DNA of 64,000 nt from positions 1-64,000 of the forward strand of contig CANFLX010000002.1 of NCBI GenBank assembly GCA_947447985.1, in the 5' to 3' direction. Each line of letters opens with the position of its first letter. Positions within the stretch are counted from its first letter, which is position 1. Below the pieces are notes generated by a model. That model had not been told where the DNA came from and searched no databases. It saw nothing but the letters and a program-made list of their open reading frames with translations. The position numbers and the translations under genes are program-made. This stretch comes from Comamonadaceae bacterium. GTDB taxonomy: Bacteria; Pseudomonadota; Gammaproteobacteria; Burkholderiales; Burkholderiaceae_C. This document shows positions 1 to 64,000 of the stretch, one piece after another.

Positions 1-378
1 GCTCAATTGGGCATCGGCAAAGACTTGACCGACCACGATAACAAGGCGAACCTGTTCAGGATTGGCAAGATCTACGGCTTGAGTCCACAAAACGCCAGCC
101 TTGTTGGGATGCCTCAGGACGTAGCAGCCCGGACTAAAAAGATGCGCTCAGAAGTTCGTCGAGTGATCGATCGGGCGTTGACGTTACTGAGCTATGTTGA
201 GGTGGGGCGCTTTGCTGTTATCAACGACGAGCCTTTGGAGCCAAAACCATGCTTCTCCTCGAAGCAGGACGCCCAACACGCCAAGTTGGAGGAGCAGTGG
301 TGGTCGCTTGACCTTCACTCAACCTTGAGCGAGAGGAACATTGAGCGAGCTCGTGAGATTCACTACAGGGGTGACTGA
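1..378 (+). CDS. hypothetical protein, 5' end cut by window edge
   Basis: The reading frame is open from the first base of the window, so the visible 125 codons are the C-terminal part of a longer protein or start at the TTG at position 7. No family is recognised. The visible part is charged and soluble with no membrane segment or signal peptide. A basic helical stretch (RTKKMRSEVRRVIDRAL, window codons about 44-60) could be a DNA- or RNA-contacting helix, but that is a guess. It lies in the accessory segment left of tRNA-Ser. The 225 bp after it contain no convincing gene and become very AT-rich just before the next one. Confidence 0.45.
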   Translation, partial: AQLGIGKDLTDHDNKANLFRIGKIYGLSPQNASLVGMPQDVAARTKKMRSEVRRVIDRALTLLSYVEVGRFAVINDEPLEPKPCFSSKQDAQHAKLEEQWWSLDLHSTLSERNIERAREIHYRGD

Positions 379-603
379 TAAGTTGCGCCCTGATTCAGAG
401 GATTTCACTACGCTGAACGACACTTCAGGCAACAACTCGCGGCAAAGCAATGAGGATTCGGTCGACTATGATTGCATAGCGGTACGGTACGTTCAAGTCC
501 TTTCGGCTGAGACCAATCTAACTGGCAATGCGTTGTAAAGCCGAAAACGTATTGGTAAATGACCTTAAATCAAAAAACAAAAAATAATTAATAGGATGCT
601 TTA

Positions 604-1413
604 ATGAAAAAATTTATAACTTTAATTGCCATATTAGTTCCAATACTAACCTGGAGTGCAGAGCTATTCCCCAATGAGTCACCGCGACCTTTTACACTTG
701 CCGATAAATTGGAACAAGATGCAACTATTGGCGGTTATCCCATATGGAACAATGAAAGCAAATGGCGGATTTATGACTTAATCCAAACATCAAGTACCGG
801 CGCAGCCATGTCTATACCGCTTGGTACAGTCCGATTATTCCAAACTGAAGGAAAAAATTGGGTAGCGTCAATGGATGTTCAGAGTAATCTTCGCAGAGGA
901 AAATTAATTTGGTCAGATGTTCCGTGCAAAAGAGACGACATTCTCTTTAAAATGGAGTTAATTGGTGGCACAGAAGACAATTGTTTAACCATCAACCATG
1001 TCACTACGTTTATGGAGAATCCGAGTGGCAAGGGTACAGAGCTATATGTATTGCTGAAAGAGCAAGGTATAAATTATCCACCAACGGTATTGCAAGTTAA
1101 ATTAACTAGACAGGGCACTGATGGTAAGAGGCTTATTTATACACTGTGGATTAATCCTGAGTTAGCCGGCTTTACAAGAGAGTCTGAGCGAAGTTGGGGT
1201 CGCAACCCATGGCATAAATCTATGTCACTTCGAGATCCTAATAAAAAACTTTTCATTGATAAATTATCAACCTGGGGGATGAATTTTTTAAAGAAAATGG
1301 ATGACGGATTAAGGCAGCGAGAAACAGCTTACGCAGAAATTCCCAGTTGGCGCTCCGTCATCGACTCGAATAATCAACCAGTTGAAATTAAGAAACCTGT
1401 AACACTGGATTAA
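604..1413 (+). CDS. hypothetical exported protein
   Basis: The 269-residue product begins with a clear Sec signal peptide: Lys-Lys, a hydrophobic core at residues 4-17, and a likely cleavage after Ser-Ala near residue 19. The mature part has no membrane segment and is probably periplasmic. It is rich in Trp, Asn and Lys and has an isolated Cys pair (CKRDD near 102 and DNCLT near 122). No family is recognised. An AGGA Shine-Dalgarno sequence lies a few bases upstream of the ATG. The gene is much richer in A+T than the core genes to the right, which fits recent acquisition. Confidence 0.7.
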   Translation: MKKFITLIAILVPILTWSAELFPNESPRPFTLADKLEQDATIGGYPIWNNESKWRIYDLIQTSSTGAAMSIPLGTVRLFQTEGKNWVASMDVQSNLRRGKLIWSDVPCKRDDILFKMELIGGTEDNCLTINHVTTFMENPSGKGTELYVLLKEQGINYPPTVLQVKLTRQGTDGKRLIYTLWINPELAGFTRESERSWGRNPWHKSMSLRDPNKKLFIDKLSTWGMNFLKKMDDGLRQRETAYAEIPSWRSVIDSNNQPVEIKKPVTLD

Positions 1414-1481
1414 AACCGCAGAGTTGCTAAAAGAACCGACCACAGGGTAGTGTCCACTTTAGGGTCGCTCACAGCGAACCT

Positions 1482-1509
1482 AAAAGGCGTTCAGCAATAG
1501 AAGCCTTTT
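1482..1509. terminator. possible bidirectional terminator between convergent genes
   Basis: Arms AAAAGGC (1482-1488) and GCCTTTT (1503-1509) form a 7 bp stem with a 14-base loop and A/T tails on both sides. It sits between the end of the exported-protein gene and the end of the oppositely oriented recombinase-like gene. The stem is short, so the call is tentative. Confidence 0.35.
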
Positions 1510-1516
1510 GTGCTGG

Positions 1517-1939
1517 CTACTGAACGACGAAGCGCTGAAAAATGCTCTTGTCGAGGTAGCAGAAATGCTGTGCCAGCGTGTTGTTGCTAAAGCGATCACG
1601 TTTTTGGGTGGGAAACAGCGGTATGTTTAGTTCGCTATTGATCAGAGGCTTGAGCGAGTTGCCGGCCAGCTGAAAACGACTGAGCAGGTAGCGGTGAAGC
1701 TCCTCTTTCAAGTCAGCGCCCAGCAAATAGACGCTGCCATCCTTTGCGATGTAGTGACATCGAACCTCCCCATTCAAGCCAAGCACATCTGACACCTGAA
1801 GTGCTGAGATGTCTTTGATCCTGAGCTGCTGGCGAAGAGCGAATTGCGCCCTATTCCTAGGGCCCCACTTGGTGTCAGTTTCCAAGTAGGACAGGATAGC
1901 TTGAATTGTCGTGTTGGCTGGCATTTTGTTCAGCATCAT
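1517..1939 (-). CDS. truncated tyrosine-recombinase-like protein
   Basis: Residues 26-51 look like the start of a phage-integrase catalytic domain: RNRAQFALRQQ followed by LRIKDISALQVSDV, which matches the box I pattern LRxxElxxLxxxDv including its Arg. A beta-hairpin-like stretch follows. The protein then ends at residue 140 without an HxxR box or a catalytic Tyr; NNTLAQHF is the only trace of the box II region. Usual integrases are 300-400 residues, so this is either a degraded integrase or a short non-catalytic relative. Upstream on the minus strand an AGGAG lies about a dozen bases before the ATG. Its location in the tRNA-Ser-adjacent segment fits a relic of a mobile element. Confidence 0.5.
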   Translation of the reverse strand: MMLNKMPANTTIQAILSYLETDTKWGPRNRAQFALRQQLRIKDISALQVSDVLGLNGEVRCHYIAKDGSVYLLGADLKEELHRYLLSRFQLAGNSLKPLINSELNIPLFPTQKRDRFSNNTLAQHFCYLDKSIFQRFVVQ

Positions 1940-2074
1940 GGTGGTATTTGCTCCTTCGTTGATAGATGTATTTAGTCATCTGACAAGCGTTTTTGCCTTT
2001 TCCATCGCTGCTCTGTGAATGGACTATCAAATACACGCCACAGGAGAAATCGGGCAAATCAAATAAATAGATGT

Positions 2075-2347
2075 ATGAACACATCTAACGCCCTACCCAC
2101 CTCAATGCCACTCAGTCCGATCGAAATCTTGGACGGCGCTTTCACACTCAAAATCGAATACGGAGACGCCACTCAACTGCCAACTGCTGCTGAGGCTGAA
2201 GAGGAACTGAGCAGTATTTGGTTGCCCATCTTCAGGTCAAGGCAGAACCTATCGCTGGCGCTGGACGCTCTGAGGATCACTTATCAAGACGAACCCATGG
2301 GCGACTTGTGTGACTATTACCTTCTAGTGGCTGGAGGTGTCCAATGA
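2075..2347 (+). CDS. small hypothetical protein
   Basis: Encodes about 90 residues, acidic and soluble, with no recognised domain. An in-frame start 60 bases further left exists, but the ATG at 2075 begins a more normal N-terminus (MNTSNALP). The stop codon overlaps the next gene start (ATGA at 2344-2347), so the two small genes are probably translated together. It has no signal peptide, membrane segment or metal-binding motif. Confidence 0.5.
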   Translation: MNTSNALPTSMPLSPIEILDGAFTLKIEYGDATQLPTAAEAEEELSSIWLPIFRSRQNLSLALDALRITYQDEPMGDLCDYYLLVAGGVQ

Positions 2348-2703
2348 AGATCAATGAAGTCTTAGGTAGTGACCTCAAGTCATTCGTCGCTGTCATTCGC
2401 TGTCGTGTCCAGGGAAGCGGCTCAGTCACCACCCGAGTTCAGATTCGCTGTGATGGACTGACACAGGCCAGGTGCTTACTGGGTCATGTGTACGGAGCAG
2501 GAAATGTCATGAGCATCCAACAGTCTGTCGATGAGGGCAAAAGCGTTATCAAGCCAATCAAACCACTCACACTCGATCAGTTACAGGTCAAGGGACTAGA
2601 AGATCAGGCCAAAGCCATGAAGCACAGGGCCAAACAGGTCAAGGCACAACAGAAGGTCAAGCGAGATCAAGCTGCTTTGGCTAAGGTCAATCGTTCTCAG
2701 TGA
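2344..2703 (+). CDS. small basic hypothetical protein
   Basis: 119 residues. The N-terminal 60 resemble a compact beta-rich fold with two Cys (IRCRVQG near 19, IRCDGL near 34) and a third near 44. The C-terminal third, from about residue 85, is a Lys/Gln/Ala-rich helix (KAMKHRAKQVKAQQKVKRDQ) likely to be an extended, nucleic-acid-binding or coiled-coil tail. No family is recognised. The start codon overlaps the stop of the preceding gene by four bases, implying coupled translation, and a strong terminator follows at 2748-2795. Confidence 0.55.
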   Translation: MKINEVLGSDLKSFVAVIRCRVQGSGSVTTRVQIRCDGLTQARCLLGHVYGAGNVMSIQQSVDEGKSVIKPIKPLTLDQLQVKGLEDQAKAMKHRAKQVKAQQKVKRDQAALAKVNRSQ

Positions 2704-2747
2704 TCACGCCTTCTATCTCAGTCAGCAGTGAGTGACAAGCACTCACT

Positions 2748-2795
2748 AAAGATCAGTAACCACTTCGCTCACGCTTCGTAGTCACTGATCTTTTT
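2748..2795 (+). terminator. intrinsic terminator
   Basis: AAAGATCAGTAAC (2748-2760) pairs with GTCACTGATCTTT (2781-2793), 13 positions with one mismatch, followed by more T residues. It closes the two-gene unit ending at 2703. Confidence 0.55.
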
Positions 2796-3282
2796 ACTTG
2801 TTATGTTGTCTTGAATCCGCTCATCTTGAGTCCATAGAGCACCCATCCACAGGTAGGTGCTAAATGATCGTCATCTGTCGCCACAGGACTAGCCGCTGGG
2901 ATCCATTCACTTGCTCAAGCGAATGGCATTTTTATTGTTTAGTTCAGCATTACCGAGGGCTCTGTTCCTTACCCACACCAACAACGATTTAGGAGACACT
3001 TTCAGGTGCTAACGTGTCTCATCGGCTTATGCTCACGGGAGATCTCTAACTCTCTTGCCCTACCGTATCTTCAAGGGGCGATTGCTTTTGCTGTTCTTCA
3101 CAGCGTGACCATTACGACATAGAAAATGCTCTGGTGATTCACCAAGCCTTTGAGGCAGCCCTGCGAGGGTTTCGTTCTATGAAGACGGTGCTGTTCATCA
3201 CCTTGACTACCGACATTCCGACGGATTACAGGCTCACTTCGACGTGGAGCAGACGTTATTGAACAGTTATCGCCCTATGGAG
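2796..3282. other. intergenic region without a supported gene
   Basis: About 490 bases with no credible coding frame; the longest ATG-started frame noted (3178-3261) is 27 codons and has no support. Two secondary-structure elements are visible: a 10 bp stem with one mismatch at 2903-2926, and GAGACAC with its complement GTGTCTC near 2990-3020. The region may hold a small structured RNA or simply be decayed mobile-element DNA. Confidence 0.4.
2903..2933 (+). terminator. terminator-like hairpin
   Basis: CCATTC pairs with GAATGG (2903-2908 with 2921-2926), the stem continues inward by three or four pairs past one mismatch, and a run of five T follows at 2929-2933. No gene is seen immediately upstream, so either it is a second terminator or it ends an unannotated short RNA beginning after 2795. 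Confidence 0.35.
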
Positions 3283-3498
3283 TTATCGAAACGACTTGTC
3301 TCGACGACCCAGCTCCAGAGCGAACTTAGCCGCCCAAAGCTGGTGTGAACCCTTGACGATGAACCACTTCAAATAGCTTGTCGGCACGTCCTTGAGCTTC
3401 TTGCCGTGATAGCGCCCGAAGTCAACTTTGTCGTTTGCGTATTCGCTGTGTAGTTTGCTCACCATTGATTCCCATAAAGCGAGAGTTTTCACTCTCAT
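3283..3498 (-). CDS. DUF3820-like small protein
   Basis: 71 residues. Residues 24-50 (VDFGRYHGKKLKDVPTSYLKWF) match the FGKyxGxxlxdlPxxYLxW pattern of the DUF3820 / exonuclease-X C-terminal-like family, which is thought to bind nucleic acid and also occurs as stand-alone small proteins. The family match is from memory of the motif, not a search. It lies 35 bases downstream of the resolvase gene on the same strand and is probably co-transcribed from the promoter at 4128-4156. Confidence 0.6.
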   Translation of the reverse strand: MRVKTLALWESMVSKLHSEYANDKVDFGRYHGKKLKDVPTSYLKWFIVKGSHQLWAAKFALELGRRDKSFR

Positions 3499-3533
3499 CT
3501 TTATTTATGCTGGCGATCAAATAGTTGATTTTT

Positions 3534-4097
3534 TTATTTCAGGTAGGCGTACACCGTTTGACGGGACACAGCGAACTTTTCCGCTAACTCTGTCTTGCCG
3601 ATGCCTGATAGCGCCAGCGAGCGAAGTTCAGCCTGTTCTTGCGGAGTCAGCGCTTGTTTTCGTCCTTTGTAGACGCCCTGAGCTTTGGCGATGGCAATGC
3701 CTGCCAACTGACGCTCACGAATCACTGCTCGTTCCCACTCAGCCAGCGAACCCATGACGCCAAGCAGCAGATTGGCCATGGGATTGTTTTCACCCGTGAA
3801 TGTCAGAGCCTCTTTGATGAATTGAACTTTGACGCCTTTGGCAGTCAGGCTTTTGACCGTGTTGATCAAGTCAGTCAGCGAGCGTGACAGTCGATCCATC
3901 GAATAGATGATGAAGGTGTCGCCTTCACGAAGGTGGGCGAGCGCTGCTTGAAGTTGTGGCCGGTCAGTGTCCTTGCCGGATGCCTTGTCAGTGAACACCT
4001 TGTCGAGGTTGAAGTCGGTAAGTGCCTCTTGCTGGCGAGCCGTGTTCTGCTCTTCCGTGCTCACTCGGATGTAACCGACCAGTTGTCCTTTTGCCAT
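3534..4097 (-). CDS. serine recombinase / resolvase (Tn3-invertase type)
   Basis: 187 residues, the usual size for small resolvases and invertases. The N-terminal catalytic domain shows VGYIRVSTEEQN with the nucleophile Ser13 and Arg11, the D-R-L-S-R motif (SMDRLSRS near 70), and GVMGSLAEWERAVIRERQ leading into the long E helix. The C-terminal 35 residues form a resolvase helix-turn-helix (GKTELAEKFAVSRQTVYAYL). It would bind and cut DNA at a res or inversion site; the palindromic sequence just upstream is a candidate. No transposase is adjacent, so it may be an orphan from a transposon, plasmid or integrated island. All recognisable catalytic residues are present. Confidence 0.95.
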   Translation of the reverse strand: MAKGQLVGYIRVSTEEQNTARQQEALTDFNLDKVFTDKASGKDTDRPQLQAALAHLREGDTFIIYSMDRLSRSLTDLINTVKSLTAKGVKVQFIKEALTFTGENNPMANLLLGVMGSLAEWERAVIRERQLAGIAIAKAQGVYKGRKQALTPQEQAELRSLALSGIGKTELAEKFAVSRQTVYAYLK

Positions 4098-4127
4098 CGC
4101 TGAATTCCTTGTTTTTGTCTAACAAGG

Positions 4128-4156
4128 ATCTTAGATGGATCTTGACAATGTGTCAA
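4128..4156 (-). promoter_or_regulatory. sigma70 promoter with overlapping palindrome, resolvase gene
   Basis: Read on the minus strand: a consensus -35 TTGACA (4156-4151), a 17-base spacer and -10 TAAGAT (4133-4128), 31 bases before the resolvase start at 4097. The -35 is half of a perfect palindrome TTGACA-ATG-TGTCAA at 4142-4156. This placement suits autorepression by the resolvase, as in Tn3-type elements, or another dimeric regulator. Confidence 0.6.
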
Positions 4157-4329
4157 ACAAATAAAAATAGAGTCTATCTTTACGCTTTGGTTGGGGTTTA
4201 GACGAGTCAAGATAGCGTGTACTTCAGGTTTACAGGATGTACGGGTTCAGGTGTTGACTGATCAAAGCATGAACTCTTTTTGATGGATTAGGATGACCGC
4301 TCCTTGAACAACTCAGAAAGCGATTGGTT

Positions 4330-4605
4330 GTGAAATTTATCTTTTTGCTGATTCCCATCGTCCTCACAGCTTGTGGTTCCGTTTCCCCTATCGTTTCCAT
4401 CGATCAGGATACCTATATGGTCGGTTCTCATGGCGTACTAGGAAATGGAAGTTCTGCTGCCGAAAAGGCAAAAGGCATTCAGGCAGCAACTGAGTTTTGT
4501 GCTGCCAAATCAAAGACGGTTCAGGTCGTCAACATTGAGTCAGTCGATCCATTTTGGGGCAGGGCACCCTCCGCCGACATTCGTTTTCGCTGTGTGTCTA
4601 AGTAA
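4330..4605 (+). CDS. small lipoprotein, hypothetical
   Basis: About 91 residues with a lipoprotein signal: hydrophobic FIFLLIPIVLTAC with lipobox LTAC, so the mature protein begins at Cys and is membrane-anchored. The GTG at 4330 is chosen because it gives a compact n-region (MKF); a TTG two codons upstream is possible. The mature part has Cys pairs (EFCAAKS near 58, FRCVSK at the end) that could form a disulfide. Its small fold with AAxFC resembles short lipoproteins of unknown function found in phages and islands. It sits alone between the resolvase and tRNA-Ser. Confidence 0.6.
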   Translation: MKFIFLLIPIVLTACGSVSPIVSIDQDTYMVGSHGVLGNGSSAAEKAKGIQAATEFCAAKSKTVQVVNIESVDPFWGRAPSADIRFRCVSK

Positions 4606-4691
4606 CGATTGTCCAGAAACGTCCCTGTGGAACCAGCAAGAACCAGATCGGGAGTGTTTCTTAGAATGTATCTACAAGATATACGGAAAAG

Positions 4692-4728
4692 AAAAAACCC
4701 TTATAAATCAATGGCTTATAAGGGTTTT
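4692..4728 (-). terminator. intrinsic terminator of tRNA-Ser
   Basis: AAAACCCTTATAA (4694-4706) and TTATAAGGGTTTT (4716-4728) form a perfect 13 bp stem with a 9-base loop. On the minus strand it ends in six T and lies immediately 3' of the tRNA. Confidence 0.7.
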
Positions 4729-4729
4729 C

Positions 4730-4819
4730 TGGCGGAAGCTGTGAGATTCGAACTCACGGAGGACTCACATCCTCGCCGGTTTTCAAGACCGGTGCCTTAA
4801 ACCGCTCGGCCAAGCTTCC
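4730..4819 (-). tRNA. tRNA-Ser (anticodon UGA)
   Basis: A 90-base class II tRNA with encoded 3' CCA. The acceptor stem GGAAGCT pairs with AGCTTCC. The anticodon stem-loop CCGGT-CTTGAAA-ACCGG gives anticodon TGA for Ser codon UCA. A long variable arm and a T-arm with GTTCGAATC follow. Its 3' end faces the accessory segment at 1-4.7 kb. Class II tRNA-Ser genes are frequent integration targets for genomic islands, which fits the change in composition and gene content here. Confidence 0.95.
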
Positions 4820-4851
4820 AGAGCTTCTATTCTAGCGGGGCCGATCAGCGC

Positions 4852-5511
4852 CTATTGGGGCAGCAGCATGCCCTTGGTCTCGATGTAGGCCACCACTTCG
4901 TCCAATCCGCTCAGGGTTTTGAGGTTGGTCATCACGAAGGGGCGCAGACCTTTGGGGGTGGTGCGCATGCGCACCGTGTCGGAGCGCATCACATCCAGGT
5001 TGGCGCCCACGTGGGGTGCCAGGTCGGTTTTGTTGATCACAAACAAATCGCTTTTGGTGATGCCGGGGCCGCCTTTGCGTGGAATTTTTTCTCCCGCGGC
5101 CACGTCGATCACATAAATCGTCAGGTCCGACAGCTCGGGGCTGAAGGTGGCGGCCAGGTTATCGCCTCCGCTCTCAATGAACACCACGTCGGCATTCGGA
5201 AAATCGACCAGCATGCGGTCAATCGCCTCTAAATTGATGGACGCGTCTTCGCGGATGGCGGTGTGCGGGCAGCCCCCGGTCTCCACGCCCATGATGCGTT
5301 CGGCGGGTAATGCGCCACTCACCGTCAGCAGGCGCTGGTCTTCTTTGGTGTAAATGTCGTTGGTGATGGCCACCAGGTCGTATTTGTCGCGCATGGCTTT
5401 GCACAGCATCTCCAAAAGCGTCGTTTTGCCCGAACCGACGGGGCCGCCTATGCCCACGCGCAAAGGGGGCAGGTTCTTGGTGCGGTTGGCGATGTGGTGC
5501 AGGGCGGACAT
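4852..5511 (-). CDS. ureG: urease accessory GTPase UreG
   Basis: UreG is the SIMIBI-class GTPase that drives nickel delivery to apo-urease with UreD, UreF and UreE in the cytoplasm. The P-loop [11 protein letters not shown], the switch region VETGGCPH with [19 protein letters not shown], and the guanine-specificity [10 protein letters not shown] are all present. The ATG at 5511 gives about 219 residues, starting MSALHH as in relatives. An ATG at 5556 would add 15 residues that overlap the end of ureF. It is the last gene of the ureAJBCEFG operon, ending 33 bases before the tRNA-Ser. Confidence 0.95.
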
Positions 5512-5521
5512 AAGGCAGCTT

Positions 5522-6199
5522 TCAGGATCTAAAGAGGCGGGAATATTGGACTTCATGCTGCGCGCTCAGAATGGCCAGCATGGGCGAAAAAGCTTGTTCC
5601 TGCCCCGGCAGTAGCGCCAGGGCGTGTTCTACGGTGGCGGGAATCTGCGCAGTGAGCGCCGACAAAATGCGCTGCCCGGCGCTTTGGCCCAGGGGCACCG
5701 ATTTGATGGCGGCTTGCGTCAGGTTCTCGGCCCAGCCAAAAGCGTAGGCCAACAGGCAGGCGCGCACCGGTGCGCCTGTGCCAGACGCTGCCAAGGCAAA
5801 CGCCATCGGATAGCTCGGGTCCATGGCTGCCAGAAGCACAATGTCGTCGGGCGTGGCGGTGGTGTGGTTGCGCAACCACTCCAACAGTGAGCGGCCCATT
5901 TGCTCAGCCTGCGCGCGCAACTCATGGCTCTCTCGCGTCTGCAGCACCCAGGCGTTCAGGCGCGCAATCGAGGCGTGGTCCTGCGCGCGCCATGCCGCAA
6001 TGGCCTGCGCAATCACCGGCAAGTCGCTGCGCGCCAGGCTCAGGTGCAACTGGTCTTGCAGCCAGGCTGCGGCCAGGGCTTCGGTGCTGGCGTGGCCGCT
6101 GTCGACCGCGGCTTCCAGCACCTCGGAATACGAAAAGCCGCCAATCGGCAGGGCGGGTGAGGCCAGCCACATTAGCTGCATCAGGCTGGCGTCCAGCAT
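5522..6199 (-). CDS. ureF: urease accessory protein UreF
   Basis: UreF is an all-helical protein that forms the UreD-UreF-UreG complex and gates GTPase action during urease activation. [16 protein letters not shown] near the N-terminus and the C-terminal S-V-P-L-G-Q ([14 protein letters not shown]) are family hallmarks. I place the start at 6199, ten bases after the ureE stop. A longer frame back to 6322 encodes poly-Thr that is merely the His-rich ureE tail read in another frame. The 225-residue product then has the usual length. Confidence 0.92.
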
Positions 6200-6209
6200 G
6201 GCTTCGCCG

Positions 6210-6746
6210 CTAGTGCGCGTGGGGATGCCCATGCCCGTGGTGGTCGTGGTCGCTGTGGTCGTGGTCGTGGCTATGCCCATGTCCATGGCCGCCGCTGGCG
6301 TATGCGCCGTTTTCGGGCTCAAAGGCCTCGTCCACCGCGTGCACGATCAGGTGCATGGAACGCAGCATGTCGGCCAGCACATGGTCGGGCTCGATCTTCA
6401 GGTGGTCGGGCTTGAGTTCAATCGGCACATGGCGGTTGCCCAGGTGGTAGGCCGCGCGTATCAGGTCGTAGGGCGTGCCGTGCTGCGGGCAGTGGGTGAT
6501 CTTGAGCACGCTTTGCGGCGCCGCTGTCACCCGCACCAAGGAGCCGTCCTCGGCCACCAGCACATCGCCCCCGCGCACCACGGCGCCACGCGGCAAGAAA
6601 ACGCCCAGCGTGCGGCCCGCAGAGTCGATGGCGTCAAAGCGGCTTTTTTGCCGCACGTCCCAGTCCAGTTCGACCGTCGTCGCGCGCTTCAGAAGTGCGC
6701 TGGCCAGGCCCTGGCCCTGCGCGATCAGTTTGGAGGTCTGCAGCAT
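6210..6746 (-). CDS. ureE: urease accessory nickel chaperone UreE, His-rich tail
   Basis: UreE binds Ni(II) as a dimer and hands it to UreG/urease. The N-terminal peptide-binding domain (1-75) and the Ni-binding domain with [13 protein letters not shown] (His101 equivalent to the family's interface His) are intact. Residues 151-178 hold 13 His alternating with Gly, Asp and Ser, a metal-storage tail like that of Klebsiella UreE. Start and stop are tight: its ATG directly follows the ureC TAA (TAAATG). Confidence 0.94.
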
Positions 6747-8465
6747 TTAGAACAAGAAATAGCGCTGCGCCATGGGCAGGCTCACCGCAGGCTCGCAGGT
6801 CAGCAACTGGCCGTCGGCGCGCACGCTGTAGGTTTGGGCGTCAATTTCCATGGTGGGCAGGTAGTGGTTGTGCACCATGTGCTGTTTGCGCACATTGCGC
6901 ACGTTCTTCACAGCGCTCAAAGATTTGGCCAGGCCAAAGCGGTCTTTGATACCGGCGTCCAAACCGGCCTGCGACACAAAGGTCAGCGAGCCCCGGCTCA
7001 AGGCACCCCCAAAGGCACCAAACATGGGGCGGTAGTGCACCGGCTGCGGTGTCGGGATAGAGGCATTGGGGTCGCCCATGGCGGCCATGGCGATAAAGCC
7101 GCCTTTCAGAATGAGCGCGGGCTTCACCCCAAAAAACGCGGGCTTCCACACCACCAGGTCGGCCCATTTTCCGACCTCGATACTGCCCACTTCGTGGCTG
7201 ATGCCGTGGGCAATGGCGGGGTTGATGGTGTACTTGGCGACATAGCGCTTGGCGCGGAAGTTGTCGTTGCGTGCGCTGTCCTCAGGCAGGGCGCCACGCT
7301 GGGCCTTCATTTTGTGGGCGGTTTGCCAGGTGCGCAAAATCACCTCGCCCACCCGCCCCATGGCCTGGCTGTCGCTGCTCATCATGGAGATGGCGCCCAG
7401 GTCGTGCAGCACGTCTTCGGCGGCAATGGTTTCTTTGCGTATACGGCTTTCGGCAAAAGCCAGGTCTTCGGCAATGCCCGCGTCCAGATGGTGGCAGACC
7501 ATCAGCATGTCCACATGCTCATCGAGCGTGTTGACGGTGTAAGGCATGGTCGGGTTGGTGGAGCTGGGCAAAAAGTTGGCCTGGCCCACCACTTTCAAGA
7601 TGTCGGGTGCATGGCCGCCGCCTGCACCTTCAGTGTGAAAGGCACACAGGGTGCGGCCTTTGGTGGCGGCGATGGTGTCCTCGACAAAACCCGATTCATT
7701 GAGCGTGTCGGAGTGAATCGCCACCTGCGTGTCGGTGGCGTCGGCCACATCCAAGCAGTTGCTGATGGCTGCTGGCGTGGTGCCCCAGTCTTCGTGCAGC
7801 TTGAGGCCGATCACGCCCGCGTTGATTTGCTCATGCAATGCGGCGGGCAGGCTGGCATTGCCCTTGCCCATAAAGCCCAGGTTCATGGGGAAGGCGTCTG
7901 CTGCTTGCAGCATGCGCTCGATGTTCCAGGCGCCTGGGGTGCAGGTGGTGGCAAAGGTGCCGGTGGCCGGGCCAGTGCCGCCGCCCATCATGGTGGTCAC
8001 GCCGCTGGCCAGCGCCTCTTCGATCTGCTGCGGGCAAATAAAGTGGATGTGGCAGTCAATGCCACCCGCGGTGACGATGTTGCCCTCGCAGCTGATGATC
8101 TCGGTGCCCGGCCCGATGATGATGTCCACGCCGGGTTGGGTATCCGGATTACCCGCTTTGCCGATGGCCACGATGCGCCCCTCTTTGAGGCCGATGTCGG
8201 CTTTCACAATGCCCCAGTGGTCCAGGATGAGCGCGTTGGTCATCACGCAGTCCACCGCGCCTTCATGTCTGGTGCGCTGGCTTTGTGCCATGCCGTCGCG
8301 GATGGTTTTGCCACCGCCAAACTTGACCTCTTCGCCGTAGCTGCCCGCGCCCAGCGTGAGGTCTTTTTCGACTTCAATCAGCAGGCCGGTGTCGGCCAGG
8401 CGCACGCGGTCACCCACGGTGGGGCCAAAAATTTCCGCATAGGCGCGGCGGTCTATGGTTGCCAT
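6747..8465 (-). CDS. ureC: urease alpha subunit
   Basis: The catalytic subunit hydrolyses urea to ammonia and carbamate at a di-nickel centre. Residues visible: His139 and His141 (CHIHFICPQ), carbamylated Lys222 ([10 protein letters not shown]), His251 (HSDTLNESG), His277 ([15 protein letters not shown]), flap Cys324 with catalytic His325 (MVCHHLDAG), and the [12 protein letters not shown] segment with the Ni-ligand Asp. At 572 residues it is full length. Start and stop abut ureB and ureE without spacer, indicating coupled translation. Confidence 0.98.
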
Positions 8466-8771
8466 TTAGAGTTTTCCTTGTGTCAGGCCGCGAAAGCCAT
8501 AAACCGTGCGTTCACCCGCGTAGTCCACCAGCTCCACCGTGCGCTCCTGCCCCGGCTCAAAGCGTACGGCCGAGCCAGATGCAATATTCAGCCGCATGCC
8601 TTGCGCCTGTGCGCGGTCAAAACTCAGCGCGGCATTGGTTTCGGCAAAGTGGTAGTGCGAGCCCACTTGCACGGGCCGGTCGGCCGTGTTCTTGACCAAC
8701 ACCGTCAGGGTGCGGCGCTCGGCGTTGAGCACATGGCTGCCTTCGTCGGTAATGATTTCTCCGGGGGTCAT
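8466..8771 (-). CDS. ureB: urease beta subunit
   Basis: The 101-residue small structural subunit has the family start PGEIITDEG and the conserved [11 protein letters not shown] and [11 protein letters not shown] segments. It packs with UreA and UreC in the (ABC)3 enzyme. The stop codon is followed at once by the ureC ATG. The upstream neighbour is ureJ rather than ureA, an insertion seen in several betaproteobacterial operons. Confidence 0.96.
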
Positions 8772-8783
8772 GCCAGCGCCCGC

Positions 8784-9377
8784 TTAGACCAGGGAGGCCA
8801 GCAATGCACCGCCCCACAGCGCCACAGCGGCACCCGCCACACGGGGCCACCACACACTGTGCCCCCGCAGGGCCAGCCCTGCGGCCAAACCTGCCACATG
8901 CAAGACCAGCGTACCCGCCACCATGCCCATCAGCACGTCCACCGGGCTGCTGCCCGCGAATTCGGCACCATGCGCGATGCCGTGAAACACCGCAAAACTT
9001 CCTGCCAAGGCGGCCGCCACCACGCCGGGTACCTGCGCCCGGGTGGCAATCAGCAGGCCCAGCGCCAGCACGGTCGCAGCCACCAGGGGCTCCACCGCAG
9101 GCAGGGCGATGCCTGCCATGCCCAAGAGGGCGCCGACCAGCAACATATTGGCGAATGCCAAGGGCGCGAGCCAGACGCGGCGGGCGCTCAACGCGCTCCA
9201 AAAGCCCACGGCGATCATGGCCGCGAGATGGTCCAGCCCCGTGAAGGGGTGGAGGAAGCCATCCACGAGGCCCAGGCCGTGGTGTTCGGCCCCGTCAGTG
9301 CCCACATGGGCGCGTGCCATCGTGGTCAGTGTCAAGCTTGCAATCAGAAGCAGTGCTTTGCGCAGTGAATGGTTCAT
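8784..9377 (-). CDS. ureJ: HupE/UreJ-family nickel permease
   Basis: A predicted inner-membrane nickel transporter of about 197 residues supplying the urease assembly line. After a signal-like N-terminus ending MARAHVG, the family motif HPFTGLDHLAAM (helix 1) and a second His motif FAVFHGIAHGAEF are present, with six or seven hydrophobic segments. I use the ATG at 9377; an upstream ATG at 9419 would overlap the ureA stop. It lies between ureA and ureB, so nickel uptake is produced with the enzyme. Confidence 0.9.
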   Translation of the reverse strand: MNHSLRKALLLIASLTLTTMARAHVGTDGAEHHGLGLVDGFLHPFTGLDHLAAMIAVGFWSALSARRVWLAPLAFANMLLVGALLGMAGIALPAVEPLVAATVLALGLLIATRAQVPGVVAAALAGSFAVFHGIAHGAEFAGSSPVDVLMGMVAGTLVLHVAGLAAGLALRGHSVWWPRVAGAAVALWGGALLASLV

Positions 9378-9411
9378 GGTGATTCGCCTTGGGTTTGAGT
9401 GGGTTGGGGTC

Positions 9412-9714
9412 TTAAACAATGGGCTGGTGCACGGTCACCAATTTGGTGCCATCGGGGAAGGTGGCTTCGACCTGGATGTCAGGAATCATCTCGGCGATGC
9501 CGTCCATCACATCGGCGCGGGTCAGGATGGTGCGTCCTTCGCTCATGAGTTGGGCAACCGTCTTGCCGTCACGTGCGCCTTCCATGACCGCAGCGCTGAT
9601 CAGCGCCATGGCCTCAGGGTAGTTCAGCAGCAGGCCCCGCGCTTTGCGGCGCTCGGCCAGCAGCGCTGCCGTAAAGAGCAGCAGTTTGTCTTTTTCGCGC
9701 GGTGTGAGTTCCAT
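9412..9714 (-). CDS. ureA: urease gamma subunit, first gene of the operon
   Basis: 100 residues starting [23 protein letters not shown], the canonical UreA N-terminus, with [12 protein letters not shown] and [21 protein letters not shown] at the C-terminus. It opens the operon ureA-J-B-C-E-F-G. A good sigma54-like element lies about 53-68 bases upstream of its start, suggesting nitrogen control. ureD is missing here and is found 8.3 kb away at 18.0-18.9 kb. Confidence 0.97.
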
Positions 9715-9766
9715 AAGGGGGTCCGAGTCTCAGTTCTAAAGTTTGGCAAAGCCATGGTGCATCGCA

Positions 9767-9782
9767 AGCAAGTGCTATGCCG
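9767..9782 (-). promoter_or_regulatory. sigma54-type promoter candidate for urease operon
   Basis: On the minus strand CGGCATAGCACTTGCT: the invariant GG and GC are separated by ten bases, and it matches TGGCAC-N5-TTGCW except at the first T and the sixth C. Transcription would start near 9756, about 42 bases before ureA. A TGCACC half-site (9892-9897), possibly for NtrC, lies some 115 bp upstream. Confidence 0.55.
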
Positions 9783-9810
9783 TGAATCAAAAGCATACGC
9801 CAAAGGCCGG

Positions 9811-9826
9811 TGGCATGGATTCTGCA
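9811..9826 (+). promoter_or_regulatory. sigma54-type promoter candidate facing the response regulator
   Basis: On the plus strand TGGCATGGATTCTGCA matches the -24/-12 consensus at ten of twelve defined positions, including GG and GC with ten-base spacing. It would give a leader of roughly 100 bases before the ATG at 9935. It diverges from the ureA-facing element 28 bp to its left. Confidence 0.5.
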
Positions 9827-9934
9827 ATGGGTTCCGGGTCACTGTACTTGTTCCCGGAGAAGCCCCTAGATGAACCCTTGCCGCCCGCCTGTGCACCGTA
9901 TTGCGGCGTTTCTCTGCCTTCAATTGGTGCGAGC

Positions 9935-10969
9935 ATGACCGAGCAGCTTGCAACGGCTGCAGCGTCGTCCACTTTCACCCGCTCCGGCCAAGGTGAGTCG
10001 GTGTGGGTGCTTAGCTCAGACGCCGCGCAGTGCCTTGCGCTTGGGGCCTTGCTCGAAGACGCTGGCTACAGCGCCCTGGCGCTGGAGAGCGCCGCCGCTG
10101 CACTGGCGCAGACTGCGCTGGCGCAGACTGCGCTGGCGCCGCCCGACCTGGTGCTGCTCGACACGCAGCTTCAGGACGGCAGTGGTTTTGACCTGGCACG
10201 CCGCCTAAAGGCCTTGTCCCGCACTAGTTCCGTGCCCCTGATATTTTTGGCCGAGGCAGGCCAGCCCGAGCACTTGGTGCAGGCACTGCAATCGGGCGCA
10301 GCGGATTGCGTGACCCACCCGATCAAGCCCCAGGAACTGCTGGCCCGCATGGCCATGCACCTGGCCGGTGCGCGCGAGCGGCGCCAGGCACGCAACGCCT
10401 TGGACGCCTTTGGCTACGCCACACTCACCGTGCGCCCGCACGATGGCAAGCTGATGTGGCAGACGCCTTTGTCACGCGAGCTCTTGCAGCGCTATTGCCC
10501 CCACCACCCACCCTATGCCAGCCGCACCGCCCCTGAGGTGCAAGCCTGGTTGCAAGAGTGCTTGCGCAGTCTGCAGCGCGGCGACGCGCCCCGGCCTCTG
10601 GTTTTGTCGCAGAGCGATGGCGCGCGCTTGACGCTGCGCTTGCACCAGCAAACCGGCGACAACGAATCCGGTGCACAGCCCGACGCCGAGGAATCGGCGG
10701 GCGACGACTGGCTGATCGTGATGCGCGAGGTGTCGGACCAAGCCGTCATCCAGGCCATGCGCGACGCCTTTACCCTGACCTTGCGCGAGGCCGAGGTGCT
10801 GCACTGGGTGGTTAAGGGCAAGACCAACAAAGACGTGGGCGACATCCTGGGCAGCAGCCCCATGACAGTCAAAAAGCACCTGGAGCGGGTGTTCGTCAAA
10901 CTCGGTGTGGAAACCCGCACCGCTGCCGCCGGCAAGGCCACGGCCCGCATCGCGCAACTGCAGCCCTAG
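9935..10969 (+). CDS. response regulator, receiver plus LuxR-type HTH
   Basis: 344 residues. Residues 21-140 form a receiver domain with phospho-acceptor Asp76 ([13 protein letters not shown]) and the conserved Lys of HPIKPQEL; the usual N-terminal acidic pair is reduced to a single Asp (LSSDA). A middle segment without a recognised motif (about 150-270) precedes a C-terminal LuxR helix-turn-helix ([20 protein letters not shown] then [15 protein letters not shown]). The start is placed at 9935; the frame is open further left but runs through the sigma54-like sites. No sensor kinase is adjacent. Its position between the urease and urt operons suggests it regulates urea or nitrogen genes (inference). 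Confidence 0.85.
10103..10140 (+). repeat. 15-bp in-frame tandem repeat in the regulator gene
   Basis: CTGGCGCAGACTGCG occurs twice in tandem (10103-10117, 10118-10132) followed by a half copy. It encodes [13 protein letters not shown] in the receiver domain before the phospho-acceptor strand. Copy number could vary by slippage without breaking the frame. Confidence 0.8.
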
Positions 10970-11009
10970 CGTCAGCGCGCCGCCAGGCATGGTGGGTCAA
11001 AATAGGCCC

Positions 11010-11276
11010 ATGAGCACCGATGCGTCCCCCGCCACCCCCCCTGCAGTCCAACCGCGCAACCCCTTGCATGGCGTCACGCTCGAGGCCATGGTCACGGCCT
11101 TGGCCGACCATTACGGCTGGGAAGGCCTGGCGCAGCGCATTGCCATTCGCTGCTTTGCGGTGGACCCCAGCGTGTCGTCGAGCCTGAAGTTTTTGCGCAA
11201 AACGCCCTGGGCGCGCGACAAGGTGGAAGGGCTCTACCTGTTTATGTTGCGTGAACAGAAACGGGGACGGCCATGA
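11010..11276 (+). CDS. VF530-family small DNA-binding protein
   Basis: 88 residues; from about residue 18 it matches the VF530/DUF2132 family ([20 protein letters not shown], then [18 protein letters not shown]). The family name comes from a Vibrio fischeri structure annotated as DNA-binding; its biological role is not established. The start is the ATG at 11010. The stop overlaps the start of the next gene (ATGA at 11273-11276), so it is translationally coupled to the oxygenase. Confidence 0.85.
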
Positions 11277-12259
11277 GCGCATCCATGGCATCGCTGCCCA
11301 TCATCGATATAGCGGCGGCACTCCAAGGCGACATCGAAGCCCGTTCGCAAGCCGCGCGGGCGCTGGACGCAGCGGGTCGGCAGTACGGCTTTTTCTACGT
11401 CACAGGCCATGGGGTAGCGGCTGCGCTGCGCGAGGCGTTGTTCGCGCAGTCCAAGGCATTTTTTGACCTGCCGCTTGAGACCAAGTTGCAGTGGCACATC
11501 GACCGATCCACCGTTCGCCGCGGTTTTGATCCGGTGGGTTGGCAGAGCCTGGACGCGGGCATGCCGGCTGATCTCAAGGAAAGTTTTTACCTGGGGGTTG
11601 ACCGGGGCGTTGATGACCCGCTGGTACGGGCCCAAGTGCCCAACCAGGGCCCCAACCAGTGGCCCGACGAGGCGCTGGTGCCCGGCTTTCAAGCCGCGAC
11701 CCAGGCCTATGCCGACGCACTCTCGCACCTGGGGCACCAGCTGCTGGGATTGCTGGCACAGTCGCTGGCGCTGCCGGCTGATTTTTTTGAACGCTATCTG
11801 ACCGATCCCATGCCGGTCTTGCGGCTCCTGCACTACCCGCCCACCGAGCAGGGCCTGCTCGCGGGCCAGGTGGGCTCGGGCGCGCACACGGATTGGGGCA
11901 GCGTTACGCTGCTGGCGCAAGACGCTGTGGGTGGATTGCAGGTGCAGTACGAGGGGCAGTGGATCGATGTGCCCTTTGTGCCCGACAGCTTTGTGGTCAA
12001 TATGGGTGACTTGATGGCGCGCTGGAGCAACGACCGCTGGCGCTCGGCGCTGCACCGTGTGTTGCCGCAACCCAGCCAGCGCCACCGCTATTCGGCAGCG
12101 TATTTTTTCGACATCGACTACCACGCGGTGGTGAGTGCACTGCCCGGTTGCGTGGATGCCGCACATCCTGCGCGCTATGCACCCATCACGGCGGGCCAGC
12201 ACATCGTCGAGATGTACCAGCGCACCACGGTTGCAGCGGGCGCGAGCGAAGGCGTTTAG
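11273..12259 (+). CDS. Fe(II)/2-oxoglutarate-dependent oxygenase, isopenicillin-N-synthase-like
   Basis: 328 residues. N-terminal DIOX_N-type region ([20 protein letters not shown]), then the jelly-roll core with the iron triad: His and Asp in [13 protein letters not shown] and the distal His in SALHRVLPQ, plus the 2-oxoglutarate-binding Arg in RHRYSAAYF. Relatives hydroxylate small molecules, including xanthine and other nucleobases in fungi, but the substrate cannot be read from sequence. It sits just upstream of the urea importer; a strong hairpin at 12283-12298 ends the unit. Confidence 0.88.
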
Positions 12260-12282
12260 ACCGTACTCGCTACGCCACACCG

Positions 12283-12302
12283 TACGCCAGTCGGCGTATT
12301 TT
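12283..12302 (+). terminator. intrinsic terminator after the oxygenase gene
   Basis: TACGCC-AGTC-GGCGTA forms a perfect 6 bp stem followed by four T. A second perfect 6 bp hairpin (CAGGAC with GTCCTG, 12303-12319) follows directly, in the leader of urtA. Confidence 0.6.
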
Positions 12303-12402
12303 CAGGACGCATTGTCCTGCCTACAGTGAACCCAAGTTTCATCCAAGCCCCGTGAGTGGTGCCAGGTGAAACGAGATGTATCAACCACTGGAGGAATTTT
12401 TC

Positions 12403-13665
12403 ATGCAACGTCGTTTTACGCTCAAGGCACTTAGCGCTGCCGTCGCTTTGGCCGGTCTGTCGGCTCTGCCCGCCCACGCAGGTGACACCATCAAGGTCGG
12501 TGTCCTGCACAGCCTGTCCGGCACCATGGCCATTTCTGAAACCGTGTTGAAAGACACCGTGCTGATGGCGATTGACGAGATCAATGCCAAGGGCGGTCTG
12601 TTGGGCAAGAAGCTCGAGCCTGTGGTGGTGGACCCCGCGTCCAACTGGCCTTTGTTTGCCGAGAAAACCAAGCAGTTGCTGGGCCAGGACAAAGTGGACG
12701 TGATCTTTGGCTGCTGGACCTCGGTGTCGCGCAAATCGGTGCTGCCTGTGGTCGAAGAAATGAACGGCCTGCTGTTCTACCCTGTGCAGTACGAGGGTGA
12801 AGAGCTGTCCAAGAACGTGTTCTACACGGGTGCTGCGCCTAACCAGCAAGCCATCCCTGCGGTGGACTACCTGATGAGCAAAGACGGTGGCGGCGCCAAG
12901 CGCTGGGTGCTGCTGGGCACCGACTATGTCTACCCCCGTACCACCAACAAAATCCTGCGCGCCTACTTGCACAGCAAAGGTGTGGCTGACAAAGACATCG
13001 ACGAAAAGTACACGCCCTTTGGTCATTCGGATTACCAGACCATCGTGGCCGACATCAAAAAGTTTGCCGCCGGCGGCAAGACCGCCGTGGTGTCCACCAT
13101 CAACGGTGACTCCAACGTGCCCTTCTACAAAGAACTGGGCAATGCAGGCCTGAAAGCCAAAGACGTGCCCGTGGTGGCTTTCTCGGTGGGTGAAGAAGAA
13201 CTGCGCGGCGTGGACACCAAGCCTTTGGTGGGCCATCTGGCGGCGTGGAACTACTTCATGTCCATCAAGAACCCGACCAACGACGCTTTCATCAAGAAGT
13301 GGTCGGATTACGCCAAAGCAAAAGGTATTGCAGGACACAAAGACAAGCCTTTGACCAACGACCCGATGGAAGCGACTTACATTGGTATCAATATGTGGAA
13401 GCAAGCGGTTGAAAAAGCCAAGTCCACCGATGTCGACAAAGTGATCGCTGCCATGGCCGGCCAGACCTTTACAGCACCGAGCGGTATCAAGTCCATGATG
13501 GACGAGAAGAACCACCACCTGCACAAGTCCGTGTTCATTGGCGAGATCAAGGCCGATGGCCAGTTCAATGTGGTGTGGAAGACACCCGGCCCGGTCAAGG
13601 CCAAGCCATGGTCTCCGTTCATCGAAGGCAACGACAAGAAGCCTGATGAGCCTGTGAAAAAATAA
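12403..13665 (+). CDS. urtA: urea ABC transporter substrate-binding protein
   Basis: 420 residues with a cleavable signal peptide (RRFTLKALSAAVALAGLSALPAHA) and a type I periplasmic binding fold. The mature protein begins GDTIKVGVLHSLSGTMA, and ASNWPLFAEK and FGCWTSVSRKSVLPVVE match UrtA rather than amino-acid binders. The start at 12403 follows a GGAGGAA Shine-Dalgarno sequence. It captures urea (or short amides) for UrtBCDE. A stem-loop with T-run after the gene may make it more abundant than the membrane parts. Confidence 0.95.
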   Translation: MQRRFTLKALSAAVALAGLSALPAHAGDTIKVGVLHSLSGTMAISETVLKDTVLMAIDEINAKGGLLGKKLEPVVVDPASNWPLFAEKTKQLLGQDKVDVIFGCWTSVSRKSVLPVVEEMNGLLFYPVQYEGEELSKNVFYTGAAPNQQAIPAVDYLMSKDGGGAKRWVLLGTDYVYPRTTNKILRAYLHSKGVADKDIDEKYTPFGHSDYQTIVADIKKFAAGGKTAVVSTINGDSNVPFYKELGNAGLKAKDVPVVAFSVGEEELRGVDTKPLVGHLAAWNYFMSIKNPTNDAFIKKWSDYAKAKGIAGHKDKPLTNDPMEATYIGINMWKQAVEKAKSTDVDKVIAAMAGQTFTAPSGIKSMMDEKNHHLHKSVFIGEIKADGQFNVVWKTPGPVKAKPWSPFIEGNDKKPDEPVKK

Positions 13666-13683
13666 GCTCTTTTCTTGGCGCTG

Positions 13684-13739
13684 AACCGCCGCCGTGGTCT
13701 TGCGGGTGCACAGGAGCCCCGAAGGCTGCGGCGGTTTTT
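13684..13739 (+). terminator. terminator/attenuator between urtA and urtB
   Basis: AACCGCCGC (13684-13692) pairs perfectly with GCGGCGGTT (13728-13736), followed by T residues. A small inner hairpin AGCC-CCGA-AGGCT makes the structure branched. It lies inside the urt operon, so it likely acts as a partial terminator or RNA stabiliser that favours urtA over urtBCDE. Confidence 0.6.
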
Positions 13740-13755
13740 ACTTTTGAGGATGTTG

Positions 13756-15360
13756 ATGAAATTCAGTTGGGGACTGCAGCGCACGCTGTGGCTATGTATG
13801 GGATGCCTGGGGCTGACAAGCGCGGCCTACGCGCTGAGCCCGCAACAAGCCCAAAAAATGGCGGTGGGCGAGGGTGACGCGCGCATCGCGGCACTCCAGG
13901 AAGCGGTGCTGAGTCCGGATGCGCAAACCTTGGTGTTTATTCAGGCCTTGTCCGATGGGCTGGTGAAAATTGTGGACGGCAAGCCCGTGGTGGTGCGCGA
14001 TGGGCAGGCCACGGACGCTGCCAGTGGCGCGACGGTCGCGGTCACCGCAGACGCACTGCAAAGCGCGGAAGACGCGATGGTGAACAACCGCATGCGCGGT
14101 GAACTCGACAATGCGCTGGCCGCACTCAAGCTGCTCAGTGCAGACGCCGGCATGCGCCGTGACGCGGCCAAGGCCCTGCAGGGGCAGGTGAGTGATGCGC
14201 AGTTGCCCTTAATTGACAAAGCGCTGGCGCAAGAGACCGAGGGCGATATTCGCGACGCCTTGGGCTTGTTGCGCGCAGCAGCCTTGCTGGCCAGTGAAGA
14301 TCCGGCCAAGCGCCAGGAAGCGGCGGCGCTGTTGGGTCAGAGCGCCCAGGCCGCGACCCAAACCTTGTTGGCCGAGCGTTTGCAAATCGAGACCGACCCT
14401 GCGGTCAAGCAGTCGCTGTTCAAAAGCCTGAGTGAGGTTAAGGCCCGCCTGGCCTGGGGCGACCGGCTGGGCGCCATCTTCAGCGGCATCAGCCTGGGTT
14501 CGATCTTGCTGCTGGTGGCACTGGGCCTGGCGATTACCTATGGATTGATGGGCGTGATCAACATGGCGCATGGCGAGCTGATGATGATCGGCGCCTATGC
14601 CACCTACGTGGTGCAAGCGCTGTTTCAAAAGTACTTCCCGGCGGCATTTGACTGGTATTTGCTGGCCAGCGTGCCCGTGGCCTTTCTGGTGTCGGCCCTC
14701 GTGGGCGCAGCGCTGGAGCGCAGTGTGATTCGCTTTCTGTACGGCCGCCCGCTGGAGACCTTGCTGGCGACCTGGGGCATCAGCCTGATGCTGATGCAAG
14801 GTGTGCGCAGCCTGTTTGGCGCGCAAAACGTGGGCGTGGAAAACCCCCGCTGGATGAGCGGCGGCGTGCAAGTGATGGGCAACCTCTCGCTGCCCTACAA
14901 CCGCATCATCATCGTGGTGTTTGCGCTGAGCGTGTTGGCCGCGGTCGCCTTGCTGGTGGGCAAGACCCGCTTAGGTCTGTTTGTGCGTGCTGTCACGCAG
15001 AACCGACCGATTGCATCCTGCATGGGGGTGAACACCGCGCGCATTGACACCTATGCCTTTGCCTTGGGCTCTGGCATTGCGGGACTGGCGGGCTGCGCGC
15101 TCAGCCAGGTGGGCAATGTGGGGCCGGATTTGGGCCAGAGCTACATCGTGGACGCGTTCATGGTGGTGGTGCTGGGCGGCGTGGGCCAGCTGGCGGGCAC
15201 GGTGGTGGCCGCACTGGGCTTGGGTGTGCTGAACAAATTCTTAGAGGGCCTGGCAGGCGCCGTGCTGGCCAAAATTGCCGTGCTCCTGTTCATCATCATC
15301 TTTATTCAGAAACGTCCGCAGGGCATATTTGCCATGAAGGGCCGGAGTGCAGAAACATGA
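13756..15360 (+). CDS. urtB: urea ABC transporter permease UrtB
   Basis: 534 residues. A signal-like N-terminus (WGLQRTLWLCMGCLGLTSAAYA) leads to a helical periplasmic region of about 200 residues typical of UrtB. The LivH-like permease begins near residue 235 (GSILLLVALGLAITYGLMGV, then MAHGELMMIGAYATYV) and contains the EAA-like loop (GVNTARIDTYAFALGSGIAG). The ATG at 13756 is favoured by GAGGA five bases upstream; ATG at 13750 is the alternative. Its end overlaps the urtC start (ATGA). Confidence 0.94.
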   Translation: MKFSWGLQRTLWLCMGCLGLTSAAYALSPQQAQKMAVGEGDARIAALQEAVLSPDAQTLVFIQALSDGLVKIVDGKPVVVRDGQATDAASGATVAVTADALQSAEDAMVNNRMRGELDNALAALKLLSADAGMRRDAAKALQGQVSDAQLPLIDKALAQETEGDIRDALGLLRAAALLASEDPAKRQEAAALLGQSAQAATQTLLAERLQIETDPAVKQSLFKSLSEVKARLAWGDRLGAIFSGISLGSILLLVALGLAITYGLMGVINMAHGELMMIGAYATYVVQALFQKYFPAAFDWYLLASVPVAFLVSALVGAALERSVIRFLYGRPLETLLATWGISLMLMQGVRSLFGAQNVGVENPRWMSGGVQVMGNLSLPYNRIIIVVFALSVLAAVALLVGKTRLGLFVRAVTQNRPIASCMGVNTARIDTYAFALGSGIAGLAGCALSQVGNVGPDLGQSYIVDAFMVVVLGGVGQLAGTVVAALGLGVLNKFLEGLAGAVLAKIAVLLFIIIFIQKRPQGIFAMKGRSAET

Positions 15361-16460
15361 GTGAACTGATTCTTCCTACGCCCGCTCCGGTGCTCAGCCG
15401 CAAAGGCTGGGCCGTGTGGTTGGCGGTGCTGGCTTTGCTGTGTGGCGGGGTGCCGGTGCTCAATTTGCTGGTGCCCGCAGGCAGCGTGTTTCACCTGAGT
15501 GACTTTGCCGTCGGCCTGGTGGCCAAGATCATGTGCTACGCCCTGTGTGCCCTGGCCATGGATTTGATTTGGGGCTACACCGGCATTCTGAGCCTGGGCC
15601 ATGGACTGTTTTTTGCGCTGGGCGGCTATGCCATGGGCATGTACCTGATGCGGCAAATCGGCTTGGACGGCAATTACAAAAGCGCCTTGCCCGACTTCAT
15701 GGTGTTTCTGGATTGGAAAGAACTGCCCTGGCATTGGGCCCTGAGTGCAAGCTTGCCCGCCACCTTGTTCCTGGTGGTGGCCGTGCCGGGGCTGGTGGCG
15801 CTGGTGTTTGGATTTTTTGCCTTTCGCTCACGCATCAAAGGCGTGTACTTCTCCATCATCACCCAGGCGCTCACCTTTGCGGCCATGCTGCTTTTCTTTC
15901 GCAACGAAACCGGCTTTGGCGGCAACAACGGCTTTACCGACTTCAAGCGCTTGGCGGACATTCCGATTGCCACACCGGGCATGCGCATGGCCTTGTTTGT
16001 GCTGACGGCTGCTTGTTTGCTGGCGTTCTATCTGCTGGCGCGCTGGCTGGTGGCGTCCAAGTTTGGTCGGGTGTTGCAGGCGATTCGCGACGCAGAGTCG
16101 CGCGTCATGTTCAGCGGCTACTCGCCCCTGGGCTACAAGCTGGCGATCTGGACGCTCTCGGCCATGGTCTGCGGCGTGGCGGGCGCTTTGTATGTGCCGC
16201 AAGTGGGCATCATCAACCCCAGTGAGATGAGTCCCGCCAACTCGATTGAGATTGCCGTCTGGGCTGCCGTGGGCGGGCGCGCCACATTGATCGGGCCCAT
16301 CGTGGGCGCCTTTTTGGTCAACGGGGCCAAGAGCTGGTTGACGGTGACCTATCCCGAGTTTTGGCTCTACTTTTTAGGCGCTTTGTTTATCGGCGTGACG
16401 CTCTACCTGCCCGAAGGCGTGGTGGGCTTGGCGCGCAAGCTGCGCGGAGGCAAGGCATGA
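15357..16460 (+). CDS. urtC: urea ABC transporter permease UrtC
   Basis: A LivM-like permease of 367 residues with about ten hydrophobic segments, GYTGILSLGHGLFFALGGYA near residue 75 and the cytoplasmic coupling loop around AIRDAESRVMFSGYSPLGYK. It pairs with UrtB to form the channel across the inner membrane. Four-base overlaps with urtB upstream and urtD downstream show tight coupling. Confidence 0.94.
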   Translation: MSELILPTPAPVLSRKGWAVWLAVLALLCGGVPVLNLLVPAGSVFHLSDFAVGLVAKIMCYALCALAMDLIWGYTGILSLGHGLFFALGGYAMGMYLMRQIGLDGNYKSALPDFMVFLDWKELPWHWALSASLPATLFLVVAVPGLVALVFGFFAFRSRIKGVYFSIITQALTFAAMLLFFRNETGFGGNNGFTDFKRLADIPIATPGMRMALFVLTAACLLAFYLLARWLVASKFGRVLQAIRDAESRVMFSGYSPLGYKLAIWTLSAMVCGVAGALYVPQVGIINPSEMSPANSIEIAVWAAVGGRATLIGPIVGAFLVNGAKSWLTVTYPEFWLYFLGALFIGVTLYLPEGVVGLARKLRGGKA

Positions 16461-17332
16461 CCCCCGATCTTTTGGAAGCAGGCGCGCAGCGCTTTCAGGC
16501 AAGCAGACCTGCCACCGCAAGCGGGCAGACGGCCGCAGGTGGGCAGAACGCGGGCTTTGCCCGGGTGCGCCATTCGCAGGAAGTGGATGTGACGCATGGA
16601 CGCATCTTGTACCTGGAGGATGTGAGCGTCAGCTTTGATGGCTTCAAAGCCATCAACAAGCTGTCGCTGGACATTGCACCGGGCGAGCTGCGCTGCATCA
16701 TTGGCCCCAACGGTGCGGGCAAGACGACGATGATGGACATCATCACCGGCAAAACCCGGCCTGATTCGGGCACCGTGTTTTTTGGCAGCACGATTGACCT
16801 GCTGCGCCACAGCGAACCTGAAATCGCGCAGCTGGGCATAGGCCGCAAGTTCCAAAAACCCACGGTATTTGAGCAGCTCAGCGTGTATGAAAACCTGGAG
16901 TTGGCCCTCAAAACCCACAAGGGCGTGCGGGCGTCGGTCTTTTTCAAACGCAGCGCCGAGCAAGCCGATCGTTTGATTGAAGTGCTGCACACCATCCATT
17001 TGCAAGACAGCCTGAACCGCCAGGCCGGGCTGCTCAGCCATGGGCAAAAACAGTGGCTCGAAATTGGCATGCTGCTGATGCAAGACCCCAAGCTCTTGCT
17101 GCTCGACGAGCCCGTCGCAGGCATGACCGACCAGGAAACCGAGCGCACGGCCGAGCTGTTTTTGAGCCTCAAGGGCAAGCACTCGCTGGTGGTGGTGGAG
17201 CATGACATGGCGTTTATCAAAGCCATCTCCGATACCGTGACGGTGCTGTGCGAAGGTTCGGTGCTGGCGCAAGGGCCGCTGTCCCAGGTGCAGGCCGATG
17301 AGCGGGTGATTGAAGTTTATTTAGGACGGTAG
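16457..17332 (+). CDS. urtD: urea ABC transporter ATPase UrtD
   Basis: A LivG-type ATPase of 291 residues: Walker A GPNGAGKTT, Q-loop GRKFQKP, a divergent signature LLSHGQKQWLEIG, Walker B LLLLDEPVAGM and switch His in VVEHD. The start at 16457 overlaps the urtC stop. The N-terminal 45 residues are an unusual low-complexity Ala/Gln/Gly extension before the ATPase fold (LEDVSVSFDGFKA). Confidence 0.94.
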   Translation: MTPDLLEAGAQRFQASRPATASGQTAAGGQNAGFARVRHSQEVDVTHGRILYLEDVSVSFDGFKAINKLSLDIAPGELRCIIGPNGAGKTTMMDIITGKTRPDSGTVFFGSTIDLLRHSEPEIAQLGIGRKFQKPTVFEQLSVYENLELALKTHKGVRASVFFKRSAEQADRLIEVLHTIHLQDSLNRQAGLLSHGQKQWLEIGMLLMQDPKLLLLDEPVAGMTDQETERTAELFLSLKGKHSLVVVEHDMAFIKAISDTVTVLCEGSVLAQGPLSQVQADERVIEVYLGR

Positions 17333-17336
17333 CAGT

Positions 17337-18032
17337 ATGAGTTTGGTAGTCCAAGGCATCAACCAGTACTACGGCGGTTCGCACATTCTGCGCGACGTGA
17401 GCCTGGAGGCAAGGCCCGGCAAAGTGACCGTGGTGTTGGGCCGCAATGGCGTAGGCAAAACCACCTTGCTCAAATCCCTGATGGGCCTGGTGCCTATCAA
17501 GACTGGCACCATCACGCTCGATGGTGTGGCTTTGCAGGGTGCCACACCCTACGAGCGCGCACGCGCGGGTGTGGGCTATGTGCCCCAAGGCCGCGAGATT
17601 TTCGGGCGCCTCACGGTGCAGGAAAACCTGGCCATGGGTTTGGCGGGCAAGCCGGCATCCACGCCGATGCCGCAGGAGCTGTTGGAGTGGTTTCCGGTGC
17701 TGCACGAGATGCGGCATCGCCGGGGTGGCGATTTGTCCGGCGGCCAACAGCAGCAGCTCGCCATTGCGCGCGCGTTGGCTGCGGGCCCCAAGGTGCTGGT
17801 GCTCGATGAACCCACTGAAGGCATTCAGCCCAGCATCATCAAAGACATAGGGCGGGTGATCCGCATGCTGGCCGACAAAGGGTCCATGGCCATTGTGCTG
17901 GTAGAGCAGTACTACGACTTTGCCCGTGAACTGGCCGACGACTACGTCGTCATGGAGCGCGGTTCGGTGTTGGCGCGCGGGCGTGGCGCCAATATGGAGA
18001 TTGACGGCGTGCGGGAACTGGTCGCGATTTAA
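17337..18032 (+). CDS. urtE: urea ABC transporter ATPase UrtE
   Basis: A LivF-type ATPase of 231 residues and the partner of UrtD: Walker A GRNGVGKTT, Q-loop GYVPQGREIF, signature LSGGQQQQLAIARAL, Walker B VLVLDEPTEGIQP, switch region LVEQYYDF. It is the last gene of urtABCDE, four bases after urtD, and it converges on ureD with 14 bases between the stops. No clear terminator separates them. Confidence 0.95.
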   Translation: MSLVVQGINQYYGGSHILRDVSLEARPGKVTVVLGRNGVGKTTLLKSLMGLVPIKTGTITLDGVALQGATPYERARAGVGYVPQGREIFGRLTVQENLAMGLAGKPASTPMPQELLEWFPVLHEMRHRRGGDLSGGQQQQLAIARALAAGPKVLVLDEPTEGIQPSIIKDIGRVIRMLADKGSMAIVLVEQYYDFARELADDYVVMERGSVLARGRGANMEIDGVRELVAI

Positions 18033-18046
18033 GAGGCGGTGCCGAC

Positions 18047-18910
18047 CTACATCGCCCAAATGCGCGGTGTGGTGGCAGGCATGCTCCACACGGTAACGCG
18101 CCATGCCAAGCGCACTTGACGCAGCAAGTTCATCACCGATTCCACTTGCGGTGCCATGGCGCGCACGACAACGGTTTGGGGGTTCGGGCTGGTGGCCCCC
18201 GCATGGGCGGCCAAGCCGCTGGCCGCGATCACCTCGCGCGCCGCGTCCAAAGCGCCTTCCTTGGCAGCGCGCTCCATGGGCTTGCCACTCACCAAATACA
18301 AAGTGGCCCAGCAGCGCATGCCCGCCAGCGCCGCCGGGCTGTTGAGCAGCAGTGCATCCTGCGCATCGACCCGCCCGCGCTCCAGCCACACACCCGGCAA
18401 TTCCAGGTGCTGTTGTACAAAGCCTTGCGCAAACGGCAGATTGGCATGCGGCAGGCCCAGGGCGGTCACATCCCAGCCCATGGCGTGTGCGTCTGCATCG
18501 AGGTTCAGTGTCAGGTGGTTTTCGGCGCGGCATCCGCTGTAGCAAATGGTCTCCAGGGGCAGCCATTCCAGGCGCGCATTGCCTTCCAGCGTGATGTCGG
18601 TGCGCTGCAGGGCCAGCGGCCCTTCACTGCGGTAAAAGCGCGTGGCCCCCGGTGTGGTGACCAGCCCGTGGGTGCCCGGCGCCGCACGCAGCGCAATTTC
18701 CAGCGTGTCGCCGCCCACCAGGCCACCAGGTGGGTGCACCAGCACGTTGTGGCAGACCGCGTCCCCTTCGGGGTACAGGCTTTGCAAAATCCGCAGGGGC
18801 CCGCTGTGCGCGTGGCGCGCTACCGTGAACGCACCCTGCCGTTCGTAATCGAGCTGGAGCTTGGCGTGCCAGGACAGTTTAGGTTTCTCCGTGGGCCCGC
18901 CGCTCGGCAT
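18047..18910 (-). CDS. ureD: urease accessory protein UreD, detached from the main urease operon
   Basis: UreD/UreH is the scaffold that docks UreF-UreG onto apo-urease and channels nickel. Family markers present: HSGPLRILQSLYPEG, HPPGGLVGGDTLEI, TTPGATRFYRS, LEWLPLETICYSGC and GRVDAQDALLL. 287 residues is a normal length. No other in-frame ATG lies near the conserved N-terminus, so it starts at 18910, inside the 3' end of the upstream ion-channel gene (32-base overlap). It is therefore likely to be transcribed with the channels rather than with ureABC. Confidence 0.95.
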   Translation of the reverse strand: MPSGGPTEKPKLSWHAKLQLDYERQGAFTVARHAHSGPLRILQSLYPEGDAVCHNVLVHPPGGLVGGDTLEIALRAAPGTHGLVTTPGATRFYRSEGPLALQRTDITLEGNARLEWLPLETICYSGCRAENHLTLNLDADAHAMGWDVTALGLPHANLPFAQGFVQQHLELPGVWLERGRVDAQDALLLNSPAALAGMRCWATLYLVSGKPMERAAKEGALDAAREVIAASGLAAHAGATSPNPQTVVVRAMAPQVESVMNLLRQVRLAWRVTVWSMPATTPRIWAM

Positions 18911-19817
18911 TCACCTGCTCGGCAATGGCTTCTACCTGCTCATCGGTCATGCCAAATTTGGCCTGCATTTGCTTCAGCTTGGCCCGCTCTTCTTCGGTGA
19001 CAACCCCATCGGCCAGGATTTCACGAACCTCGGTTTCGTACACCGCCTCACGTCGTTGCACCTGCGCGGTGTAGGCGGTTGCCACCACACCGGTCAGGAT
19101 TGCGGCCAGGGCGATGGCAAGCACCTGGGTCACCACGACCAAGGCAACGCCAAAATAAGTCACCGGGTCCACATTGCCCCAGCCCGAAATAATGGTCAGG
19201 ATGAACCAGTGCATGGCTGCCGGAATGGAGGGGAAGATGTCGGGCTGGTCATGCCCTTCGATGATGTAAATCAGCGACGAAAACAGCAGGCAACTGATGA
19301 ACAACAGAAACATTGCCGACGAAAACGAGTCTTTTTCGGCCTTGATGGCCTCGAACATATCGTCCATCGCGCTGTTGTAGCGAGAGAGCTTGAAGATCCG
19401 CAGCAAACGGAACATCCGCAGCACGCGCAAGTCAGCGCCAGGGAAGATCAGTTGCAGGTAAAAGGGCACCGTGCTGAAAAAGTCCACCATACCGAATACG
19501 CTGAAGAGGTACTCTTTGCGTCCGCGCCATGCGCCTCCCTCTTCATGTTCGTATTTCGCGCCGTAAGACCAAACCCGCAACACATATTCGATGGAAAAAA
19601 CGACCACGCTGACCAGGTCGAACATGTGGAAGTAGGCGGAGTACGCCTCATGCAGATCGTGGAGCGACTCCAAAATGATCGCCAGCACATTGGCCACGAC
19701 CAGTGTGGCAATGAAAATTTCGCAGGCCTTGCTGGCGCCATCCAACACGGCCCCGTCCAGAATTTCAAAAATACGGCGTTGGAGGCGTGGAGGCGCGGAG
19801 TGGGGGGTAGCGGACAT
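18879..19817 (-). CDS. voltage-sensor ion channel with non-canonical filter (channel 1)
   Basis: 312 residues of the ion_trans superfamily. S1 about 33-50, S2 66-82, S3 104-123, S4 129-146 with Arg/Lys every third residue (DLRVLRMFRLLRIFKLSRY), S5 166-187, pore loop 200-218, S6 222-250. The filter reads TIISGWGNVDP, so GWGN replaces GYGD and the residue before the first Gly is missing relative to the canonical SVGYGD in the 553-residue neighbour. After S6 comes a TerB-like acidic helical stretch (ILADGVVTEEERAKL). Ion selectivity cannot be predicted with confidence. The gene starts 11 bases after channel 2 and overlaps ureD. Confidence 0.85.
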   Translation of the reverse strand: MSATPHSAPPRLQRRIFEILDGAVLDGASKACEIFIATLVVANVLAIILESLHDLHEAYSAYFHMFDLVSVVVFSIEYVLRVWSYGAKYEHEEGGAWRGRKEYLFSVFGMVDFFSTVPFYLQLIFPGADLRVLRMFRLLRIFKLSRYNSAMDDMFEAIKAEKDSFSSAMFLLFISCLLFSSLIYIIEGHDQPDIFPSIPAAMHWFILTIISGWGNVDPVTYFGVALVVVTQVLAIALAAILTGVVATAYTAQVQRREAVYETEVREILADGVVTEEERAKLKQMQAKFGMTDEQVEAIAEQVNAERRAHGET

Positions 19818-19828
19818 CGATGAACTCG

Positions 19829-20731
19829 TTACTTTTTCTTGTTTTGGGCTTCGTCAATAAAAAGCTGTACCTGCGCGTCTGACAGACGGTATTGGGCTTG
19901 CAGCTTTTTCAACACCAAGCGTTCGGAGTCGGACACCACGCCGTCCGCCAAAACGGCACGCAACTGGCTTTGGTAGGCCGCCTTTTTCCGTGACAGCTGG
20001 TTCGAAAAGGCCGAAGCCACGATACCGGTCATGATGGCAGCCATACACACGCCCAGAAAGCCGGTGAGCAGCGCGATGACTTCTCCCGCCTTGGTCACCG
20101 GTTCGACGTTGCCGTAACCAGACGTGATGGTGACAATGGACCAGTAAATCGAGTGGGGGATGGACCCAAAATACTGAGGCTGTTCATGGCCTTCGGCAAA
20201 GTGCATCAAGGAGGCCGACACCACGGTTGCGATCAACAACAAAAAGGCGGCCGAGCCAAAGGCGCGCCGCTCGGAGTGGACCGCATGGAACAGGTCTTGC
20301 AAGGCCGTGTTGTATTTGGACAGCTTGAGAATACGCAGCAGCCGCAGCACCCGCAGGATACGCAAGTCCAGTGCAGGAAAAAACATGTGCATGTAATGCG
20401 GCATGGTGGCAAAGAAATCCACCAATCCAAACGGGCTGAAGATGTACTGGCGCCGCCCTTTCCAGGCGCCACCTTCCGAGGGGCCGAATTTGGCGCCCAG
20501 GGACCACACCCGCAGAGCGTATTCCAAGGTGAAGAACATCACGCTCCAGAACTCAAGCTCATGGAAGAAGTCCTTGTATTCCGCATGGACCTCTGGCACG
20601 GAGTCCAGAATCACTGCCGAACAATTGACCAGTACAACGAGCGTAATCAGCCACTCAACGTAGCGACTTACTTTGTATTTCGGGGATCCCTCAAGGATCT
20701 CCATCAAGGCAAGTTTTATATCTTTAACCAT
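19829..20731 (-). CDS. voltage-sensor ion channel with shortened filter (channel 2)
   Basis: 300 residues, clearly paralogous to the downstream channel. S1 about 25-43, S2 61-77, S3 97-117, S4 122-140 (DLRILRVLRLLRILKLSKY), S5 158-178, pore helix and filter 193-210, S6 214-245. The filter TITSGYGNVEP has GYGN and again lacks one residue relative to SVGYGD. The C-terminal segment VLADGVVSDSERLVL plus a helix resembles the same TerB-like unit as in its neighbours. It is second-to-last of the four membrane genes in the presumed operon; 107 bases separate it from channel 3. Confidence 0.85.
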   Translation of the reverse strand: MVKDIKLALMEILEGSPKYKVSRYVEWLITLVVLVNCSAVILDSVPEVHAEYKDFFHELEFWSVMFFTLEYALRVWSLGAKFGPSEGGAWKGRRQYIFSPFGLVDFFATMPHYMHMFFPALDLRILRVLRLLRILKLSKYNTALQDLFHAVHSERRAFGSAAFLLLIATVVSASLMHFAEGHEQPQYFGSIPHSIYWSIVTITSGYGNVEPVTKAGEVIALLTGFLGVCMAAIMTGIVASAFSNQLSRKKAAYQSQLRAVLADGVVSDSERLVLKKLQAQYRLSDAQVQLFIDEAQNKKK

Positions 20732-20838
20732 TTTTCAGCATTCAAGCCCATACGCGATTCGGTACAGACGTCACAAGTCAAAGTCCCATGCGGAACGATG
20801 TCGATTATCGTTGGGCCAACCAGGTGATTGCTCCGCTT

Positions 20839-22500
20839 CTAGTCCCTCAGTTGCCGCCACAACGCTACGTCGCTGGCTGACAGCCTGTCTTTACCGACCG
20901 CCACTGCCTCAAAGGCCACAGGGTCGGTCAGAACCGAAAGCTGCCGGATTTGGCTCAGCAAGGATTTGTAGTGTTCCACTGCCAACTCCGGCTTTTCAGC
21001 GATGGTATTGATAGGCAAGCCTCTCAGATCGGACTCTTTTTCCATCTGGGTCTGAATGAGTTTAATGAGTGAGGTAATCTCACCCTCGCTCAAATGGAGG
21101 CGCCGCGCCTCATTGCGGATGACCTGTATTTCGTCAGCATCAATCACACCGTCTTTGAGGATGTTGTAGAGGTCATGCTTCAGTTCTTCGCGCTCTTTTT
21201 GCAATTCATCGCTGAAGGCTGACGACAGCAATGCCGCCGGAATTGCAAAAATACCGATGCCAATAAAGGCCAGCACAATCGTCATGGCCCGTCCCGCCGG
21301 GGTGATCGGTGAAATGTCACCGTATCCCACCGAGGCCAGGGTCACCACCGCCCAATAAATAGAGGTGGGGATATTCTCAAACTTGTCAGGCTGAGCGTCG
21401 TATTCAAACAAGTAGCCCAAGGACGCGGTCAAGACCACCAGCAGCACCATGATGAATGCGGCAGCTGCAATCACGGGCCATTCGCGCGCAATGACCTTGC
21501 CCAGCGTAGCGGTTGCATCATTGCCACGCGTTAATTTAAGAAGCCGGGTGAGTCGGAACACCCGCAAGAAGCGCAGATCGAGCAGGTGATGCAAAAATAC
21601 TTCTAAGAAGAAGGGAAGAATAGCCAAAAAGTCAATGACAGTCGACGGCGACTTGGCTTGTCGCCAACGCCCTGAAAGCGTTCCTTTGTATCCAGGCTCC
21701 TCCACGCAAGAGTACATGCGCATGCAATATTCGATCGTGAATATCGCCACTGCAACTGAGTCCAAAACCACAAACTCTACGTTGAGCAGGTAAGAGATGC
21801 TGTGCACCGACTCCAGAATGACCGCCAACACAGAAATGAGCACCCAAACAGCAATGAATATTTCAAATAATTCCTGCAGTTTGCCGCCGTAATCGCCCGG
21901 GAAAATAAGCGCGTGTACTTTTTGACGAAATGTGCGCCCCTGATTCTTGGTGGTAAATGTCTGGTAGGCCGGTACGATGATTCGAACCAATTTGAGTATT
22001 CGCAACAGCCGCAACGCCCGCAGCACACGCAAATCGACGGGCAAAAAGGCTTGGAGGTAAAACGGTGCGACCGCAAGAAAATCGATGATTGCAAAGGGGC
22101 TGAAGACATAGCCCAAGCGGGCATGCTTGCCGGCTTTGAACTCAGCATCTTCTGGCGCCAGATACAGACGCATCAAATATTCGACCGTAAAAATAGCAAT
22201 GGAAAAAACGTCGAAATAATGAAACCAGGTGCGATTCGGTTCAAATATGCCAGGCACTTGCTCAAATACCAACGTGAACAAGTTGACAACAATGAGCATT
22301 CCAATCCATTTTTCGATGGATTTTTGGAAATTGCCCTCAATCGAAGGGTCCAGCAGCCAGGCGTGCAACCACTTTCGCAGCGGCAGGTCGCGAGAAATAT
22401 TCGCCTCGACCTCCTCCGAGCCCATCAAACTCTTCACATCCAAGTCTTTGATGGATATTGTTTTGTGTTTTTCTGCAGGTAAATCTTGTTGTGTTTCCAT
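20839..22500 (-). CDS. potassium channel-like protein with two voltage sensors and one pore (channel 3)
   Basis: 553 residues. The first four-helix sensor covers about 65-173 with S4 DLRVLRALRLLRILKLVRI and no pore after it. A second sensor covers about 210-325 with S4 DLRFLRVFRLTRLLKLTRG. A single pore module follows: S5 341-365, filter SVGYGD at 390-395, S6 405-430. The cytoplasmic tail has a TerB-like segment (ILKDGVIDADEIQVI, 447-485) and about 65 further residues. The filter predicts K+ selectivity. The 4+4+2 arrangement differs from ordinary Kv channels (4+2) and two-pore channels (6+6). It starts eight bases after the upstream membrane-anchored protein. Confidence 0.85.
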   Translation of the reverse strand: METQQDLPAEKHKTISIKDLDVKSLMGSEEVEANISRDLPLRKWLHAWLLDPSIEGNFQKSIEKWIGMLIVVNLFTLVFEQVPGIFEPNRTWFHYFDVFSIAIFTVEYLMRLYLAPEDAEFKAGKHARLGYVFSPFAIIDFLAVAPFYLQAFLPVDLRVLRALRLLRILKLVRIIVPAYQTFTTKNQGRTFRQKVHALIFPGDYGGKLQELFEIFIAVWVLISVLAVILESVHSISYLLNVEFVVLDSVAVAIFTIEYCMRMYSCVEEPGYKGTLSGRWRQAKSPSTVIDFLAILPFFLEVFLHHLLDLRFLRVFRLTRLLKLTRGNDATATLGKVIAREWPVIAAAAFIMVLLVVLTASLGYLFEYDAQPDKFENIPTSIYWAVVTLASVGYGDISPITPAGRAMTIVLAFIGIGIFAIPAALLSSAFSDELQKEREELKHDLYNILKDGVIDADEIQVIRNEARRLHLSEGEITSLIKLIQTQMEKESDLRGLPINTIAEKPELAVEHYKSLLSQIRQLSVLTDPVAFEAVAVGKDRLSASDVALWRQLRD

Positions 22501-22508
22501 GGGGCACC

Positions 22509-23141
22509 TCAGAATTCGAGTTCAGCGATCTTGATGGCGTACGAACCCTTGTCGCAAATAGCGATTTTTAGTTGGATTTTTTCCGCAATCGGGTCAGTCA
22601 GCATCAGCTGCGAAGTCACGGTGGGTACGGCGGATCCAGGCGGGTTGGGCATGATCTTGTCAATGGCGATTGAGCCCACCAAGCTATGGTCTGCCGGATC
22701 GCAGGCCGCAACAAAGACGGGTGGTTTGCCTGTAAAGGGGTTGATCATGTCCTTGAATTCGGTCTGGGTGGTCAGGTACTCCAGGCAAGGACCCCAGGTC
22801 TTGGGTGCAGTGGCCGCTGACACGCTGGCAGGTGCCGCCGCTGCAGCATCTTTTTCGCTTTCCGAAGCAGCAGCGGCTGGCGTGGCTGCTCGAGCGCCAC
22901 CCGCGCACGCTGCGATGGCGTAGTCGGGGGCGAAACGCTTTGGGGCCTCCTGGCTGAACCATGCGGCCCATTGTTCGCCGTTGCGTTTGCTGCCTTCGGT
23001 CTTGAGTGCTTCCCTATAGGCCAGCACACCAAGCCAGGTGACCGCCACCAAGACGAGAGCGATAAAAACCAGAAATGCAAGGTCGCCTTTGGTCCATTCT
23101 TTGGCATTGCCTGAGATTGGCGGTTCGGTGGTTGCGTCCAT
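22509..23141 (-). CDS. membrane-anchored hypothetical protein upstream of the channels
   Basis: 210 residues: about 18 cytoplasmic residues, one membrane helix (about 21-42, DLAFLVFIALVLVAVTWLGV), then an extracytoplasmic domain interrupted by an Ala/Ser-rich linker near 85-112. Cys residues (ACAGG, GPCLEY, AACDPA, AICDKG) may form disulfides. The distal part has a beta-rich pattern, recalling pilin-like or substrate-binding modules, but no family is recognised. It is the first gene of the channel unit, with an eight-base gap to channel 3, and could be a channel partner. A perfect 8 bp hairpin (23170-23177 with 23187-23194) lies in its leader. Confidence 0.7.
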   Translation of the reverse strand: MDATTEPPISGNAKEWTKGDLAFLVFIALVLVAVTWLGVLAYREALKTEGSKRNGEQWAAWFSQEAPKRFAPDYAIAACAGGARAATPAAAASESEKDAAAAAPASVSAATAPKTWGPCLEYLTTQTEFKDMINPFTGKPPVFVAACDPADHSLVGSIAIDKIMPNPPGSAVPTVTSQLMLTDPIAEKIQLKIAICDKGSYAIKIAELEF

Positions 23142-23332
23142 TTTTAATTTTTCCGGGTTGAAAACGGGCCCATTGCCCGCGATACAGGCAATGGTTTGGG
23201 CGCGCAGATGATATTTGAAAAAGTAGGGTTATTGCGAAAATTCAAGAATTCAACTAAATCTTTGCAAGAAATGTTTTTATGGTGCGAAAGGCTTCGCGCT
23301 GGTCGGTGCTGCGACGCCCGTTCACCGCTCCG

Positions 23333-24100
23333 TCAAGTCCCCTGTGATCCGCGATGTGCCCAAGCCGTGGTGCGCTTTTCAATCCAGCTGAAAAGCTCGT
23401 ACATGGCCATGGCCATTGCACCCACCACCAGCAGTCCCGCAAACGCCAGCCCCATCTGCATGGCCGAGCCCGCCGAGATCAGCAGATAGCCAATGCCTTC
23501 ATTGGCCGCTGTCATCTCCGACACCGTCGTACCGACAAAGGCCAAGGTAATGGCAACTTTGAGTGAGCCGTAGAAGTAGGGCATGGACCGTGGCAGCCCG
23601 ACCTTGACCAGCACATCCCAGCGCTTGGCGCCCAGCACGCGCAGCACGTCTTCGAGTTCAGGCTCCAGCGTGGCCAGGCCGGTCGCAATATTGACCATGA
23701 TCGGAAAAAAGCTGATCAAAAACGCCGTCAAGATCGCCGGGCCTGCGCCAATGCCAAACCACACCACCAAAATCGGCACAAAGGCCGCCTTGGGCAAAGC
23801 GTTGAATGCGGTCATCAGCGGATACACCGCCGCATAGGCCAAGCGCGAGCTGCCAATCACAAAGCCCAGCAGCACGCCCACCACGATCGCAATGCCAAAG
23901 CCCACCATGGTCACCCAGAAGGTGCGCCAGGCGTGTCCGCCGATCAAAGCCTTGTATTCCCAAAACTGGTTGCCTATGCGTGCAGGGCTGGGGAAGATGA
24001 ATTCCGACACGTCAAACGCGCTGCACAAGCCCTGCCACAGCAGCAGCATCGCCACCAGCAGCACCCACGGCGACCAGGTTTCTAGTTGTTTGGGGGTCAT
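23333..24100 (-). CDS. ABC transporter permease, nitrate/sulfonate/NMT1-type
   Basis: A SsuC/TauC-like permease of 255 residues with six hydrophobic segments and the EAA loop (AFNALPKAAFVPILVVWFGIG and, further on, a LGAKRWDVLVKVGLPRS segment). It forms the membrane channel for the substrate-binding protein and ATPase encoded upstream. Its start overlaps the stop of the ATPase gene by four bases. The substrate is unknown; the neighbouring uric-acid genes suggest a purine or purine breakdown product (inference). Confidence 0.9.
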   Translation of the reverse strand: MTPKQLETWSPWVLLVAMLLLWQGLCSAFDVSEFIFPSPARIGNQFWEYKALIGGHAWRTFWVTMVGFGIAIVVGVLLGFVIGSSRLAYAAVYPLMTAFNALPKAAFVPILVVWFGIGAGPAILTAFLISFFPIMVNIATGLATLEPELEDVLRVLGAKRWDVLVKVGLPRSMPYFYGSLKVAITLAFVGTTVSEMTAANEGIGYLLISAGSAMQMGLAFAGLLVVGAMAMAMYELFSWIEKRTTAWAHRGSQGT

Positions 24101-24927
24101 GCTGCGCTCCCGGCAGTGGTCGTTTGGCGGCTCGCGCCGATGTGGCCGCGCAATTCGTGCACGATATTGGTGAACTCGGGGGTGTAGGTCATTTCCAGAT
24201 CGCGCGGTCGCGGCAGGTCAATCTCGCGCTTGACCACAAAGCGCCCTGGGCTTTTGCTCATCACGTACACCGTGTCGGCCAGGAACACCGACTCGCGCAA
24301 ATCGTGGGTGACCAAAATCACATTGAACTGCTGTTCGGTCCACAGGTCGCGCAAGATGCACCACAGGTCCTCGCGCGTGAAGGCGTCCAGTGCGCCAAAG
24401 GGCTCGTCTAGCAGCAGCATCTTGGGTTCATGGATCAAGGCGCGGCAAATGCTGGCGCGCTGCTGCATGCCGCCTGAGAGTTGCCAGGGGAACTTGTCCT
24501 CGTAGCCGCCCAAGCCGACTTTTTGCAGCAAAGCGCGCGCCCGTTGCTCGTACTCTTTTCGTTGGGCTTTGAAGTTGCTGCGAAAGGGTTCGACAATTTC
24601 CAGCGGTAGCAAGACGTTGTCCACGGTGGTGCGCCAGGGCAGCAACGAGGGCGCTTGAAAAGACATACCCGAAATCTTGAGCGGCCCGGTCACTGGCGCG
24701 CCGTCAATCACGATGCGTCCCTTGGACGGCATCTTCAGTCCGGTCGCCAGTTTCATGAAGGTGGACTTGCCGCAGCCCGAGGGCCCGACGATGGCGATGA
24801 ACTCGCCCTGGCGCACTTTCAGGTCAATCGCCTCCACCGCAAAGTGGTTTTGCGCCTGCAGTTCGGCGTTGTAGGCCAGCCAGACGTCTTGAAAATCAAC
24901 AAACCAGCCGGACTCAGGTGCGTTCAT
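24097..24927 (-). CDS. ABC transporter ATPase, nitrate/sulfonate/NMT1-type
   Basis: A SsuB-like ATPase of about 276 residues: Walker A GPSGCGKST, Q-loop MSFQAPSLLPWR, signature LSGGMQQRASICRAL, Walker B MLLLDEPFGALD and switch His in VTHDLRES. The start at 24927 is chosen because the longer frame to 25002 runs into the end of the binding-protein gene. It energises the permease encoded next. Confidence 0.92.
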   Translation of the reverse strand: MNAPESGWFVDFQDVWLAYNAELQAQNHFAVEAIDLKVRQGEFIAIVGPSGCGKSTFMKLATGLKMPSKGRIVIDGAPVTGPLKISGMSFQAPSLLPWRTTVDNVLLPLEIVEPFRSNFKAQRKEYEQRARALLQKVGLGGYEDKFPWQLSGGMQQRASICRALIHEPKMLLLDEPFGALDAFTREDLWCILRDLWTEQQFNVILVTHDLRESVFLADTVYVMSKSPGRFVVKREIDLPRPRDLEMTYTPEFTNIVHELRGHIGASRQTTTAGSAA

Positions 24928-24944
24928 GGTGCTGCTCCACCCGC

Positions 24945-25973
24945 TTACTTCTTGGGCAAGACGTTGAGTTCGGCCTTGGAGGGCAAAAAGCTCGGGTTCC
25001 ACACGGCATCCGGGTTGATGCGGGTTTTGGTGTTGAAGGCGTCCGACACCTGAGACGCCATCAAGGCCAGGCGCGGGCCCGTGGCCTGGCCAAACCCCTC
25101 CAGGCGTGCGTTGGGGCTGTTGATCGCGGTGTCAATCGCCAGTTGCAGGCGGCGCGTTTCCAGTTCCACGTTGATGATGCCGTCACGCGCCTTGACGTCG
25201 GCCACGGCGGCTGCCGGGTTGGCAATCACGTCTTTCATGCCTTTGGTGAATGCGGCCAAAAAGGCTTTGATGGCGGCAGGGTTTTCTTTGATGAGTTTGG
25301 GCGACACGATGATGGCGTTGCCATACAGCTTCACGCCGTAGTTCGGGTAGGGCAGCACCACCACATCGTCAGCTTTCACGCCACGCGCTTCCAGGTTCAG
25401 CAGGGAAGTGAAGGTAAATCCGGTGATGGCATCCACATCGCCGCGCACCAACATGGTTTCCCGCAAGGGCGGGTCCATCGCGATCCACTGCACGCCGTTC
25501 ACCGCATTGGCCTTGGCAAAAATGGGGAAGGCGCGGCGGCCTGCGTCAAACACGGGCGCGCCCAGCTTCTTGCCGCTCAGGTCTGCGGGGGTTTTGATGC
25601 CGTACTTCTTCAGGGCCATGACCGAGGCGGGCGTGTCGTTGTAGACCATCATCACGGCCACCGGCTTGTTCGGTGCATCCGCGTTGTTGGCATGGAACTC
25701 CATGAGGGCTGCCAAATCGGCAAAGCCGATGTCATAAGCGCCCGAGGCCACCCGGGTCACCGTGCCACCGGAGCCGTTGCCCGCATCGATGCTCACGTCG
25801 AGCTTGGCGTCCTTGAAGTAGCCCTTGGCCGCAGGCGTCAAAAACAAGGCCGCCGGGCCTTCAAAGCGCCAATCCAACTGAAACTTCAATGCCGTGGTCT
25901 GGGCCCAGGCCAGGTGGGTGCAACAAGCGGCACAAGCGACCGTCAGCGTGCGGAGAAAGAAGCGTTTTGACAT
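24945..25973 (-). CDS. NMT1/THI5-like periplasmic substrate-binding protein
   Basis: 342 residues with a signal peptide (LRTLTVACAACCTHLAWAQ) followed by the NMT1-type fold (ALKFQLDWRFEGPAALFLTP, then YFKDAKLDVSIDAGNG). Family members bind pyrimidines, nitrate, sulfonates or purine-related compounds. It heads the three-gene importer on the minus strand and is divergent from 5-hydroxyisourate hydrolase across 140 bases. That pairing supports a role in purine or urate-derivative uptake. Confidence 0.88.
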   Translation of the reverse strand: MSKRFFLRTLTVACAACCTHLAWAQTTALKFQLDWRFEGPAALFLTPAAKGYFKDAKLDVSIDAGNGSGGTVTRVASGAYDIGFADLAALMEFHANNADAPNKPVAVMMVYNDTPASVMALKKYGIKTPADLSGKKLGAPVFDAGRRAFPIFAKANAVNGVQWIAMDPPLRETMLVRGDVDAITGFTFTSLLNLEARGVKADDVVVLPYPNYGVKLYGNAIIVSPKLIKENPAAIKAFLAAFTKGMKDVIANPAAAVADVKARDGIINVELETRRLQLAIDTAINSPNARLEGFGQATGPRLALMASQVSDAFNTKTRINPDAVWNPSFLPSKAELNVLPKK

Positions 25974-26049
25974 GGAGGTCCCTGCGTGAATGGATGAAGG
26001 TAGAAGCTGAGAAGGTTAGCAACTTTAATGCCGCATCCTAAGGCTGCTC

Positions 26050-26077
26050 CGTATAAATATGCGCTTTACACTGTAGA
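26050..26077 (-). promoter_or_regulatory. possible promoter of the NMT1-type importer
   Basis: On the minus strand TCTACA and TATACG are separated by 16 bases, each matching four of six sigma70 consensus positions, and would give a leader of about 65-70 bases. The overlapping GTGTA and TATAC arms (26071-26067 with 26055-26051) could instead form an RNA hairpin. Confidence 0.3.
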
Positions 26078-26113
26078 CAGGATGCACCACGTTAAAGACC
26101 AAGGAGACGCACT

Positions 26114-26473
26114 ATGGGCCTGAGCACCCACGTTTTGGACACCATGCACGGTAGCCCGGCAGCGGGCATGGGCGTGGCGCTTTACACCACCAACAGCAGC
26201 GTTGGCAGTGCCACCTTGGTCAAACGCCTCGTACTCAATGCCGACGGCCGCAACCCGGACGGTCTCTTGTACGACACGCAAAGTCTGCAAAAAGGCACGT
26301 ACCGCTTGGTGTTTGAGGTGGCCGCCTACTTCCGCGCGCGGGGCGTGGAGCTACCCGAGCCGCCGTTTTTGGATCAAGTGAGTCTTGACTTCGGTGTTGC
26401 CGATGTGAGTCAGCACTACCACGTACCGCTGCTGGTCAGCCCGTGGAGTTATTCCACCTATCGGGGCTCGTAG
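26114..26473 (+). CDS. hiuH: 5-hydroxyisourate hydrolase
   Basis: A transthyretin-like enzyme of 119 residues that opens 5-hydroxyisourate to OHCU after urate oxidation. It has the N-terminal LSTHVLDTMHGSPAAGMGV (active-site His) and RNPDGLL, plus the diagnostic C-terminal tetrapeptide YRGS. An AAGGAGAC Shine-Dalgarno sequence precedes the ATG. It lies between the NMT1-type importer and xdhC-puuD, completing the PuuD step. Confidence 0.96.
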   Translation: MGLSTHVLDTMHGSPAAGMGVALYTTNSSVGSATLVKRLVLNADGRNPDGLLYDTQSLQKGTYRLVFEVAAYFRARGVELPEPPFLDQVSLDFGVADVSQHYHVPLLVSPWSYSTYRGS

Positions 26474-26494
26474 GTCTTGGTCCCTGCGTATGGG

Positions 26495-27049
26495 CTACAA
26501 CTGGCCTTCCGTCAGCGTGTCGAGTTGAAAGCGCCCTGTTTTGTGCCACAGCCAGGTGTCGGTGTAGGTCACGCCGCCCATGCGCACCGGTGCCGGGTAA
26601 GGGGCGGCCGCGCGCACCGAACGCTCAATCTCAGCCATGACCGTGGGCGCATGCTGGGGTGCACGCATCCAACGCACGTCGGTGACGGCACCCTGGCGGT
26701 CGATGTCCACCTGCAACACGCCCACCGCCTGCAGCAGGGGCGGCAACTTGCCTTGGTAAATGCGGCCCTGCATCTGCTGGTAGAGGTGGGTCGCCGCGTC
26801 GCGCCGGTAGTCGCGCGGGGTGCTGGCTTGCGAAACCAGTCGTGGGAGCTCGGGTGCGGCAGCGGGTGCTTTGGCAGCCGCAGCAGGAGGGGGCGCTGGC
26901 GCGGGAATCGCCGCCACGGGTGCGGGCTCGGGCTTCACCGCCACGGCAGCGGGTTTGCTGGCGCAGCCAACGACCATGCCCGCCACGAGCAACATGCACA
27001 CCTCTCGGCTGGCTCGCACACCGCTCACGAAAAAGCGCAAATAGTTCAT
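26495..27049 (-). CDS. lipoprotein with TonB-like C-terminal domain
   Basis: 184 residues: a hydrophobic segment with lipobox VVGC near residue 29, a Pro/Ala-rich spacer (about 35-70) that could cross the periplasm, and a C-terminal domain with the TonB pattern (VLQVDIDRQGAVTDVRW, then AEIERSVRAAAPYPAP). The role is unknown; it is divergent from xdhC and convergent with hiuH. The n-region is longer than usual, and a downstream start (Met19) would give a more typical lipoprotein signal. Confidence 0.65.
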   Translation of the reverse strand: MNYLRFFVSGVRASREVCMLLVAGMVVGCASKPAAVAVKPEPAPVAAIPAPAPPPAAAAKAPAAAPELPRLVSQASTPRDYRRDAATHLYQQMQGRIYQGKLPPLLQAVGVLQVDIDRQGAVTDVRWMRAPQHAPTVMAEIERSVRAAAPYPAPVRMGGVTYTDTWLWHKTGRFQLDTLTEGQL

Positions 27050-27108
27050 GCAATGTCTCCTGACCCTCTATTCGACCTGCGTGGGGAACAACCCGCGCGG
27101 GGACGGCA

Positions 27109-27927
27109 ATGCAGCGCTTAACGACGCTTTTTTTATCGCAACTGGCCCACAGTAACGCCATTTTGGTGCGCGTGCAAGCCACACAAGGCTCGGTACCGCG
27201 CGAGCCGGGTGCCTGGATGGCGGTTTTCGAGGGCTCTACCGTGGGCACTGTGGGGGGCGGGCGGCTGGAGCTGGACGCCATAGTCCACGCCCGTGCACTC
27301 TTGCGTGACGCCTCGCTGGCGCGGGTGCAGCATTACGCCCTGGGGCCCAGCTTGGGGCAGTGCTGCGGCGGCCAGGTGAGCTTGTCGTTCACGCCAGTGT
27401 CCAAGGACGATATGGTTGCTTTGGCAGTGCAGTTGCGTCCAAGCACCGTGCCCGTGGCCCTGTTTGGCAGCGGCCATGTGGGTGCGGCGCTGGTGCAAGT
27501 GCTGGGCCTCTTGCCGGTTGACCTGACTTGGATTGACAGCCGCGACCAGGACTTCCCCAGCGATGTGCCCGACAACGTGCGCTGCGAACACTCCAACCCC
27601 GTGCAAGGTGCGGTGGCCCAGCTGGCTGCCGGCTCCCGCGTGCTGGTGATGAGCTTCAGCCACGCCGAAGACCTGGACATCGTGCAGGCTTGCCTGCTGC
27701 GCCAGCGTGCCCAGGGTGACCTGCCCTTTGTCGGCCTGATTGGCAGCAAAACCAAATGGGCCACCTTCCGCCACCGCCTAGGGGCCAAAGGCTTCAGCGA
27801 CGCCGAGCTGGCCCATGTGACTTGCCCCATCGGCGTGCCCGGCATCGACGACAAGCGCCCTGAGGTGATTGCGGTAGCGGTGGCTGCGCAGTTGCTGCAG
27901 GTGGCCGGTGGCGCCTCACCAAGCTAA
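27109..27927 (+). CDS. xdhC: xanthine dehydrogenase accessory protein XdhC
   Basis: 272 residues with the XdhC hallmarks: GSVPREPGAWMAVF, GTVGGGRLE, QCCGGQVSL, a Rossmann-like ALFGSGHVGAALVQ, and GLIGSKTKWATFRHRL. It sulfurates and inserts the molybdenum cofactor into XdhB and protects it. It is 12 kb from xdhAB and directly upstream of puuD (36-base gap), so it belongs to the same purine-oxidation regulon. Confidence 0.94.
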   Translation: MQRLTTLFLSQLAHSNAILVRVQATQGSVPREPGAWMAVFEGSTVGTVGGGRLELDAIVHARALLRDASLARVQHYALGPSLGQCCGGQVSLSFTPVSKDDMVALAVQLRPSTVPVALFGSGHVGAALVQVLGLLPVDLTWIDSRDQDFPSDVPDNVRCEHSNPVQGAVAQLAAGSRVLVMSFSHAEDLDIVQACLLRQRAQGDLPFVGLIGSKTKWATFRHRLGAKGFSDAELAHVTCPIGVPGIDDKRPEVIAVAVAAQLLQVAGGASPS

Positions 27928-27963
27928 GAACGACAACTAGAATTTCCCCACGGAGGATCCCCC

Positions 27964-29166
27964 ATGGAAACGTATTTGCTCGATTGGGCCAACTTGCTGC
28001 TGCGCTGGGCGCACGTGGTGACTGCCATTGCCTGGGTGGGATCGTCTTTTTACTTTGTCTTTCTGGACAGCAGCCTCACCCCGCCCGTGGATGAGGACCT
28101 GAAGCGCCAGGGCGTCAGCGGCGAACTGTGGGCCGTGCATGGCGGGGGCTTCTACCACCCGGTCAAGTTTGCGGTGCGCCCGCCCGAGCTGCCTGGCCAT
28201 TTGCACTGGTTCTATTGGGAAAGCTACAGCACCTGGCTCACGGGTTTTTCCTTGTTTACCATTTCTTACCTCTGGAGCGCAGGCACCTATTTGGTCGACA
28301 AGTCGGTCATGGACTGGTCGCCCCATGCCGCGGTGGCGGTCGCGCTGGGTTTTTTGGTGGTGTTCTGGCTGGCCTACGATGCGGTGTGCCGTGTGTTCGG
28401 GCAGCGCGAGGGCGGCGACCGGATTGTGGGCGCGCTGGTGGCGGTGCTGGTCTGCGCCGCGGCCTGGTTGGCCTGCCACTGGTTTGCCGGACGGGCCGCC
28501 TTTTTGCTGGTGGGCGCCATGATCGCCACCAGCATGAGTGCCAATGTGTTTTTCTGGATCATCCCCGGCCAAAAAACGGTGGTGGAGAGCATTCGGGCCA
28601 ACCAGCCGGTGGACCCCATCCACGGCAAGCGCGGCAAACAGCGCAGCGTGCACAACACCTACTTCACGCTGCCAGTGCTGTTTGCCATGCTCAGCAACCA
28701 CTACAGCTTTACCTACAGCAACGCCCACAACTGGCTGGTGCTGATTGCCATGATGGCCGCCGGTGCCGCGATTCGCCAGTTTTTCGTGCTGCGCCATGGC
28801 TTCAAGCTGGGTCGCAATCCGCACCCCTGGCCCTATGCTGCCGCCGGCGTGGTGGCAATTGTGGGTGTGGTGCTGGCGCTGGCGCCTGCGCCGCGCGCGC
28901 CTGCGGACGCGCAGTTAGCCGGGCCAGTGACGTATGCCGAGGTGCAGCCCATCCTCGCGCAGCGCTGCTACCCCTGCCATGGCGCGCAGGTGCAAATGAA
29001 AAATGTGCGGCTGGATTCCCCCGAGCAATTGGCGGTGCACGCCCAAGGGCTGTACCAGCAGGCGGTTGTCACCCGCGTCATGCCCATGAACAACGCGACG
29101 CAGATCACCGACGCCGAGCGCGACACCCTCAAACGCTGGTTTGAAGGCGGCGCCAAAACCGATTAA
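27964..29166 (+). CDS. puuD: membrane urate oxidase/hydroxylase PuuD with cytochrome c domain
   Basis: 400 residues. About eight membrane helices cover residues 10-310 (LLLRWAHVVTAIAWVGSSF at the start) and a C-terminal periplasmic cytochrome c segment carries the heme motif CYPCHG near 339. PuuD oxidises urate to 5-hydroxyisourate and passes electrons to the respiratory chain, unlike soluble uricase. The context of xdhC and hiuH supports this. It is full length. Confidence 0.93.
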   Translation: METYLLDWANLLLRWAHVVTAIAWVGSSFYFVFLDSSLTPPVDEDLKRQGVSGELWAVHGGGFYHPVKFAVRPPELPGHLHWFYWESYSTWLTGFSLFTISYLWSAGTYLVDKSVMDWSPHAAVAVALGFLVVFWLAYDAVCRVFGQREGGDRIVGALVAVLVCAAAWLACHWFAGRAAFLLVGAMIATSMSANVFFWIIPGQKTVVESIRANQPVDPIHGKRGKQRSVHNTYFTLPVLFAMLSNHYSFTYSNAHNWLVLIAMMAAGAAIRQFFVLRHGFKLGRNPHPWPYAAAGVVAIVGVVLALAPAPRAPADAQLAGPVTYAEVQPILAQRCYPCHGAQVQMKNVRLDSPEQLAVHAQGLYQQAVVTRVMPMNNATQITDAERDTLKRWFEGGAKTD

Positions 29167-29193
29167 GCCGACGAGGCCGACTTGGGAAGCGCC

Positions 29194-29793
29194 TCAGGCC
29201 GCGGGAGCTCCGTGGTCGTAGGTGGCAACCCCTTCGGTGGACGACCACAAGGGCAGGGTGCCCAGACCCAGCAGGCCCAAGGCCATGCCGATGTGCAGCA
29301 AGTCACCGGGCACCAGCAAGTCGCCTACCGCCACTTTGGCGGCAAACAGCAGCAGCCCGGCCAGCAGCAAAGCCGCAAAGAGCGCACCGCGCCACTGCTG
29401 AGCACGCGCCAGCGTGACCAGCATCGCCACGACCGAGAGCACCGCCACGGCATCGGCCACCACCCGCTTTTGCCCCGCGCCCACAATGATCACGCCCAGC
29501 ACCGCCATCCCGCCCATGAAAATCCAGGCGAAGCGCGTGTTGCGGGTCACCAGTGAATCGGGCCACAGCACACACACCGCCAGCAGTGGCAGCGCGGCCA
29601 TGGCGCCCAGCATGGACGCAAACTGGTGCCAGCCCACCAGCGGATAAATACCCGAGAAGCGCAGCACGCCCAACACGGCCGCTGCCGCAAACAGCGTGCA
29701 CGCCAAGCGCAGCGCGATGGGCGACTGAGAGCGCGTCGCCAGCCACAATGTGACCAGACACAAAAAACCGTCGGAATAAGCCAGACTAGGCAT
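29194..29793 (-). CDS. polytopic membrane protein, unknown function
   Basis: 199 residues with about six hydrophobic helices, an Ala/Leu/Val-rich composition and a short soluble tail. No family is recognised. The start overlaps the end of the hydroxylase gene on the same strand by eight bases, so the pair is probably co-expressed and this may be a partner of a lipid-modifying enzyme. It converges on puuD with 27 bases between the stops. Confidence 0.7.
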   Translation of the reverse strand: MPSLAYSDGFLCLVTLWLATRSQSPIALRLACTLFAAAAVLGVLRFSGIYPLVGWHQFASMLGAMAALPLLAVCVLWPDSLVTRNTRFAWIFMGGMAVLGVIIVGAGQKRVVADAVAVLSVVAMLVTLARAQQWRGALFAALLLAGLLLFAAKVAVGDLLVPGDLLHIGMALGLLGLGTLPLWSSTEGVATYDHGAPAA

Positions 29794-30859
29794 GCGCGGC
29801 CCCTTGCACCCGGGGGTGCAGCCAGGCGTAGCCGATTGCGCCGTAGATCAGCACCATCACGCCGGAGAAGCCAAAGCGTTGCACCGGCGTAAAGCCTTTT
29901 TGGGCAAACAAAAAGTACATCAGCAAGAACGAACCGACCACGGTGGCCGTCAGCGCCACGCGGCGCATCAGCTTGGGTGTGGGCGTCACAAAGCGCACAA
30001 ATTTGTCGGCCTCAAAACGGGCAGGTACGGCCGGTGCGCCGGGCGGCACCCAGCCGGGCCCCGCAAAAAAGCACATCAGCTTGTTGCGCCAGCCGGGGGT
30101 GGCGCGCGCCTGCGCCACGATGGCAAAGTAATGGTGCACATTGCCCCACACTGGGTTCCAGCTGTGCAACGGTTTGCGCACACCGTACATGGGCTCTTCG
30201 TCGGCGCGCTCGTCGGCATAGGTGCCAAACATGCGGTCCCAAATGCTGAAGATGCCGCCGTAGTTTTTGTCAATGCAATAGTCGTTTTGCCCGTGGTGCA
30301 CGCGGTGGTTCGACGGCGTCACCAAAAACAGCTCCAAAAACCCCAGCCGCCCGATCAAGCGCGTGTGCACCCAGAACTGGTAGACCAGGTCAATCACCGC
30401 TACCGTCAAAAAAACCTTGAGCGGAAAGCCCAGCAAAGCCAGCGGCACATAAAACACCCAGCGGAAGTAAAACCCGGTGGACGACTGGCGCATGGCGGTG
30501 GACATATTGAACTCTTCGCTGCTGTGGTGCACCACATGTGCGGCCCACAAAATGTTCACCTCGTGCCCAGTGCGGTGCACCCAGTAGTAGAAAAAGTCGT
30601 ACAGCACCAGCGCCAGCACCCAGGTCAGCGGGTTGCTGGTGTCCCACGTAAAGGCGCCGAAGCGCTCCACCAAAATCGCATACATGGCCACGCTGATGGC
30701 GCCGCCAATGGTGTTGACGAACTGGCTCACCGTGCCAATGTTCATGGACGTGAGCGTGTCCTGAAACCGGTACACCTGCACCCCGCGCCGGTGCGCGACC
30801 CACATTTCAATGGCCACCAGCAGAAAAAACACCGGTATCGCAAACAGGTAGGGGCTCAT
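29786..30859 (-). CDS. fatty acid hydroxylase / sterol desaturase family protein
   Basis: 357 residues, an integral membrane di-iron oxygenase with the His boxes HRTGH, HVVHHSSEEFN and SNHRVHHGQND, followed by HSWNP. Four or five membrane helices surround them. Relatives hydroxylate or desaturate lipids or alkyl glycerols; the substrate here is unknown. The ATG at 30859 is preferred over an upstream one at 30946 because it starts the conserved membrane segment (MSPYLFAIPVFFLLVAIEM). The upstream gene is the restriction-modification enzyme, 90 bases away and probably a separate unit. Confidence 0.88.
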   Translation of the reverse strand: MSPYLFAIPVFFLLVAIEMWVAHRRGVQVYRFQDTLTSMNIGTVSQFVNTIGGAISVAMYAILVERFGAFTWDTSNPLTWVLALVLYDFFYYWVHRTGHEVNILWAAHVVHHSSEEFNMSTAMRQSSTGFYFRWVFYVPLALLGFPLKVFLTVAVIDLVYQFWVHTRLIGRLGFLELFLVTPSNHRVHHGQNDYCIDKNYGGIFSIWDRMFGTYADERADEEPMYGVRKPLHSWNPVWGNVHHYFAIVAQARATPGWRNKLMCFFAGPGWVPPGAPAVPARFEADKFVRFVTPTPKLMRRVALTATVVGSFLLMYFLFAQKGFTPVQRFGFSGVMVLIYGAIGYAWLHPRVQGAAHA

Positions 30860-30949
30860 GGCCGTGCCTTTATTAAAGAGTGAAATTGTGAAATTCAACA
30901 ACGCAAGCTGCGGCGACTGTACGTCAGGGCTTGCACCGTCCAGCAAGGG

Positions 30950-33900
30950 TTAACCCCCGCTTTGCGGGGCGGGCCACAGCGTGCCAGTCGCCAGTGCGTC
31001 AATCTCCACCATCAGGGTGCGTGTTTGGGTCAGGGCGGCCACGGTGTTTTGGTAGTGCTCCACGTCCGCCAAGGTCAGGGTGCGGCCCTTGCGGTCTTTG
31101 AGCCACTTTTCGCACACCTGGTAGCCGCCCACTTTGAACTCCCAGGTGGCCTGCGGTACGTCCTCAAAGTACTGGGTCGCGTTGATATAGACCCGGTCCG
31201 CCCCAGGTTCGCGGCGCGGTTTGTCCACCGTGGTATCACCCGCCACCGGAAAGCGGGGCCGCAAGGCGGGCGGCACCTGGCGCAGCAAGTGCAGGTCGAT
31301 CAGGGTGCGGCCCAGAGGCAGCAAGGCCTGCCACACCTGCGCGAAGGTCTGCGGGCTTTGGCCCACCACACCCAGCGGAATGCGCGGAAAGTCGCTCTTC
31401 AAAAACTCCGCATACCGGCTGCGGTAGCCCGGCGCGTGCAACACGGCGTAGACAAAGGCCAGCACGTCCTCCGTTGCCACACCTTTTGGCAGATCGTGCC
31501 GCGCTGGTTCGGGCGGGAGGCCCAGGCTTTCGGCCAAGGCATGCAGAAAGGCGGGGGCGATGTTGGGTTGCGGCGGCTTGCCTTGGGGGTGGAGCCAGAG
31601 GGGGAATAGCGAGGGTATGCCCTTGTTGCTATAGAAGGTTCTGTTGTCAATTGGAACATCTGAGACGTAAGCGTGAGAAAAGGCTTCGTCAACGACCGAC
31701 TGCCGAATCGCTAGCAATCCAAGGTTCTTTTCAGCCACTAAATGCCCCATAACTTTTACAACCGGCCAGCCCATCAGTCCCCGGCTTTGGCCGGTGTAAT
31801 AGGCATAGCGGGTGTCAAAAGGCCGGTAAGTCACAGATTGCAACATGGATCGGTGGGGGCCGCTTTTTCGCACGTCCTCTTGTGCATGCTCAAAATGCCA
31901 GTCCCTCACGTCCGGCCCAGGCAGCCGGAAGCGCTGTCGAGCGCTGGCTTCATCCGCTTTGAGAAACCAGTTGATGGCTGACCAGCATTCCTCTGGGCTG
32001 AAGTGGATGTTTAGCTGGTCGCATTTGGTCACAATGCCGGTGCCGTTGGTTGGGAAAATATCCGTCACCTTCCAGCCCCGCTCGTAGTCGGGCGCCGCCG
32101 CTTCGTTGCGTGGCACAAAGAGCAAGAGCGGCGCTTTGGGCGCAAGCGCTTGCCAAACTACATCGCTCCAAGCTGTGCTGTCGAGCCAGTGGTATTTGTG
32201 CTCCCGGTTACCCCAAAGTTCGGCATAGCGCACCAGCGCTTTGCGCGGCAGTTCGCTGCGCGCCTGCCGCGGGCTGGCCACGCTGTTGCCAAACAGGTCT
32301 AGGGTGGCAAGCGATGCGTTCGGGTCCTTGCGTTTGATCAGCACGGTAATGGCCACGCCTTGCTCAATGTCAAACACGTTTTTGTCGTCGCCTTGTGCGC
32401 GCAGCGCGGCGGGCGTGTGCTCCTTCTTTTTGGTGTTGCCGTGCAGGTCCAGCACATAGATCTGGTCAAAGTCGCGCATCAGGCTGGCGCGCATACCCCG
32501 AAAGGTGGGGTTGTCGAGCCAGCCGTGGTTGGTAATAAAGGCCACCATGCCGTGGCCGGTGCGCACGATGCGGTCGTGGGCAAAGCGAATGAACTTGGCG
32601 TAATCGTCGTTGATCCACTTGCTGTTGCGCTCTTTGAGCGGGCCGCCCTCGGGCTCACGCTTGTATTCGGTCATCAGCTCCATGATCATGGGGCTGACGT
32701 TTTGCGACTCGCCCGAATACGGCGGATTGCCCAAGACCACCTGCACCGGCGCGAACCGTTTGACTTCTTCGGCGCCCAGGTTTTCTGCCGCAATCCAGTT
32801 GGCCATGAACTGGTCGGTGCTTTTGGAAATCATGTCCAGCGTGTTGGTCAGGTAGACGTTGAGCCGCTCGTCGCCCTGGCTGCTGGTGCGCTTGCCAAAG
32901 GCATAGCCCTGTTCCTGCAGTTGCAGTGCGAGTTTGAGGTGGGCCACCGTGTAGGGCGCCATCATCAGCTCGAAGCCAAAGATGCGCGGTAGCAGGCGCT
33001 CTTTCACGTACTGCGGCCACAGGCCGTCGTTGCCGTGGCGGGTTACGTGCTGGTGGATCTGGTCGATCACGCGGCGCAAAAAAGTGGCCGTTCCGGTCGC
33101 GGGGTCCAAAATCAGCGTGTCTTTGTCGGCCAGGCCGTCCGGCTTGCCCAGCTCGGTTTTCAGCAGCGTGTCCACACTGCGCACCATGAAGTCCACCACC
33201 GGCTGTGGCGTGTAGTACACGCCACGCTGTTCGCGCAGTTTTTGGTTGTAGGCGCCCAAAAAAGTTTCGTAGAAATGAAACACCGGGTCTTCAAAGCCCT
33301 GCTTGCGGCTGTGGCGGTGCAGCACTTTGTCCATGTCGGTGTAGCGCAGGCTGAAAGCCACTTGCTCAATCAGCCAGCGCAATTGCTCGCTCAGGTCGGG
33401 GCTGGCGACGTGCTGGAAAAATTGCCGCAAGAATGGATTGGCGCGGGGAATAAGAAAGCCCGCCTTTTCGAGGTTGAACTCGCCTTTGCGCAAGTGGGCG
33501 GGTAACTTCTCAGGGGCGGCGCCATACAGCGTGGTGCTTTCAAACACCCGGGCCGTAAAAAGGCCGTAGACCGCAGTTTGGGCATACATGTCGCCAAACT
33601 CCTGGTCCTGCAGGTTGGGCATGAGCAAGGATTTGAAGGCGGCGTATTGCGCTTGCAAGGCTTCGTCCCCGGTGCCCAAAAGTTCTGCCACCAGGTCGCG
33701 CAGCAAGCGGGTTTGCCCCGCCAGGCTGGCCGCCAGTTGCTGCGGTGTGCCGAGTGTGGGGGTGACTTCGTCGCAAAAGCTGCGTATCAATTCACTCCAA
33801 CGCGCGTCGGCGTCGGGGTGCAGGTCGATCGCCTTGCCGCGCAAGGCGCCCAGGCTGATGGTCATTCGCTTCTCAGGCCCTACCAGCCAGACAAAGTCGA

Positions 33901-34243
33901 GGTAGTTGGTCACCAGCAGGTTGGGAAGTGCCTCTTGGTAGCGTTTGATCTGCGCCGACTTAAGCACGCTGCTGAGGTCGGCGTCCAGGTCTTTGGCTTC
34001 GACATAGCCGACCAGGGTGTTGTGCTTGCGCAGCAGGTAGTCGGGCTTGTTTTCGCGTTGGGCCGCCTTGGGCTCGTTGGTGGCCTCTAAGCCGGGCAGG
34101 CTGGCCTCGAGCAGTTGCGCAAGTGCCGCGCGGTGGGTGTGCTCAGTCGCGTCGCCCCGAGCCCAGGCCTTGGCCAGGCTAGTGACGTAGTGTTTGACAT
34201 GTAAAATTTTGCGCTCCCCATAACGATGCTTGTTGGAATTCAA
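30950..34243 (-). CDS. single-polypeptide restriction-modification enzyme (type IIG/ISP-like)
   Basis: 1097 residues. The N-terminal domain has a PD-(D/E)XK nuclease-like motif (NKPDYLLRK then VGYVEAKDL near 79-97). A helical connector follows. The N6-adenine methyltransferase has motif I LDPATGTATFLRRV (near 383) and the catalytic NPPYSG (near 508). The C-terminal half resembles the specificity region of type ISP enzymes (TYRPFDTRYAYYT, TQYFEDVPQATWEFKVGGY). No DEAD/ATPase domain is seen, so it should cut and methylate without the translocase of true ISP enzymes. The only start after an in-frame TGA is TTG at 34243, with no good Shine-Dalgarno sequence; low expression is implied. Together with the adjacent toxin-antitoxin pair it forms a small defence cluster. 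Confidence 0.88.
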   Translation of the reverse strand: MNSNKHRYGERKILHVKHYVTSLAKAWARGDATEHTHRAALAQLLEASLPGLEATNEPKAAQRENKPDYLLRKHNTLVGYVEAKDLDADLSSVLKSAQIKRYQEALPNLLVTNYLDFVWLVGPEKRMTISLGALRGKAIDLHPDADARWSELIRSFCDEVTPTLGTPQQLAASLAGQTRLLRDLVAELLGTGDEALQAQYAAFKSLLMPNLQDQEFGDMYAQTAVYGLFTARVFESTTLYGAAPEKLPAHLRKGEFNLEKAGFLIPRANPFLRQFFQHVASPDLSEQLRWLIEQVAFSLRYTDMDKVLHRHSRKQGFEDPVFHFYETFLGAYNQKLREQRGVYYTPQPVVDFMVRSVDTLLKTELGKPDGLADKDTLILDPATGTATFLRRVIDQIHQHVTRHGNDGLWPQYVKERLLPRIFGFELMMAPYTVAHLKLALQLQEQGYAFGKRTSSQGDERLNVYLTNTLDMISKSTDQFMANWIAAENLGAEEVKRFAPVQVVLGNPPYSGESQNVSPMIMELMTEYKREPEGGPLKERNSKWINDDYAKFIRFAHDRIVRTGHGMVAFITNHGWLDNPTFRGMRASLMRDFDQIYVLDLHGNTKKKEHTPAALRAQGDDKNVFDIEQGVAITVLIKRKDPNASLATLDLFGNSVASPRQARSELPRKALVRYAELWGNREHKYHWLDSTAWSDVVWQALAPKAPLLLFVPRNEAAAPDYERGWKVTDIFPTNGTGIVTKCDQLNIHFSPEECWSAINWFLKADEASARQRFRLPGPDVRDWHFEHAQEDVRKSGPHRSMLQSVTYRPFDTRYAYYTGQSRGLMGWPVVKVMGHLVAEKNLGLLAIRQSVVDEAFSHAYVSDVPIDNRTFYSNKGIPSLFPLWLHPQGKPPQPNIAPAFLHALAESLGLPPEPARHDLPKGVATEDVLAFVYAVLHAPGYRSRYAEFLKSDFPRIPLGVVGQSPQTFAQVWQALLPLGRTLIDLHLLRQVPPALRPRFPVAGDTTVDKPRREPGADRVYINATQYFEDVPQATWEFKVGGYQVCEKWLKDRKGRTLTLADVEHYQNTVAALTQTRTLMVEIDALATGTLWPAPQSGG

Positions 34244-34276
34244 TGTTCAATACAATAAACATTATCGTTATGGAGA
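34215..34276. repeat. inverted repeat spanning the start of the restriction-modification gene
   Basis: CCATAACGAT (34218-34227) is repeated in inverse orientation as ATCGTTATGG (34264-34273). The match extends to 13 positions with one mismatch (34215-34227 and 34264-34276), and the intervening 36 bases are AT-rich. The left arm lies in the first codons of the enzyme gene. It is a plausible two-site operator controlling the enzyme, the divergent toxin-antitoxin operon, or both. Confidence 0.6.
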
Positions 34277-34348
34277 AAAAATTTAAAATAATGTCAGGAA
34301 GCGGACGCACTCCGTTTGTAAAAAGTAACACCTGGTGCTACATTAACC

Positions 34349-34732
34349 ATGAGAACCGTTGATTCAAAGCGCACTTTCAAGACTGCCAGATTTGCCAAGG
34401 ATGCAAGAAAGGCCAAGATCAATGACGATGAACTTTGCCTTGCCATACAGCAGGTTCAATTGGGGCAAGCAGTTGACTTGGGTGGGGGTGTATTCAAGAA
34501 GCGGCTCAATAACAACCAGCATCGCTCCATGATTTTGGCCAAAGGTGGAAATTATTGGATCTTCGAGTACCTTTTTGCCAAGAGGAACCGCACAAACATT
34601 GAAAGCGATGAGTTACTGGCTTTTCGATTGCTCGCCAACAATTATGCGGCGTTGACCAAAATTCAACTTCGCCAGTTGTTGATGAATAGAGACTTTGTGG
34701 AGATTTGCCATGACGACAAAAAAGAAATTTAA
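34349..34732 (+). CDS. RelE/HigB-type toxin of a type II toxin-antitoxin pair
   Basis: 127 residues. The pattern TFKTARFAKDARKAKINDDELC, then GGGVFKKRLNNNQHRSMILAK and WIFEYLFAKRNRTNI, matches the HigB2-like / COG4737 branch of RelE-fold mRNA interferases. Basic residues Lys, Arg and His in the KKRLNNNQHRS strand are candidates for the active surface. The gene end overlaps the antitoxin start by 23 bases, with the toxin first, as in higBA. Confidence 0.82.
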   Translation: MRTVDSKRTFKTARFAKDARKAKINDDELCLAIQQVQLGQAVDLGGGVFKKRLNNNQHRSMILAKGGNYWIFEYLFAKRNRTNIESDELLAFRLLANNYAALTKIQLRQLLMNRDFVEICHDDKKEI

Positions 34733-35033
34733 AAGTGACGCCTTTGCTTCAATTCATGCCTCCGCGGCTGCATTACAAGAGGTCGGCGCGATTGACCAAA
34801 CCACGATGCGTCAGTTTGATCAAACCTGCCTGGCTGTACCAGCAACGCTGGCTCCAACCCAGATTAAAAATATTCGTGAACAGGCGCGCGTCAGCCAACC
34901 CGTTTTTGCACGCTACCTCAATACCAGTGAATCTACGGTTCAAAAGTGGGAGTCCGGTACCAAACAACCAAGTGGCATGGCGCTCAAGCTTTTGGCAGTC
35001 GTCCAGAAGCACGGACTTGGTGTTCTGACCTGA
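34710..35033 (+). CDS. HigA-type antitoxin with Xre helix-turn-helix
   Basis: 107 residues. The C-terminal half is a Cro/CI helix-turn-helix (TQIKNIREQARVSQPVFARY then STVQKWESGTKQPSG) typical of HigA2/NadS-like antitoxins that repress their own operon; the N-terminal half likely wraps the toxin. The ATG at 34710 is preferred to an upstream one. The end converges on the LysE-type gene. Confidence 0.84.
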   Translation: MTTKKKFKSDAFASIHASAAALQEVGAIDQTTMRQFDQTCLAVPATLAPTQIKNIREQARVSQPVFARYLNTSESTVQKWESGTKQPSGMALKLLAVVQKHGLGVLT

Positions 35034-35069
35034 ATTGATGGGCAGTGGTGCGCGATGGGGTGAGGAAAT

Positions 35070-35699
35070 TCAAGCGCCCAGCAAGAGCCGCAGCGCCAGC
35101 CCCGCAAACACCACACTGGCCAGGCGATTGAGCCCCACTTGCGCGCGCGGTGCCTTGTGCAGCAGCTGGCCAAAGCGTCCGGCCAAGAGGGCGATAGCGC
35201 CAAAGGTGAGCAGGGTGGCGAGCATGAAAATTGCGCCCAGCTGCATGATTTGCAGGGCCATGGCGCCATGCGCAGGCTCCACAAACTGCGGCAAAAACGC
35301 CAGAAAAAACAAGGCCACTTTGGGGTTGCTGATGTTCATCACCACGCCGCGCAGATAGGTCTTGCGGGCGCTGAGCGCAGGTGCTGCGTCGCCCCCGGGC
35401 AGCCCCGCAGGGGCCCGCCACGACAGCCAAGCCAGCCACAACAAGTAGGCCGCACCCAGCGCTTTGAGCAATGTAAACGCGGTGTCAGACGCAGCCAAGA
35501 TCGCCGCCAAACCCAGCGCCACCGCCGCCGTGTGAAACAACAAGCCGCTGCACAAACCCAAGACCACCAGCAAGCCGGCGCGGGCACCATGCACTGCGGC
35601 GTGCAGCAGCACAAACACGTTGTCGGGCCCCGGCACCAAAGCCAGCAGTACCGACGCTGCAAAAAAGGCCAGTCCCGTTTGGGCGCCGATCAGTTCCAT
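35070..35699 (-). CDS. LysE/RhtB-family exporter
   Basis: 209 residues with six hydrophobic helices and the family signature VPGPDNVFVLLHAAVHGARAG in helix 1 (after LLALVPGPD) and NISNPKVALFFLAFLPQF in the middle. The family exports amino acids or related metabolites; the substrate is unknown. The start at 35699 lies five bases after the 8-oxoguanine deaminase stop on the same strand, so it may be co-transcribed with it and export a purine-related product or amino acid. Confidence 0.86.
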   Translation of the reverse strand: MELIGAQTGLAFFAASVLLALVPGPDNVFVLLHAAVHGARAGLLVVLGLCSGLLFHTAAVALGLAAILAASDTAFTLLKALGAAYLLWLAWLSWRAPAGLPGGDAAPALSARKTYLRGVVMNISNPKVALFFLAFLPQFVEPAHGAMALQIMQLGAIFMLATLLTFGAIALLAGRFGQLLHKAPRAQVGLNRLASVVFAGLALRLLLGA

Positions 35700-35703
35700 A
35701 GTT

Positions 35704-37122
35704 TTAGCCAGCCATAGTGGTGAGCGTTTGAGCCATCCCGTTGTGCCGCTCAATGAGCGGCCCCAGGTCCACGCTGGTGAGCTGGCCGTCGCGCACCACG
35801 ACGCGGCCGTTGACCACGGTGTAGCTTGCATTGACGCTGGCGCAGAGCATGAGGCTGGCCACCGGGTCGTGCACGGCAGCGCCTGCAAACTGCAGGCCGC
35901 GCAGGTCAAACAGCGCCAGGTCGGCACACATGCCCACCCGAATCTGCCCGATGTCGCGGCGCCCCAGCACGTCGGCGCCACCGCGTGTGGCCAGGGCCAA
36001 TGCATCGCGCGCGGTCATCTCCAAGGGCGCGGTATCGCAGCCGAATTGGGTGTTGCCTTGCGCGTCACGGGTGGGGGCCTCTAGCGACTTGCGCAAGCGT
36101 GCCAGCAGCATGGCCTGGCGCGCTTCGCCCAGCAGGTGGGCACCATCATTGCTGGCGCTGCCATCGACGCCCAAGCCCACCGGCACGCCCGCATTGAGCA
36201 TTTTGCGTACCGGTGCAATGCCGCTGGCCAGGCGCATGTTGCTGCAGGGGCAATGGGCCACACCGGTGCGGGTGGCAGCAAACAGGCTGATGCCTTCGTC
36301 ATCGAGCTTGACGCAATGGGCATGCCACACGTCGCTGCCCAGCCAGCCCAGGTCCTGGGCATATTGCGCGGGCGTGCAGCCGAATTTCTGTAAGCTGTAG
36401 GCGATGTCGTGGTCGTTTTCGGCCAGGTGGGTGTGCATGCGCACGCCGTGCGCCCGGGCCAGTTCGGCCGATGTTTTCATCAGGTCGCGGCTGACGCTGA
36501 ACGGCGAGCAGGGTGCCACCGCCACCTGCGTCATAGCGCCATGCGCAGCGCTGTGGTAGCGCTGAACCACCCGCAGCGTGTCTTTCAAGATGGCGTCTTC
36601 GTCTTCTACCAGATGGTCGGGCGGCAGGCCGCCCCGGCTTTGCCCCACGCTCATGCTGCCGCGCGTGGCGACAAAGCGCATGCCGATGGCGCGCGCTGCT
36701 TCAATGCTGTCGTCGAGCGTGACCCCGTTGGGGTAGATGTAGAGGTGGTCGCTGCTGGTGGTGCAGCCGCTCATCAGCAGCTCGGCCATGGCGACCTGGG
36801 TGCTGGTGTAAATCATGTCGGGCGTGAGGCCGCCCCAAATCGGGTACAGGCCGCGCAGCCAGCCAAACAACTCGGCGTTTTGCACCGAGACAATCGCCCG
36901 TGTGAGCGACTGGTACATGTGGTGGTGGGTGTTGACCATGCCGGGCACCACCAAGTGCTGGCGCGCGTCGATCACGGTTTCGGCGGTAGGGGGCAAGGTG
37001 GCGGCAGGGCCGACGGCCGCGATCAGACCGTCGCGCACCAGAATCGAGGCGTCGCGCATCTCGGTGCGCGCGTCGTCTTGGGTGGCAATGGTGTGGGCGT
37101 TGTGGATGAGCAAGGTGGCCAT
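35704..37122 (-). CDS. 8-oxoguanine deaminase / related amidohydrolase
   Basis: 472 residues of the amidohydrolase superfamily, COG0402 branch. The metal-binding HHHMYQS near 65 sits in VVPGMVNTHHHMYQS; further motifs are THLAENDHD (near 235), WHAHCVKLDDEG and GVDGSASNDGAHLL with the catalytic Asp. This motif set matches 8-oxoguanine deaminase, often labelled hydroxydechloroatrazine ethylaminohydrolase in older annotation. It would convert 8-oxoguanine to urate, feeding the same pathway. The start at 37122 gives the usual MATLLIHNAHTIAT beginning. Confidence 0.87.
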   Translation of the reverse strand: MATLLIHNAHTIATQDDARTEMRDASILVRDGLIAAVGPAATLPPTAETVIDARQHLVVPGMVNTHHHMYQSLTRAIVSVQNAELFGWLRGLYPIWGGLTPDMIYTSTQVAMAELLMSGCTTSSDHLYIYPNGVTLDDSIEAARAIGMRFVATRGSMSVGQSRGGLPPDHLVEDEDAILKDTLRVVQRYHSAAHGAMTQVAVAPCSPFSVSRDLMKTSAELARAHGVRMHTHLAENDHDIAYSLQKFGCTPAQYAQDLGWLGSDVWHAHCVKLDDEGISLFAATRTGVAHCPCSNMRLASGIAPVRKMLNAGVPVGLGVDGSASNDGAHLLGEARQAMLLARLRKSLEAPTRDAQGNTQFGCDTAPLEMTARDALALATRGGADVLGRRDIGQIRVGMCADLALFDLRGLQFAGAAVHDPVASLMLCASVNASYTVVNGRVVVRDGQLTSVDLGPLIERHNGMAQTLTTMAG

Positions 37123-37166
37123 GCGGGCATTGTGCCGCAGCCAAACCGTGCCCCTATGATGGCGAA

Positions 37167-38498
37167 ATGCAAGCCAACTCACCCCCCTCCGCTGCCGTGC
37201 AGCAAGCCCCCTTGGACTTTTTGCGCAGCCTGTTTCACGCCGCGGTCACGCGCGCGCTGCCCTTGCACAACACCGCCGCCTTTTTGCCACCGCCGCCCAA
37301 AGGCCGCACCGTGGTGCTGGGCGCAGGCAAGGCCGCAGGCGCCATGGCACAGGCGGTTGAAGCCTTGTGGCCTGCCGATGCGCCTTTGTCGGGTCTGGTG
37401 GTCACCCGCTATGGCCACACGCCCCCGCGCCCTGCGGGTCTGGCCCAGCGCATCGAAGTGGTTGAGGCAGCCCACCCGGTGCCCGATGCAGCGGGCATGG
37501 AAGCGGCGCAGCGTATCTTGGCGCTGACCGAGGGGCTCACCGCCGACGACCTGGTGCTGTGCCTGATCTCGGGTGGCGGCTCGGCCCTGCTCACCCTGCC
37601 AGCGCAAGGCCTGAGCCTGCAAGACAAGCAGCGCATCAACCAGCAGTTGCTCGACAGCGGTGCGCACATCGGCGAGATGAACTGCGTGCGCAAACACCTT
37701 TCACGGATCAAAGGCGGGCGCTTGGGCGCGGCCTGCGCACCGGCGCGGGTGGTCACGCTCACCATCAGCGACGTGCCGGGTGATGATCCATCCACCATCG
37801 CCAGCGGCCCCACCGTGGCCGACGTCAGCACCTGTGCGCAGGCCTTGGAGATCTTGGACCGTTACGGCATCGACGTGCCAGCCCTGGTTCGGCAGGCGCT
37901 GCACGAGGGGCGCTTAGAAACGCCCAAGCCCGGCGATGCGGCCTTTAACGAGCACACGCTGCACCTGATTGCCACGCCCCAACAGTCTTTGCAAGCGGCG
38001 GCCGATGCGGCGCGCGCTGCGGGTATTGCCGCCTACATCTTGAGCGACGAGGTCGAAGGCGAGTCGCGCGAGGTGGCCAAGGTGCATGCGGCGATGGCGC
38101 GTGCCGTGGCCAAAGGGCAGGGCGCCTTTCAAAAGCCCTGCGTGATTTTGAGCGGGGGCGAGACCACCGTCACCATCCGGCCGCGTGCCCCGGGCGCTGC
38201 CAAAGGCCGGGGCGGGCGGGCGGGCGAGTTTTGCATGGGGCTGGCGCAGGCTCTGCAGGGCATAAATGGTGTGTGGGCGCTGGCCGCTGACACCGATGGC
38301 ATTGACGGAGTGGAAGACAACGCCGGCGCGCAGGTGGCGCCCGACACCCTGGCACGCGCCACTGCCCTGGGCCTGAAGCTGGCCGACCACCAGCAGCGCA
38401 ACGATGCCTATGGCTTCTTCGCCGCCTTGGGCGATTTGGTGGTCACCGGGCCGACCCACACCAATGTGAACGACTTCAGGGCGGTGCTGGTGTTGTAG
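37167..38498 (+). CDS. glycerate 2-kinase, MOFRL type
   Basis: 443 residues with VVLGAGKAAGAMA (N-terminal Rossmann), LISGGGSALL, VRKHLSRIKGGRLG, TLTISDVPGDDPSTIASGP and the C-terminal MOFRL domain (VILSGGETTVTI, ADTDGIDG). It phosphorylates glycerate to 2-phosphoglycerate, the last step of the glyoxylate to tartronate-semialdehyde route. Glyoxylate is released by ureidoglycolate breakdown in purine catabolism. It is often mislabelled hydroxypyruvate reductase (ttuD). It is divergent from the deaminase with 44 bases between the starts. Confidence 0.92.
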   Translation: MQANSPPSAAVQQAPLDFLRSLFHAAVTRALPLHNTAAFLPPPPKGRTVVLGAGKAAGAMAQAVEALWPADAPLSGLVVTRYGHTPPRPAGLAQRIEVVEAAHPVPDAAGMEAAQRILALTEGLTADDLVLCLISGGGSALLTLPAQGLSLQDKQRINQQLLDSGAHIGEMNCVRKHLSRIKGGRLGAACAPARVVTLTISDVPGDDPSTIASGPTVADVSTCAQALEILDRYGIDVPALVRQALHEGRLETPKPGDAAFNEHTLHLIATPQQSLQAAADAARAAGIAAYILSDEVEGESREVAKVHAAMARAVAKGQGAFQKPCVILSGGETTVTIRPRAPGAAKGRGGRAGEFCMGLAQALQGINGVWALAADTDGIDGVEDNAGAQVAPDTLARATALGLKLADHQQRNDAYGFFAALGDLVVTGPTHTNVNDFRAVLVL

Positions 38499-38533
38499 GC
38501 GCCGGGAGGGTGCTTGCAAAGCCTCCGTGCGCC
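38498..38533 (+). terminator. terminator-like hairpin after glycerate kinase
   Basis: GGCGC (38498-38502) with GCGCC (38529-38533) and an inner GGAGG with CCTCC pair around a short internal loop. An AT-rich stretch follows but no strong T-run. Confidence 0.4.
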
Positions 38534-38628
38534 TAAATAATTGCTAAAAATGTAATTTATACTTAATTTGTATTTATATTGATTTATTGATACAAAATTT
38601 GTCACTAAATTCATTGATTGGAGCGCAT

Positions 38629-39438
38629 ATGCATAGCATCGAACCATCCTTGTGCCACAACAAAAATCTCCTGACCCGGCCTGTCTGTCCAAAACCTCTG
38701 TTGCGGGTGGCGGTGGGCATCCTGGTATGTCTGGCTTTACCTGCCAGCGCGCAGACTTTCACCGATGACATCAAGGTGGGTGACGAACTCAGTGCCGCGG
38801 GTATCGCGATGCGGGGGTATTCGCCTCCGGTCCTGCCACTTCCACCCGGCAGGTGGGAGGTGGTGGCACGCTCAGACGAAAACTTCCCGCTGACCAACCG
38901 CTTGAATGAAGTACTGAGCCCGGCCCCCAAAGTCGTGCTCACACTGGTTAACAAGGAGCTTTTGGGCAAAGTCTTTGCAGCAGTCGTGAACTACTCCCCG
39001 GAAGTGGTGCCCATCCGCTGGACCAACCCGCCCTGTGCCGCTCCGCGGACGAGTTTTACGGATTCTGCGGGTACGACACCCGAGTCCTTGGACTACGCCT
39101 GCGCCAGAGTCTGGTACCACCCCGCAGGATTGCAGCGGTATATCGCCAACGCGGCCAGCAGCGAGAACGAATGGGAAAAGAAATACATTGCTCCGCTGGC
39201 CCGTGGCAAGGAAACCTTCCCCGACCCGGTCATTTGGGTGGTGACCATCGCAAACCGGGACCGTGGACGCCTCTTTGAGGTGACCCTGCTGGCCCGCTCA
39301 ACCCTGTCAGGCAAGGTCGAGGACTCGTTTGACCAAGGCATACGGACCTGGGTCAATGGGTTCGAAAAAGCACTGATCGGTGGTTTGCATGGCGATAAAG
39401 CCAGCATTGCCGAGTTTCCCGCGCCGCCTCTTCCTTGA
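38629..39438 (+). CDS. hypothetical exported protein
   Basis: 269 residues. An extended n-region is followed by a hydrophobic stretch (LLRVAVGILVCLALPASAQ) and probable cleavage near residue 43. The mature part (TFTDDIKVGDEL then PPGRWEVVARSDENFPLTNR) has a paired CAAP and DYACARV Cys set and no membrane helix; a periplasmic role is likely. No family is recognised. The ATG at 38629 follows a GGAG. The very AT-rich 90 bases upstream, including TATACT at 38558, probably contain its promoter. Confidence 0.7.
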   Translation: MHSIEPSLCHNKNLLTRPVCPKPLLRVAVGILVCLALPASAQTFTDDIKVGDELSAAGIAMRGYSPPVLPLPPGRWEVVARSDENFPLTNRLNEVLSPAPKVVLTLVNKELLGKVFAAVVNYSPEVVPIRWTNPPCAAPRTSFTDSAGTTPESLDYACARVWYHPAGLQRYIANAASSENEWEKKYIAPLARGKETFPDPVIWVVTIANRDRGRLFEVTLLARSTLSGKVEDSFDQGIRTWVNGFEKALIGGLHGDKASIAEFPAPPLP

Positions 39439-39443
39439 ATCGC

Positions 39444-41807
39444 TTAGCGCTGCACCGCCCACAGCACGTTTTCGGCGGTGGCGGGTGCGTTGAGCTGCAC
39501 AGGGCCGCCTGACGCTTCACCCTGCGCACAGCGGGCCTGGGACACCGCGTCGCGCAGCGCCTCAAACACGCTGACCGCCAGCATGAAAGGCGGTTCTCCC
39601 ACCGCTTTGGAGCCAAACACATTGTCTTCGCGATTGGGCTCGGGCCACAGGTCCACCTTGAAGTGCCTGGGCACGTCGCCCGCTGTGGGAATTTTGTAAG
39701 TACTGGGGGCGTGGGTAGACAAATGGCCTTTGTCGTTCCACACCAGCTGCTCGGTCGTGAGCCAGCCCATGCCTTGGACAAATCCGCCTTCAATCTGTCC
39801 GATGTCCAGCCCCGGGTTGATGCTGCGCCCCACGTCATGCAGGATGTCGACCTTGAGCACGCGGCTCTCACCCGTGAGTGTGTCAATCGCGACCTCGGTG
39901 CATGCGGCGCCATAGGCAAAGTAATAAAACGGACGCCCGGTGAGCGTGGTTTTGTCGTAGTGGATTTTGGGTGTGCGGTAAAAGCCGTCGCTCCACAACT
40001 GGATGCGGTTGGCATAGGCCATCTGCACCACGGCATCAAAACTGCGGCGGGCCTTGGGTGAAATCACCTGCCCGCCACGAAACTCAATCGCCCCGGCACC
40101 ACAGCCGTCGAGCCCGCAGACAAAGGCCGCCAGGTTGTCGCGCACATGGCGGGCGGCAAACTGGGCAGCGCGCCCGTTCAAGTCGGTGCCTGCGGACGCA
40201 GCCGTGGCCGAGGCGTTGGGGATGGTGCTGGTGTCGCTGGCGCTGCACAGCACGCGCTCAAAGGGCACACCCAACTCGTCGGCCACGATTTGCGCAACCT
40301 TGGTGTGCAGGCCCTGGCCCATCTCGGTGCCGCCATGGTGGATGCGCACACTGCCGTCCAAATAGACATGCACCAAAGCGCCCGCTTGGTTGAACAAGGT
40401 GGCGGTAAAGCTAATGCCGAACTTGACCGGTGTGATGGCAATGCCGCGCTTGATGACGGGGCTCTTGGCGTTCCATGCGGCGATGTCCGCACGGCGCTGG
40501 CGGTAGCCCGAGCTGGACTCCAGCGTGCCCAGCAGTGGCGCCAGGATGTTGTCCTCCACCTTCATTTGGTAGTGCGTGGTATCTCGCCGCAGCACAGCGT
40601 GCGGGCCATCGGCGCCTTGCGTGTCCAGCGGCTCGTCGCTGTACAGGTTGCGCATGCGCACATCCAGCGGATCGAGCCCCAGGTGGCGCGCCACGTCGCC
40701 CAAAATTGCCTCAATCACGACCACGCCCTGCGGCCCGCCGAAGCCGCGAAACGCGGTGTGGCTTTGGGTGTTGGTTTTGCAACGGTAGGACGCAATGGAG
40801 ACGTTCTCCAGGTAGTACGCGTTGTCACTGTGGAACACCGCGCGGTCCGCCACCGGGCCAGACAGATCGGCGCTGAAGCCGCAGTTGGCGGCCATCATCA
40901 GGTCCAGGGCGGTCAGGCGTCCCGTCCCGTCAAACCCTGCGGTGTATTCATACGCAAAGGGATGGCGTTTGCCGGTGACCATGAAGTCATCGTCGCGGTC
41001 CAGCCGCAGCTTGACGGGTGCTTTGAACTTGTGCGCGGCTACGGCGGCCCACACGGCCACATGGCCGGCCTGCGTTTCTTTGCCGCCAAAGCCGCCGCCC
41101 ATGCGCCGGCATTCCACCCGCACCGCGTGGTTGCTCAGGCCCAGCGCATGCGCCACCCAGTGCTGCACTTCGCCGGGGTGCTGGGTGCTGCTGTAGACCG
41201 ACCACTGGCCCTGGGCATGGGGCACGGCATAGGCCACCTGGCCTTCCAGATAAAAGTGTTCCTGGCCGCCGACTTCCAGCTTGCCCTTCAAGACATAGGC
41301 GGCCGCCGCCATGCCTTTTTGCACGTCGCCCCGGCGCACATGCACGGGTGGCAGCACAAAGCTTTGGGCTGCCAGCGCGTCTTGCACCGTCAAGATGGCG
41401 GGCAGAGAGTCGATTTGTAGCGCGACTTTGCGCGCGGCTTTGCGCGCTTGCATGACCGTCTTTGCCACCACCAGGCCAATCACTTGGCCCACGTGCTGCA
41501 CCGTATCGGTGGCGAACACCGGCTCGTCACCCGCAAAGGCAGCCAGCATGGGGTCGCCTGGCACATCGGCACTCAGCACCACGCCGATGACGCCTGCCAT
41601 GGCCAGCGCAACGCGCGCATCCACGCCCCGCAAATGGCCGTGGGCGTGGGTGGAGAGAATGGGTGCGGCATGCAGCGTGCCACGCAGCTCGGGCATGTCG
41701 TCGATGTAGGTCGCGGCACCTGCCACCTGGGCGAGTGCGCTTTCGTGGGCCACCGTGCGGCCACTTGCGGCTTGGGCCATGGCGGGACTCATTTCGGTGT
41801 GCTTCAT
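39444..41807 (-). CDS. xdhB: xanthine dehydrogenase molybdenum-binding subunit
   Basis: 787 residues with the MoCo subunit features: AHESALAQVAGAATYIDD, EGQVAYAVPHAQGQW, GGGFGGKETQ (near 260), FRGFGGPQG (MoCo contact) and a C-terminal GEPPFMLAVSVFEALRDAV with the catalytic Glu. It oxidises hypoxanthine and xanthine to urate. The start at 41807 overlaps the xdhA stop by four bases. It ends next to the exported protein, five bases apart and convergent. Confidence 0.96.
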   Translation of the reverse strand: MKHTEMSPAMAQAASGRTVAHESALAQVAGAATYIDDMPELRGTLHAAPILSTHAHGHLRGVDARVALAMAGVIGVVLSADVPGDPMLAAFAGDEPVFATDTVQHVGQVIGLVVAKTVMQARKAARKVALQIDSLPAILTVQDALAAQSFVLPPVHVRRGDVQKGMAAAAYVLKGKLEVGGQEHFYLEGQVAYAVPHAQGQWSVYSSTQHPGEVQHWVAHALGLSNHAVRVECRRMGGGFGGKETQAGHVAVWAAVAAHKFKAPVKLRLDRDDDFMVTGKRHPFAYEYTAGFDGTGRLTALDLMMAANCGFSADLSGPVADRAVFHSDNAYYLENVSIASYRCKTNTQSHTAFRGFGGPQGVVVIEAILGDVARHLGLDPLDVRMRNLYSDEPLDTQGADGPHAVLRRDTTHYQMKVEDNILAPLLGTLESSSGYRQRRADIAAWNAKSPVIKRGIAITPVKFGISFTATLFNQAGALVHVYLDGSVRIHHGGTEMGQGLHTKVAQIVADELGVPFERVLCSASDTSTIPNASATAASAGTDLNGRAAQFAARHVRDNLAAFVCGLDGCGAGAIEFRGGQVISPKARRSFDAVVQMAYANRIQLWSDGFYRTPKIHYDKTTLTGRPFYYFAYGAACTEVAIDTLTGESRVLKVDILHDVGRSINPGLDIGQIEGGFVQGMGWLTTEQLVWNDKGHLSTHAPSTYKIPTAGDVPRHFKVDLWPEPNREDNVFGSKAVGEPPFMLAVSVFEALRDAVSQARCAQGEASGGPVQLNAPATAENVLWAVQR

Positions 41808-43357
41808 GGCTGGACGGCCTCCAGGTCGGACGCGGTGAGGGCGTGCACATCGGCCAGCGGCGTGCCCTGGCTTTCCAGCCAAAAGCGCAAGAGCAGGTTG
41901 CCCAGCACTTCGCTGCGGTAGGCGCTGCTGGCACGCATGTCTGAAATCGGCGCAAATTCGCCGCGCAATGTGGCCATGGCCGCGCGCACGGTGGATGCGT
42001 TCCAAGGCTGACCCTGCAACGCGGCCTGGCTTGCGCGTGCGCGCACTGGTGTGGCTGCCACACCGCCGGCACCGATCGAGGCGCTGACGACACGACCGCC
42101 GTCGAGCACCACCTGCAGCGCCAGGCAGACGGCGGAAATGTCGTCCTCGAAACGCTTGGAAATTTTGTAGACGCGGCAGAACTCGCCGCTGCTCACCGCG
42201 CCCTTGCGCCGACCCTTGGATGAGGGCACAGGTTTGGGCACCTTGATCCAGCCCAGCACTTCATCGGGGCGCAGTGCCGTTTTCCGGTAGCCCAGGTACA
42301 GGTCTTCCAGCGGCATTTCGCGGAATCCTTTCGTGCTGGCCAGCACCACATGGGCACCCAAGGCAATCAGCAGAGGCATGGAGTCGCCGATGGGCGATCC
42401 ATTGGCCACGTTACCCCCCAAAGTGCCCGCATTGCGCACGGGCAATCCAGCAAAGCGCTGCGCAAAACTTTGGAGCGCAGGGCGCTGCGCGACCAACGCG
42501 GCAAAGGCCTCACTCAGGCTGACGGCCGCACCGATGGCAATGTGGTGCGGGTAGTCGTCTATCTGGCGCAGCTCGCTGACGCGGGTCAGGTCCAGCACCT
42601 GCGCAAAGTCGCGGTGCTGCTTGGTAATCCACAGGCCCACATCGGTGCAGCCTGCAACCACTTGCGCCTCGGGCTGTGCTTTGCGCAGGGCCAGCAGCGT
42701 GGAGAGCTCGGTCGGGGTGGCATAGGGCGATCGTGCGGGCTTGGGCTTGGCGGGCCTGGACGCAAGCGCCTGCTTTTCGGCCTGTGCGATCTGGGCCAGG
42801 GCTTTGAGCCCGCTGCGCACAGGGGGCGTGTCCAGGCGCTGGCGCGGCATCCGAGCCATGGCCACTGCGGCGTCCAGAATGGGGCGGTAGCCCGTGCAGC
42901 GGCACAAATTGCCCGACAGTGCCTGGGACGCCAGGTCGCGGTCGATGGCACGCGGGGGGTGTTGCTCTGACAAGGCCGCCAGGCTCATGACAAAGCCGGG
43001 GGTGCAAAAACCGCATTGGGAACCGTGGCATTCGGCCATGGCCGCTTGGGCTGGGTGCAGCGTTCCGTCTGGCGTAGCCAGATCTTCCACGGTCCAGAGT
43101 GCCATGCCGTCCACCGAATGCGCCAGTTTGATGCAGCTGTTGACGGCGCGGGTTTGCAGCTTGCCATCTTGCAATTCGCCCACCACCACGGTGCAGGCAC
43201 CGCAGTCGCCCTCGCCGCAGCCTTCTTTGGTGCCGGTCAGGTGCAAGTCTTCGCGCAGCACCTCGAGCAGGGTTCGCGTAGGTGCGACTCGCGCGAGTGT
43301 GTGCACCTGTCCGCCCTTGAGAAAGCGTATCGGCTTGTAAATTGCATGAGAGTCCAT
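41804..43357 (-). CDS. xdhA: xanthine dehydrogenase iron-sulfur/FAD subunit
   Basis: 517 residues. The N-terminal 2Fe-2S domain has GCGEGDCGACTV; the second cluster domain has CGFCTPGFVMSL and GNLCRCTGYRPI. The FAD domain begins near 205 (YATPTELSTLLALRKA) with the FAD-binding NAGTLGGNVANGSPIGDS, and the CO_deh_flav_C part follows. Electrons pass from MoCo through two clusters to FAD and NAD. It is divergent from the BMP-type importer across 130 bases. Confidence 0.96.
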   Translation of the reverse strand: MDSHAIYKPIRFLKGGQVHTLARVAPTRTLLEVLREDLHLTGTKEGCGEGDCGACTVVVGELQDGKLQTRAVNSCIKLAHSVDGMALWTVEDLATPDGTLHPAQAAMAECHGSQCGFCTPGFVMSLAALSEQHPPRAIDRDLASQALSGNLCRCTGYRPILDAAVAMARMPRQRLDTPPVRSGLKALAQIAQAEKQALASRPAKPKPARSPYATPTELSTLLALRKAQPEAQVVAGCTDVGLWITKQHRDFAQVLDLTRVSELRQIDDYPHHIAIGAAVSLSEAFAALVAQRPALQSFAQRFAGLPVRNAGTLGGNVANGSPIGDSMPLLIALGAHVVLASTKGFREMPLEDLYLGYRKTALRPDEVLGWIKVPKPVPSSKGRRKGAVSSGEFCRVYKISKRFEDDISAVCLALQVVLDGGRVVSASIGAGGVAATPVRARASQAALQGQPWNASTVRAAMATLRGEFAPISDMRASSAYRSEVLGNLLLRFWLESQGTPLADVHALTASDLEAVQP

Positions 43358-43487
43358 TCAACAGGTCCTTTGTGCATCAATATGGTGCAAGGGTAAATCA
43401 GGTCTGGTTCGCCATGTCCGAGCCGTTAGCATACGCATACATTCCAATTTGATAACTCACCGCTGCGACTTTTTCTGAAATATCCGC

Positions 43488-45002
43488 ATGAACGCACCCC
43501 GCCTTCAACTCTCCGGTATCACCAAAGCCTATCCAGGCGTGGTCGCCAACAGTGAGGTGTCGCTCACGGTGCTGCCCGGACAAATCCACGCAGTGCTGGG
43601 TGAAAACGGTGCCGGCAAATCCACGTTGATGAAGATCATCTACGGATCGGTCAAGCCCGACGCCGGGCAAATGGCTTTCAACGGTCAGCTGACCCACATC
43701 CGCAATCCGAACGAGGCGCGGGCCTTGGGCATCAGCATGGTGTTCCAGCATTTCAACCTGTTTGACACCATCACCGTGGCTGAAAACGTCTGGCTCGGAT
43801 TGGATAAAAGCATCAGTTTGCAGGAAGTGACCGATGGCATCCAAGAAAAGGCGGCGCGCTACGGTCTCGATATTGACCCCGCGCGACCGGTACACACCCT
43901 GGGCGTGGGCGAAATGCAGCGGGTGGAAATCATCCGCGCCTTGCTCACCAACCCCCAGCTGTTGATTCTGGATGAACCGACCTCGGTGCTGACACCCCAG
44001 GCGGTGGAGAAATTGTTTGTCGTGCTGCGCCAGTTGGCCTCAGAGGGCTGCAGCATTCTGTACATCAGCCACAAATTGCATGAAATTCGCGCGCTCTGCA
44101 CGGCCTGCACGGTGTTGCGCGGCGGCAAGGTGACCGGCGTGTGCAACCCGGCGCAAGAGACCAATGCGTCGCTGTCGCGCCTGATGATCGGCAGCGAGCC
44201 GCCCAAACTGGTTCACAACCCCCGCACGCCGGGCGAGCTTCGTTTGGAGGTCCAAGGCTTGAGTCTGCCGCGCGACGAGCAGTTTGGCGTGGACCTGCAT
44301 TCGATGGATCTGCAAGTGCGCGCTGGCGAGGTGGTCGGCATTGCCGGTGTCTCGGGCAACGGGCAAAAAGAACTTTTGTACGCCTTGTCGGGCGAAGACT
44401 GCCGTGCGCCTGCAGGCAGCATCCGCATGGGCGCCCACGACGTGTCGGCGCTGCACCCGGGGGCGCGGCGCAAACTGGGTTTGCATTTCGTGCCTGAAGA
44501 ACGCTTGGGGCGTGGCGCCGTGCCCACCTTGAGTCTGGCGCAAAACCTGCTGCTGACCCGCAACGATGCGATTGCGGCACCGCGATTTCTCGGCGGGTGG
44601 CTGAAGTTGGATGTACTGGAGGCGCAAGCCCAGCGCATCATTGAGCGCTTTGGCGTCAAGGCCAACGGGCCGGGTGCTGCGGCGCGTTCGCTCTCGGGCG
44701 GGAACTTGCAAAAATTCATCGTGGGCCGCGAAATTGACGCGCAGCCCAGCCTGTTCATCGTCTCGCAGCCGACCTGGGGTGTGGATGTGGGGGCGGCGGC
44801 GCAGATTCGTTCGGCCATCCTGGCCTTGCGCGACGCCGGGTGCGCCGTGCTGGTAGTCAGTGAAGAAATTGAAGAACTGTTTGAGGTGTGCGATCGCCTG
44901 CATGTGATTGCCCATGGCAGGTTGTCGCCCTCGGTGGCTGCAGCCCAAACGACCCTGGAGAAGGTGGGTGAGTGGATGAGCGGTTTGTGGAGCGCAGCAT
45001 GA
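43488..45002 (+). CDS. BMP-type nucleoside/purine importer ATPase
   Basis: 504 residues with two fused ABC domains, as in RbsA/NupA-like importers. The first has GENGAGKST, LGVGEMQRVEIIRALL and LLILDEPTSVLTP. The second lacks a proper Walker A (GVSGNGQKELL) but retains LSGGNLQKFIVGREI and a Walker B ending in Gln (FIVSQPTWGVD). It probably energises import of nucleosides or purines by the two permeases and the BMP-family binding protein that follow. Confidence 0.92.
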   Translation: MNAPRLQLSGITKAYPGVVANSEVSLTVLPGQIHAVLGENGAGKSTLMKIIYGSVKPDAGQMAFNGQLTHIRNPNEARALGISMVFQHFNLFDTITVAENVWLGLDKSISLQEVTDGIQEKAARYGLDIDPARPVHTLGVGEMQRVEIIRALLTNPQLLILDEPTSVLTPQAVEKLFVVLRQLASEGCSILYISHKLHEIRALCTACTVLRGGKVTGVCNPAQETNASLSRLMIGSEPPKLVHNPRTPGELRLEVQGLSLPRDEQFGVDLHSMDLQVRAGEVVGIAGVSGNGQKELLYALSGEDCRAPAGSIRMGAHDVSALHPGARRKLGLHFVPEERLGRGAVPTLSLAQNLLLTRNDAIAAPRFLGGWLKLDVLEAQAQRIIERFGVKANGPGAAARSLSGGNLQKFIVGREIDAQPSLFIVSQPTWGVDVGAAAQIRSAILALRDAGCAVLVVSEEIEELFEVCDRLHVIAHGRLSPSVAAAQTTLEKVGEWMSGLWSAA

Positions 45003-46078
45003 TGTCTTGGAAACTCCAGGTTCGACCCCAGGCCTCGCGGTTGTGGACCTATGGCTCGCCAGTGCTGGCGCTGGTGTTGACTGTGTTGATCGGCGTGGTG
45101 CTCTTCAAGCTGCTGGGCAAAGACCCGGTGCGTGGGCTGCAGGTCTTTTTTTGGGAGCCCATCAAAACCGGTTATGCCTTGGGTGAGTTGGTGGTCAAGG
45201 CCACGCCGCTGTTGTTGATTTCGCTGGGGCTGGCGGTCTCGTTTCGCTCCAATGTGTGGAATATCGGGGCCGAGGGCCAGTACATATTGGGCGCGGTGGC
45301 CGCCAGCGGCGTGGCTCTGTTGGCCGACAAAACGACCGGCAGCGGCATCGTGGTGCTGGTAATTTTGGCGGGCGTGCTGGGCGGCATGGTGTGGGCAGCG
45401 ATCACGGCATTGCTGCGTGACCGTTTCAATGCCAATGAAATTCTGGTCAGCCTGATGCTGGTCTACGTGGCCGTGCAGCTGCTGGGCTATTTGGTGTCCG
45501 GCCCCTGGAAAGACCCGCAGGGCTACAACTTTCCCCAAACGCAGAATTTCGAGGCGGTCACACGCATCCCCAAGCTGTTTTCGGGGTCGCGCATGAGCAT
45601 TGGCGTGCTGTTTTCCTTGCTTGGCGTGGCTGGCGTGTGGGTGTTTTTGTTTCGCACCCGCGCGGGCTTTGCCCAGCAAGTGGGCGGTTTGGCGCCTGCG
45701 GCGGCCCGCTACGCGGGTTTTTCATCGCGCCAAGCGCTGTGGACGGCACTCTTGGTCTCGGGTGGGTTTGCCGGTTTGGCAGGGGGTCTGGAGGTCGCCG
45801 GGCCGATCGGGCAACTGACGCCCTATGTGCCCGCAGGCTACGGCTTTGCTGCCATCATCGTGGCCTATGTCGGGCGGCTGCACCCCGTGGGTTTGGTGTT
45901 TTCCAGCCTGCTGATGAGCATGTTTTACATCGGCGGTGAGCTCGCACAGAGCCGCATGGGCTTGCCCAAGTCACTCACGGGTGTGTTCCAAGGCCTGCTT
46001 TTGTTCACCTTGCTGGCCTGCGACACCTTGGTCAACTACCGCCTGGTGCGCCAAGCCAACGCAGCGGCCAAGCCTTAA
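44999..46078 (+). CDS. BMP-type importer permease 1
   Basis: A BPD_transp_2-family permease of about 359 residues with nine or ten hydrophobic segments. SFRSNVWNIGAEGQYILGAV is the hallmark of nucleoside/simple-sugar ABC permeases of the YufP type. The start at 44999 overlaps the ATPase stop (ATGA). It pairs with the next gene. Confidence 0.92.
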   Translation: MMSWKLQVRPQASRLWTYGSPVLALVLTVLIGVVLFKLLGKDPVRGLQVFFWEPIKTGYALGELVVKATPLLLISLGLAVSFRSNVWNIGAEGQYILGAVAASGVALLADKTTGSGIVVLVILAGVLGGMVWAAITALLRDRFNANEILVSLMLVYVAVQLLGYLVSGPWKDPQGYNFPQTQNFEAVTRIPKLFSGSRMSIGVLFSLLGVAGVWVFLFRTRAGFAQQVGGLAPAAARYAGFSSRQALWTALLVSGGFAGLAGGLEVAGPIGQLTPYVPAGYGFAAIIVAYVGRLHPVGLVFSSLLMSMFYIGGELAQSRMGLPKSLTGVFQGLLLFTLLACDTLVNYRLVRQANAAAKP

Positions 46079-46092
46079 GGAATTTTTGCACC

Positions 46093-47013
46093 ATGGAAAC
46101 CTATGCGCTGTTAATCGCTGCCACGCTGAATGCGGGCACGGTGTTGGCTCTGGCCTCGCTGGGCCTCTTGATCAATGAAAAGGCGGGAATCGTCAACCTG
46201 GGTGCCGAAGGCATGATGCTGTGTGCCGCGATTGCTGGTTTTGCCACCGTGGTCCACACGGGTAGCGACAGCCTGGGCTTTGTCGCGGGCATGGCCGCAG
46301 GGGCGTTCATGGCCGCCGTGTTTGGTGCGCTGGTGATTTGGCTCAACACCAACCAATACGCCACGGGGCTGGCGCTCAGCCTGTTTGGCGCGGGGTTTTC
46401 TGCTTTTGCCGGTGTGAGCTATGTGCAGGAAAAAATGCCTGAGCGCCCCAGTTTTGCGATTCCCGGCCTGTCGGACATTCCTTTGGTGGGGTCTGCGCTG
46501 TTCAGGCACCACCCCGTGGTCTACCTGACCGTGCTGTTGGCGGCGGCTTTGGTCTGGTGGCTGTACCGCACCCGTGCGGGCTTGGTACTGCGCAGCGTGG
46601 GGGAGCGGCCGGAGTCGGCGCACTCACTGGGCTACCCCGTGCGGTGGATCCGTCTGGGCGCTGTGGTGGCCGGTGGCACGTTGTGCGGGCTGGCAGGGGC
46701 CTACATTTCGATTATTTACACGCCGCTCTGGGTGGAAGGCATGGTGGCGGGCAAGGGCTGGATTGCACTGGCGCTCACCACCTTTGCCACATGGCGCCCT
46801 GGGCGCGTGCTGCTGGGCGCCTATTTGTTCGGCGGGGTGACCATGCTGCAGTTTCACCTGCAAGGCATCGGGGTCGATGTGCCCAGCCAATTCCTGAGCA
46901 TGTTGCCTTATGTCGCCACCATTGTGGTTTTGGCGCTCATTTCGCGCAATCCGGCGTGGATTCGGATTAATATGCCTGCTTCCATCGGAAAACCTTTTTA
47001 CCCTGGATCCTGA
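46093..47013 (+). CDS. BMP-type importer permease 2
   Basis: A 306-residue second permease (YufQ-like) with INEKAGIVNLGAEGMMLCAA near residue 25 and GAYISIIYTPLWVEGMVAGKGWIALAL in the distal half; about eight hydrophobic helices. It is separated by 14 bases from permease 1 and 39 from the binding protein. Confidence 0.92.
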   Translation: METYALLIAATLNAGTVLALASLGLLINEKAGIVNLGAEGMMLCAAIAGFATVVHTGSDSLGFVAGMAAGAFMAAVFGALVIWLNTNQYATGLALSLFGAGFSAFAGVSYVQEKMPERPSFAIPGLSDIPLVGSALFRHHPVVYLTVLLAAALVWWLYRTRAGLVLRSVGERPESAHSLGYPVRWIRLGAVVAGGTLCGLAGAYISIIYTPLWVEGMVAGKGWIALALTTFATWRPGRVLLGAYLFGGVTMLQFHLQGIGVDVPSQFLSMLPYVATIVVLALISRNPAWIRINMPASIGKPFYPGS

Positions 47014-47052
47014 TTTTTTAACCTTGACTTCACTCTTCAAAAAGGAATTGAA

Positions 47053-48204
47053 ATGACAGATGTGCAAAAACGTTCGCTGCTCAAGCTTGCAGCACTGACC
47101 GCCGTAGCGGCTGCCGCCCTGGTGGGTTGCGGCAAGAAGGAAGAGGCGGCAGCGCCCGCTGCTGCCCCCGCTTCAGCAGCGGCACCTGCCAAACCTGAAC
47201 CGCTCAAAATCGCCTTTGCGTACGTCGGCCCTGTGGGCGACGGCGGTTGGACGTTTGCACATGACAACGCGCGCAAAGCGGTTGAAAAAGAGTTTGGCGA
47301 CAAGGTCGTTACCAGCTTCGTTGAAAACGTGCCTGAGTCCGCCGACGCAGAGCGCGTCATTCGCGACATGGCCAGCCAAGGCAACAAGCTGATTTTCGGT
47401 ACCACCTTTGGTTACATGGAAACCATGCTCAAAGTGGCTCCTGACTTCAAGGACGTGCATTTTGAGCACGCAACCGGCTACAAGACGTCCGAGAACATGC
47501 GCACCTACGACAGCCGCACCTACGAAGGCGCGTACATGGCGGGTGTGATCGCTGGCAAGATGAGCAAGACCGGCACCTTGGGTGTGGTCGCTTCGGTGCC
47601 AATTCCTGAAGTGATCCGCAACATCAACAGCTTCACGCTGGGCGCGCAAAGCAGCAACCCCAAGGTCAAGACCAAAGTGGTGTGGGTCAATGAGTGGTTC
47701 AACCCACCAAAAGAGACCGAAGCGGCCACCAGCTTGATCAACGGCGGTGCCGACGTTCTGTTCCAGAACACCGACTCCCCCGCAGTGCTCAAGACCGCGC
47801 AAGACAAAGGCAAGCGTGCCTTTGGCTGGGATTCCGACATGACCGCCTACGGCCCCAAAGCCCACTTGGCGTCTAGCGTGATCAACTGGACTCCGTACTA
47901 CATCAAGGCCACCAAAGACGCCCTCGAAGGCACTTGGAAAACCGGTGGCGTGTGGTGGGGCGTGAAAGAAGGCGCGATTGACCTGGTGTCCATCGCCGAA
48001 GACGTGCCTGCTGAAACCAAAGCCAAGGTCGACGAAGTCAAAGCCGGCCTGAAAGACGGCAGCTTCGCCATCTGGAAGGGCCCTCTGGTCGACAACACTG
48101 GCAAGACAGTCTTGAAGAAGGATGAAGTGGCTGACGACAAGTTCCTCAGCGGCGTGAACTTCTACGTCAAGGGTGTCGAAGGCAAGGTGCCAGGCGCGAA
48201 GTAA
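47053..48204 (+). CDS. BMP-family substrate-binding lipoprotein
   Basis: 383 residues with the signal RSLLKLAALTAVAAAALVGC, where LVGC is a lipobox, and an Ala-rich linker. The BMP (PnrA-like) fold follows: LKIAFAYVGPVGDGGWTFAHD, FGTTFGYMETML, GAYMAGVIAGKMSKTG, and the C-terminal WGVKEGAIDLV. Family members bind nucleosides or purines; Trp and Asp residues of the PnrA site are visible (GGWTF, GWDSDM). Position last in the operon, just before a strong terminator, and adjacency to xdhAB support purine uptake. Confidence 0.92.
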   Translation: MTDVQKRSLLKLAALTAVAAAALVGCGKKEEAAAPAAAPASAAAPAKPEPLKIAFAYVGPVGDGGWTFAHDNARKAVEKEFGDKVVTSFVENVPESADAERVIRDMASQGNKLIFGTTFGYMETMLKVAPDFKDVHFEHATGYKTSENMRTYDSRTYEGAYMAGVIAGKMSKTGTLGVVASVPIPEVIRNINSFTLGAQSSNPKVKTKVVWVNEWFNPPKETEAATSLINGGADVLFQNTDSPAVLKTAQDKGKRAFGWDSDMTAYGPKAHLASSVINWTPYYIKATKDALEGTWKTGGVWWGVKEGAIDLVSIAEDVPAETKAKVDEVKAGLKDGSFAIWKGPLVDNTGKTVLKKDEVADDKFLSGVNFYVKGVEGKVPGAK

Positions 48205-48220
48205 TCCTTCCGTTTGATAC

Positions 48221-48250
48221 AAAAAAGGCCGCTTTCGAGCGGCCTTTTTT
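48221..48250 (+). terminator. intrinsic terminator of the BMP importer operon
   Basis: GGCCGCT-TTCG-AGCGGCC forms a perfect 7 bp stem with a stable UUCG-type tetraloop, flanked by six A and six T. It can act in both directions and separates the operon from the convergent acyl-CoA dehydrogenase gene. Confidence 0.85.
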
Positions 48251-48275
48251 GTCGGCGAACGCCATAGGGTGGGGG

Positions 48276-49586
48276 CTAACGGATGCGCGGTGGTGCTGTG
48301 CGTTGCTCCGGCGTGGTGAAGTAGCTTGCGCCTTGACCGGCACGGCCATGGGCCGCCTTGAGTTCCTGGCGCGCCACGGTACGCAAATGCACCTCGTCCG
48401 GGCCGTCCATGAGGTGCATGGCGCGGCCCCAGGACCAGAAATCGGCCAAAGGCGTGTCAGGTGAGAGTCCCATGGCGCCAAAGATTTGAATCGCGCGTTC
48501 CACCACCCGCGTCTGCAAGCGCGCCGCCACCACTTTGACTGCGGCGGTGTCGGACTTGATTTGATCGATGGCTTCTGGTTCATGGTCTAGCCGCCAGGCC
48601 AGTTGCAGTACCAGCAAGCGCGCCTGGGTGATCTCGATGCGGGAGTCCGCGATCCATTCCTGCACATTGGCAAAGTCCGACAGACGCCTGCCAAACGTTT
48701 GGCGCTCCAGCACGCGCTCGCAAGCCAGTTGCAGTGCCAACTCGCACTGGCCGACGGTGCGCATGCAGTGGTGCACCCGGCCCGGGCCCAAACGCGCTTG
48801 CGCCATGGCAAATCCCTCTCCCCAATGGCCCAGCACATGGTCGCGCGGTACGCGCACCTCGCGCAGTCGAATTTCGCAATGTCCTTCGGGTGCGAGGTGG
48901 TTTAGCACTGAGATATTACGGACCACTTCCACCCCCGGCGTGGTGATGGGCACCAACACCATGCTGTGCCGGTGATGCCGCGCGTCTGGCACGGTGCGTT
49001 GGTCGGACGGTGTCGTTTCTTGATTTGCGTGGCGGCACATCACGATCAGCAACTGGCACTGGGGATGCGCCGCGCCGGTGATAAACCATTTGCGGCCATT
49101 GAGCACCAGTGCGTCGCCATCGACGGCCACTTCAGTTTGCAAATTGGTAGGGTCGGACGAGGCCACATCAGGCTCCGACATCGCAAACGCCGATCGTATG
49201 CTTCCCTCCATCAGGGGTTGAAGCCATTGCGCTTTTTGCACGCCGCTGCCGAATCGGTGCAGGAGTTCCATGTTCCCTGTGTCGGGCGCGCTGCAGTTAA
49301 AAACTTCCGACGCCCAGGGCAGGCGGCCCAGGAGTTCGGCGATCGGCGCGTAGTCGAGATTGCTCAGGCGGGTGCCCGGCTCATCGGGCTGCAATCGGGG
49401 TAAAAAGAGGTTCCAAAGACCTTCGTCTTGGGCCAAGGCCTTGAGGTCTTCCAGAAAGGGCGGTGGATACACCCCCAGCGCTACGCTTTGGTGCCAGGCC
49501 GGGTTGTGGGCAAGCAAGTAACGGTGAAAAAATGCATCGGCCACGCCCAACAGGCGTCGCCCTTCGGTTGACTGCGAGAGGTCCAT
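48276..49586 (-). CDS. acyl-CoA dehydrogenase family protein
   Basis: 436 residues. It shows the ACAD signatures FAMSEPDVASSDPTNLQTEV (FAD/substrate loop), RKWFITGAAH, the C-terminal helical domain with RQTFGRRLSDFANVQEWIADSR, and IQIFGAMGLSPDTPLADFWSWGR. It is of the long ACAD10/11-like type seen in proteobacteria; substrate unknown. The ATG at 49586 is used because the longer frame (to 49835) runs into the divergent nucleosidase gene. It lies 97 bases from that gene. Confidence 0.88.
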   Translation of the reverse strand: MDLSQSTEGRRLLGVADAFFHRYLLAHNPAWHQSVALGVYPPPFLEDLKALAQDEGLWNLFLPRLQPDEPGTRLSNLDYAPIAELLGRLPWASEVFNCSAPDTGNMELLHRFGSGVQKAQWLQPLMEGSIRSAFAMSEPDVASSDPTNLQTEVAVDGDALVLNGRKWFITGAAHPQCQLLIVMCRHANQETTPSDQRTVPDARHHRHSMVLVPITTPGVEVVRNISVLNHLAPEGHCEIRLREVRVPRDHVLGHWGEGFAMAQARLGPGRVHHCMRTVGQCELALQLACERVLERQTFGRRLSDFANVQEWIADSRIEITQARLLVLQLAWRLDHEPEAIDQIKSDTAAVKVVAARLQTRVVERAIQIFGAMGLSPDTPLADFWSWGRAMHLMDGPDEVHLRTVARQELKAAHGRAGQGASYFTTPEQRTAPPRIR

Positions 49587-49682
49587 GGGGCCATTGTGGG
49601 ATGCCAGGGCGTACCATGCTTGACCTGTGTCAACGCGAGCGGTTTGCGTTGGCGCAAGTTCTTTCCAGAAACCCGCTTCACC

Positions 49683-50249
49683 ATGCCAAAACCGATACAA
49701 AGCTCTGTTCTCGTCCTGGTCGCCCTGCCCCAGGAGCTCGATGCGTCCCTGTTGCAAGGCCGCGCCAAGGTTTGCTACACAGGGGTGGGCAAGGTTAATG
49801 CGGCCTACGCCACCTTGCAGGCCCTGCGCGAGCATTCACCCAGCATGGTCATCAACTTCGGCTCCGCGGGCCGGGTCGCGCCGTGCCCGACGGGCTTGGT
49901 CGAGGTGGCCAGCGTATTGCAACGCGACATGAACGCCGAGCCGCTGGCCCCGCGAGGCGCAACGCCTTTTCAGGAGGGTGGGCACACCTTGCACTCGGGT
50001 CGCGAGGGTGTCGTTTGCGGCACGGGAGACAGCTTTGTAACGGCGCCGGATCCGTGGTTTGTGTCGCGTGGCGTGCAATTGGTGGACATGGAGTTGTACG
50101 CCGTGGCCAGCGTGTGCGCCCGGCAAAACATGGCCTGGCGTGCGCTGAAGTTCGTGTCCGATGACGCCAACGCGGACTCTGCCAAAGACTGGCAAGCCAA
50201 TGTGCGTCGGGGCGAACAGATGTTTGTGGATTGGCTTCTTAGCCAGTAG
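49683..50249 (+). CDS. purine nucleosidase / phosphorylase-family protein (MTAN-like)
   Basis: 188 residues of the nucleoside phosphorylase fold: VLVALPQELDASLL at the start, YTGVGKVNAAYATLQ, INFGSAGRV, the VDMELYAVASV motif with the substrate-binding Met-Glu, and KFVSDDANADSAKDW with the catalytic Asp. It is shorter than typical MTA/SAH nucleosidase (about 230), so the exact substrate is uncertain; hydrolysis of a purine nucleoside or thioadenosine is likely. Confidence 0.82.
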   Translation: MPKPIQSSVLVLVALPQELDASLLQGRAKVCYTGVGKVNAAYATLQALREHSPSMVINFGSAGRVAPCPTGLVEVASVLQRDMNAEPLAPRGATPFQEGGHTLHSGREGVVCGTGDSFVTAPDPWFVSRGVQLVDMELYAVASVCARQNMAWRALKFVSDDANADSAKDWQANVRRGEQMFVDWLLSQ

Positions 50250-50252
50250 TTC

Positions 50253-51059
50253 TCACGCCAGCGTCGGGTAGCCCAAGGTTTGGGCGAACTGGCGCATTGC
50301 TACACAGCGTTGGTAGACGGTAGGGCTGGGCGTTTCAAACCCGACAATGCCCAGCGCCTGCAAAGTGGACACCGCCCCATCGCTGGCCAAGACGGAACGC
50401 AGCGCCGCTTGCAAACTCGCAATGTCAGAGCCCGATGTGGTGTTGGACGTGATCAAAGGCAGGCCGGGGTAGGCCGGTGTGGTGCCCACGATGCACAAGC
50501 CCACCACCGCCTGTGGCGTGTAGCGCCCCAGCGCCGCATAGGTCACGCAATCAATGGACGCCAAATCGGCCAAACCGGTGCGTACCGCTTGCACGGAAGC
50601 ACCGTGGCCACCCGTCTCGATTGCGCTGGCGAAGAAGCGGCCCGCCACTGCCATCGGTGCCGCCCAGGCACGAAACGCGTTGTAGCCCGATTGCGAGTTC
50701 GGCGCATTGAAGGCCGCTCGCATGCCCCGAAATGCGTGGGGCTTCAGGTGGGCATGCTCCTGGCGTGCGACCAGCACACTGGCGCAGCGGATGCCATCGC
50801 ATTGCGGTGCGTCATAGGCAAAACATCCGACGAGCTGCACTTTGCCAGCCAAGTCGTCCGTGAACGGGTAGCCACAGCTTTGGCTGAGCAGCAAATCGCC
50901 TTCCAGCCAATGGGCGTGGTAGTCCTGCGGCCAGGTCAGGTCTGTCGCCAATCGCGAGAGGCCCGCCGCCTGCAGGCGCGGGCGCAGCAGATTCCACAAA
51001 GCGCTCACCGCGTCTTTGTTCGCCAGGTACATCGGCAAAGAAGCCAGACCTTGGGTCAT
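50253..51059 (-). CDS. PhnD-like binding protein without signal peptide
   Basis: 268 residues matching the PhnD/SsuA/transferrin-like type II binding fold: SLPMYLANKDAVSALWNLLR, LLLSQSCGYPFTDDL, AFRGMRAAFNAPNSQSGYNA, and the distal LPLITSNTTSGSDIASL. No signal peptide or lipobox precedes the fold, so it may act in the cytoplasm as a sensor. Its start overlaps the desaturase stop by four bases, an unusual partnership. No permease or ATPase is next to it. Confidence 0.78.
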   Translation of the reverse strand: MTQGLASLPMYLANKDAVSALWNLLRPRLQAAGLSRLATDLTWPQDYHAHWLEGDLLLSQSCGYPFTDDLAGKVQLVGCFAYDAPQCDGIRCASVLVARQEHAHLKPHAFRGMRAAFNAPNSQSGYNAFRAWAAPMAVAGRFFASAIETGGHGASVQAVRTGLADLASIDCVTYAALGRYTPQAVVGLCIVGTTPAYPGLPLITSNTTSGSDIASLQAALRSVLASDGAVSTLQALGIVGFETPSPTVYQRCVAMRQFAQTLGYPTLA

Positions 51060-52024
51060 GGCGCAGGCGCGGCGTCTGAGGGGCTGGCAGCGGTTGCGGG
51101 ACGCGTCTCTTGCGCGGGGTGGTCGATGGGCGTGAAGGCATGGCGCACAAAGAGCCCCACATAACCTTCCACCAGGTAGCCGCCCGTGCCTTGCACATAG
51201 GCATCACGCTGCGCCGCATACGCCTGAGGAATGGCGTACCACGGCAGGCCGGGGTGCGCATGGTGCACGGCATGGTAGTTGTTGTTCAGGTACAAAAGGC
51301 GCCAAGGCAAGGCGGCTTCATTGACCACAATGCGGTGCGCAGGCACCTTTGCGGGACGATGCTCGTACAAGGAGCGTAGCAGTGCCAGACCCAGACCCGG
51401 GTAGGCCACCCCCAGCAAGTAAGTCCAAGGCGACATGCCGGTCCAGGCTTGCACGGCCCACAGCATGAGCGCCAGCAAGCCCAGGTGTTGCAGCCAAGTC
51501 CAATGCAAGGCCGGCGTGCGCCAATACGCTGCATTGCGCAGCGGCCACAGCAGGCGAAACACGGCAAAGGCGGGTGTCAGAAAAAACCGCCCCAGCGCCG
51601 TGCGTTGCGCCACCAAAAGTGCTCGCACCGGGGCACTGTGCTTCGAAAAGTCGCTGGGGTCCAGGTAGTTGCTTTCGGGGTCCTGGCCAGGGTAGGTCAG
51701 CAACTCGTCTTTGTGGTGCGCCAAGTGGCTGTCGCGGTAAATGTCAAACGGGTACCACACCGCCAGGGGCAAGAGGCCCAGCCAGCGGTTGAGCCAGGCG
51801 CGTCGCGTGGGGTGGTTGTGCACCAGCTCATGCTGCAAGCTCATGTGCCATGCCGCGATCACCGCCAACGCTGCCAACGCGCCCCAGGAGCCGCCCTGCG
51901 CATACCAAGCCAAGGCCGCCAGCCAACTGCCGTAGACCGCCACGATCAGCAGCCAGGTCGGCCATTCGACCCCAAAGCGGCTGGGATCGAGATCGTTTGA
52001 ACTTGCTTGCTGCGGGCGGGTCAT
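51056..52024 (-). CDS. membrane fatty acid desaturase
   Basis: 322 residues with the three His boxes HELVHNHPTR, HLAHHKDELL and NNYHAVHHAHPGLPW in order, four membrane helices, and the conserved WYPFDIYRDSHLAHH. These mark a di-iron desaturase or hydroxylase acting on acyl lipids or carotenoid-like substrates. The start at 52024 is chosen over 52054. Upstream, about 180 bases without a gene separate it from the queE leader. Confidence 0.88.
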   Translation of the reverse strand: MTRPQQASSNDLDPSRFGVEWPTWLLIVAVYGSWLAALAWYAQGGSWGALAALAVIAAWHMSLQHELVHNHPTRRAWLNRWLGLLPLAVWYPFDIYRDSHLAHHKDELLTYPGQDPESNYLDPSDFSKHSAPVRALLVAQRTALGRFFLTPAFAVFRLLWPLRNAAYWRTPALHWTWLQHLGLLALMLWAVQAWTGMSPWTYLLGVAYPGLGLALLRSLYEHRPAKVPAHRIVVNEAALPWRLLYLNNNYHAVHHAHPGLPWYAIPQAYAAQRDAYVQGTGGYLVEGYVGLFVRHAFTPIDHPAQETRPATAASPSDAAPAP

Positions 52025-52205
52025 GCCAATGAACGGTGAAAAGGATGGGGTCAAGCGATCTCTGAGGCGGAACGCGGCAGGGATCGTAGCACTCGCGGCC
52101 TGCCAACCATCTGCGCACGGTCAAGGGCTTGTAAAATCTGCCTTGCTTCAGAGGCGGGTTCGGCGCACTGAAGCTTTTATTTTCCGGGCCATGTAGAGGA
52201 CTACC

Positions 52206-52310
52206 ATGTACAAAAACCTCGCTGCGATGGCCGTCGCCTTGTCTTCGGCCCTGCACGAATTCCCGGGTAACTTTCAGTGGTGCGCCGCACTGTTGCGGAC
52301 AGCGCCATGA
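52206..52310 (+). CDS. small upstream ORF coupled to queE
   Basis: 34 codons from ATG 52206, preceded by TAGAGGA at a good distance, ending in TGA that overlaps the queE ATG (ATGA at 52307-52310). The peptide begins MYKNLAAMAVALSSAL, signal-like, and ends CAALLRTAP. It could be a leader peptide controlling queE, or the remnant of a secreted protein. Only the overlap and ribosome site support it. Confidence 0.35.
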   Translation: MYKNLAAMAVALSSALHEFPGNFQWCAALLRTAP

Positions 52311-52951
52311 GCTACCAGGTCAAAGAAATTTTCTACACCTTGCAAGGCGAGGGCGCCAACGCCGGTCGCCCAGCGGTGTTTTGCCGGTTTGCGGGCTGCA
52401 ATTTGTGGTCTGGGCGCGAGCAGGACCGTGCAAGCGCCATTTGCCAGTTTTGCGATACCGATTTTGTGGGCATCGACGGCACCTTGGGCGGTCGCTTTGA
52501 CACCGCCCAGGCCTTGGCCGCGCAAATTGCCGCCCTGTGGCCGCAAGGCGATACCAGCCACCGTTTCGTGGTGCTTACGGGCGGCGAGCCATTGCTCCAA
52601 GTGGACGACGCTTTGGTCGACGCCCTGCATGCCCAGGGTTTCAAAATTGCCGTGGAGACCAACGGCAGCCTGGCCGCCCCAGCGGGCATTGACTGGATTT
52701 GCGTCAGCCCCAAAGCCGGCGCGCCCTGGGTGCAGCGCCAGGGCCAGGAGCTCAAGGTCGTGTGGCCGCAGGCAGGCTTTCAGGCCGATGCATTGCAGGC
52801 CATGCAAGCGCTGCCGTTTGAGCACCACCATTTGCAGCCCTTGGACGATGTCTTTCGCACCCAAAACACCGCGGCCTGCATTGCGCTGTGCCTTGCGCAG
52901 CCGGTGTGGAAGCTCAGCCTGCAGACCCACAAAATGACAGGAATCCGATGA
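52307..52951 (+). CDS. queE: 7-carboxy-7-deazaguanine synthase
   Basis: A radical SAM enzyme of the queuosine/deazaguanine pathway, 214 residues. EIFYTLQGEGANAGRPAVF opens the protein. The cluster motif is C-x14-C-x2-C (CNLWSG to CQFC), the variant described for Burkholderia QueE, not the usual CxxxCxxC. VLTGGEPLLQ binds SAM. It converts CPH4 from QueD to CDG. It overlaps queD by four bases. Confidence 0.95.
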   Translation: MSYQVKEIFYTLQGEGANAGRPAVFCRFAGCNLWSGREQDRASAICQFCDTDFVGIDGTLGGRFDTAQALAAQIAALWPQGDTSHRFVVLTGGEPLLQVDDALVDALHAQGFKIAVETNGSLAAPAGIDWICVSPKAGAPWVQRQGQELKVVWPQAGFQADALQAMQALPFEHHHLQPLDDVFRTQNTAACIALCLAQPVWKLSLQTHKMTGIR

Positions 52952-53334
52952 GCACCGCCCCAGCCTCTGCGCGCTTTTGCGTCAGCCAAAAGTTCTTTTT
53001 TGACGCCGCCCACACCTTGAAGCGCGAGATTGAGCGCGAAGGCAGCTTGCGCGTACATGGCCACACCTACCATGCCGAAGTCAGCGTCCAAGGTCCGCGC
53101 GACCCGGTCACCGGCATGGTGGTGGACCTGGGGCTGGTGCGCCAGCAGGTGGAGCAACTGCGCCCCCAACTGGACCACCGCATGCTCGACGACGTTCCGG
53201 GCCTGGGCCCGGCCACTCTAGAAAACCTGTGTTCCTTCATTTGGCAGGCCCTGGAGCCGCACTTTGCAGGCTTGCAGCGGGTGCGGGTCTGGCGCGACTC
53301 CGTGGGTGACGGCTGTACCCTGGAGCGCCGCTGA
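52948..53334 (+). CDS. queD: 6-carboxy-5,6,7,8-tetrahydropterin synthase
   Basis: 128 residues of the PTPS/QueD family with zinc ligands in FFDAAHTL and HGHTYHAEV, and the C-terminal active-site residues HRMLDDVPGLGPATLENL. It makes CPH4 from 7,8-dihydroneopterin triphosphate. It overlaps queE upstream and guaD downstream (TGATG), so the three genes form a single translational unit. Confidence 0.94.
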   Translation: MSTAPASARFCVSQKFFFDAAHTLKREIEREGSLRVHGHTYHAEVSVQGPRDPVTGMVVDLGLVRQQVEQLRPQLDHRMLDDVPGLGPATLENLCSFIWQALEPHFAGLQRVRVWRDSVGDGCTLERR

Positions 53335-54650
53335 TGCAGCGCGGCTACCGCGCCAGCCTGCTCTGGTTTGCCGACCCGGACCAAGGGCCCGAAGGCATCC
53401 GTTTTGAAGAAGACGGTCTGCTGGTGGTCGGTTCGGACGCCCGCGGCCAGCAGGTGATCCAAGCCATTGGCAGCTGGCGCGCCCTGTCTGCGCATTACTG
53501 TCGGCTCGCGGTGGAACACCTGCCAGGGCGCATCATTGCGCCGGGGTTTGTGGATCTGCACGTGCATTTCCCGCAAACCCATGTCATCGGCTCACCCGCC
53601 GCAGGCTTGCTGCCGTGGCTGGAGAACTACACCTTTCCCGAAGAGCAGCGCTTTGCAGACCCCGCTTACGCCGCCGACGCAGCCACGTTTTTTGTGGACG
53701 AGTTGCTGCGCAACGGGGTGACCACGGCGCTGGCGTTTGCCACCTCGCACAGTGTGTCGGTCGACGCCCTTTTTACCCAGGCCCAAGCGCGCCACATGCG
53801 CCTGATCACGGGCTTGTGCCTGATGGACCGCCATGCGCCTGCTGCCTTGTTGAACCAGCCTGGGGCGGGCACCAGCGCTGCCGAGCAAAGCATCATCGCG
53901 TCGGAGGCGCTGATCCAGCGCTGGCATGGTCAGGACCGCTTGGGCTATGCCATCACGCCACGCTTTGCTCCCACCTCCACCGACGCCCAGCTGCGCGCTG
54001 CAGGCGCCTTGGCGGCGCGCTACCCCGACGTCTGGATTCAAAGCCATGTGGCCGAGAACAAGGACGAAATCGCTTGGGCGCGCGAACTGTTCCCGCAGTC
54101 GTCCAGTTACCTCGCCACCTACGCCGACTTCGGCCTGCTGCGCCCGCGCGCGGTCTATGCGCACTGCATCCATTTTGACGACGCCGACCGCGCCCTGATG
54201 CGCGAGAGCGGTGCCGTGGCCGCCATCAGCCCGACCAGCAATTTGTTTTTGGGCAGCGGCTTTTTTGACTATGCGGGTGCTGACCGCGTGGGCTTTGGCT
54301 ACGGCCTGGCCAGCGACGTGGGCGGTGGCACCAGCTTCAGCCCCTTTCACACCATGCTGGCGGCCTATTACGTGGGGCGCGAGGGCCATACCAAGACCGG
54401 CCTGTCGCTCACCCCCCGCCAGCTCTGGTGGCAGCACACCGCGGGCGCTGCACAGGCTCTGGGTTTGCAGGGCGTGGTGGGCAACCTGCTGCCCGGCTGC
54501 GAAGCGGATTTCATCGTACTCAACCCCCAGGCCACACCGCTGCTGGCGCGCAAGACGGCGCTGTGCGGCTCGCTGGACGAATTGCTGTTCTCGCTCATTG
54601 TGCTGGGCGACGACCGCGTGGTGGAACGCACCGTGATTGCCGGCGCCTGA
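53334..54650 (+). CDS. guaD: guanine deaminase
   Basis: 438 residues of the amidohydrolase fold: metal-binding [31 protein letters not shown] typical of guanine deaminase, [21 protein letters not shown], and [14 protein letters not shown] with the catalytic Asp. It converts guanine to xanthine, the entry point to the XDH pathway encoded 12 kb away. It overlaps the queD stop by one base, linking it physically to deazaguanine genes. Confidence 0.94.
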
Positions 54651-54705
54651 TGGTCGCGCCCACGCTGCTACGTACAATTCTTCTCGATTACAAGGAACCC
54701 ACCCC

Positions 54706-55272
54706 ATGAGCATCAAGAGCGACAAATGGATACGCCGCATGGCCGAATCCACCGGCATGATCGAGCCCTTTGAGCCCGGCCAGGTGCGCCAGGTGGAGGG
54801 TCGCAAGATCATCTCCTACGGCACCAGCAGCTATGGCTACGACATCCGCTGCGCGCCCGAGTTCAAGGTGTTCACCAACATCCACAGCACCGTGGTCGAC
54901 CCGAAGAACTTTGATGAAAAGAGTTTTGTCGACTTCAACGACGACGTCTGCATCATCCCGCCCAACAGCTTCGCGCTGGCGCGCACCGTGGAGTACTTCC
55001 GCATTCCGCGCAATGTGCTGACGATTTGCCTGGGCAAATCCACCTATGCGCGCTGCGGCATCATCGTCAACGTCACCCCCTTCGAGCCCGAGTGGGAAGG
55101 CTATGTGACCTTGGAGTTTTCCAACACCACGCCGCTGCCTGCCAAGATTTACGCGGGCGAGGGCTGCGCCCAGGTGCTGTTTTTTGAGAGCGACGAAGTC
55201 TGCGAGACCAGCTACAAAGACCGCGGTGGCAAATACCAGGGTCAAACCGGCGTGACCCTGCCCAAAACCTGA
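54706..55272 (+). CDS. dcd: dCTP deaminase
   Basis: 188 residues with the full family core: [48 protein letters not shown] with the catalytic Glu near [11 protein letters not shown], and [15 protein letters not shown]. It supplies dUTP for dTTP synthesis. The start at 54706 follows AAGGAACC. It lies 55 bases after guaD and may share its transcript. Confidence 0.96.
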
Positions 55273-55326
55273 TATTGCGTGCATCGGGGATAATGCGGCC
55301 TGTTCCCCGCCTTCCGGGGACGACCT

Positions 55327-55358
55327 GCTATCGGATGGATAGCAACCATTTTTGCTAT
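55327..55358 (+). promoter_or_regulatory. alternative-hairpin leader of the DEAD-box helicase
   Basis: GCTATC (55327-55332) pairs with GATAGC (55338-55343). The same ATAGC (55339-55343) can instead pair with a second GCTAT at 55354-55358, two bases before the start codon. This offers two mutually exclusive folds that would expose or bury the translation start. No clear Shine-Dalgarno sequence is visible. Confidence 0.3.
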
Positions 55359-55360
55359 GC

Positions 55361-56920
55361 ATGCCCGACTTGACCCCTGAAAACACGCTCCCCACCGCCA
55401 CGGATTCTTTGGCCTCCGGCACCGACGCCGGCGTGATGGCCTTCTCCCAATTGCAGCTCTCTGCCCCCTTGGCGCGCGCTGTGGCCGAAATGGGCTACGA
55501 GACCATGACGCCGATCCAGGCGCAGGCGATTCCCGTGGTGCTCACCGGCAAAGACGTGATGGGCGCCGCCCAAACCGGCACCGGCAAGACCGCTGCTTTC
55601 GCACTGCCCCTGCTGCAGCGCATGCTCAAACACGAAAACGCCTCCACCTCCCCCGCCCGCCACCCGGTGCGCGCGCTGGTGCTCCTGCCGACCCGCGAGT
55701 TGGCGGTGCAGGTGGCAGAACAGGTCAAGCTCTACGGCAAATACACCAACCTGCGCAGCGCGGTGGTGTTTGGCGGCATGGACATGAAGCCCCAGACCCT
55801 TGAGCTGAAAAAAGGCGTGGAAGTTTTGGTGGCGACCCCAGGGCGCCTGCTGGACCATATCGAGGCCAAAAACGCGGTGCTCAACCAAGTGGAGTACGTG
55901 GTGCTCGACGAGGCCGACCGCATGCTGGACATCGGCTTTTTGCCCGATCTGCAGCGCATCCTGAGCTATTTGCCCAAGCAGCGCACCACGCTGTTGTTCT
56001 CGGCGACGTTCTCGCCCGAGATCAAGCGCCTGGCCGGCAGCTATTTGCAAGACCCAGTCACCATCGAAGTGGCGCGTTCGAACGCCACCGCATCCACCGT
56101 TGAGCAGCATTTCTACAGCGTGGGCGAAGACGACAAGCGCCGTGCGCTGCACCATGTGCTCACCACGCGCGGCATGAAACAGGCCTTTGTGTTTGTGAAC
56201 AGCAAGCTCGGTTGCGCCCGTTTGGCGCGCTCGTTGGAGCGCGAGGGCCTAAAAACTGCGGCTCTGCACGGCGACAAAAGCCAGGACGAGCGCCTCAAAG
56301 CGCTGGAATCCTTCAAGAGCGGCGAAGTCGACTTGCTGGTCTGTACCGACGTGGCAGCCCGTGGCCTAGACATCAAGGACGTGCCCGCCGTGTTCAATTT
56401 TGATCTGCCCTTCAATGCCGAAGACTATGTGCACCGCATCGGCCGCACTGGCCGCGCGGGCGCCTCCGGCCTGGCGGTGAGCTTTGTGGGTGGCAAGAAC
56501 GATGCACGCCTGGTGGCCGACATCGAGAAGCTGATCAAGGTCAAGATCGAGCTCGAGGCCGTGGAGTTCGACGAGAACCTGCCCGACATCCGCGCCCAAG
56601 GCCGCATCAACGACGGCCGGCGCATGTACAGCGAAGGCACGCAAGACGACTCCCGTCGCCCCTCCCGCAGCCATGGCGGTGTGCGCGACGTGGCGCACGA
56701 AGGCCAGTTTGCCCGCCCTGCGCGTGACGAACGCGCGCCCCGACGCGACTACACCCGGCCCCCCGCTGCGCCGCGCGACCCGTTTTTTGACAAGCCTTAT
56801 GAGCCCAGCGTGGCGCCCGAAGTGGCACCGTCCTGGGAGTCCGCACCGCGCACCGGTGCGCGCATTTCGGCCAACATCAAGCCCAAACGCCGCGTGGCTG
56901 CCTTGTTCAAGTCAGAGTAA
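55361..56920 (+). CDS. DEAD-box ATP-dependent RNA helicase, RhlE-like
   Basis: 519 residues. Motifs in order: Q-motif and Phe (FSQLQLSAPLARAV, TPIQAQAIP), Walker A AQTGTGKTAAF, PTRELAVQ, TPGRLLDH, DEAD in VLDEADRMLDIGF, SAT, ARGLDIKDV and HRIGRTGRAG. After the core a basic Arg/Pro-rich tail (about 420-519) suits RNA binding. It remodels RNA, for instance ribosome precursors or cold-stabilised mRNA. Confidence 0.94.
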   Translation: MPDLTPENTLPTATDSLASGTDAGVMAFSQLQLSAPLARAVAEMGYETMTPIQAQAIPVVLTGKDVMGAAQTGTGKTAAFALPLLQRMLKHENASTSPARHPVRALVLLPTRELAVQVAEQVKLYGKYTNLRSAVVFGGMDMKPQTLELKKGVEVLVATPGRLLDHIEAKNAVLNQVEYVVLDEADRMLDIGFLPDLQRILSYLPKQRTTLLFSATFSPEIKRLAGSYLQDPVTIEVARSNATASTVEQHFYSVGEDDKRRALHHVLTTRGMKQAFVFVNSKLGCARLARSLEREGLKTAALHGDKSQDERLKALESFKSGEVDLLVCTDVAARGLDIKDVPAVFNFDLPFNAEDYVHRIGRTGRAGASGLAVSFVGGKNDARLVADIEKLIKVKIELEAVEFDENLPDIRAQGRINDGRRMYSEGTQDDSRRPSRSHGGVRDVAHEGQFARPARDERAPRRDYTRPPAAPRDPFFDKPYEPSVAPEVAPSWESAPRTGARISANIKPKRRVAALFKSE

Positions 56921-56927
56921 GGGGATC

Positions 56928-56945
56928 ACGCGCCGCCTGGCGCGT
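56928..56945. terminator. hairpin between convergent helicase and apaH genes
   Basis: ACGCGCC-GCCT-GGCGCGT is a perfect 7 bp GC-rich stem with a four-base loop, centred in the 33-base gap between the two stops. No T-run follows, so termination strength is uncertain. Confidence 0.45.
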
Positions 56946-56953
56946 CGAGATGC

Positions 56954-57814
56954 TCAGCTTTTTCGGGGGCTTTGCGCCGCGTCACACTGCACGTGGTGAA
57001 TCGTCCATTGCAGCGGCCCCACGGCTTGCAGTGGATCCAGGCGCAGCGCGCTCAGGCAGCCACCCCAAACGCAGCCGCTGTCCATGGACACCACGTCGCG
57101 CCGGTTCAAAGCACCCAGGGTTGACCAGTGTCCGAACACCAGGGTGTCCTGCGCTGTGCGCCGCCCCGGCACATCAAACCAAGGCATGTAGCCCGCTGGT
57201 GCTTGGTCCAAGCCGCCCGAGTGATGAAACTCCATGCGCCCCTGTGCGTCGCAAAAGCGCATGCGCGTCAGGGCGTTGACGATCACCCGCAAGCGGTCGG
57301 CCCCCGCCAGCGCCGCATCCCACTGCACGGGGGTGCTGCCATACATGTCGCGCAAAAACTCCAGGTAATGGGGGCCACGCAAGGCCTCGTGCACTTCAGC
57401 GGCCAGTCGCAGGGTGTCGGTGGCAGTCCAGTCGGGCAGCACCCCGGCGTGCACCATCAGCACGGTGTTGCCCGCCACCTTGAGTTGCAAGGCCAGGGCC
57501 TGCTGGCGCAGCCAGTCCATCAGCGCATGGCGGTCGGGGGCGTCCAGCACGTCGGTGAGGGTGTCGGTACGCCCAGGTCCGCGCACGCCGTGGGCCACGG
57601 CCAGCAAGTGCAAGTCGTGGTTGCCCAGCAGGCAGTGCGCCGCGCCGTCCAGCGCTTGGAGCCGGCGCAGCACGCGCAGCGACTCTGGCCCCCGGTTCAC
57701 CAAATCGCCCAAAAGGTAAAGCGTGTCGCGGCTCGGAGAAAAAGCGAGCGCGTCGAGCAAGCGTGCCAGAGCGCTGTCGCAGCCCTGCAGGTCGCCAATC
57801 AAGTAAAGTGCCAT
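56954..57814 (-). CDS. apaH: symmetrical bis(5'-nucleosyl)-tetraphosphatase
   Basis: 286 residues of the metallophosphatase family: LIGDLQGCDSALARLLD, YLLGDLVNRGPESL, LLGNHDLHLLAVAHG, MVHAGVLPDW and VFGHWSTLG. It hydrolyses Ap4A to two ADP and so also decaps Np4-capped RNA in other bacteria. It is full length and divergent from the CNNM-type gene with 23 bases between the starts. Confidence 0.94.
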   Translation of the reverse strand: MALYLIGDLQGCDSALARLLDALAFSPSRDTLYLLGDLVNRGPESLRVLRRLQALDGAAHCLLGNHDLHLLAVAHGVRGPGRTDTLTDVLDAPDRHALMDWLRQQALALQLKVAGNTVLMVHAGVLPDWTATDTLRLAAEVHEALRGPHYLEFLRDMYGSTPVQWDAALAGADRLRVIVNALTRMRFCDAQGRMEFHHSGGLDQAPAGYMPWFDVPGRRTAQDTLVFGHWSTLGALNRRDVVSMDSGCVWGGCLSALRLDPLQAVGPLQWTIHHVQCDAAQSPRKS

Positions 57815-57837
57815 GTGTCCATTTTCATGCGAGTTCC

Positions 57838-59145
57838 ATGGAATTTTTGCTGATTGTCTTTTTGACCGTGCTCAATGGCGTATTTGCCATGTCCGAGCTC
57901 GCCTTGGCCGGCAGCAAGCGCGCGCGCCTGGCGGCTTTGGCCGAGTCGGGCAACCAGGGTGCCAAGGCGGCGCTGGAATTGCTGGGCAATCCCAACCAGT
58001 TTCTGTCGACCGTGCAGGTAGGAATCACCTCGATTGGCGTGCTCAACGGCATCGTGGGCGAGGCCGCGTTTAGCGAAGGCGTGGCCGCCTGGCTGCAGAC
58101 CTGGGGCACGTCGGAGAAAGCCGCGGCCTTAACAGCCACCGGCTTGGTCGTGACCACCATCACCTTCACCACCATTATTTTTGGCGAGCTGGTGCCCAAG
58201 CGCATCGGCCAGTTGCACCCCGAGACCGTGGCATGCTGGGTCGCCCGTCCCATGCTGTGGCTGGCCAAGGCCGCCAAGCCCTTCGTCAAGCTGCTGTCCA
58301 GCACCACGGCAGCCACACTCAAGCTGCTGCGCATTGACACGACCGCGCTGCGTCCCGTGACCGAGGAAGAAATTTCGGCCAGTCTGGAAGAGGGTGTCGA
58401 TGCCGGGCTGATCGAAGAGCACGAGCACCAGATGGTGCAAAACGTGTTCCGCCTCGATGAGCGTCCGCTGACCTCGCTGATGACCCCGCGCACCGATGTG
58501 CAGTGGCTCGATGGCTCGGACACCGTGGCGCACAGCTTGAATCTGGTCGCCACCAGCGGAGGCAAGGGTGCGCACTCCTGGTACCCCGTATGCCGTGGTT
58601 CGCTGGACGATGTGCTGGGCACCATTGGCGTGGCGCAATTGTTGGACTTGCGCGAGCGCGGGACGGATGCCATCAGCGCACACATCACGCCTGCGGTATT
58701 TGTGCCTGAGACCTTGAGCGGCATGGAAATGCTGGAGCAGTTCCGCTTGCAGGCGGGGCGCCTGGTGTTTGTGGTGGACGAATACGGTGTGGTGCAAGGC
58801 GTGCTCACCCCGCGCGACCTGCTGGAAGCCATTACCGGTGAACTGCAGGTGGGCGCCCAAGCCGACGCCTGGGCCACCCAGCGCGAAGACGGCAGTTGGC
58901 TGCTCGACGGCGTGATGCCGCTGGGTGAGCTCAAAGCCCGCTTGGACATGGATGAATTGCCGGGCGAAGACCGAGGCCGTTACAACACACTGGCGGGTTT
59001 GCTGATGTCCATATCAGGACGCTTGCCGCGCTTGGGTGAACGTGTGGAATGCCAGCACTGGACCTTCGAAGTGGTGGATTTGGATGGACGGCGGGTTGAC
59101 AAAGTGCTGGCTGTTCGCCACAAGCCGGCCGCGCCGCTGGCCTGA
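57838..59145 (+). CDS. CNNM/CorC-type transporter or hemolysin-family protein
   Basis: 435 residues: DUF21/CNNM transmembrane domain (about 1-190, MEFLLIVFLTVLNGVFAMSELAL and TFTTIIFGELVPKR), a CBS pair (MTPRTDVQWLDGSDT, then FVVDEYGVVQGVLTPRDLLEAI) and a C-terminal CorC_HlyC domain (EDGSWLLDGVMPLGELKARL). Family members export Mg2+ or Co2+. The start at 57838 gives the canonical first helix. Confidence 0.9.
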   Translation: MEFLLIVFLTVLNGVFAMSELALAGSKRARLAALAESGNQGAKAALELLGNPNQFLSTVQVGITSIGVLNGIVGEAAFSEGVAAWLQTWGTSEKAAALTATGLVVTTITFTTIIFGELVPKRIGQLHPETVACWVARPMLWLAKAAKPFVKLLSSTTAATLKLLRIDTTALRPVTEEEISASLEEGVDAGLIEEHEHQMVQNVFRLDERPLTSLMTPRTDVQWLDGSDTVAHSLNLVATSGGKGAHSWYPVCRGSLDDVLGTIGVAQLLDLRERGTDAISAHITPAVFVPETLSGMEMLEQFRLQAGRLVFVVDEYGVVQGVLTPRDLLEAITGELQVGAQADAWATQREDGSWLLDGVMPLGELKARLDMDELPGEDRGRYNTLAGLLMSISGRLPRLGERVECQHWTFEVVDLDGRRVDKVLAVRHKPAAPLA

Positions 59146-59158
59146 AGTCCGCGGGTGT

Positions 59159-59956
59159 TCAGGCCCGCCCGCTCAGCTGGTAGGCCAGCATGCCTACCAC
59201 CTCGTGCAAGAACTTCACCCATTTGCGGGTACCTTGTAAGAGCGAATAGGAGGTCCACGGCGTCTGGCTGCCGGTGGCAAAGTCCACGGCATACGGTGTG
59301 ACATTCCAACCTGCTTTTTCGAAAGTGGCCATGGCGCGGCGCATGTGCCAGGCGGAGGTGAGCAAGAGCCAGCGCTGGCTGCTGTCCACGCCAGGCAGCT
59401 GCGCACTGAGCACCGCGTTTTCATAGGTGGTGCGCGAGCGGTCTTCCAACAACAAGCGCTCGGGCGGCACGCCGAGCACCTGGTAAAAAATGCGGGCCCG
59501 CTCGGCTTCGGACATGCCTTTGTCCAGCAAGTCGCCTTCACCGCCGGTGAACAGAATCTGCAGATTCGGCTGTTGGCGCAGCAGCGTGAGCGGCACCACC
59601 ATGCGCTCCGCACCGTCGTTGAGGGCGATCTGGCTGCGGCCCTCCCAGACATAAGACGGCTCCAAGGCGCCGCCAAGCACCACCACCCCGCGGTAGCCCT
59701 GCAGCTCTTGGGCGCTGGGCGTGCGGGTATAGGGGTCTTCCAGTCTGCGCAGCAGTGCGTCGGGCAAGGGTTCCCAGCCCTGGATCAGCAGCAAGGCCAG
59801 CGCCAGCCAGAGCACGCGACGGCCCCGCCGCTGCGATGGGATGGCGTAGCCACGGGCAGGGTTGCGTCCCAACAGCACCAAGGCCCACAGCATCAGCGCT
59901 GCTACCCAGGCCAGCGGGTGGGTGATGAAGACCAGCAGCTTGGAGACAAGAAACAT
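59159..59956 (-). CDS. YdcF/ElyC-family membrane protein (DUF218)
   Basis: 265 residues. Two N-terminal membrane helices (LVSKLLVFITHPLAWVAALM; VLWLALALLLIQG) precede a DUF218 domain with VVVLGGALEPS, FTGGEGDLLDKGMSEAERAR, LEDRSRTTYENAVL and LLTSAWHMRRAMATFEKAGW. E. coli ElyC, of this fold, affects lipid carrier metabolism at low temperature; the exact role here is unknown. It shares the strand with GST and pyrF downstream of nothing else obvious. Confidence 0.88.
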   Translation of the reverse strand: MFLVSKLLVFITHPLAWVAALMLWALVLLGRNPARGYAIPSQRRGRRVLWLALALLLIQGWEPLPDALLRRLEDPYTRTPSAQELQGYRGVVVLGGALEPSYVWEGRSQIALNDGAERMVVPLTLLRQQPNLQILFTGGEGDLLDKGMSEAERARIFYQVLGVPPERLLLEDRSRTTYENAVLSAQLPGVDSSQRWLLLTSAWHMRRAMATFEKAGWNVTPYAVDFATGSQTPWTSYSLLQGTRKWVKFLHEVVGMLAYQLSGRA

Positions 59957-59965
59957 GCGGGCGTG

Positions 59966-60589
59966 CTAGACCACTTTGGCGCTGGGCCGTTCGGCCATGC
60001 GGTCACGCCAGGCTTGCAGGGCGTGCAGTCCCGCGTCGGCCAGATTGAACTTGAGCAAGGCGCGCCCAAATTCCAAAGCACAAAAAGCGGTGATATCGGC
60101 AATCGTGAAGCGCGGCCCCGCCATCCAAGGCTGGCTTTGCATGAGCTGGTCAAACACCTTGGCCGCTTCCTTGACCTTCTCGGCTTGCGAGCGGCCAAAG
60201 TCGGCAAATTGCGGTGACTCCAACGGCGCCAGGCCAGGGTGGGTATGGCGCACACCATTGGCAATCCCCAGAAGCAGCGTCCACTCCACGCGGCGGTCGG
60301 CCATTTCGATGAAGGCCCGCTCTTCAAAGCCCTCGCCCATGAGGTTGGTGTCGGGGTACAGGCCCTCAAGGTAGGTGCAAATCGCGCGGGTTTCGGTCAG
60401 CACGCGGCCGTCGTCGAGCTCCAGCGCAGGCACTTTGGCCAAGGGGCTTTTGGTCCGGAACGCAGCACCGTAATGCTCGCCTTGGTTCAAATCGACCGCA
60501 ACCAAGGGGATGCCGCTGATGCCTTTTTCGGTCATGAACATTTGCACCCGCCGGGGGTTGGGCGCACGTGGCGCGTAGTACATCTTCAT
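59966..60589 (-). CDS. glutathione S-transferase family protein
   Basis: 207 residues: thioredoxin-like N-domain with MYYAPRAPNPRRVQMFM (candidate catalytic Pro/Asn region near 10-14) and the glutathione-binding KVPALELDDGRVLTETRAIC, then an all-helical C-domain. The typical catalytic Tyr/Ser/Cys is not obvious, so the reaction is uncertain. It lies ten bases from the YdcF gene and 12 from pyrF, probably in one operon. Confidence 0.9.
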   Translation of the reverse strand: MKMYYAPRAPNPRRVQMFMTEKGISGIPLVAVDLNQGEHYGAAFRTKSPLAKVPALELDDGRVLTETRAICTYLEGLYPDTNLMGEGFEERAFIEMADRRVEWTLLLGIANGVRHTHPGLAPLESPQFADFGRSQAEKVKEAAKVFDQLMQSQPWMAGPRFTIADITAFCALEFGRALLKFNLADAGLHALQAWRDRMAERPSAKVV

Positions 60590-60601
60590 GGCATCAACCC
60601 T

Positions 60602-61450
60602 TCAATCGTTCAGCACGCGGCAGCTGTGCAGCAAATCGCGCGTCTTGAGTGCCTCGGCGCGCGCGGCCGCGGCAAAGCCGGTGCCGCTGTCGGCGTAAAT
60701 GATGGCGCGCGAGGAATTGACCACGATCGGAGCGTGCGTGCGGTGCGCCGTGCCGCGCCAGCCCGCGCGCACCGTGGCCGCGGCGTCACCGCCCTGCGCA
60801 CCGACGCCGGGAATGAGCAAGGGCAGGGTGGGGGCCACTGCGCGCACCCGTTCAATCTCGGAGGGGCGGGTGGCGCCCACGACCAGGCCGAGCTGGCCGT
60901 TTTGGTTCCACGGGCCTTGGGCCAGTGATGCGATGTGTTCAAACAGCGCGGGTTGGCCGGGCAGGTCTTGCAAGTGCTGGTTTTGCAGGTCGTCGCCACC
61001 GGGATTGGAGGTGCGGCACAGCAAAAATGCGCCCTTGCCGTGGTACTTCAGGTAGGGCTGCACCGAGTCCCATCCCATAAAGGGCGAGAGCGTGACCGCG
61101 TCGGCGCCATAGCGCTCAAAGGCTTCGATGGCGTACTGCTCGGCCGTGTTGCCAATGTCACCGCGCTTGGCGTCCAGAATCACGGGCACCTGCGGCGCGA
61201 CCTGGCGAAGGTGGGCCATTAAGCGCTCCAACTGGTCTTCGGCGCGGTGGGCTGCGAAATAGGCAATCTGGGGTTTGAAGGCAATGACCAGATCGGCGCA
61301 GGCCTCGGCGATCGCGGCACAAAAATCAAAAATCTTGCTGGCGTCTGCCCGCCAGTGCAGCGGAAATTTGGCCGGATCGGGGTCCAGGCCCACACACAAC
61401 AGAGAGTGGTTGGCGCGCTCGGCGGCGCCCAGTTGTTCAATGAAAGTCAT
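60602..61450 (-). CDS. pyrF: orotidine-5'-phosphate decarboxylase
   Basis: 282 residues of the OMP decarboxylase type 2 branch: [28 protein letters not shown], the catalytic [18 protein letters not shown], and the distal [14 protein letters not shown] and [14 protein letters not shown]. It makes UMP. The start at 61450 removes an unlikely 28-residue extension. It appears complete. Confidence 0.95.
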
Positions 61451-61494
61451 GCGGCATTGTAGGCAGGCGCCCGTCTGCAGCTGCCTGTACGCAC

Positions 61495-62031
61495 CTAGGG
61501 CTTGTTGAACGGTGCCTTGGAGAATTTGGCGCAAATGCCCTTGAGCATGTGGCGCCGCGTGCCGTCTTTGAAGGTCAGGGTTTGCACAAAGGTGCCGTCA
61601 TTCAAGTCCAGCGTGAACTCTTCTTGCGTGATCATTTGCCCAAAGCGTTCAAACATGGCGGGGCGGCTGACAAACGCTTTGGTGCCTTCCATGCGCAGCG
61701 CACCTTTGCGCGATTCTGAAATCGTGTACTCGCCCTGGTACCAGCCGGACTTGGATTCGGGCTCCAAGCCCGCCACCATCACGTCCGAATACACCTTGGG
61801 CTCGGAATTGAGCGAGCCCTGAGGCGTCGACACCGTCACTTCGCACACAAAATTGCTGCCCTTTTTGCCCAGCAGGTTGGCCTTGTCGAGCTCGCCGTCG
61901 CGCCCTGCGCTGACCGTGGGCCCAAAGCTCAACCACCCGGCCTCTGCCGCCACCCACACCAAGCCAGCCGCCACCACGAGGGTGAGCAGCACCGTGGTCA
62001 GGATGGCTGGGGTGGATGATTTTTTTTGCAT
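61495..62031 (-). CDS. membrane-anchored hypothetical protein
   Basis: 178 residues with one N-terminal helix ([20 protein letters not shown], about 9-28), then a periplasmic domain of about 150 residues rich in charged residues ([32 protein letters not shown], and [14 protein letters not shown] at the end with a second Cys). No family is recognised. It follows the carbonic anhydrase gene by 41 bases on the same strand and may be co-transcribed. Confidence 0.7.
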
Positions 62032-62072
62032 GGTAGACCTCAGAGGGTTGGAGGGGAGGGAGCTAATTCAAC

Positions 62073-63386
62073 TCAATTGGTCGAGATTTCGCGGCCATTG
62101 AGTTCTTGCACGGGACGCGCATTGCGTTTGAAAGGGAATGCGTTCACTTGCTCTTTGGCCACGTTGACCGTGGATTTCAGAATAAAGAACCGCACGCCTT
62201 CGGTACAAGGTGGCGTAGTCAGCGAGCCTTCGTAGCTGTAGAAGTCAAATTCGCGTGGCAGCAAATTGGCGGGGTTGAAGTTCACGCCTTCCGGGGTGAC
62301 CTCAGGTCCTTCTTCCATGGGCATGTTGGCCCACAAGGTTTTGATGCCAGGGTTTTCATTGCCTTCTTTGAGCAAAACACCCACCACTGCCAGTTTGCCT
62401 TCGGCATTTTTGTGCACAAAGTGCACCACCATGGCCATGGGTTTGCCGTCAATTTTTTCTTCGCTGGGGCGGTGGAAGTGAAATTGCAGCAGGTCGTAGG
62501 CAATGCCGTCAATCCGCAGTTTGCTGCCTGCGGGCACATTGACCTGAATGGTGTGGCCGTTGTTGAGCATCTTCAGCGGGCCTTCCTTGTAGTCGGTCGT
62601 GATCACCGTGCGGGTTTTCACAAAGGGTCCGCGGATGTCCAGAGGGGACTGTGACTTGCCTTTGGCGCAGGTGGGGAATTCTTTGCCCCAACGCTCAGGG
62701 CCCATTTCGCCCTCATAAGACCAGTGAACGGCTTTTTTCTCAGGTGCGCCTTTGCCGTCGTCCTTGCCGTGACCGCCATCTTTGCCGTGGTCATGGCCAT
62801 CGTCCTTGGAATGACCGTCCTTTTCTTCCGCACCCGCTTTTTCGCCCTTGTCGGCTTTGCCTTTGGCCGACTTGGGCAGGCACTCGGGCAGGATGGCAAT
62901 CTTTTCGCCTGCAGCAGCCAGGCCAATTTGTGCGGCGCAAATGGTGTTTTTGCGGTCGCCCAGTTCAGAGGCTTTGAGCGCTTTGCGGAAGGATTCCACC
63001 GCCACCGGGTCGTCCGCGCCTTTGGTCAGCATGCGCAGTGCGCCCAGACCCACCTGGCGTTCTGCCGAGAGGGTTTTCTGCGATTTGTAGGCAGCTTCCA
63101 AGTCCGCCAAAGTGGCACCATTCGCCATGGCGGCTTTGACCGCCGCGAGTTGCTGTGCCTGGCTCTCCAGGGGCACCATTTCTTCGCGCAGCGCAGACAT
63201 TTCCTCTTCCGCCGCTTTGATGGCGGCTTCTTTTTCGCCTACGGTCTTGGTCGCTTCTTCGGACGCTGCTTGGAGCTCCGTCAGCTGAGCGGTGGCTTTT
63301 TGATTGCCCTTCAAATTGGTCCAGCCAAAGGCGCCCGCGCCGATCAAGGCCAAGGCAAGGATGACTTCAAAGATGGTTCTTTTCAT
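62073..63386 (-). CDS. alpha-carbonic anhydrase fused to N-terminal anchor and coiled coil
   Basis: 437 residues. Residues 5-24 are a membrane or signal helix; 33-85 form a Lys/Glu/Ala coiled coil; 86-170 are a helical region; 171-218 are a low-complexity Lys/Asp/His/Gly linker that may bind metal. The alpha-CA core (about 222-437) has zinc ligands His303, His305 and His322 (QFHFHRP, VVHFVHKN), SLTTPPCTEGV with the conserved Thr, and Cys240/Cys394 placed for the family disulfide. Typical bacterial alpha-CA is about 250 residues, so the first 220 are an addition. It hydrates CO2 in the periplasm. No gene linked to it clearly explains the fusion. Confidence 0.9.
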   Translation of the reverse strand: MKRTIFEVILALALIGAGAFGWTNLKGNQKATAQLTELQAASEEATKTVGEKEAAIKAAEEEMSALREEMVPLESQAQQLAAVKAAMANGATLADLEAAYKSQKTLSAERQVGLGALRMLTKGADDPVAVESFRKALKASELGDRKNTICAAQIGLAAAGEKIAILPECLPKSAKGKADKGEKAGAEEKDGHSKDDGHDHGKDGGHGKDDGKGAPEKKAVHWSYEGEMGPERWGKEFPTCAKGKSQSPLDIRGPFVKTRTVITTDYKEGPLKMLNNGHTIQVNVPAGSKLRIDGIAYDLLQFHFHRPSEEKIDGKPMAMVVHFVHKNAEGKLAVVGVLLKEGNENPGIKTLWANMPMEEGPEVTPEGVNFNPANLLPREFDFYSYEGSLTTPPCTEGVRFFILKSTVNVAKEQVNAFPFKRNARPVQELNGREISTN

Positions 63387-63467
63387 GGTGCTTCTCTGTT
63401 TACGCGATCAAAGGGTCAGGCATAGCGCCAGGGTGGGAATCGGCAGCAAGGGAAAAACATTGAGCGC

Positions 63468-64000
63468 TCATTGAGTGCCCCGGAACGACATGCCGCTCCC
63501 CGTGTCGTCGGTCACGATTATCTCCAAGCTTTTGACCCCGCTTGGCGCGGTATGGATGAAGGCAATCCCCGTCAATCTCATCGGCGGGCCGGCCGTCGGA
63601 TTGCGCAGGCAATTTGCAGCCGCGCCAATGTCCGCCGACGCCGCAAAGTAAGGGTTTGTGCTTGCATTGGCCGCTGGAGTGAGGGTCAGAGCAATCGAGG
63701 TACAGGCGCCAAAGGCGGTGAGCGCCGTGGTCGAAGCGTGAGGCGTCTCGGTCAGGCTCAGAGAGGTATTGCTGAGATTGGAGCCGTCCAGTCCGTCAGC
63801 CCAGGTCCCGGTCCAGGTTCCTTGCGCGCTGGCAGTGGTTTCCATCTTGCTTGCAGTGAACTGTGGGATGGTATTCAGTGCCGGGATGTAAAAAATCTCA
63901 GACAAGCCCAAGGTGTGCGCTAACGCAGTCGTTCCGGTGGCTGTCGCGCTGCCCGATAAAAGTGTGCCGGGGGATTGGAAGGACCTCATCGTTACGGTCG
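63468..64000 (-). CDS. secreted-like hypothetical protein, N-terminus cut by window edge
   Basis: The frame is open to the window end, so the visible 177 residues are the C-terminal portion. The composition is Ser/Thr/Ala/Gly-rich with repeated short beta-strand patterns (TWTGTWADGLDG, SNTSLSLTET, TPAANASTNPYF) and two Cys (FGACTS, ANCLRN), as in exported or surface proteins. No motif identifies the family. The gene is separated from the carbonic anhydrase by 81 bases with no clear signal. Confidence 0.5.
   Translation of the reverse strand, partial: TVTMRSFQSPGTLLSGSATATGTTALAHTLGLSEIFYIPALNTIPQFTASKMETTASAQGTWTGTWADGLDGSNLSNTSLSLTETPHASTTALTAFGACTSIALTLTPAANASTNPYFAASADIGAAANCLRNPTAGPPMRLTGIAFIHTAPSGVKSLEIIVTDDTGSGMSFRGTQ

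Follow-up and report, generated by a model that had tools for sequence, protein, structure and literature searches.

Voltage-gated K+ (Kv) channels of prokaryotes and animals are six-transmembrane (6TM) proteins of the Ion_trans family, with a voltage-sensor domain (VSD) and a pore carrying the filter TVGYGD. To our knowledge, every voltage-gated channel characterized in bacteria to date is a homotetramer. Filters ending in GN are known in K+ channels (hERG), and the BacNav family has a filter of the LESWS type. KvS subunits of animals combine a voltage sensor with an altered pore and need a partner. They form heteromers with Kv2 (PMC12113274). In alkaliphilic Bacillus, which has channels of the BacNav/NaChBac and NsvBa kind, voltage-gated Na+ entry feeds cation/H+ antiport for pH homeostasis (PMC4225499), and the Na+(Li+,K+)/H+ antiporter UmpAB of Halomonas belongs to DUF1538 (PMC5484666).

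The window analyzed here, the whole stretch of 64,000 nucleotides, carries a cassette of one small membrane protein gene (p1) and three channel genes (ch2, ch3, and ch4) upstream of ureD. The features were as follows.

23333-25973, minus strand: SsuABC/TauABC-like ABC transporter, below NCBIfam cut-offs
23208-23222, minus strand: promoter/operator-like element TTTTTCAAATATCAT upstream of p1, a variant of the form in relatives
22509-23141, minus strand: p1, one transmembrane helix and a periplasmic domain
20839-22500, minus strand: ch2, Ion_trans (Pfam), VSD-VSD-pore-C-terminus, module A
21946-22326, minus strand: first (extra) voltage-sensor domain of ch2, from Pfam, alignment, and AlphaFold2 (AF2) model
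21316-21342, minus strand: ch2 filter TLASVGYGD, full length (TLAS[VI]GYGD in 71 of 71 rows)
19829-20731, minus strand: ch3, Ion_trans (Pfam), voltage sensor and pore, module B
20108-20131, minus strand: ch3 filter TITSGYGN, shorter by one residue in all of the 82 rows
18879-19817, minus strand: ch4, Ion_trans (Pfam), voltage sensor and pore, module B
19173-19196, minus strand: ch4 filter TIISGWGN, one residue short and with Trp in all 75 filter-bearing rows (78 in total)
18047-18910, minus strand: ureD, PF01774, E 1.4e-46, over the cut-off
12376-18032, plus strand: urtABCDE-like urea ABC transporter, convergent with ureD
4852-9714, minus strand: ureA, HupE/UreJ, ureB, ureC, ureF, and ureG (Pfam urease gamma, HupE_UreJ, beta, alpha, UreF, and CobW/HypB/UreG)

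In the urtABCDE-like block, binding protein, permease, and ATPase families were matched for four of the five genes; the individual urt names are our assumption from gene order. Relatives showed the same urt/ureD layout as the window.

Compared with Kv channels, ch2 is alike in VSD, pore, and full K+ filter, and differs in having a second VSD, whereas ch3 and ch4 have one filter-region residue fewer and come as a pair; the best PDB matches were Kv1, Kv2, Kv4, and KCNQ. Module B resembles KvS with Kv2 in its voltage sensor and altered pore and in the partner proposed for each subunit. It differs in being bacterial, in the kind of filter change, and in having two deviant subunits mutually paired, with the heteromer here a proposal from gene data. 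BacNav channels are a candidate for how the cassette works, by voltage-gated cation entry that feeds antiport. DUF1538 genes like those of UmpAB adjoin ch3-ch4 in other genomes, but they are absent from the window's cassette, and the UmpA/UmpB scores of relatives fell below NCBIfam cut-offs. In the titles and abstract openings of open papers matched by literature searches on such channels, on Limnohabitans channels, and on ureD with channels, no description was found of a tandem-sensor K+ channel or of paired filter-deviant subunits.

An earlier sequence-only reading had described five genes running on one strand, and its coordinates, strand, and gaps of 8 (p1-ch2), 107 (ch2-ch3), and 11 (ch3-ch4) bases proved exact. 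Its view of a trio of channel genes among the four membrane genes upstream of ureD was borne out for ch2, ch3, and ch4, all Ion_trans; p1 was modelled as a one-pass protein and not a channel. It had also placed the start of ureD within ch4, which holds for the ATG at 18910 (a 32-base overlap) but hinges on start choice, with the CTG at 18877, 1 base past the ch4 stop, as the alternative. Among the 36 loci with both ch4 and ureD, an ATG aligned with this CTG in 25 and lay one codon upstream in 6. In the nearest relative (L085), both this CTG and the ATG upstream of it are found as in the window, which shares its 32-base overlap with L085 only. Because the ATG of relatives sits at the CTG position, we attribute the long overlap to start choice. 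With the start aligned to CTG 18877, the ch4-ureD gap ranged from -11 (L107) to +260 bases in 21 loci and exceeded 1 kb in 15; small overlaps elsewhere were that of 11 bases in L107 and one of 4 bases in L128 if its start is the ATG at -9.

A scan of the genome collection, described as covering 84,980 species, found 187 relatives of ch3/ch4, and the best 80 of the 187 loci were fetched; genomes very close to that of the window may be missing from this set. Neighbor genes were called with a simple custom script. All four cassette genes were present in 62 of these best 80 of 187 loci, many of the others ending at contig ends, and one locus (L159) had an extra gene between ch3 and ch4. The best 80 of 187 were mostly labelled Comamonadaceae, Burkholderiales, Betaproteobacteria, or Limnohabitans; four were Oxalobacteraceae, and a few were labelled otherwise. 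They were largely metagenome-assembled genomes, and the organism names suggest freshwater organisms. At larger taxonomic scale the cassette is rare. A close ch4 occurred in only 2 of 150 family genomes (G000 and G080), p1 in 2 of 398 phylum genomes, and ch2 in 4 of 369 class genomes (E<=1e-60), three of these four matching in the second VSD and pore only. Matches to ch3 were found in 30 of 398 phylum genomes, with filters read for part of these. Within G080's genus, a ch3 orthologue was present in 54 of 84 genomes at a cut (E<=1e-140) set by eye.

The p1 protein gave no Pfam or NCBIfam match, and a fold search against the PDB returned nothing at E<=0.001. Its AF2 model (pLDDT 88) was one-pass, and residues C119, C147, and C196 were invariant across 45 rows; p1 may be a periplasmic one-pass partner of ch2. 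In ch2, Pfam Ion_trans matched in two separate stretches, the first VSD aligned with the ch4 sensor at 37%, and the basic S4 positions of this extra VSD were kept in 63-68 of 68 rows. In the AF2 model (mean pLDDT 70), two groups of four helices precede the pore helices; pLDDT over the pore was about 41-52, and the Foldseek matches of the model were Kv channels. Set against the full-length TxxTxGYG filter of Kv members, the ch2 filter is full length with Ser at the fourth-position Thr. These features point to a channel of the K+ type whose subunits each carry two voltage-sensor domains, the AF2 confidence in the pore being low. In such a tandem-sensor K+ channel, each pore subunit comes with two voltage sensors.

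The Ion_trans fold with basic S4 residues was found in ch2, ch3, and ch4 (by Pfam and by S4 alignments, in which the positions were nearly invariant), and all three filters differ from the LESWS type of BacNav. We did not file ch3 and ch4 as K+ channels because their filter is one residue short; in ch3, the missing residue falls between the pore-helix Trp and GYG. Variants of the ch3 filter were mostly SGYGN and some AGYGN, with Phe, Trp, Asn, or Ser in place of Tyr in 9 rows, and the pair in G537 read STGYGN in ch3 and GGWGN in ch4. The 34 deviant-filter rows formed a single clade (100/99.9) in a 57-row tree, and relatives outside this clade, 38-44% identical, had the filter TT[VL]GYGD, which indicated a single origin of the shortened filter. 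Pore dN/dS of ch3/ch4 was 0.011-0.050 in four comparisons with the window; in several comparisons dS was near saturation, and the program returned -1 in place of a ratio. The low values indicated strong purifying selection by which the odd filter is maintained, and the idea of ch3/ch4 as decaying pores was rejected.

Because K+ channels have a filter one residue longer, ch3/ch4 probably select ions differently from them, being nonselective or leaning toward Na+. The gap may alternatively be placed in the pore helix, with TSGYGN aligned against TVGYGD, and the filter might then still pass K+. Based on co-inheritance and gene coupling, ch3 and ch4 would form an obligate heteromeric voltage-gated cation channel. 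Two channels sharing one operon need not be heteromeric. If true, the co-inherited short-filter pair would be a small natural system in which to test the origin of heteromers and of new selectivity.

The two halves of the cassette have separate histories. The partial rho of pairwise distances (55 loci) was 0.59-0.60 for p1 with ch2, 0.70 for ch3 with ch4, and 0.09-0.17 across modules, and bootstrap intervals of the differences between within- and cross-module values excluded zero (0.23-0.51 and 0.15-0.40). Median gaps were -4 bases for ch3-ch4 (75 pairs), 8 for p1-ch2 (61 pairs), and about 100 for ch2-ch3. One genome (G603) had p1-ch2 without ch3-ch4, while G537, L134, and L163 had ch3-ch4 without adjoining p1-ch2; these patterns indicated two modules, p1+ch2 and ch3+ch4, each also found alone. 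Distances between L087 and the window were 0.95 for p1, 0.38 for ch2, 0.09 for ch3, and 0.11 for ch4, an apparent replacement of p1-ch2 against a ch3-ch4 background.

Upstream of p1, the commonest form of the element in relatives was TTTTGCGAATATCAT. Its end, AATATCAT, was present in the 300 bp preceding p1 in 47 of 61 regions, compared with 69 of 5000 random 300-bp windows, and was absent in its exact form from the other 14. Stricter matches lay upstream of p1 in 43 of 45 cases (best 80 of 187 loci), and the element was found behind several different upstream genes. The window's copy was the sole match in 64 kb (0.03 expected). Searching 13 genomes for the strict form TTTTNCGAATATCAT gave 2 matches in 2 genomes, both at cassette-compatible positions, and no wider regulon was seen in that search. 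A general palindromic operator within the element was rejected (arms of at least 7 in 11 of 47; mean 5.7 versus 4.4 shuffled). We take the element to be a candidate promoter or operator of the cassette. Over 17900-23600, promoter-like matches (1 versus 2.7) and terminator-like matches (6 versus 7.3) were not above chance. On the minus strand, the scan gave a single terminator-like match, at 20783-20796 between ch2 and ch3, which is not above chance but could matter, and none at the ch4-ureD junction.

The proposed channel-ureD neighborhood did recur across relatives. In 35 of 62 informative rows, the window included, and in several separate clades, ureD followed the cassette in the same direction at a distance of no more than 1.6 kb. 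A row was informative if ureD was seen or if at least 3 kb downstream was free of it (35 near, 2 far, 25 without), and the 19 of 81 uninformative rows were not counted. Measured ch4-ureD gaps (36 loci) were below 300 bases in 21, 1.1-1.5 kb with genes between in 13, and larger in 2; the orientation of ureD and ch4 was the same in 36 of 36, and in G261 a ch4 fragment adjoins ureD. The earlier claim that channel genes control ureD survived in part. Given the absence of a terminator-like match at ch4-ureD and the recurring neighborhood, ureD may plausibly be read through from the cassette. The channels do not, however, explain the distance of ureD from ureABC, since relatives lacking channels share it: in L077, L079, and L082, ureD and urt are antiparallel, and the 19-20 kb fetched gave no match to ureABC. 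The channels as cause of this separation were therefore rejected. SsuABC/TauABC-like genes directly preceded ureD in several channel-less relatives, and at 29 other ureD loci of the window's genus the upstream gene was ssuC in 7, ch4 in 2, ch2 plus a 1.1-kb stretch in 1, and no reference gene in 19.

Adjacency to ureD is common but dispensable. The ch3 tree requires no fewer than 10 changes of it. In G080's genus, ureD was present in 23 of 26 genomes with ch3 versus 16 of 18 without at >=90% completeness (Fisher p=1), and in 43 of 54 versus 23 of 30 across all 84 genomes (p=0.79). Only 22 of the 43 genomes with both had ch3 and ureD within about 8 kb, a distance read by eye; in the others they were far apart or on different contigs, some assemblies being fragmented. 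Distances of ureD tracked ssuA at 0.86, xdhC at 0.85, urtE at 0.77, ssuC at 0.64, and urtD at 0.59, versus 0.61 for ch2, 0.38 for p1, 0.35 for ch4, and 0.30 for ch3; on 21 common loci, the values were 0.67 for ch2 and 0.73 for urtE. These figures argue against a ch3/ch4 link more than against a ch2 link, and suggest that ch3-ch4 is a tenant of the locus, ch2 less clearly so.

Elsewhere, module B sits with antiporter genes. In G537, L134, L153, L156, L162, L163, and L164, the genes c30-c31-c32 stand before ch3, where c30 is a P-II protein over the Pfam cut-off and c31 and c32 had no Pfam match. A DUF1538 protein (c53) precedes c30 in G537, L134, L156, L163, and L164, and the L153 and L162 loci begin at c30. 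A ClC-like gene then follows in four such loci and a voltage-sensor-only protein in three; an NhaD gene was found in six loci, namely three of these and L159, L161, and L162. UmpA/UmpB, ClC, and TIGR00775 NhaD matches were below NCBIfam cut-offs, and DUF1538, P-II, and NhaD_1 matches above theirs. Because of these neighbors, together with UmpAB and the Bacillus precedent, we propose that module B might allow cation re-entry for pH homeostasis.

The reading we favor, with confidence and doubt about evenly balanced, is that of a composite cassette, in which a K+-type module A and a heteromeric, filter-deviant module B serve membrane-potential and alkali/pH homeostasis and ureD is an ordinary downstream gene. 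The partly mobile p1-ch2-ch3-ch4 cassette would have its transcription driven by a promoter-like element of its own. It often occupies a slot that has purine-catabolism/transport genes on one side and ureD on the other, and ureD could be read through from it. Module A would supply a channel of the K+ type in which every subunit has an additional voltage sensor and p1 is the periplasmic partner, and module B a heteromeric voltage-gated cation channel with both sensors intact and both subunits lining the short filter. The two modules would jointly establish or restore the membrane potential and, in an alkaline cytoplasm, allow the re-entry of cations for Na+/K+:H+ antiport. A more specific version, which we regard as tentative and rather doubtful, makes ch3/ch4 an obligate heteromer with a new short filter, acting as an alkali-load valve with antiporters (here beside ammonia-producing purine/urea catabolism) and travelling with the two-sensor K+ channel. 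Points that weigh against the composite cassette include the GN ending of filters in known K+ channels, the terminator-like site within the window's ch2-ch3 gap, and the tracking of ureD by ch2, nearly as good as that by urtE.

A functional urease unit, built on the shared task that the sequence-only reading had suggested (coping with ammonium, K+, or pH change as urea is hydrolyzed) and with the channels kept beside ureD for that purpose, would account for the same-strand proximity in several ch3-tree clades, the purine and urea genes that often flank the cassette, the filling of the slot in L156 by an alternative channel/antiporter cluster, and the ch2-ureD tracking. A dedicated urease-channel system nevertheless found no support and appears unlikely, as ureD is present independently of ch3 and tracks ch3/ch4 poorly, proximity is confined to about half of the genomes with both, adjacency has changed repeatedly, and genes intervene in 13 loci; a pH or alkali role may still apply, because ch3-ch4 sits with antiporter genes elsewhere. 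Positional hitchhiking, with the purine-urea locus as a tolerant insertion slot whose neighbors say nothing of cassette function, is a serious contender that falls somewhat short of an even chance. The slot is filled by various cassettes and genes, p1-ch2 was apparently replaced in L087, and the cassette lies at other places in L097, L099, L103, and L105, but slot orientation is constant over considerable divergence. Co-assembly of ch2, ch3, and ch4 into a single heterotetramer, with ch3/ch4 modulating the ch2 K+ pore as electrically silent subunits in the way that KvS modulate Kv2, is improbable. Their single gene run, common ancestry, common C-terminal DG..E motif, and the confinement of deviant filters to ch3/ch4 would fit such a complex, yet the modules are found separately with different histories, and ch3-ch4 pairs persist without ch2 alongside. 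The C-terminus of ch4 was TerB-like below the cut-off: in a test against PF05099, 4 of 8 ch3/ch4 members reached E<=0.05 (best 0.0015), with P0004 at 19.3 bits against a cut-off of 24.4.

Among the relatives' loci fetched (the best 80 of 187), a gene for a NaChBac-like channel (c23) was located close to the p1-ch2-ch3-ch4 cassette in L120, L124, L131, L136, L142, L146, and L148, and its product carried a LESWS or LESWA motif in most of them. An additional Kv channel, a DUF4337 protein, and a channel resembling ch2 were also encoded in most of these loci. Voltage-gated channels of the Na+ type and of the K+ type thus share a single island.

A different arrangement was observed in L134, L153, L156, L162, L163, L164, and L202, where ch3, accompanied in most by its paired channel gene ch4, was preceded by genes for a P-II protein and two unknown proteins. 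Wherever the region ahead of these was visible, it encoded a DUF1538 protein (UmpAB-like, with UmpA/UmpB scores below the NCBIfam cut-offs), and ClC-like (likewise below cut-off), voltage-sensor-only, and NhaD genes were nearby in some. The P-II/ch3 cluster of L156 was flanked by purine genes on one side and ureD on the other.

In L117, L125, L126, L129, L139, L144, L147, L151, L152, and L155, ch4 was separated from ureD by the gene c16, whose membrane-protein product has a cyclic-nucleotide-binding domain and also matches ZIP weakly, below the cut-off. The records of L147 and L153, both MAGs, are titled Rickettsia typhi and Bordetella parapertussis; these titles look misassigned, because the genes of both loci closely resemble those of the Burkholderiales loci.

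The purine locus of the window also contained one long frame:

30950-34243, 1097-aa frame

Judged by its first 90 residues, this frame looks like a restriction- or helicase-type protein.
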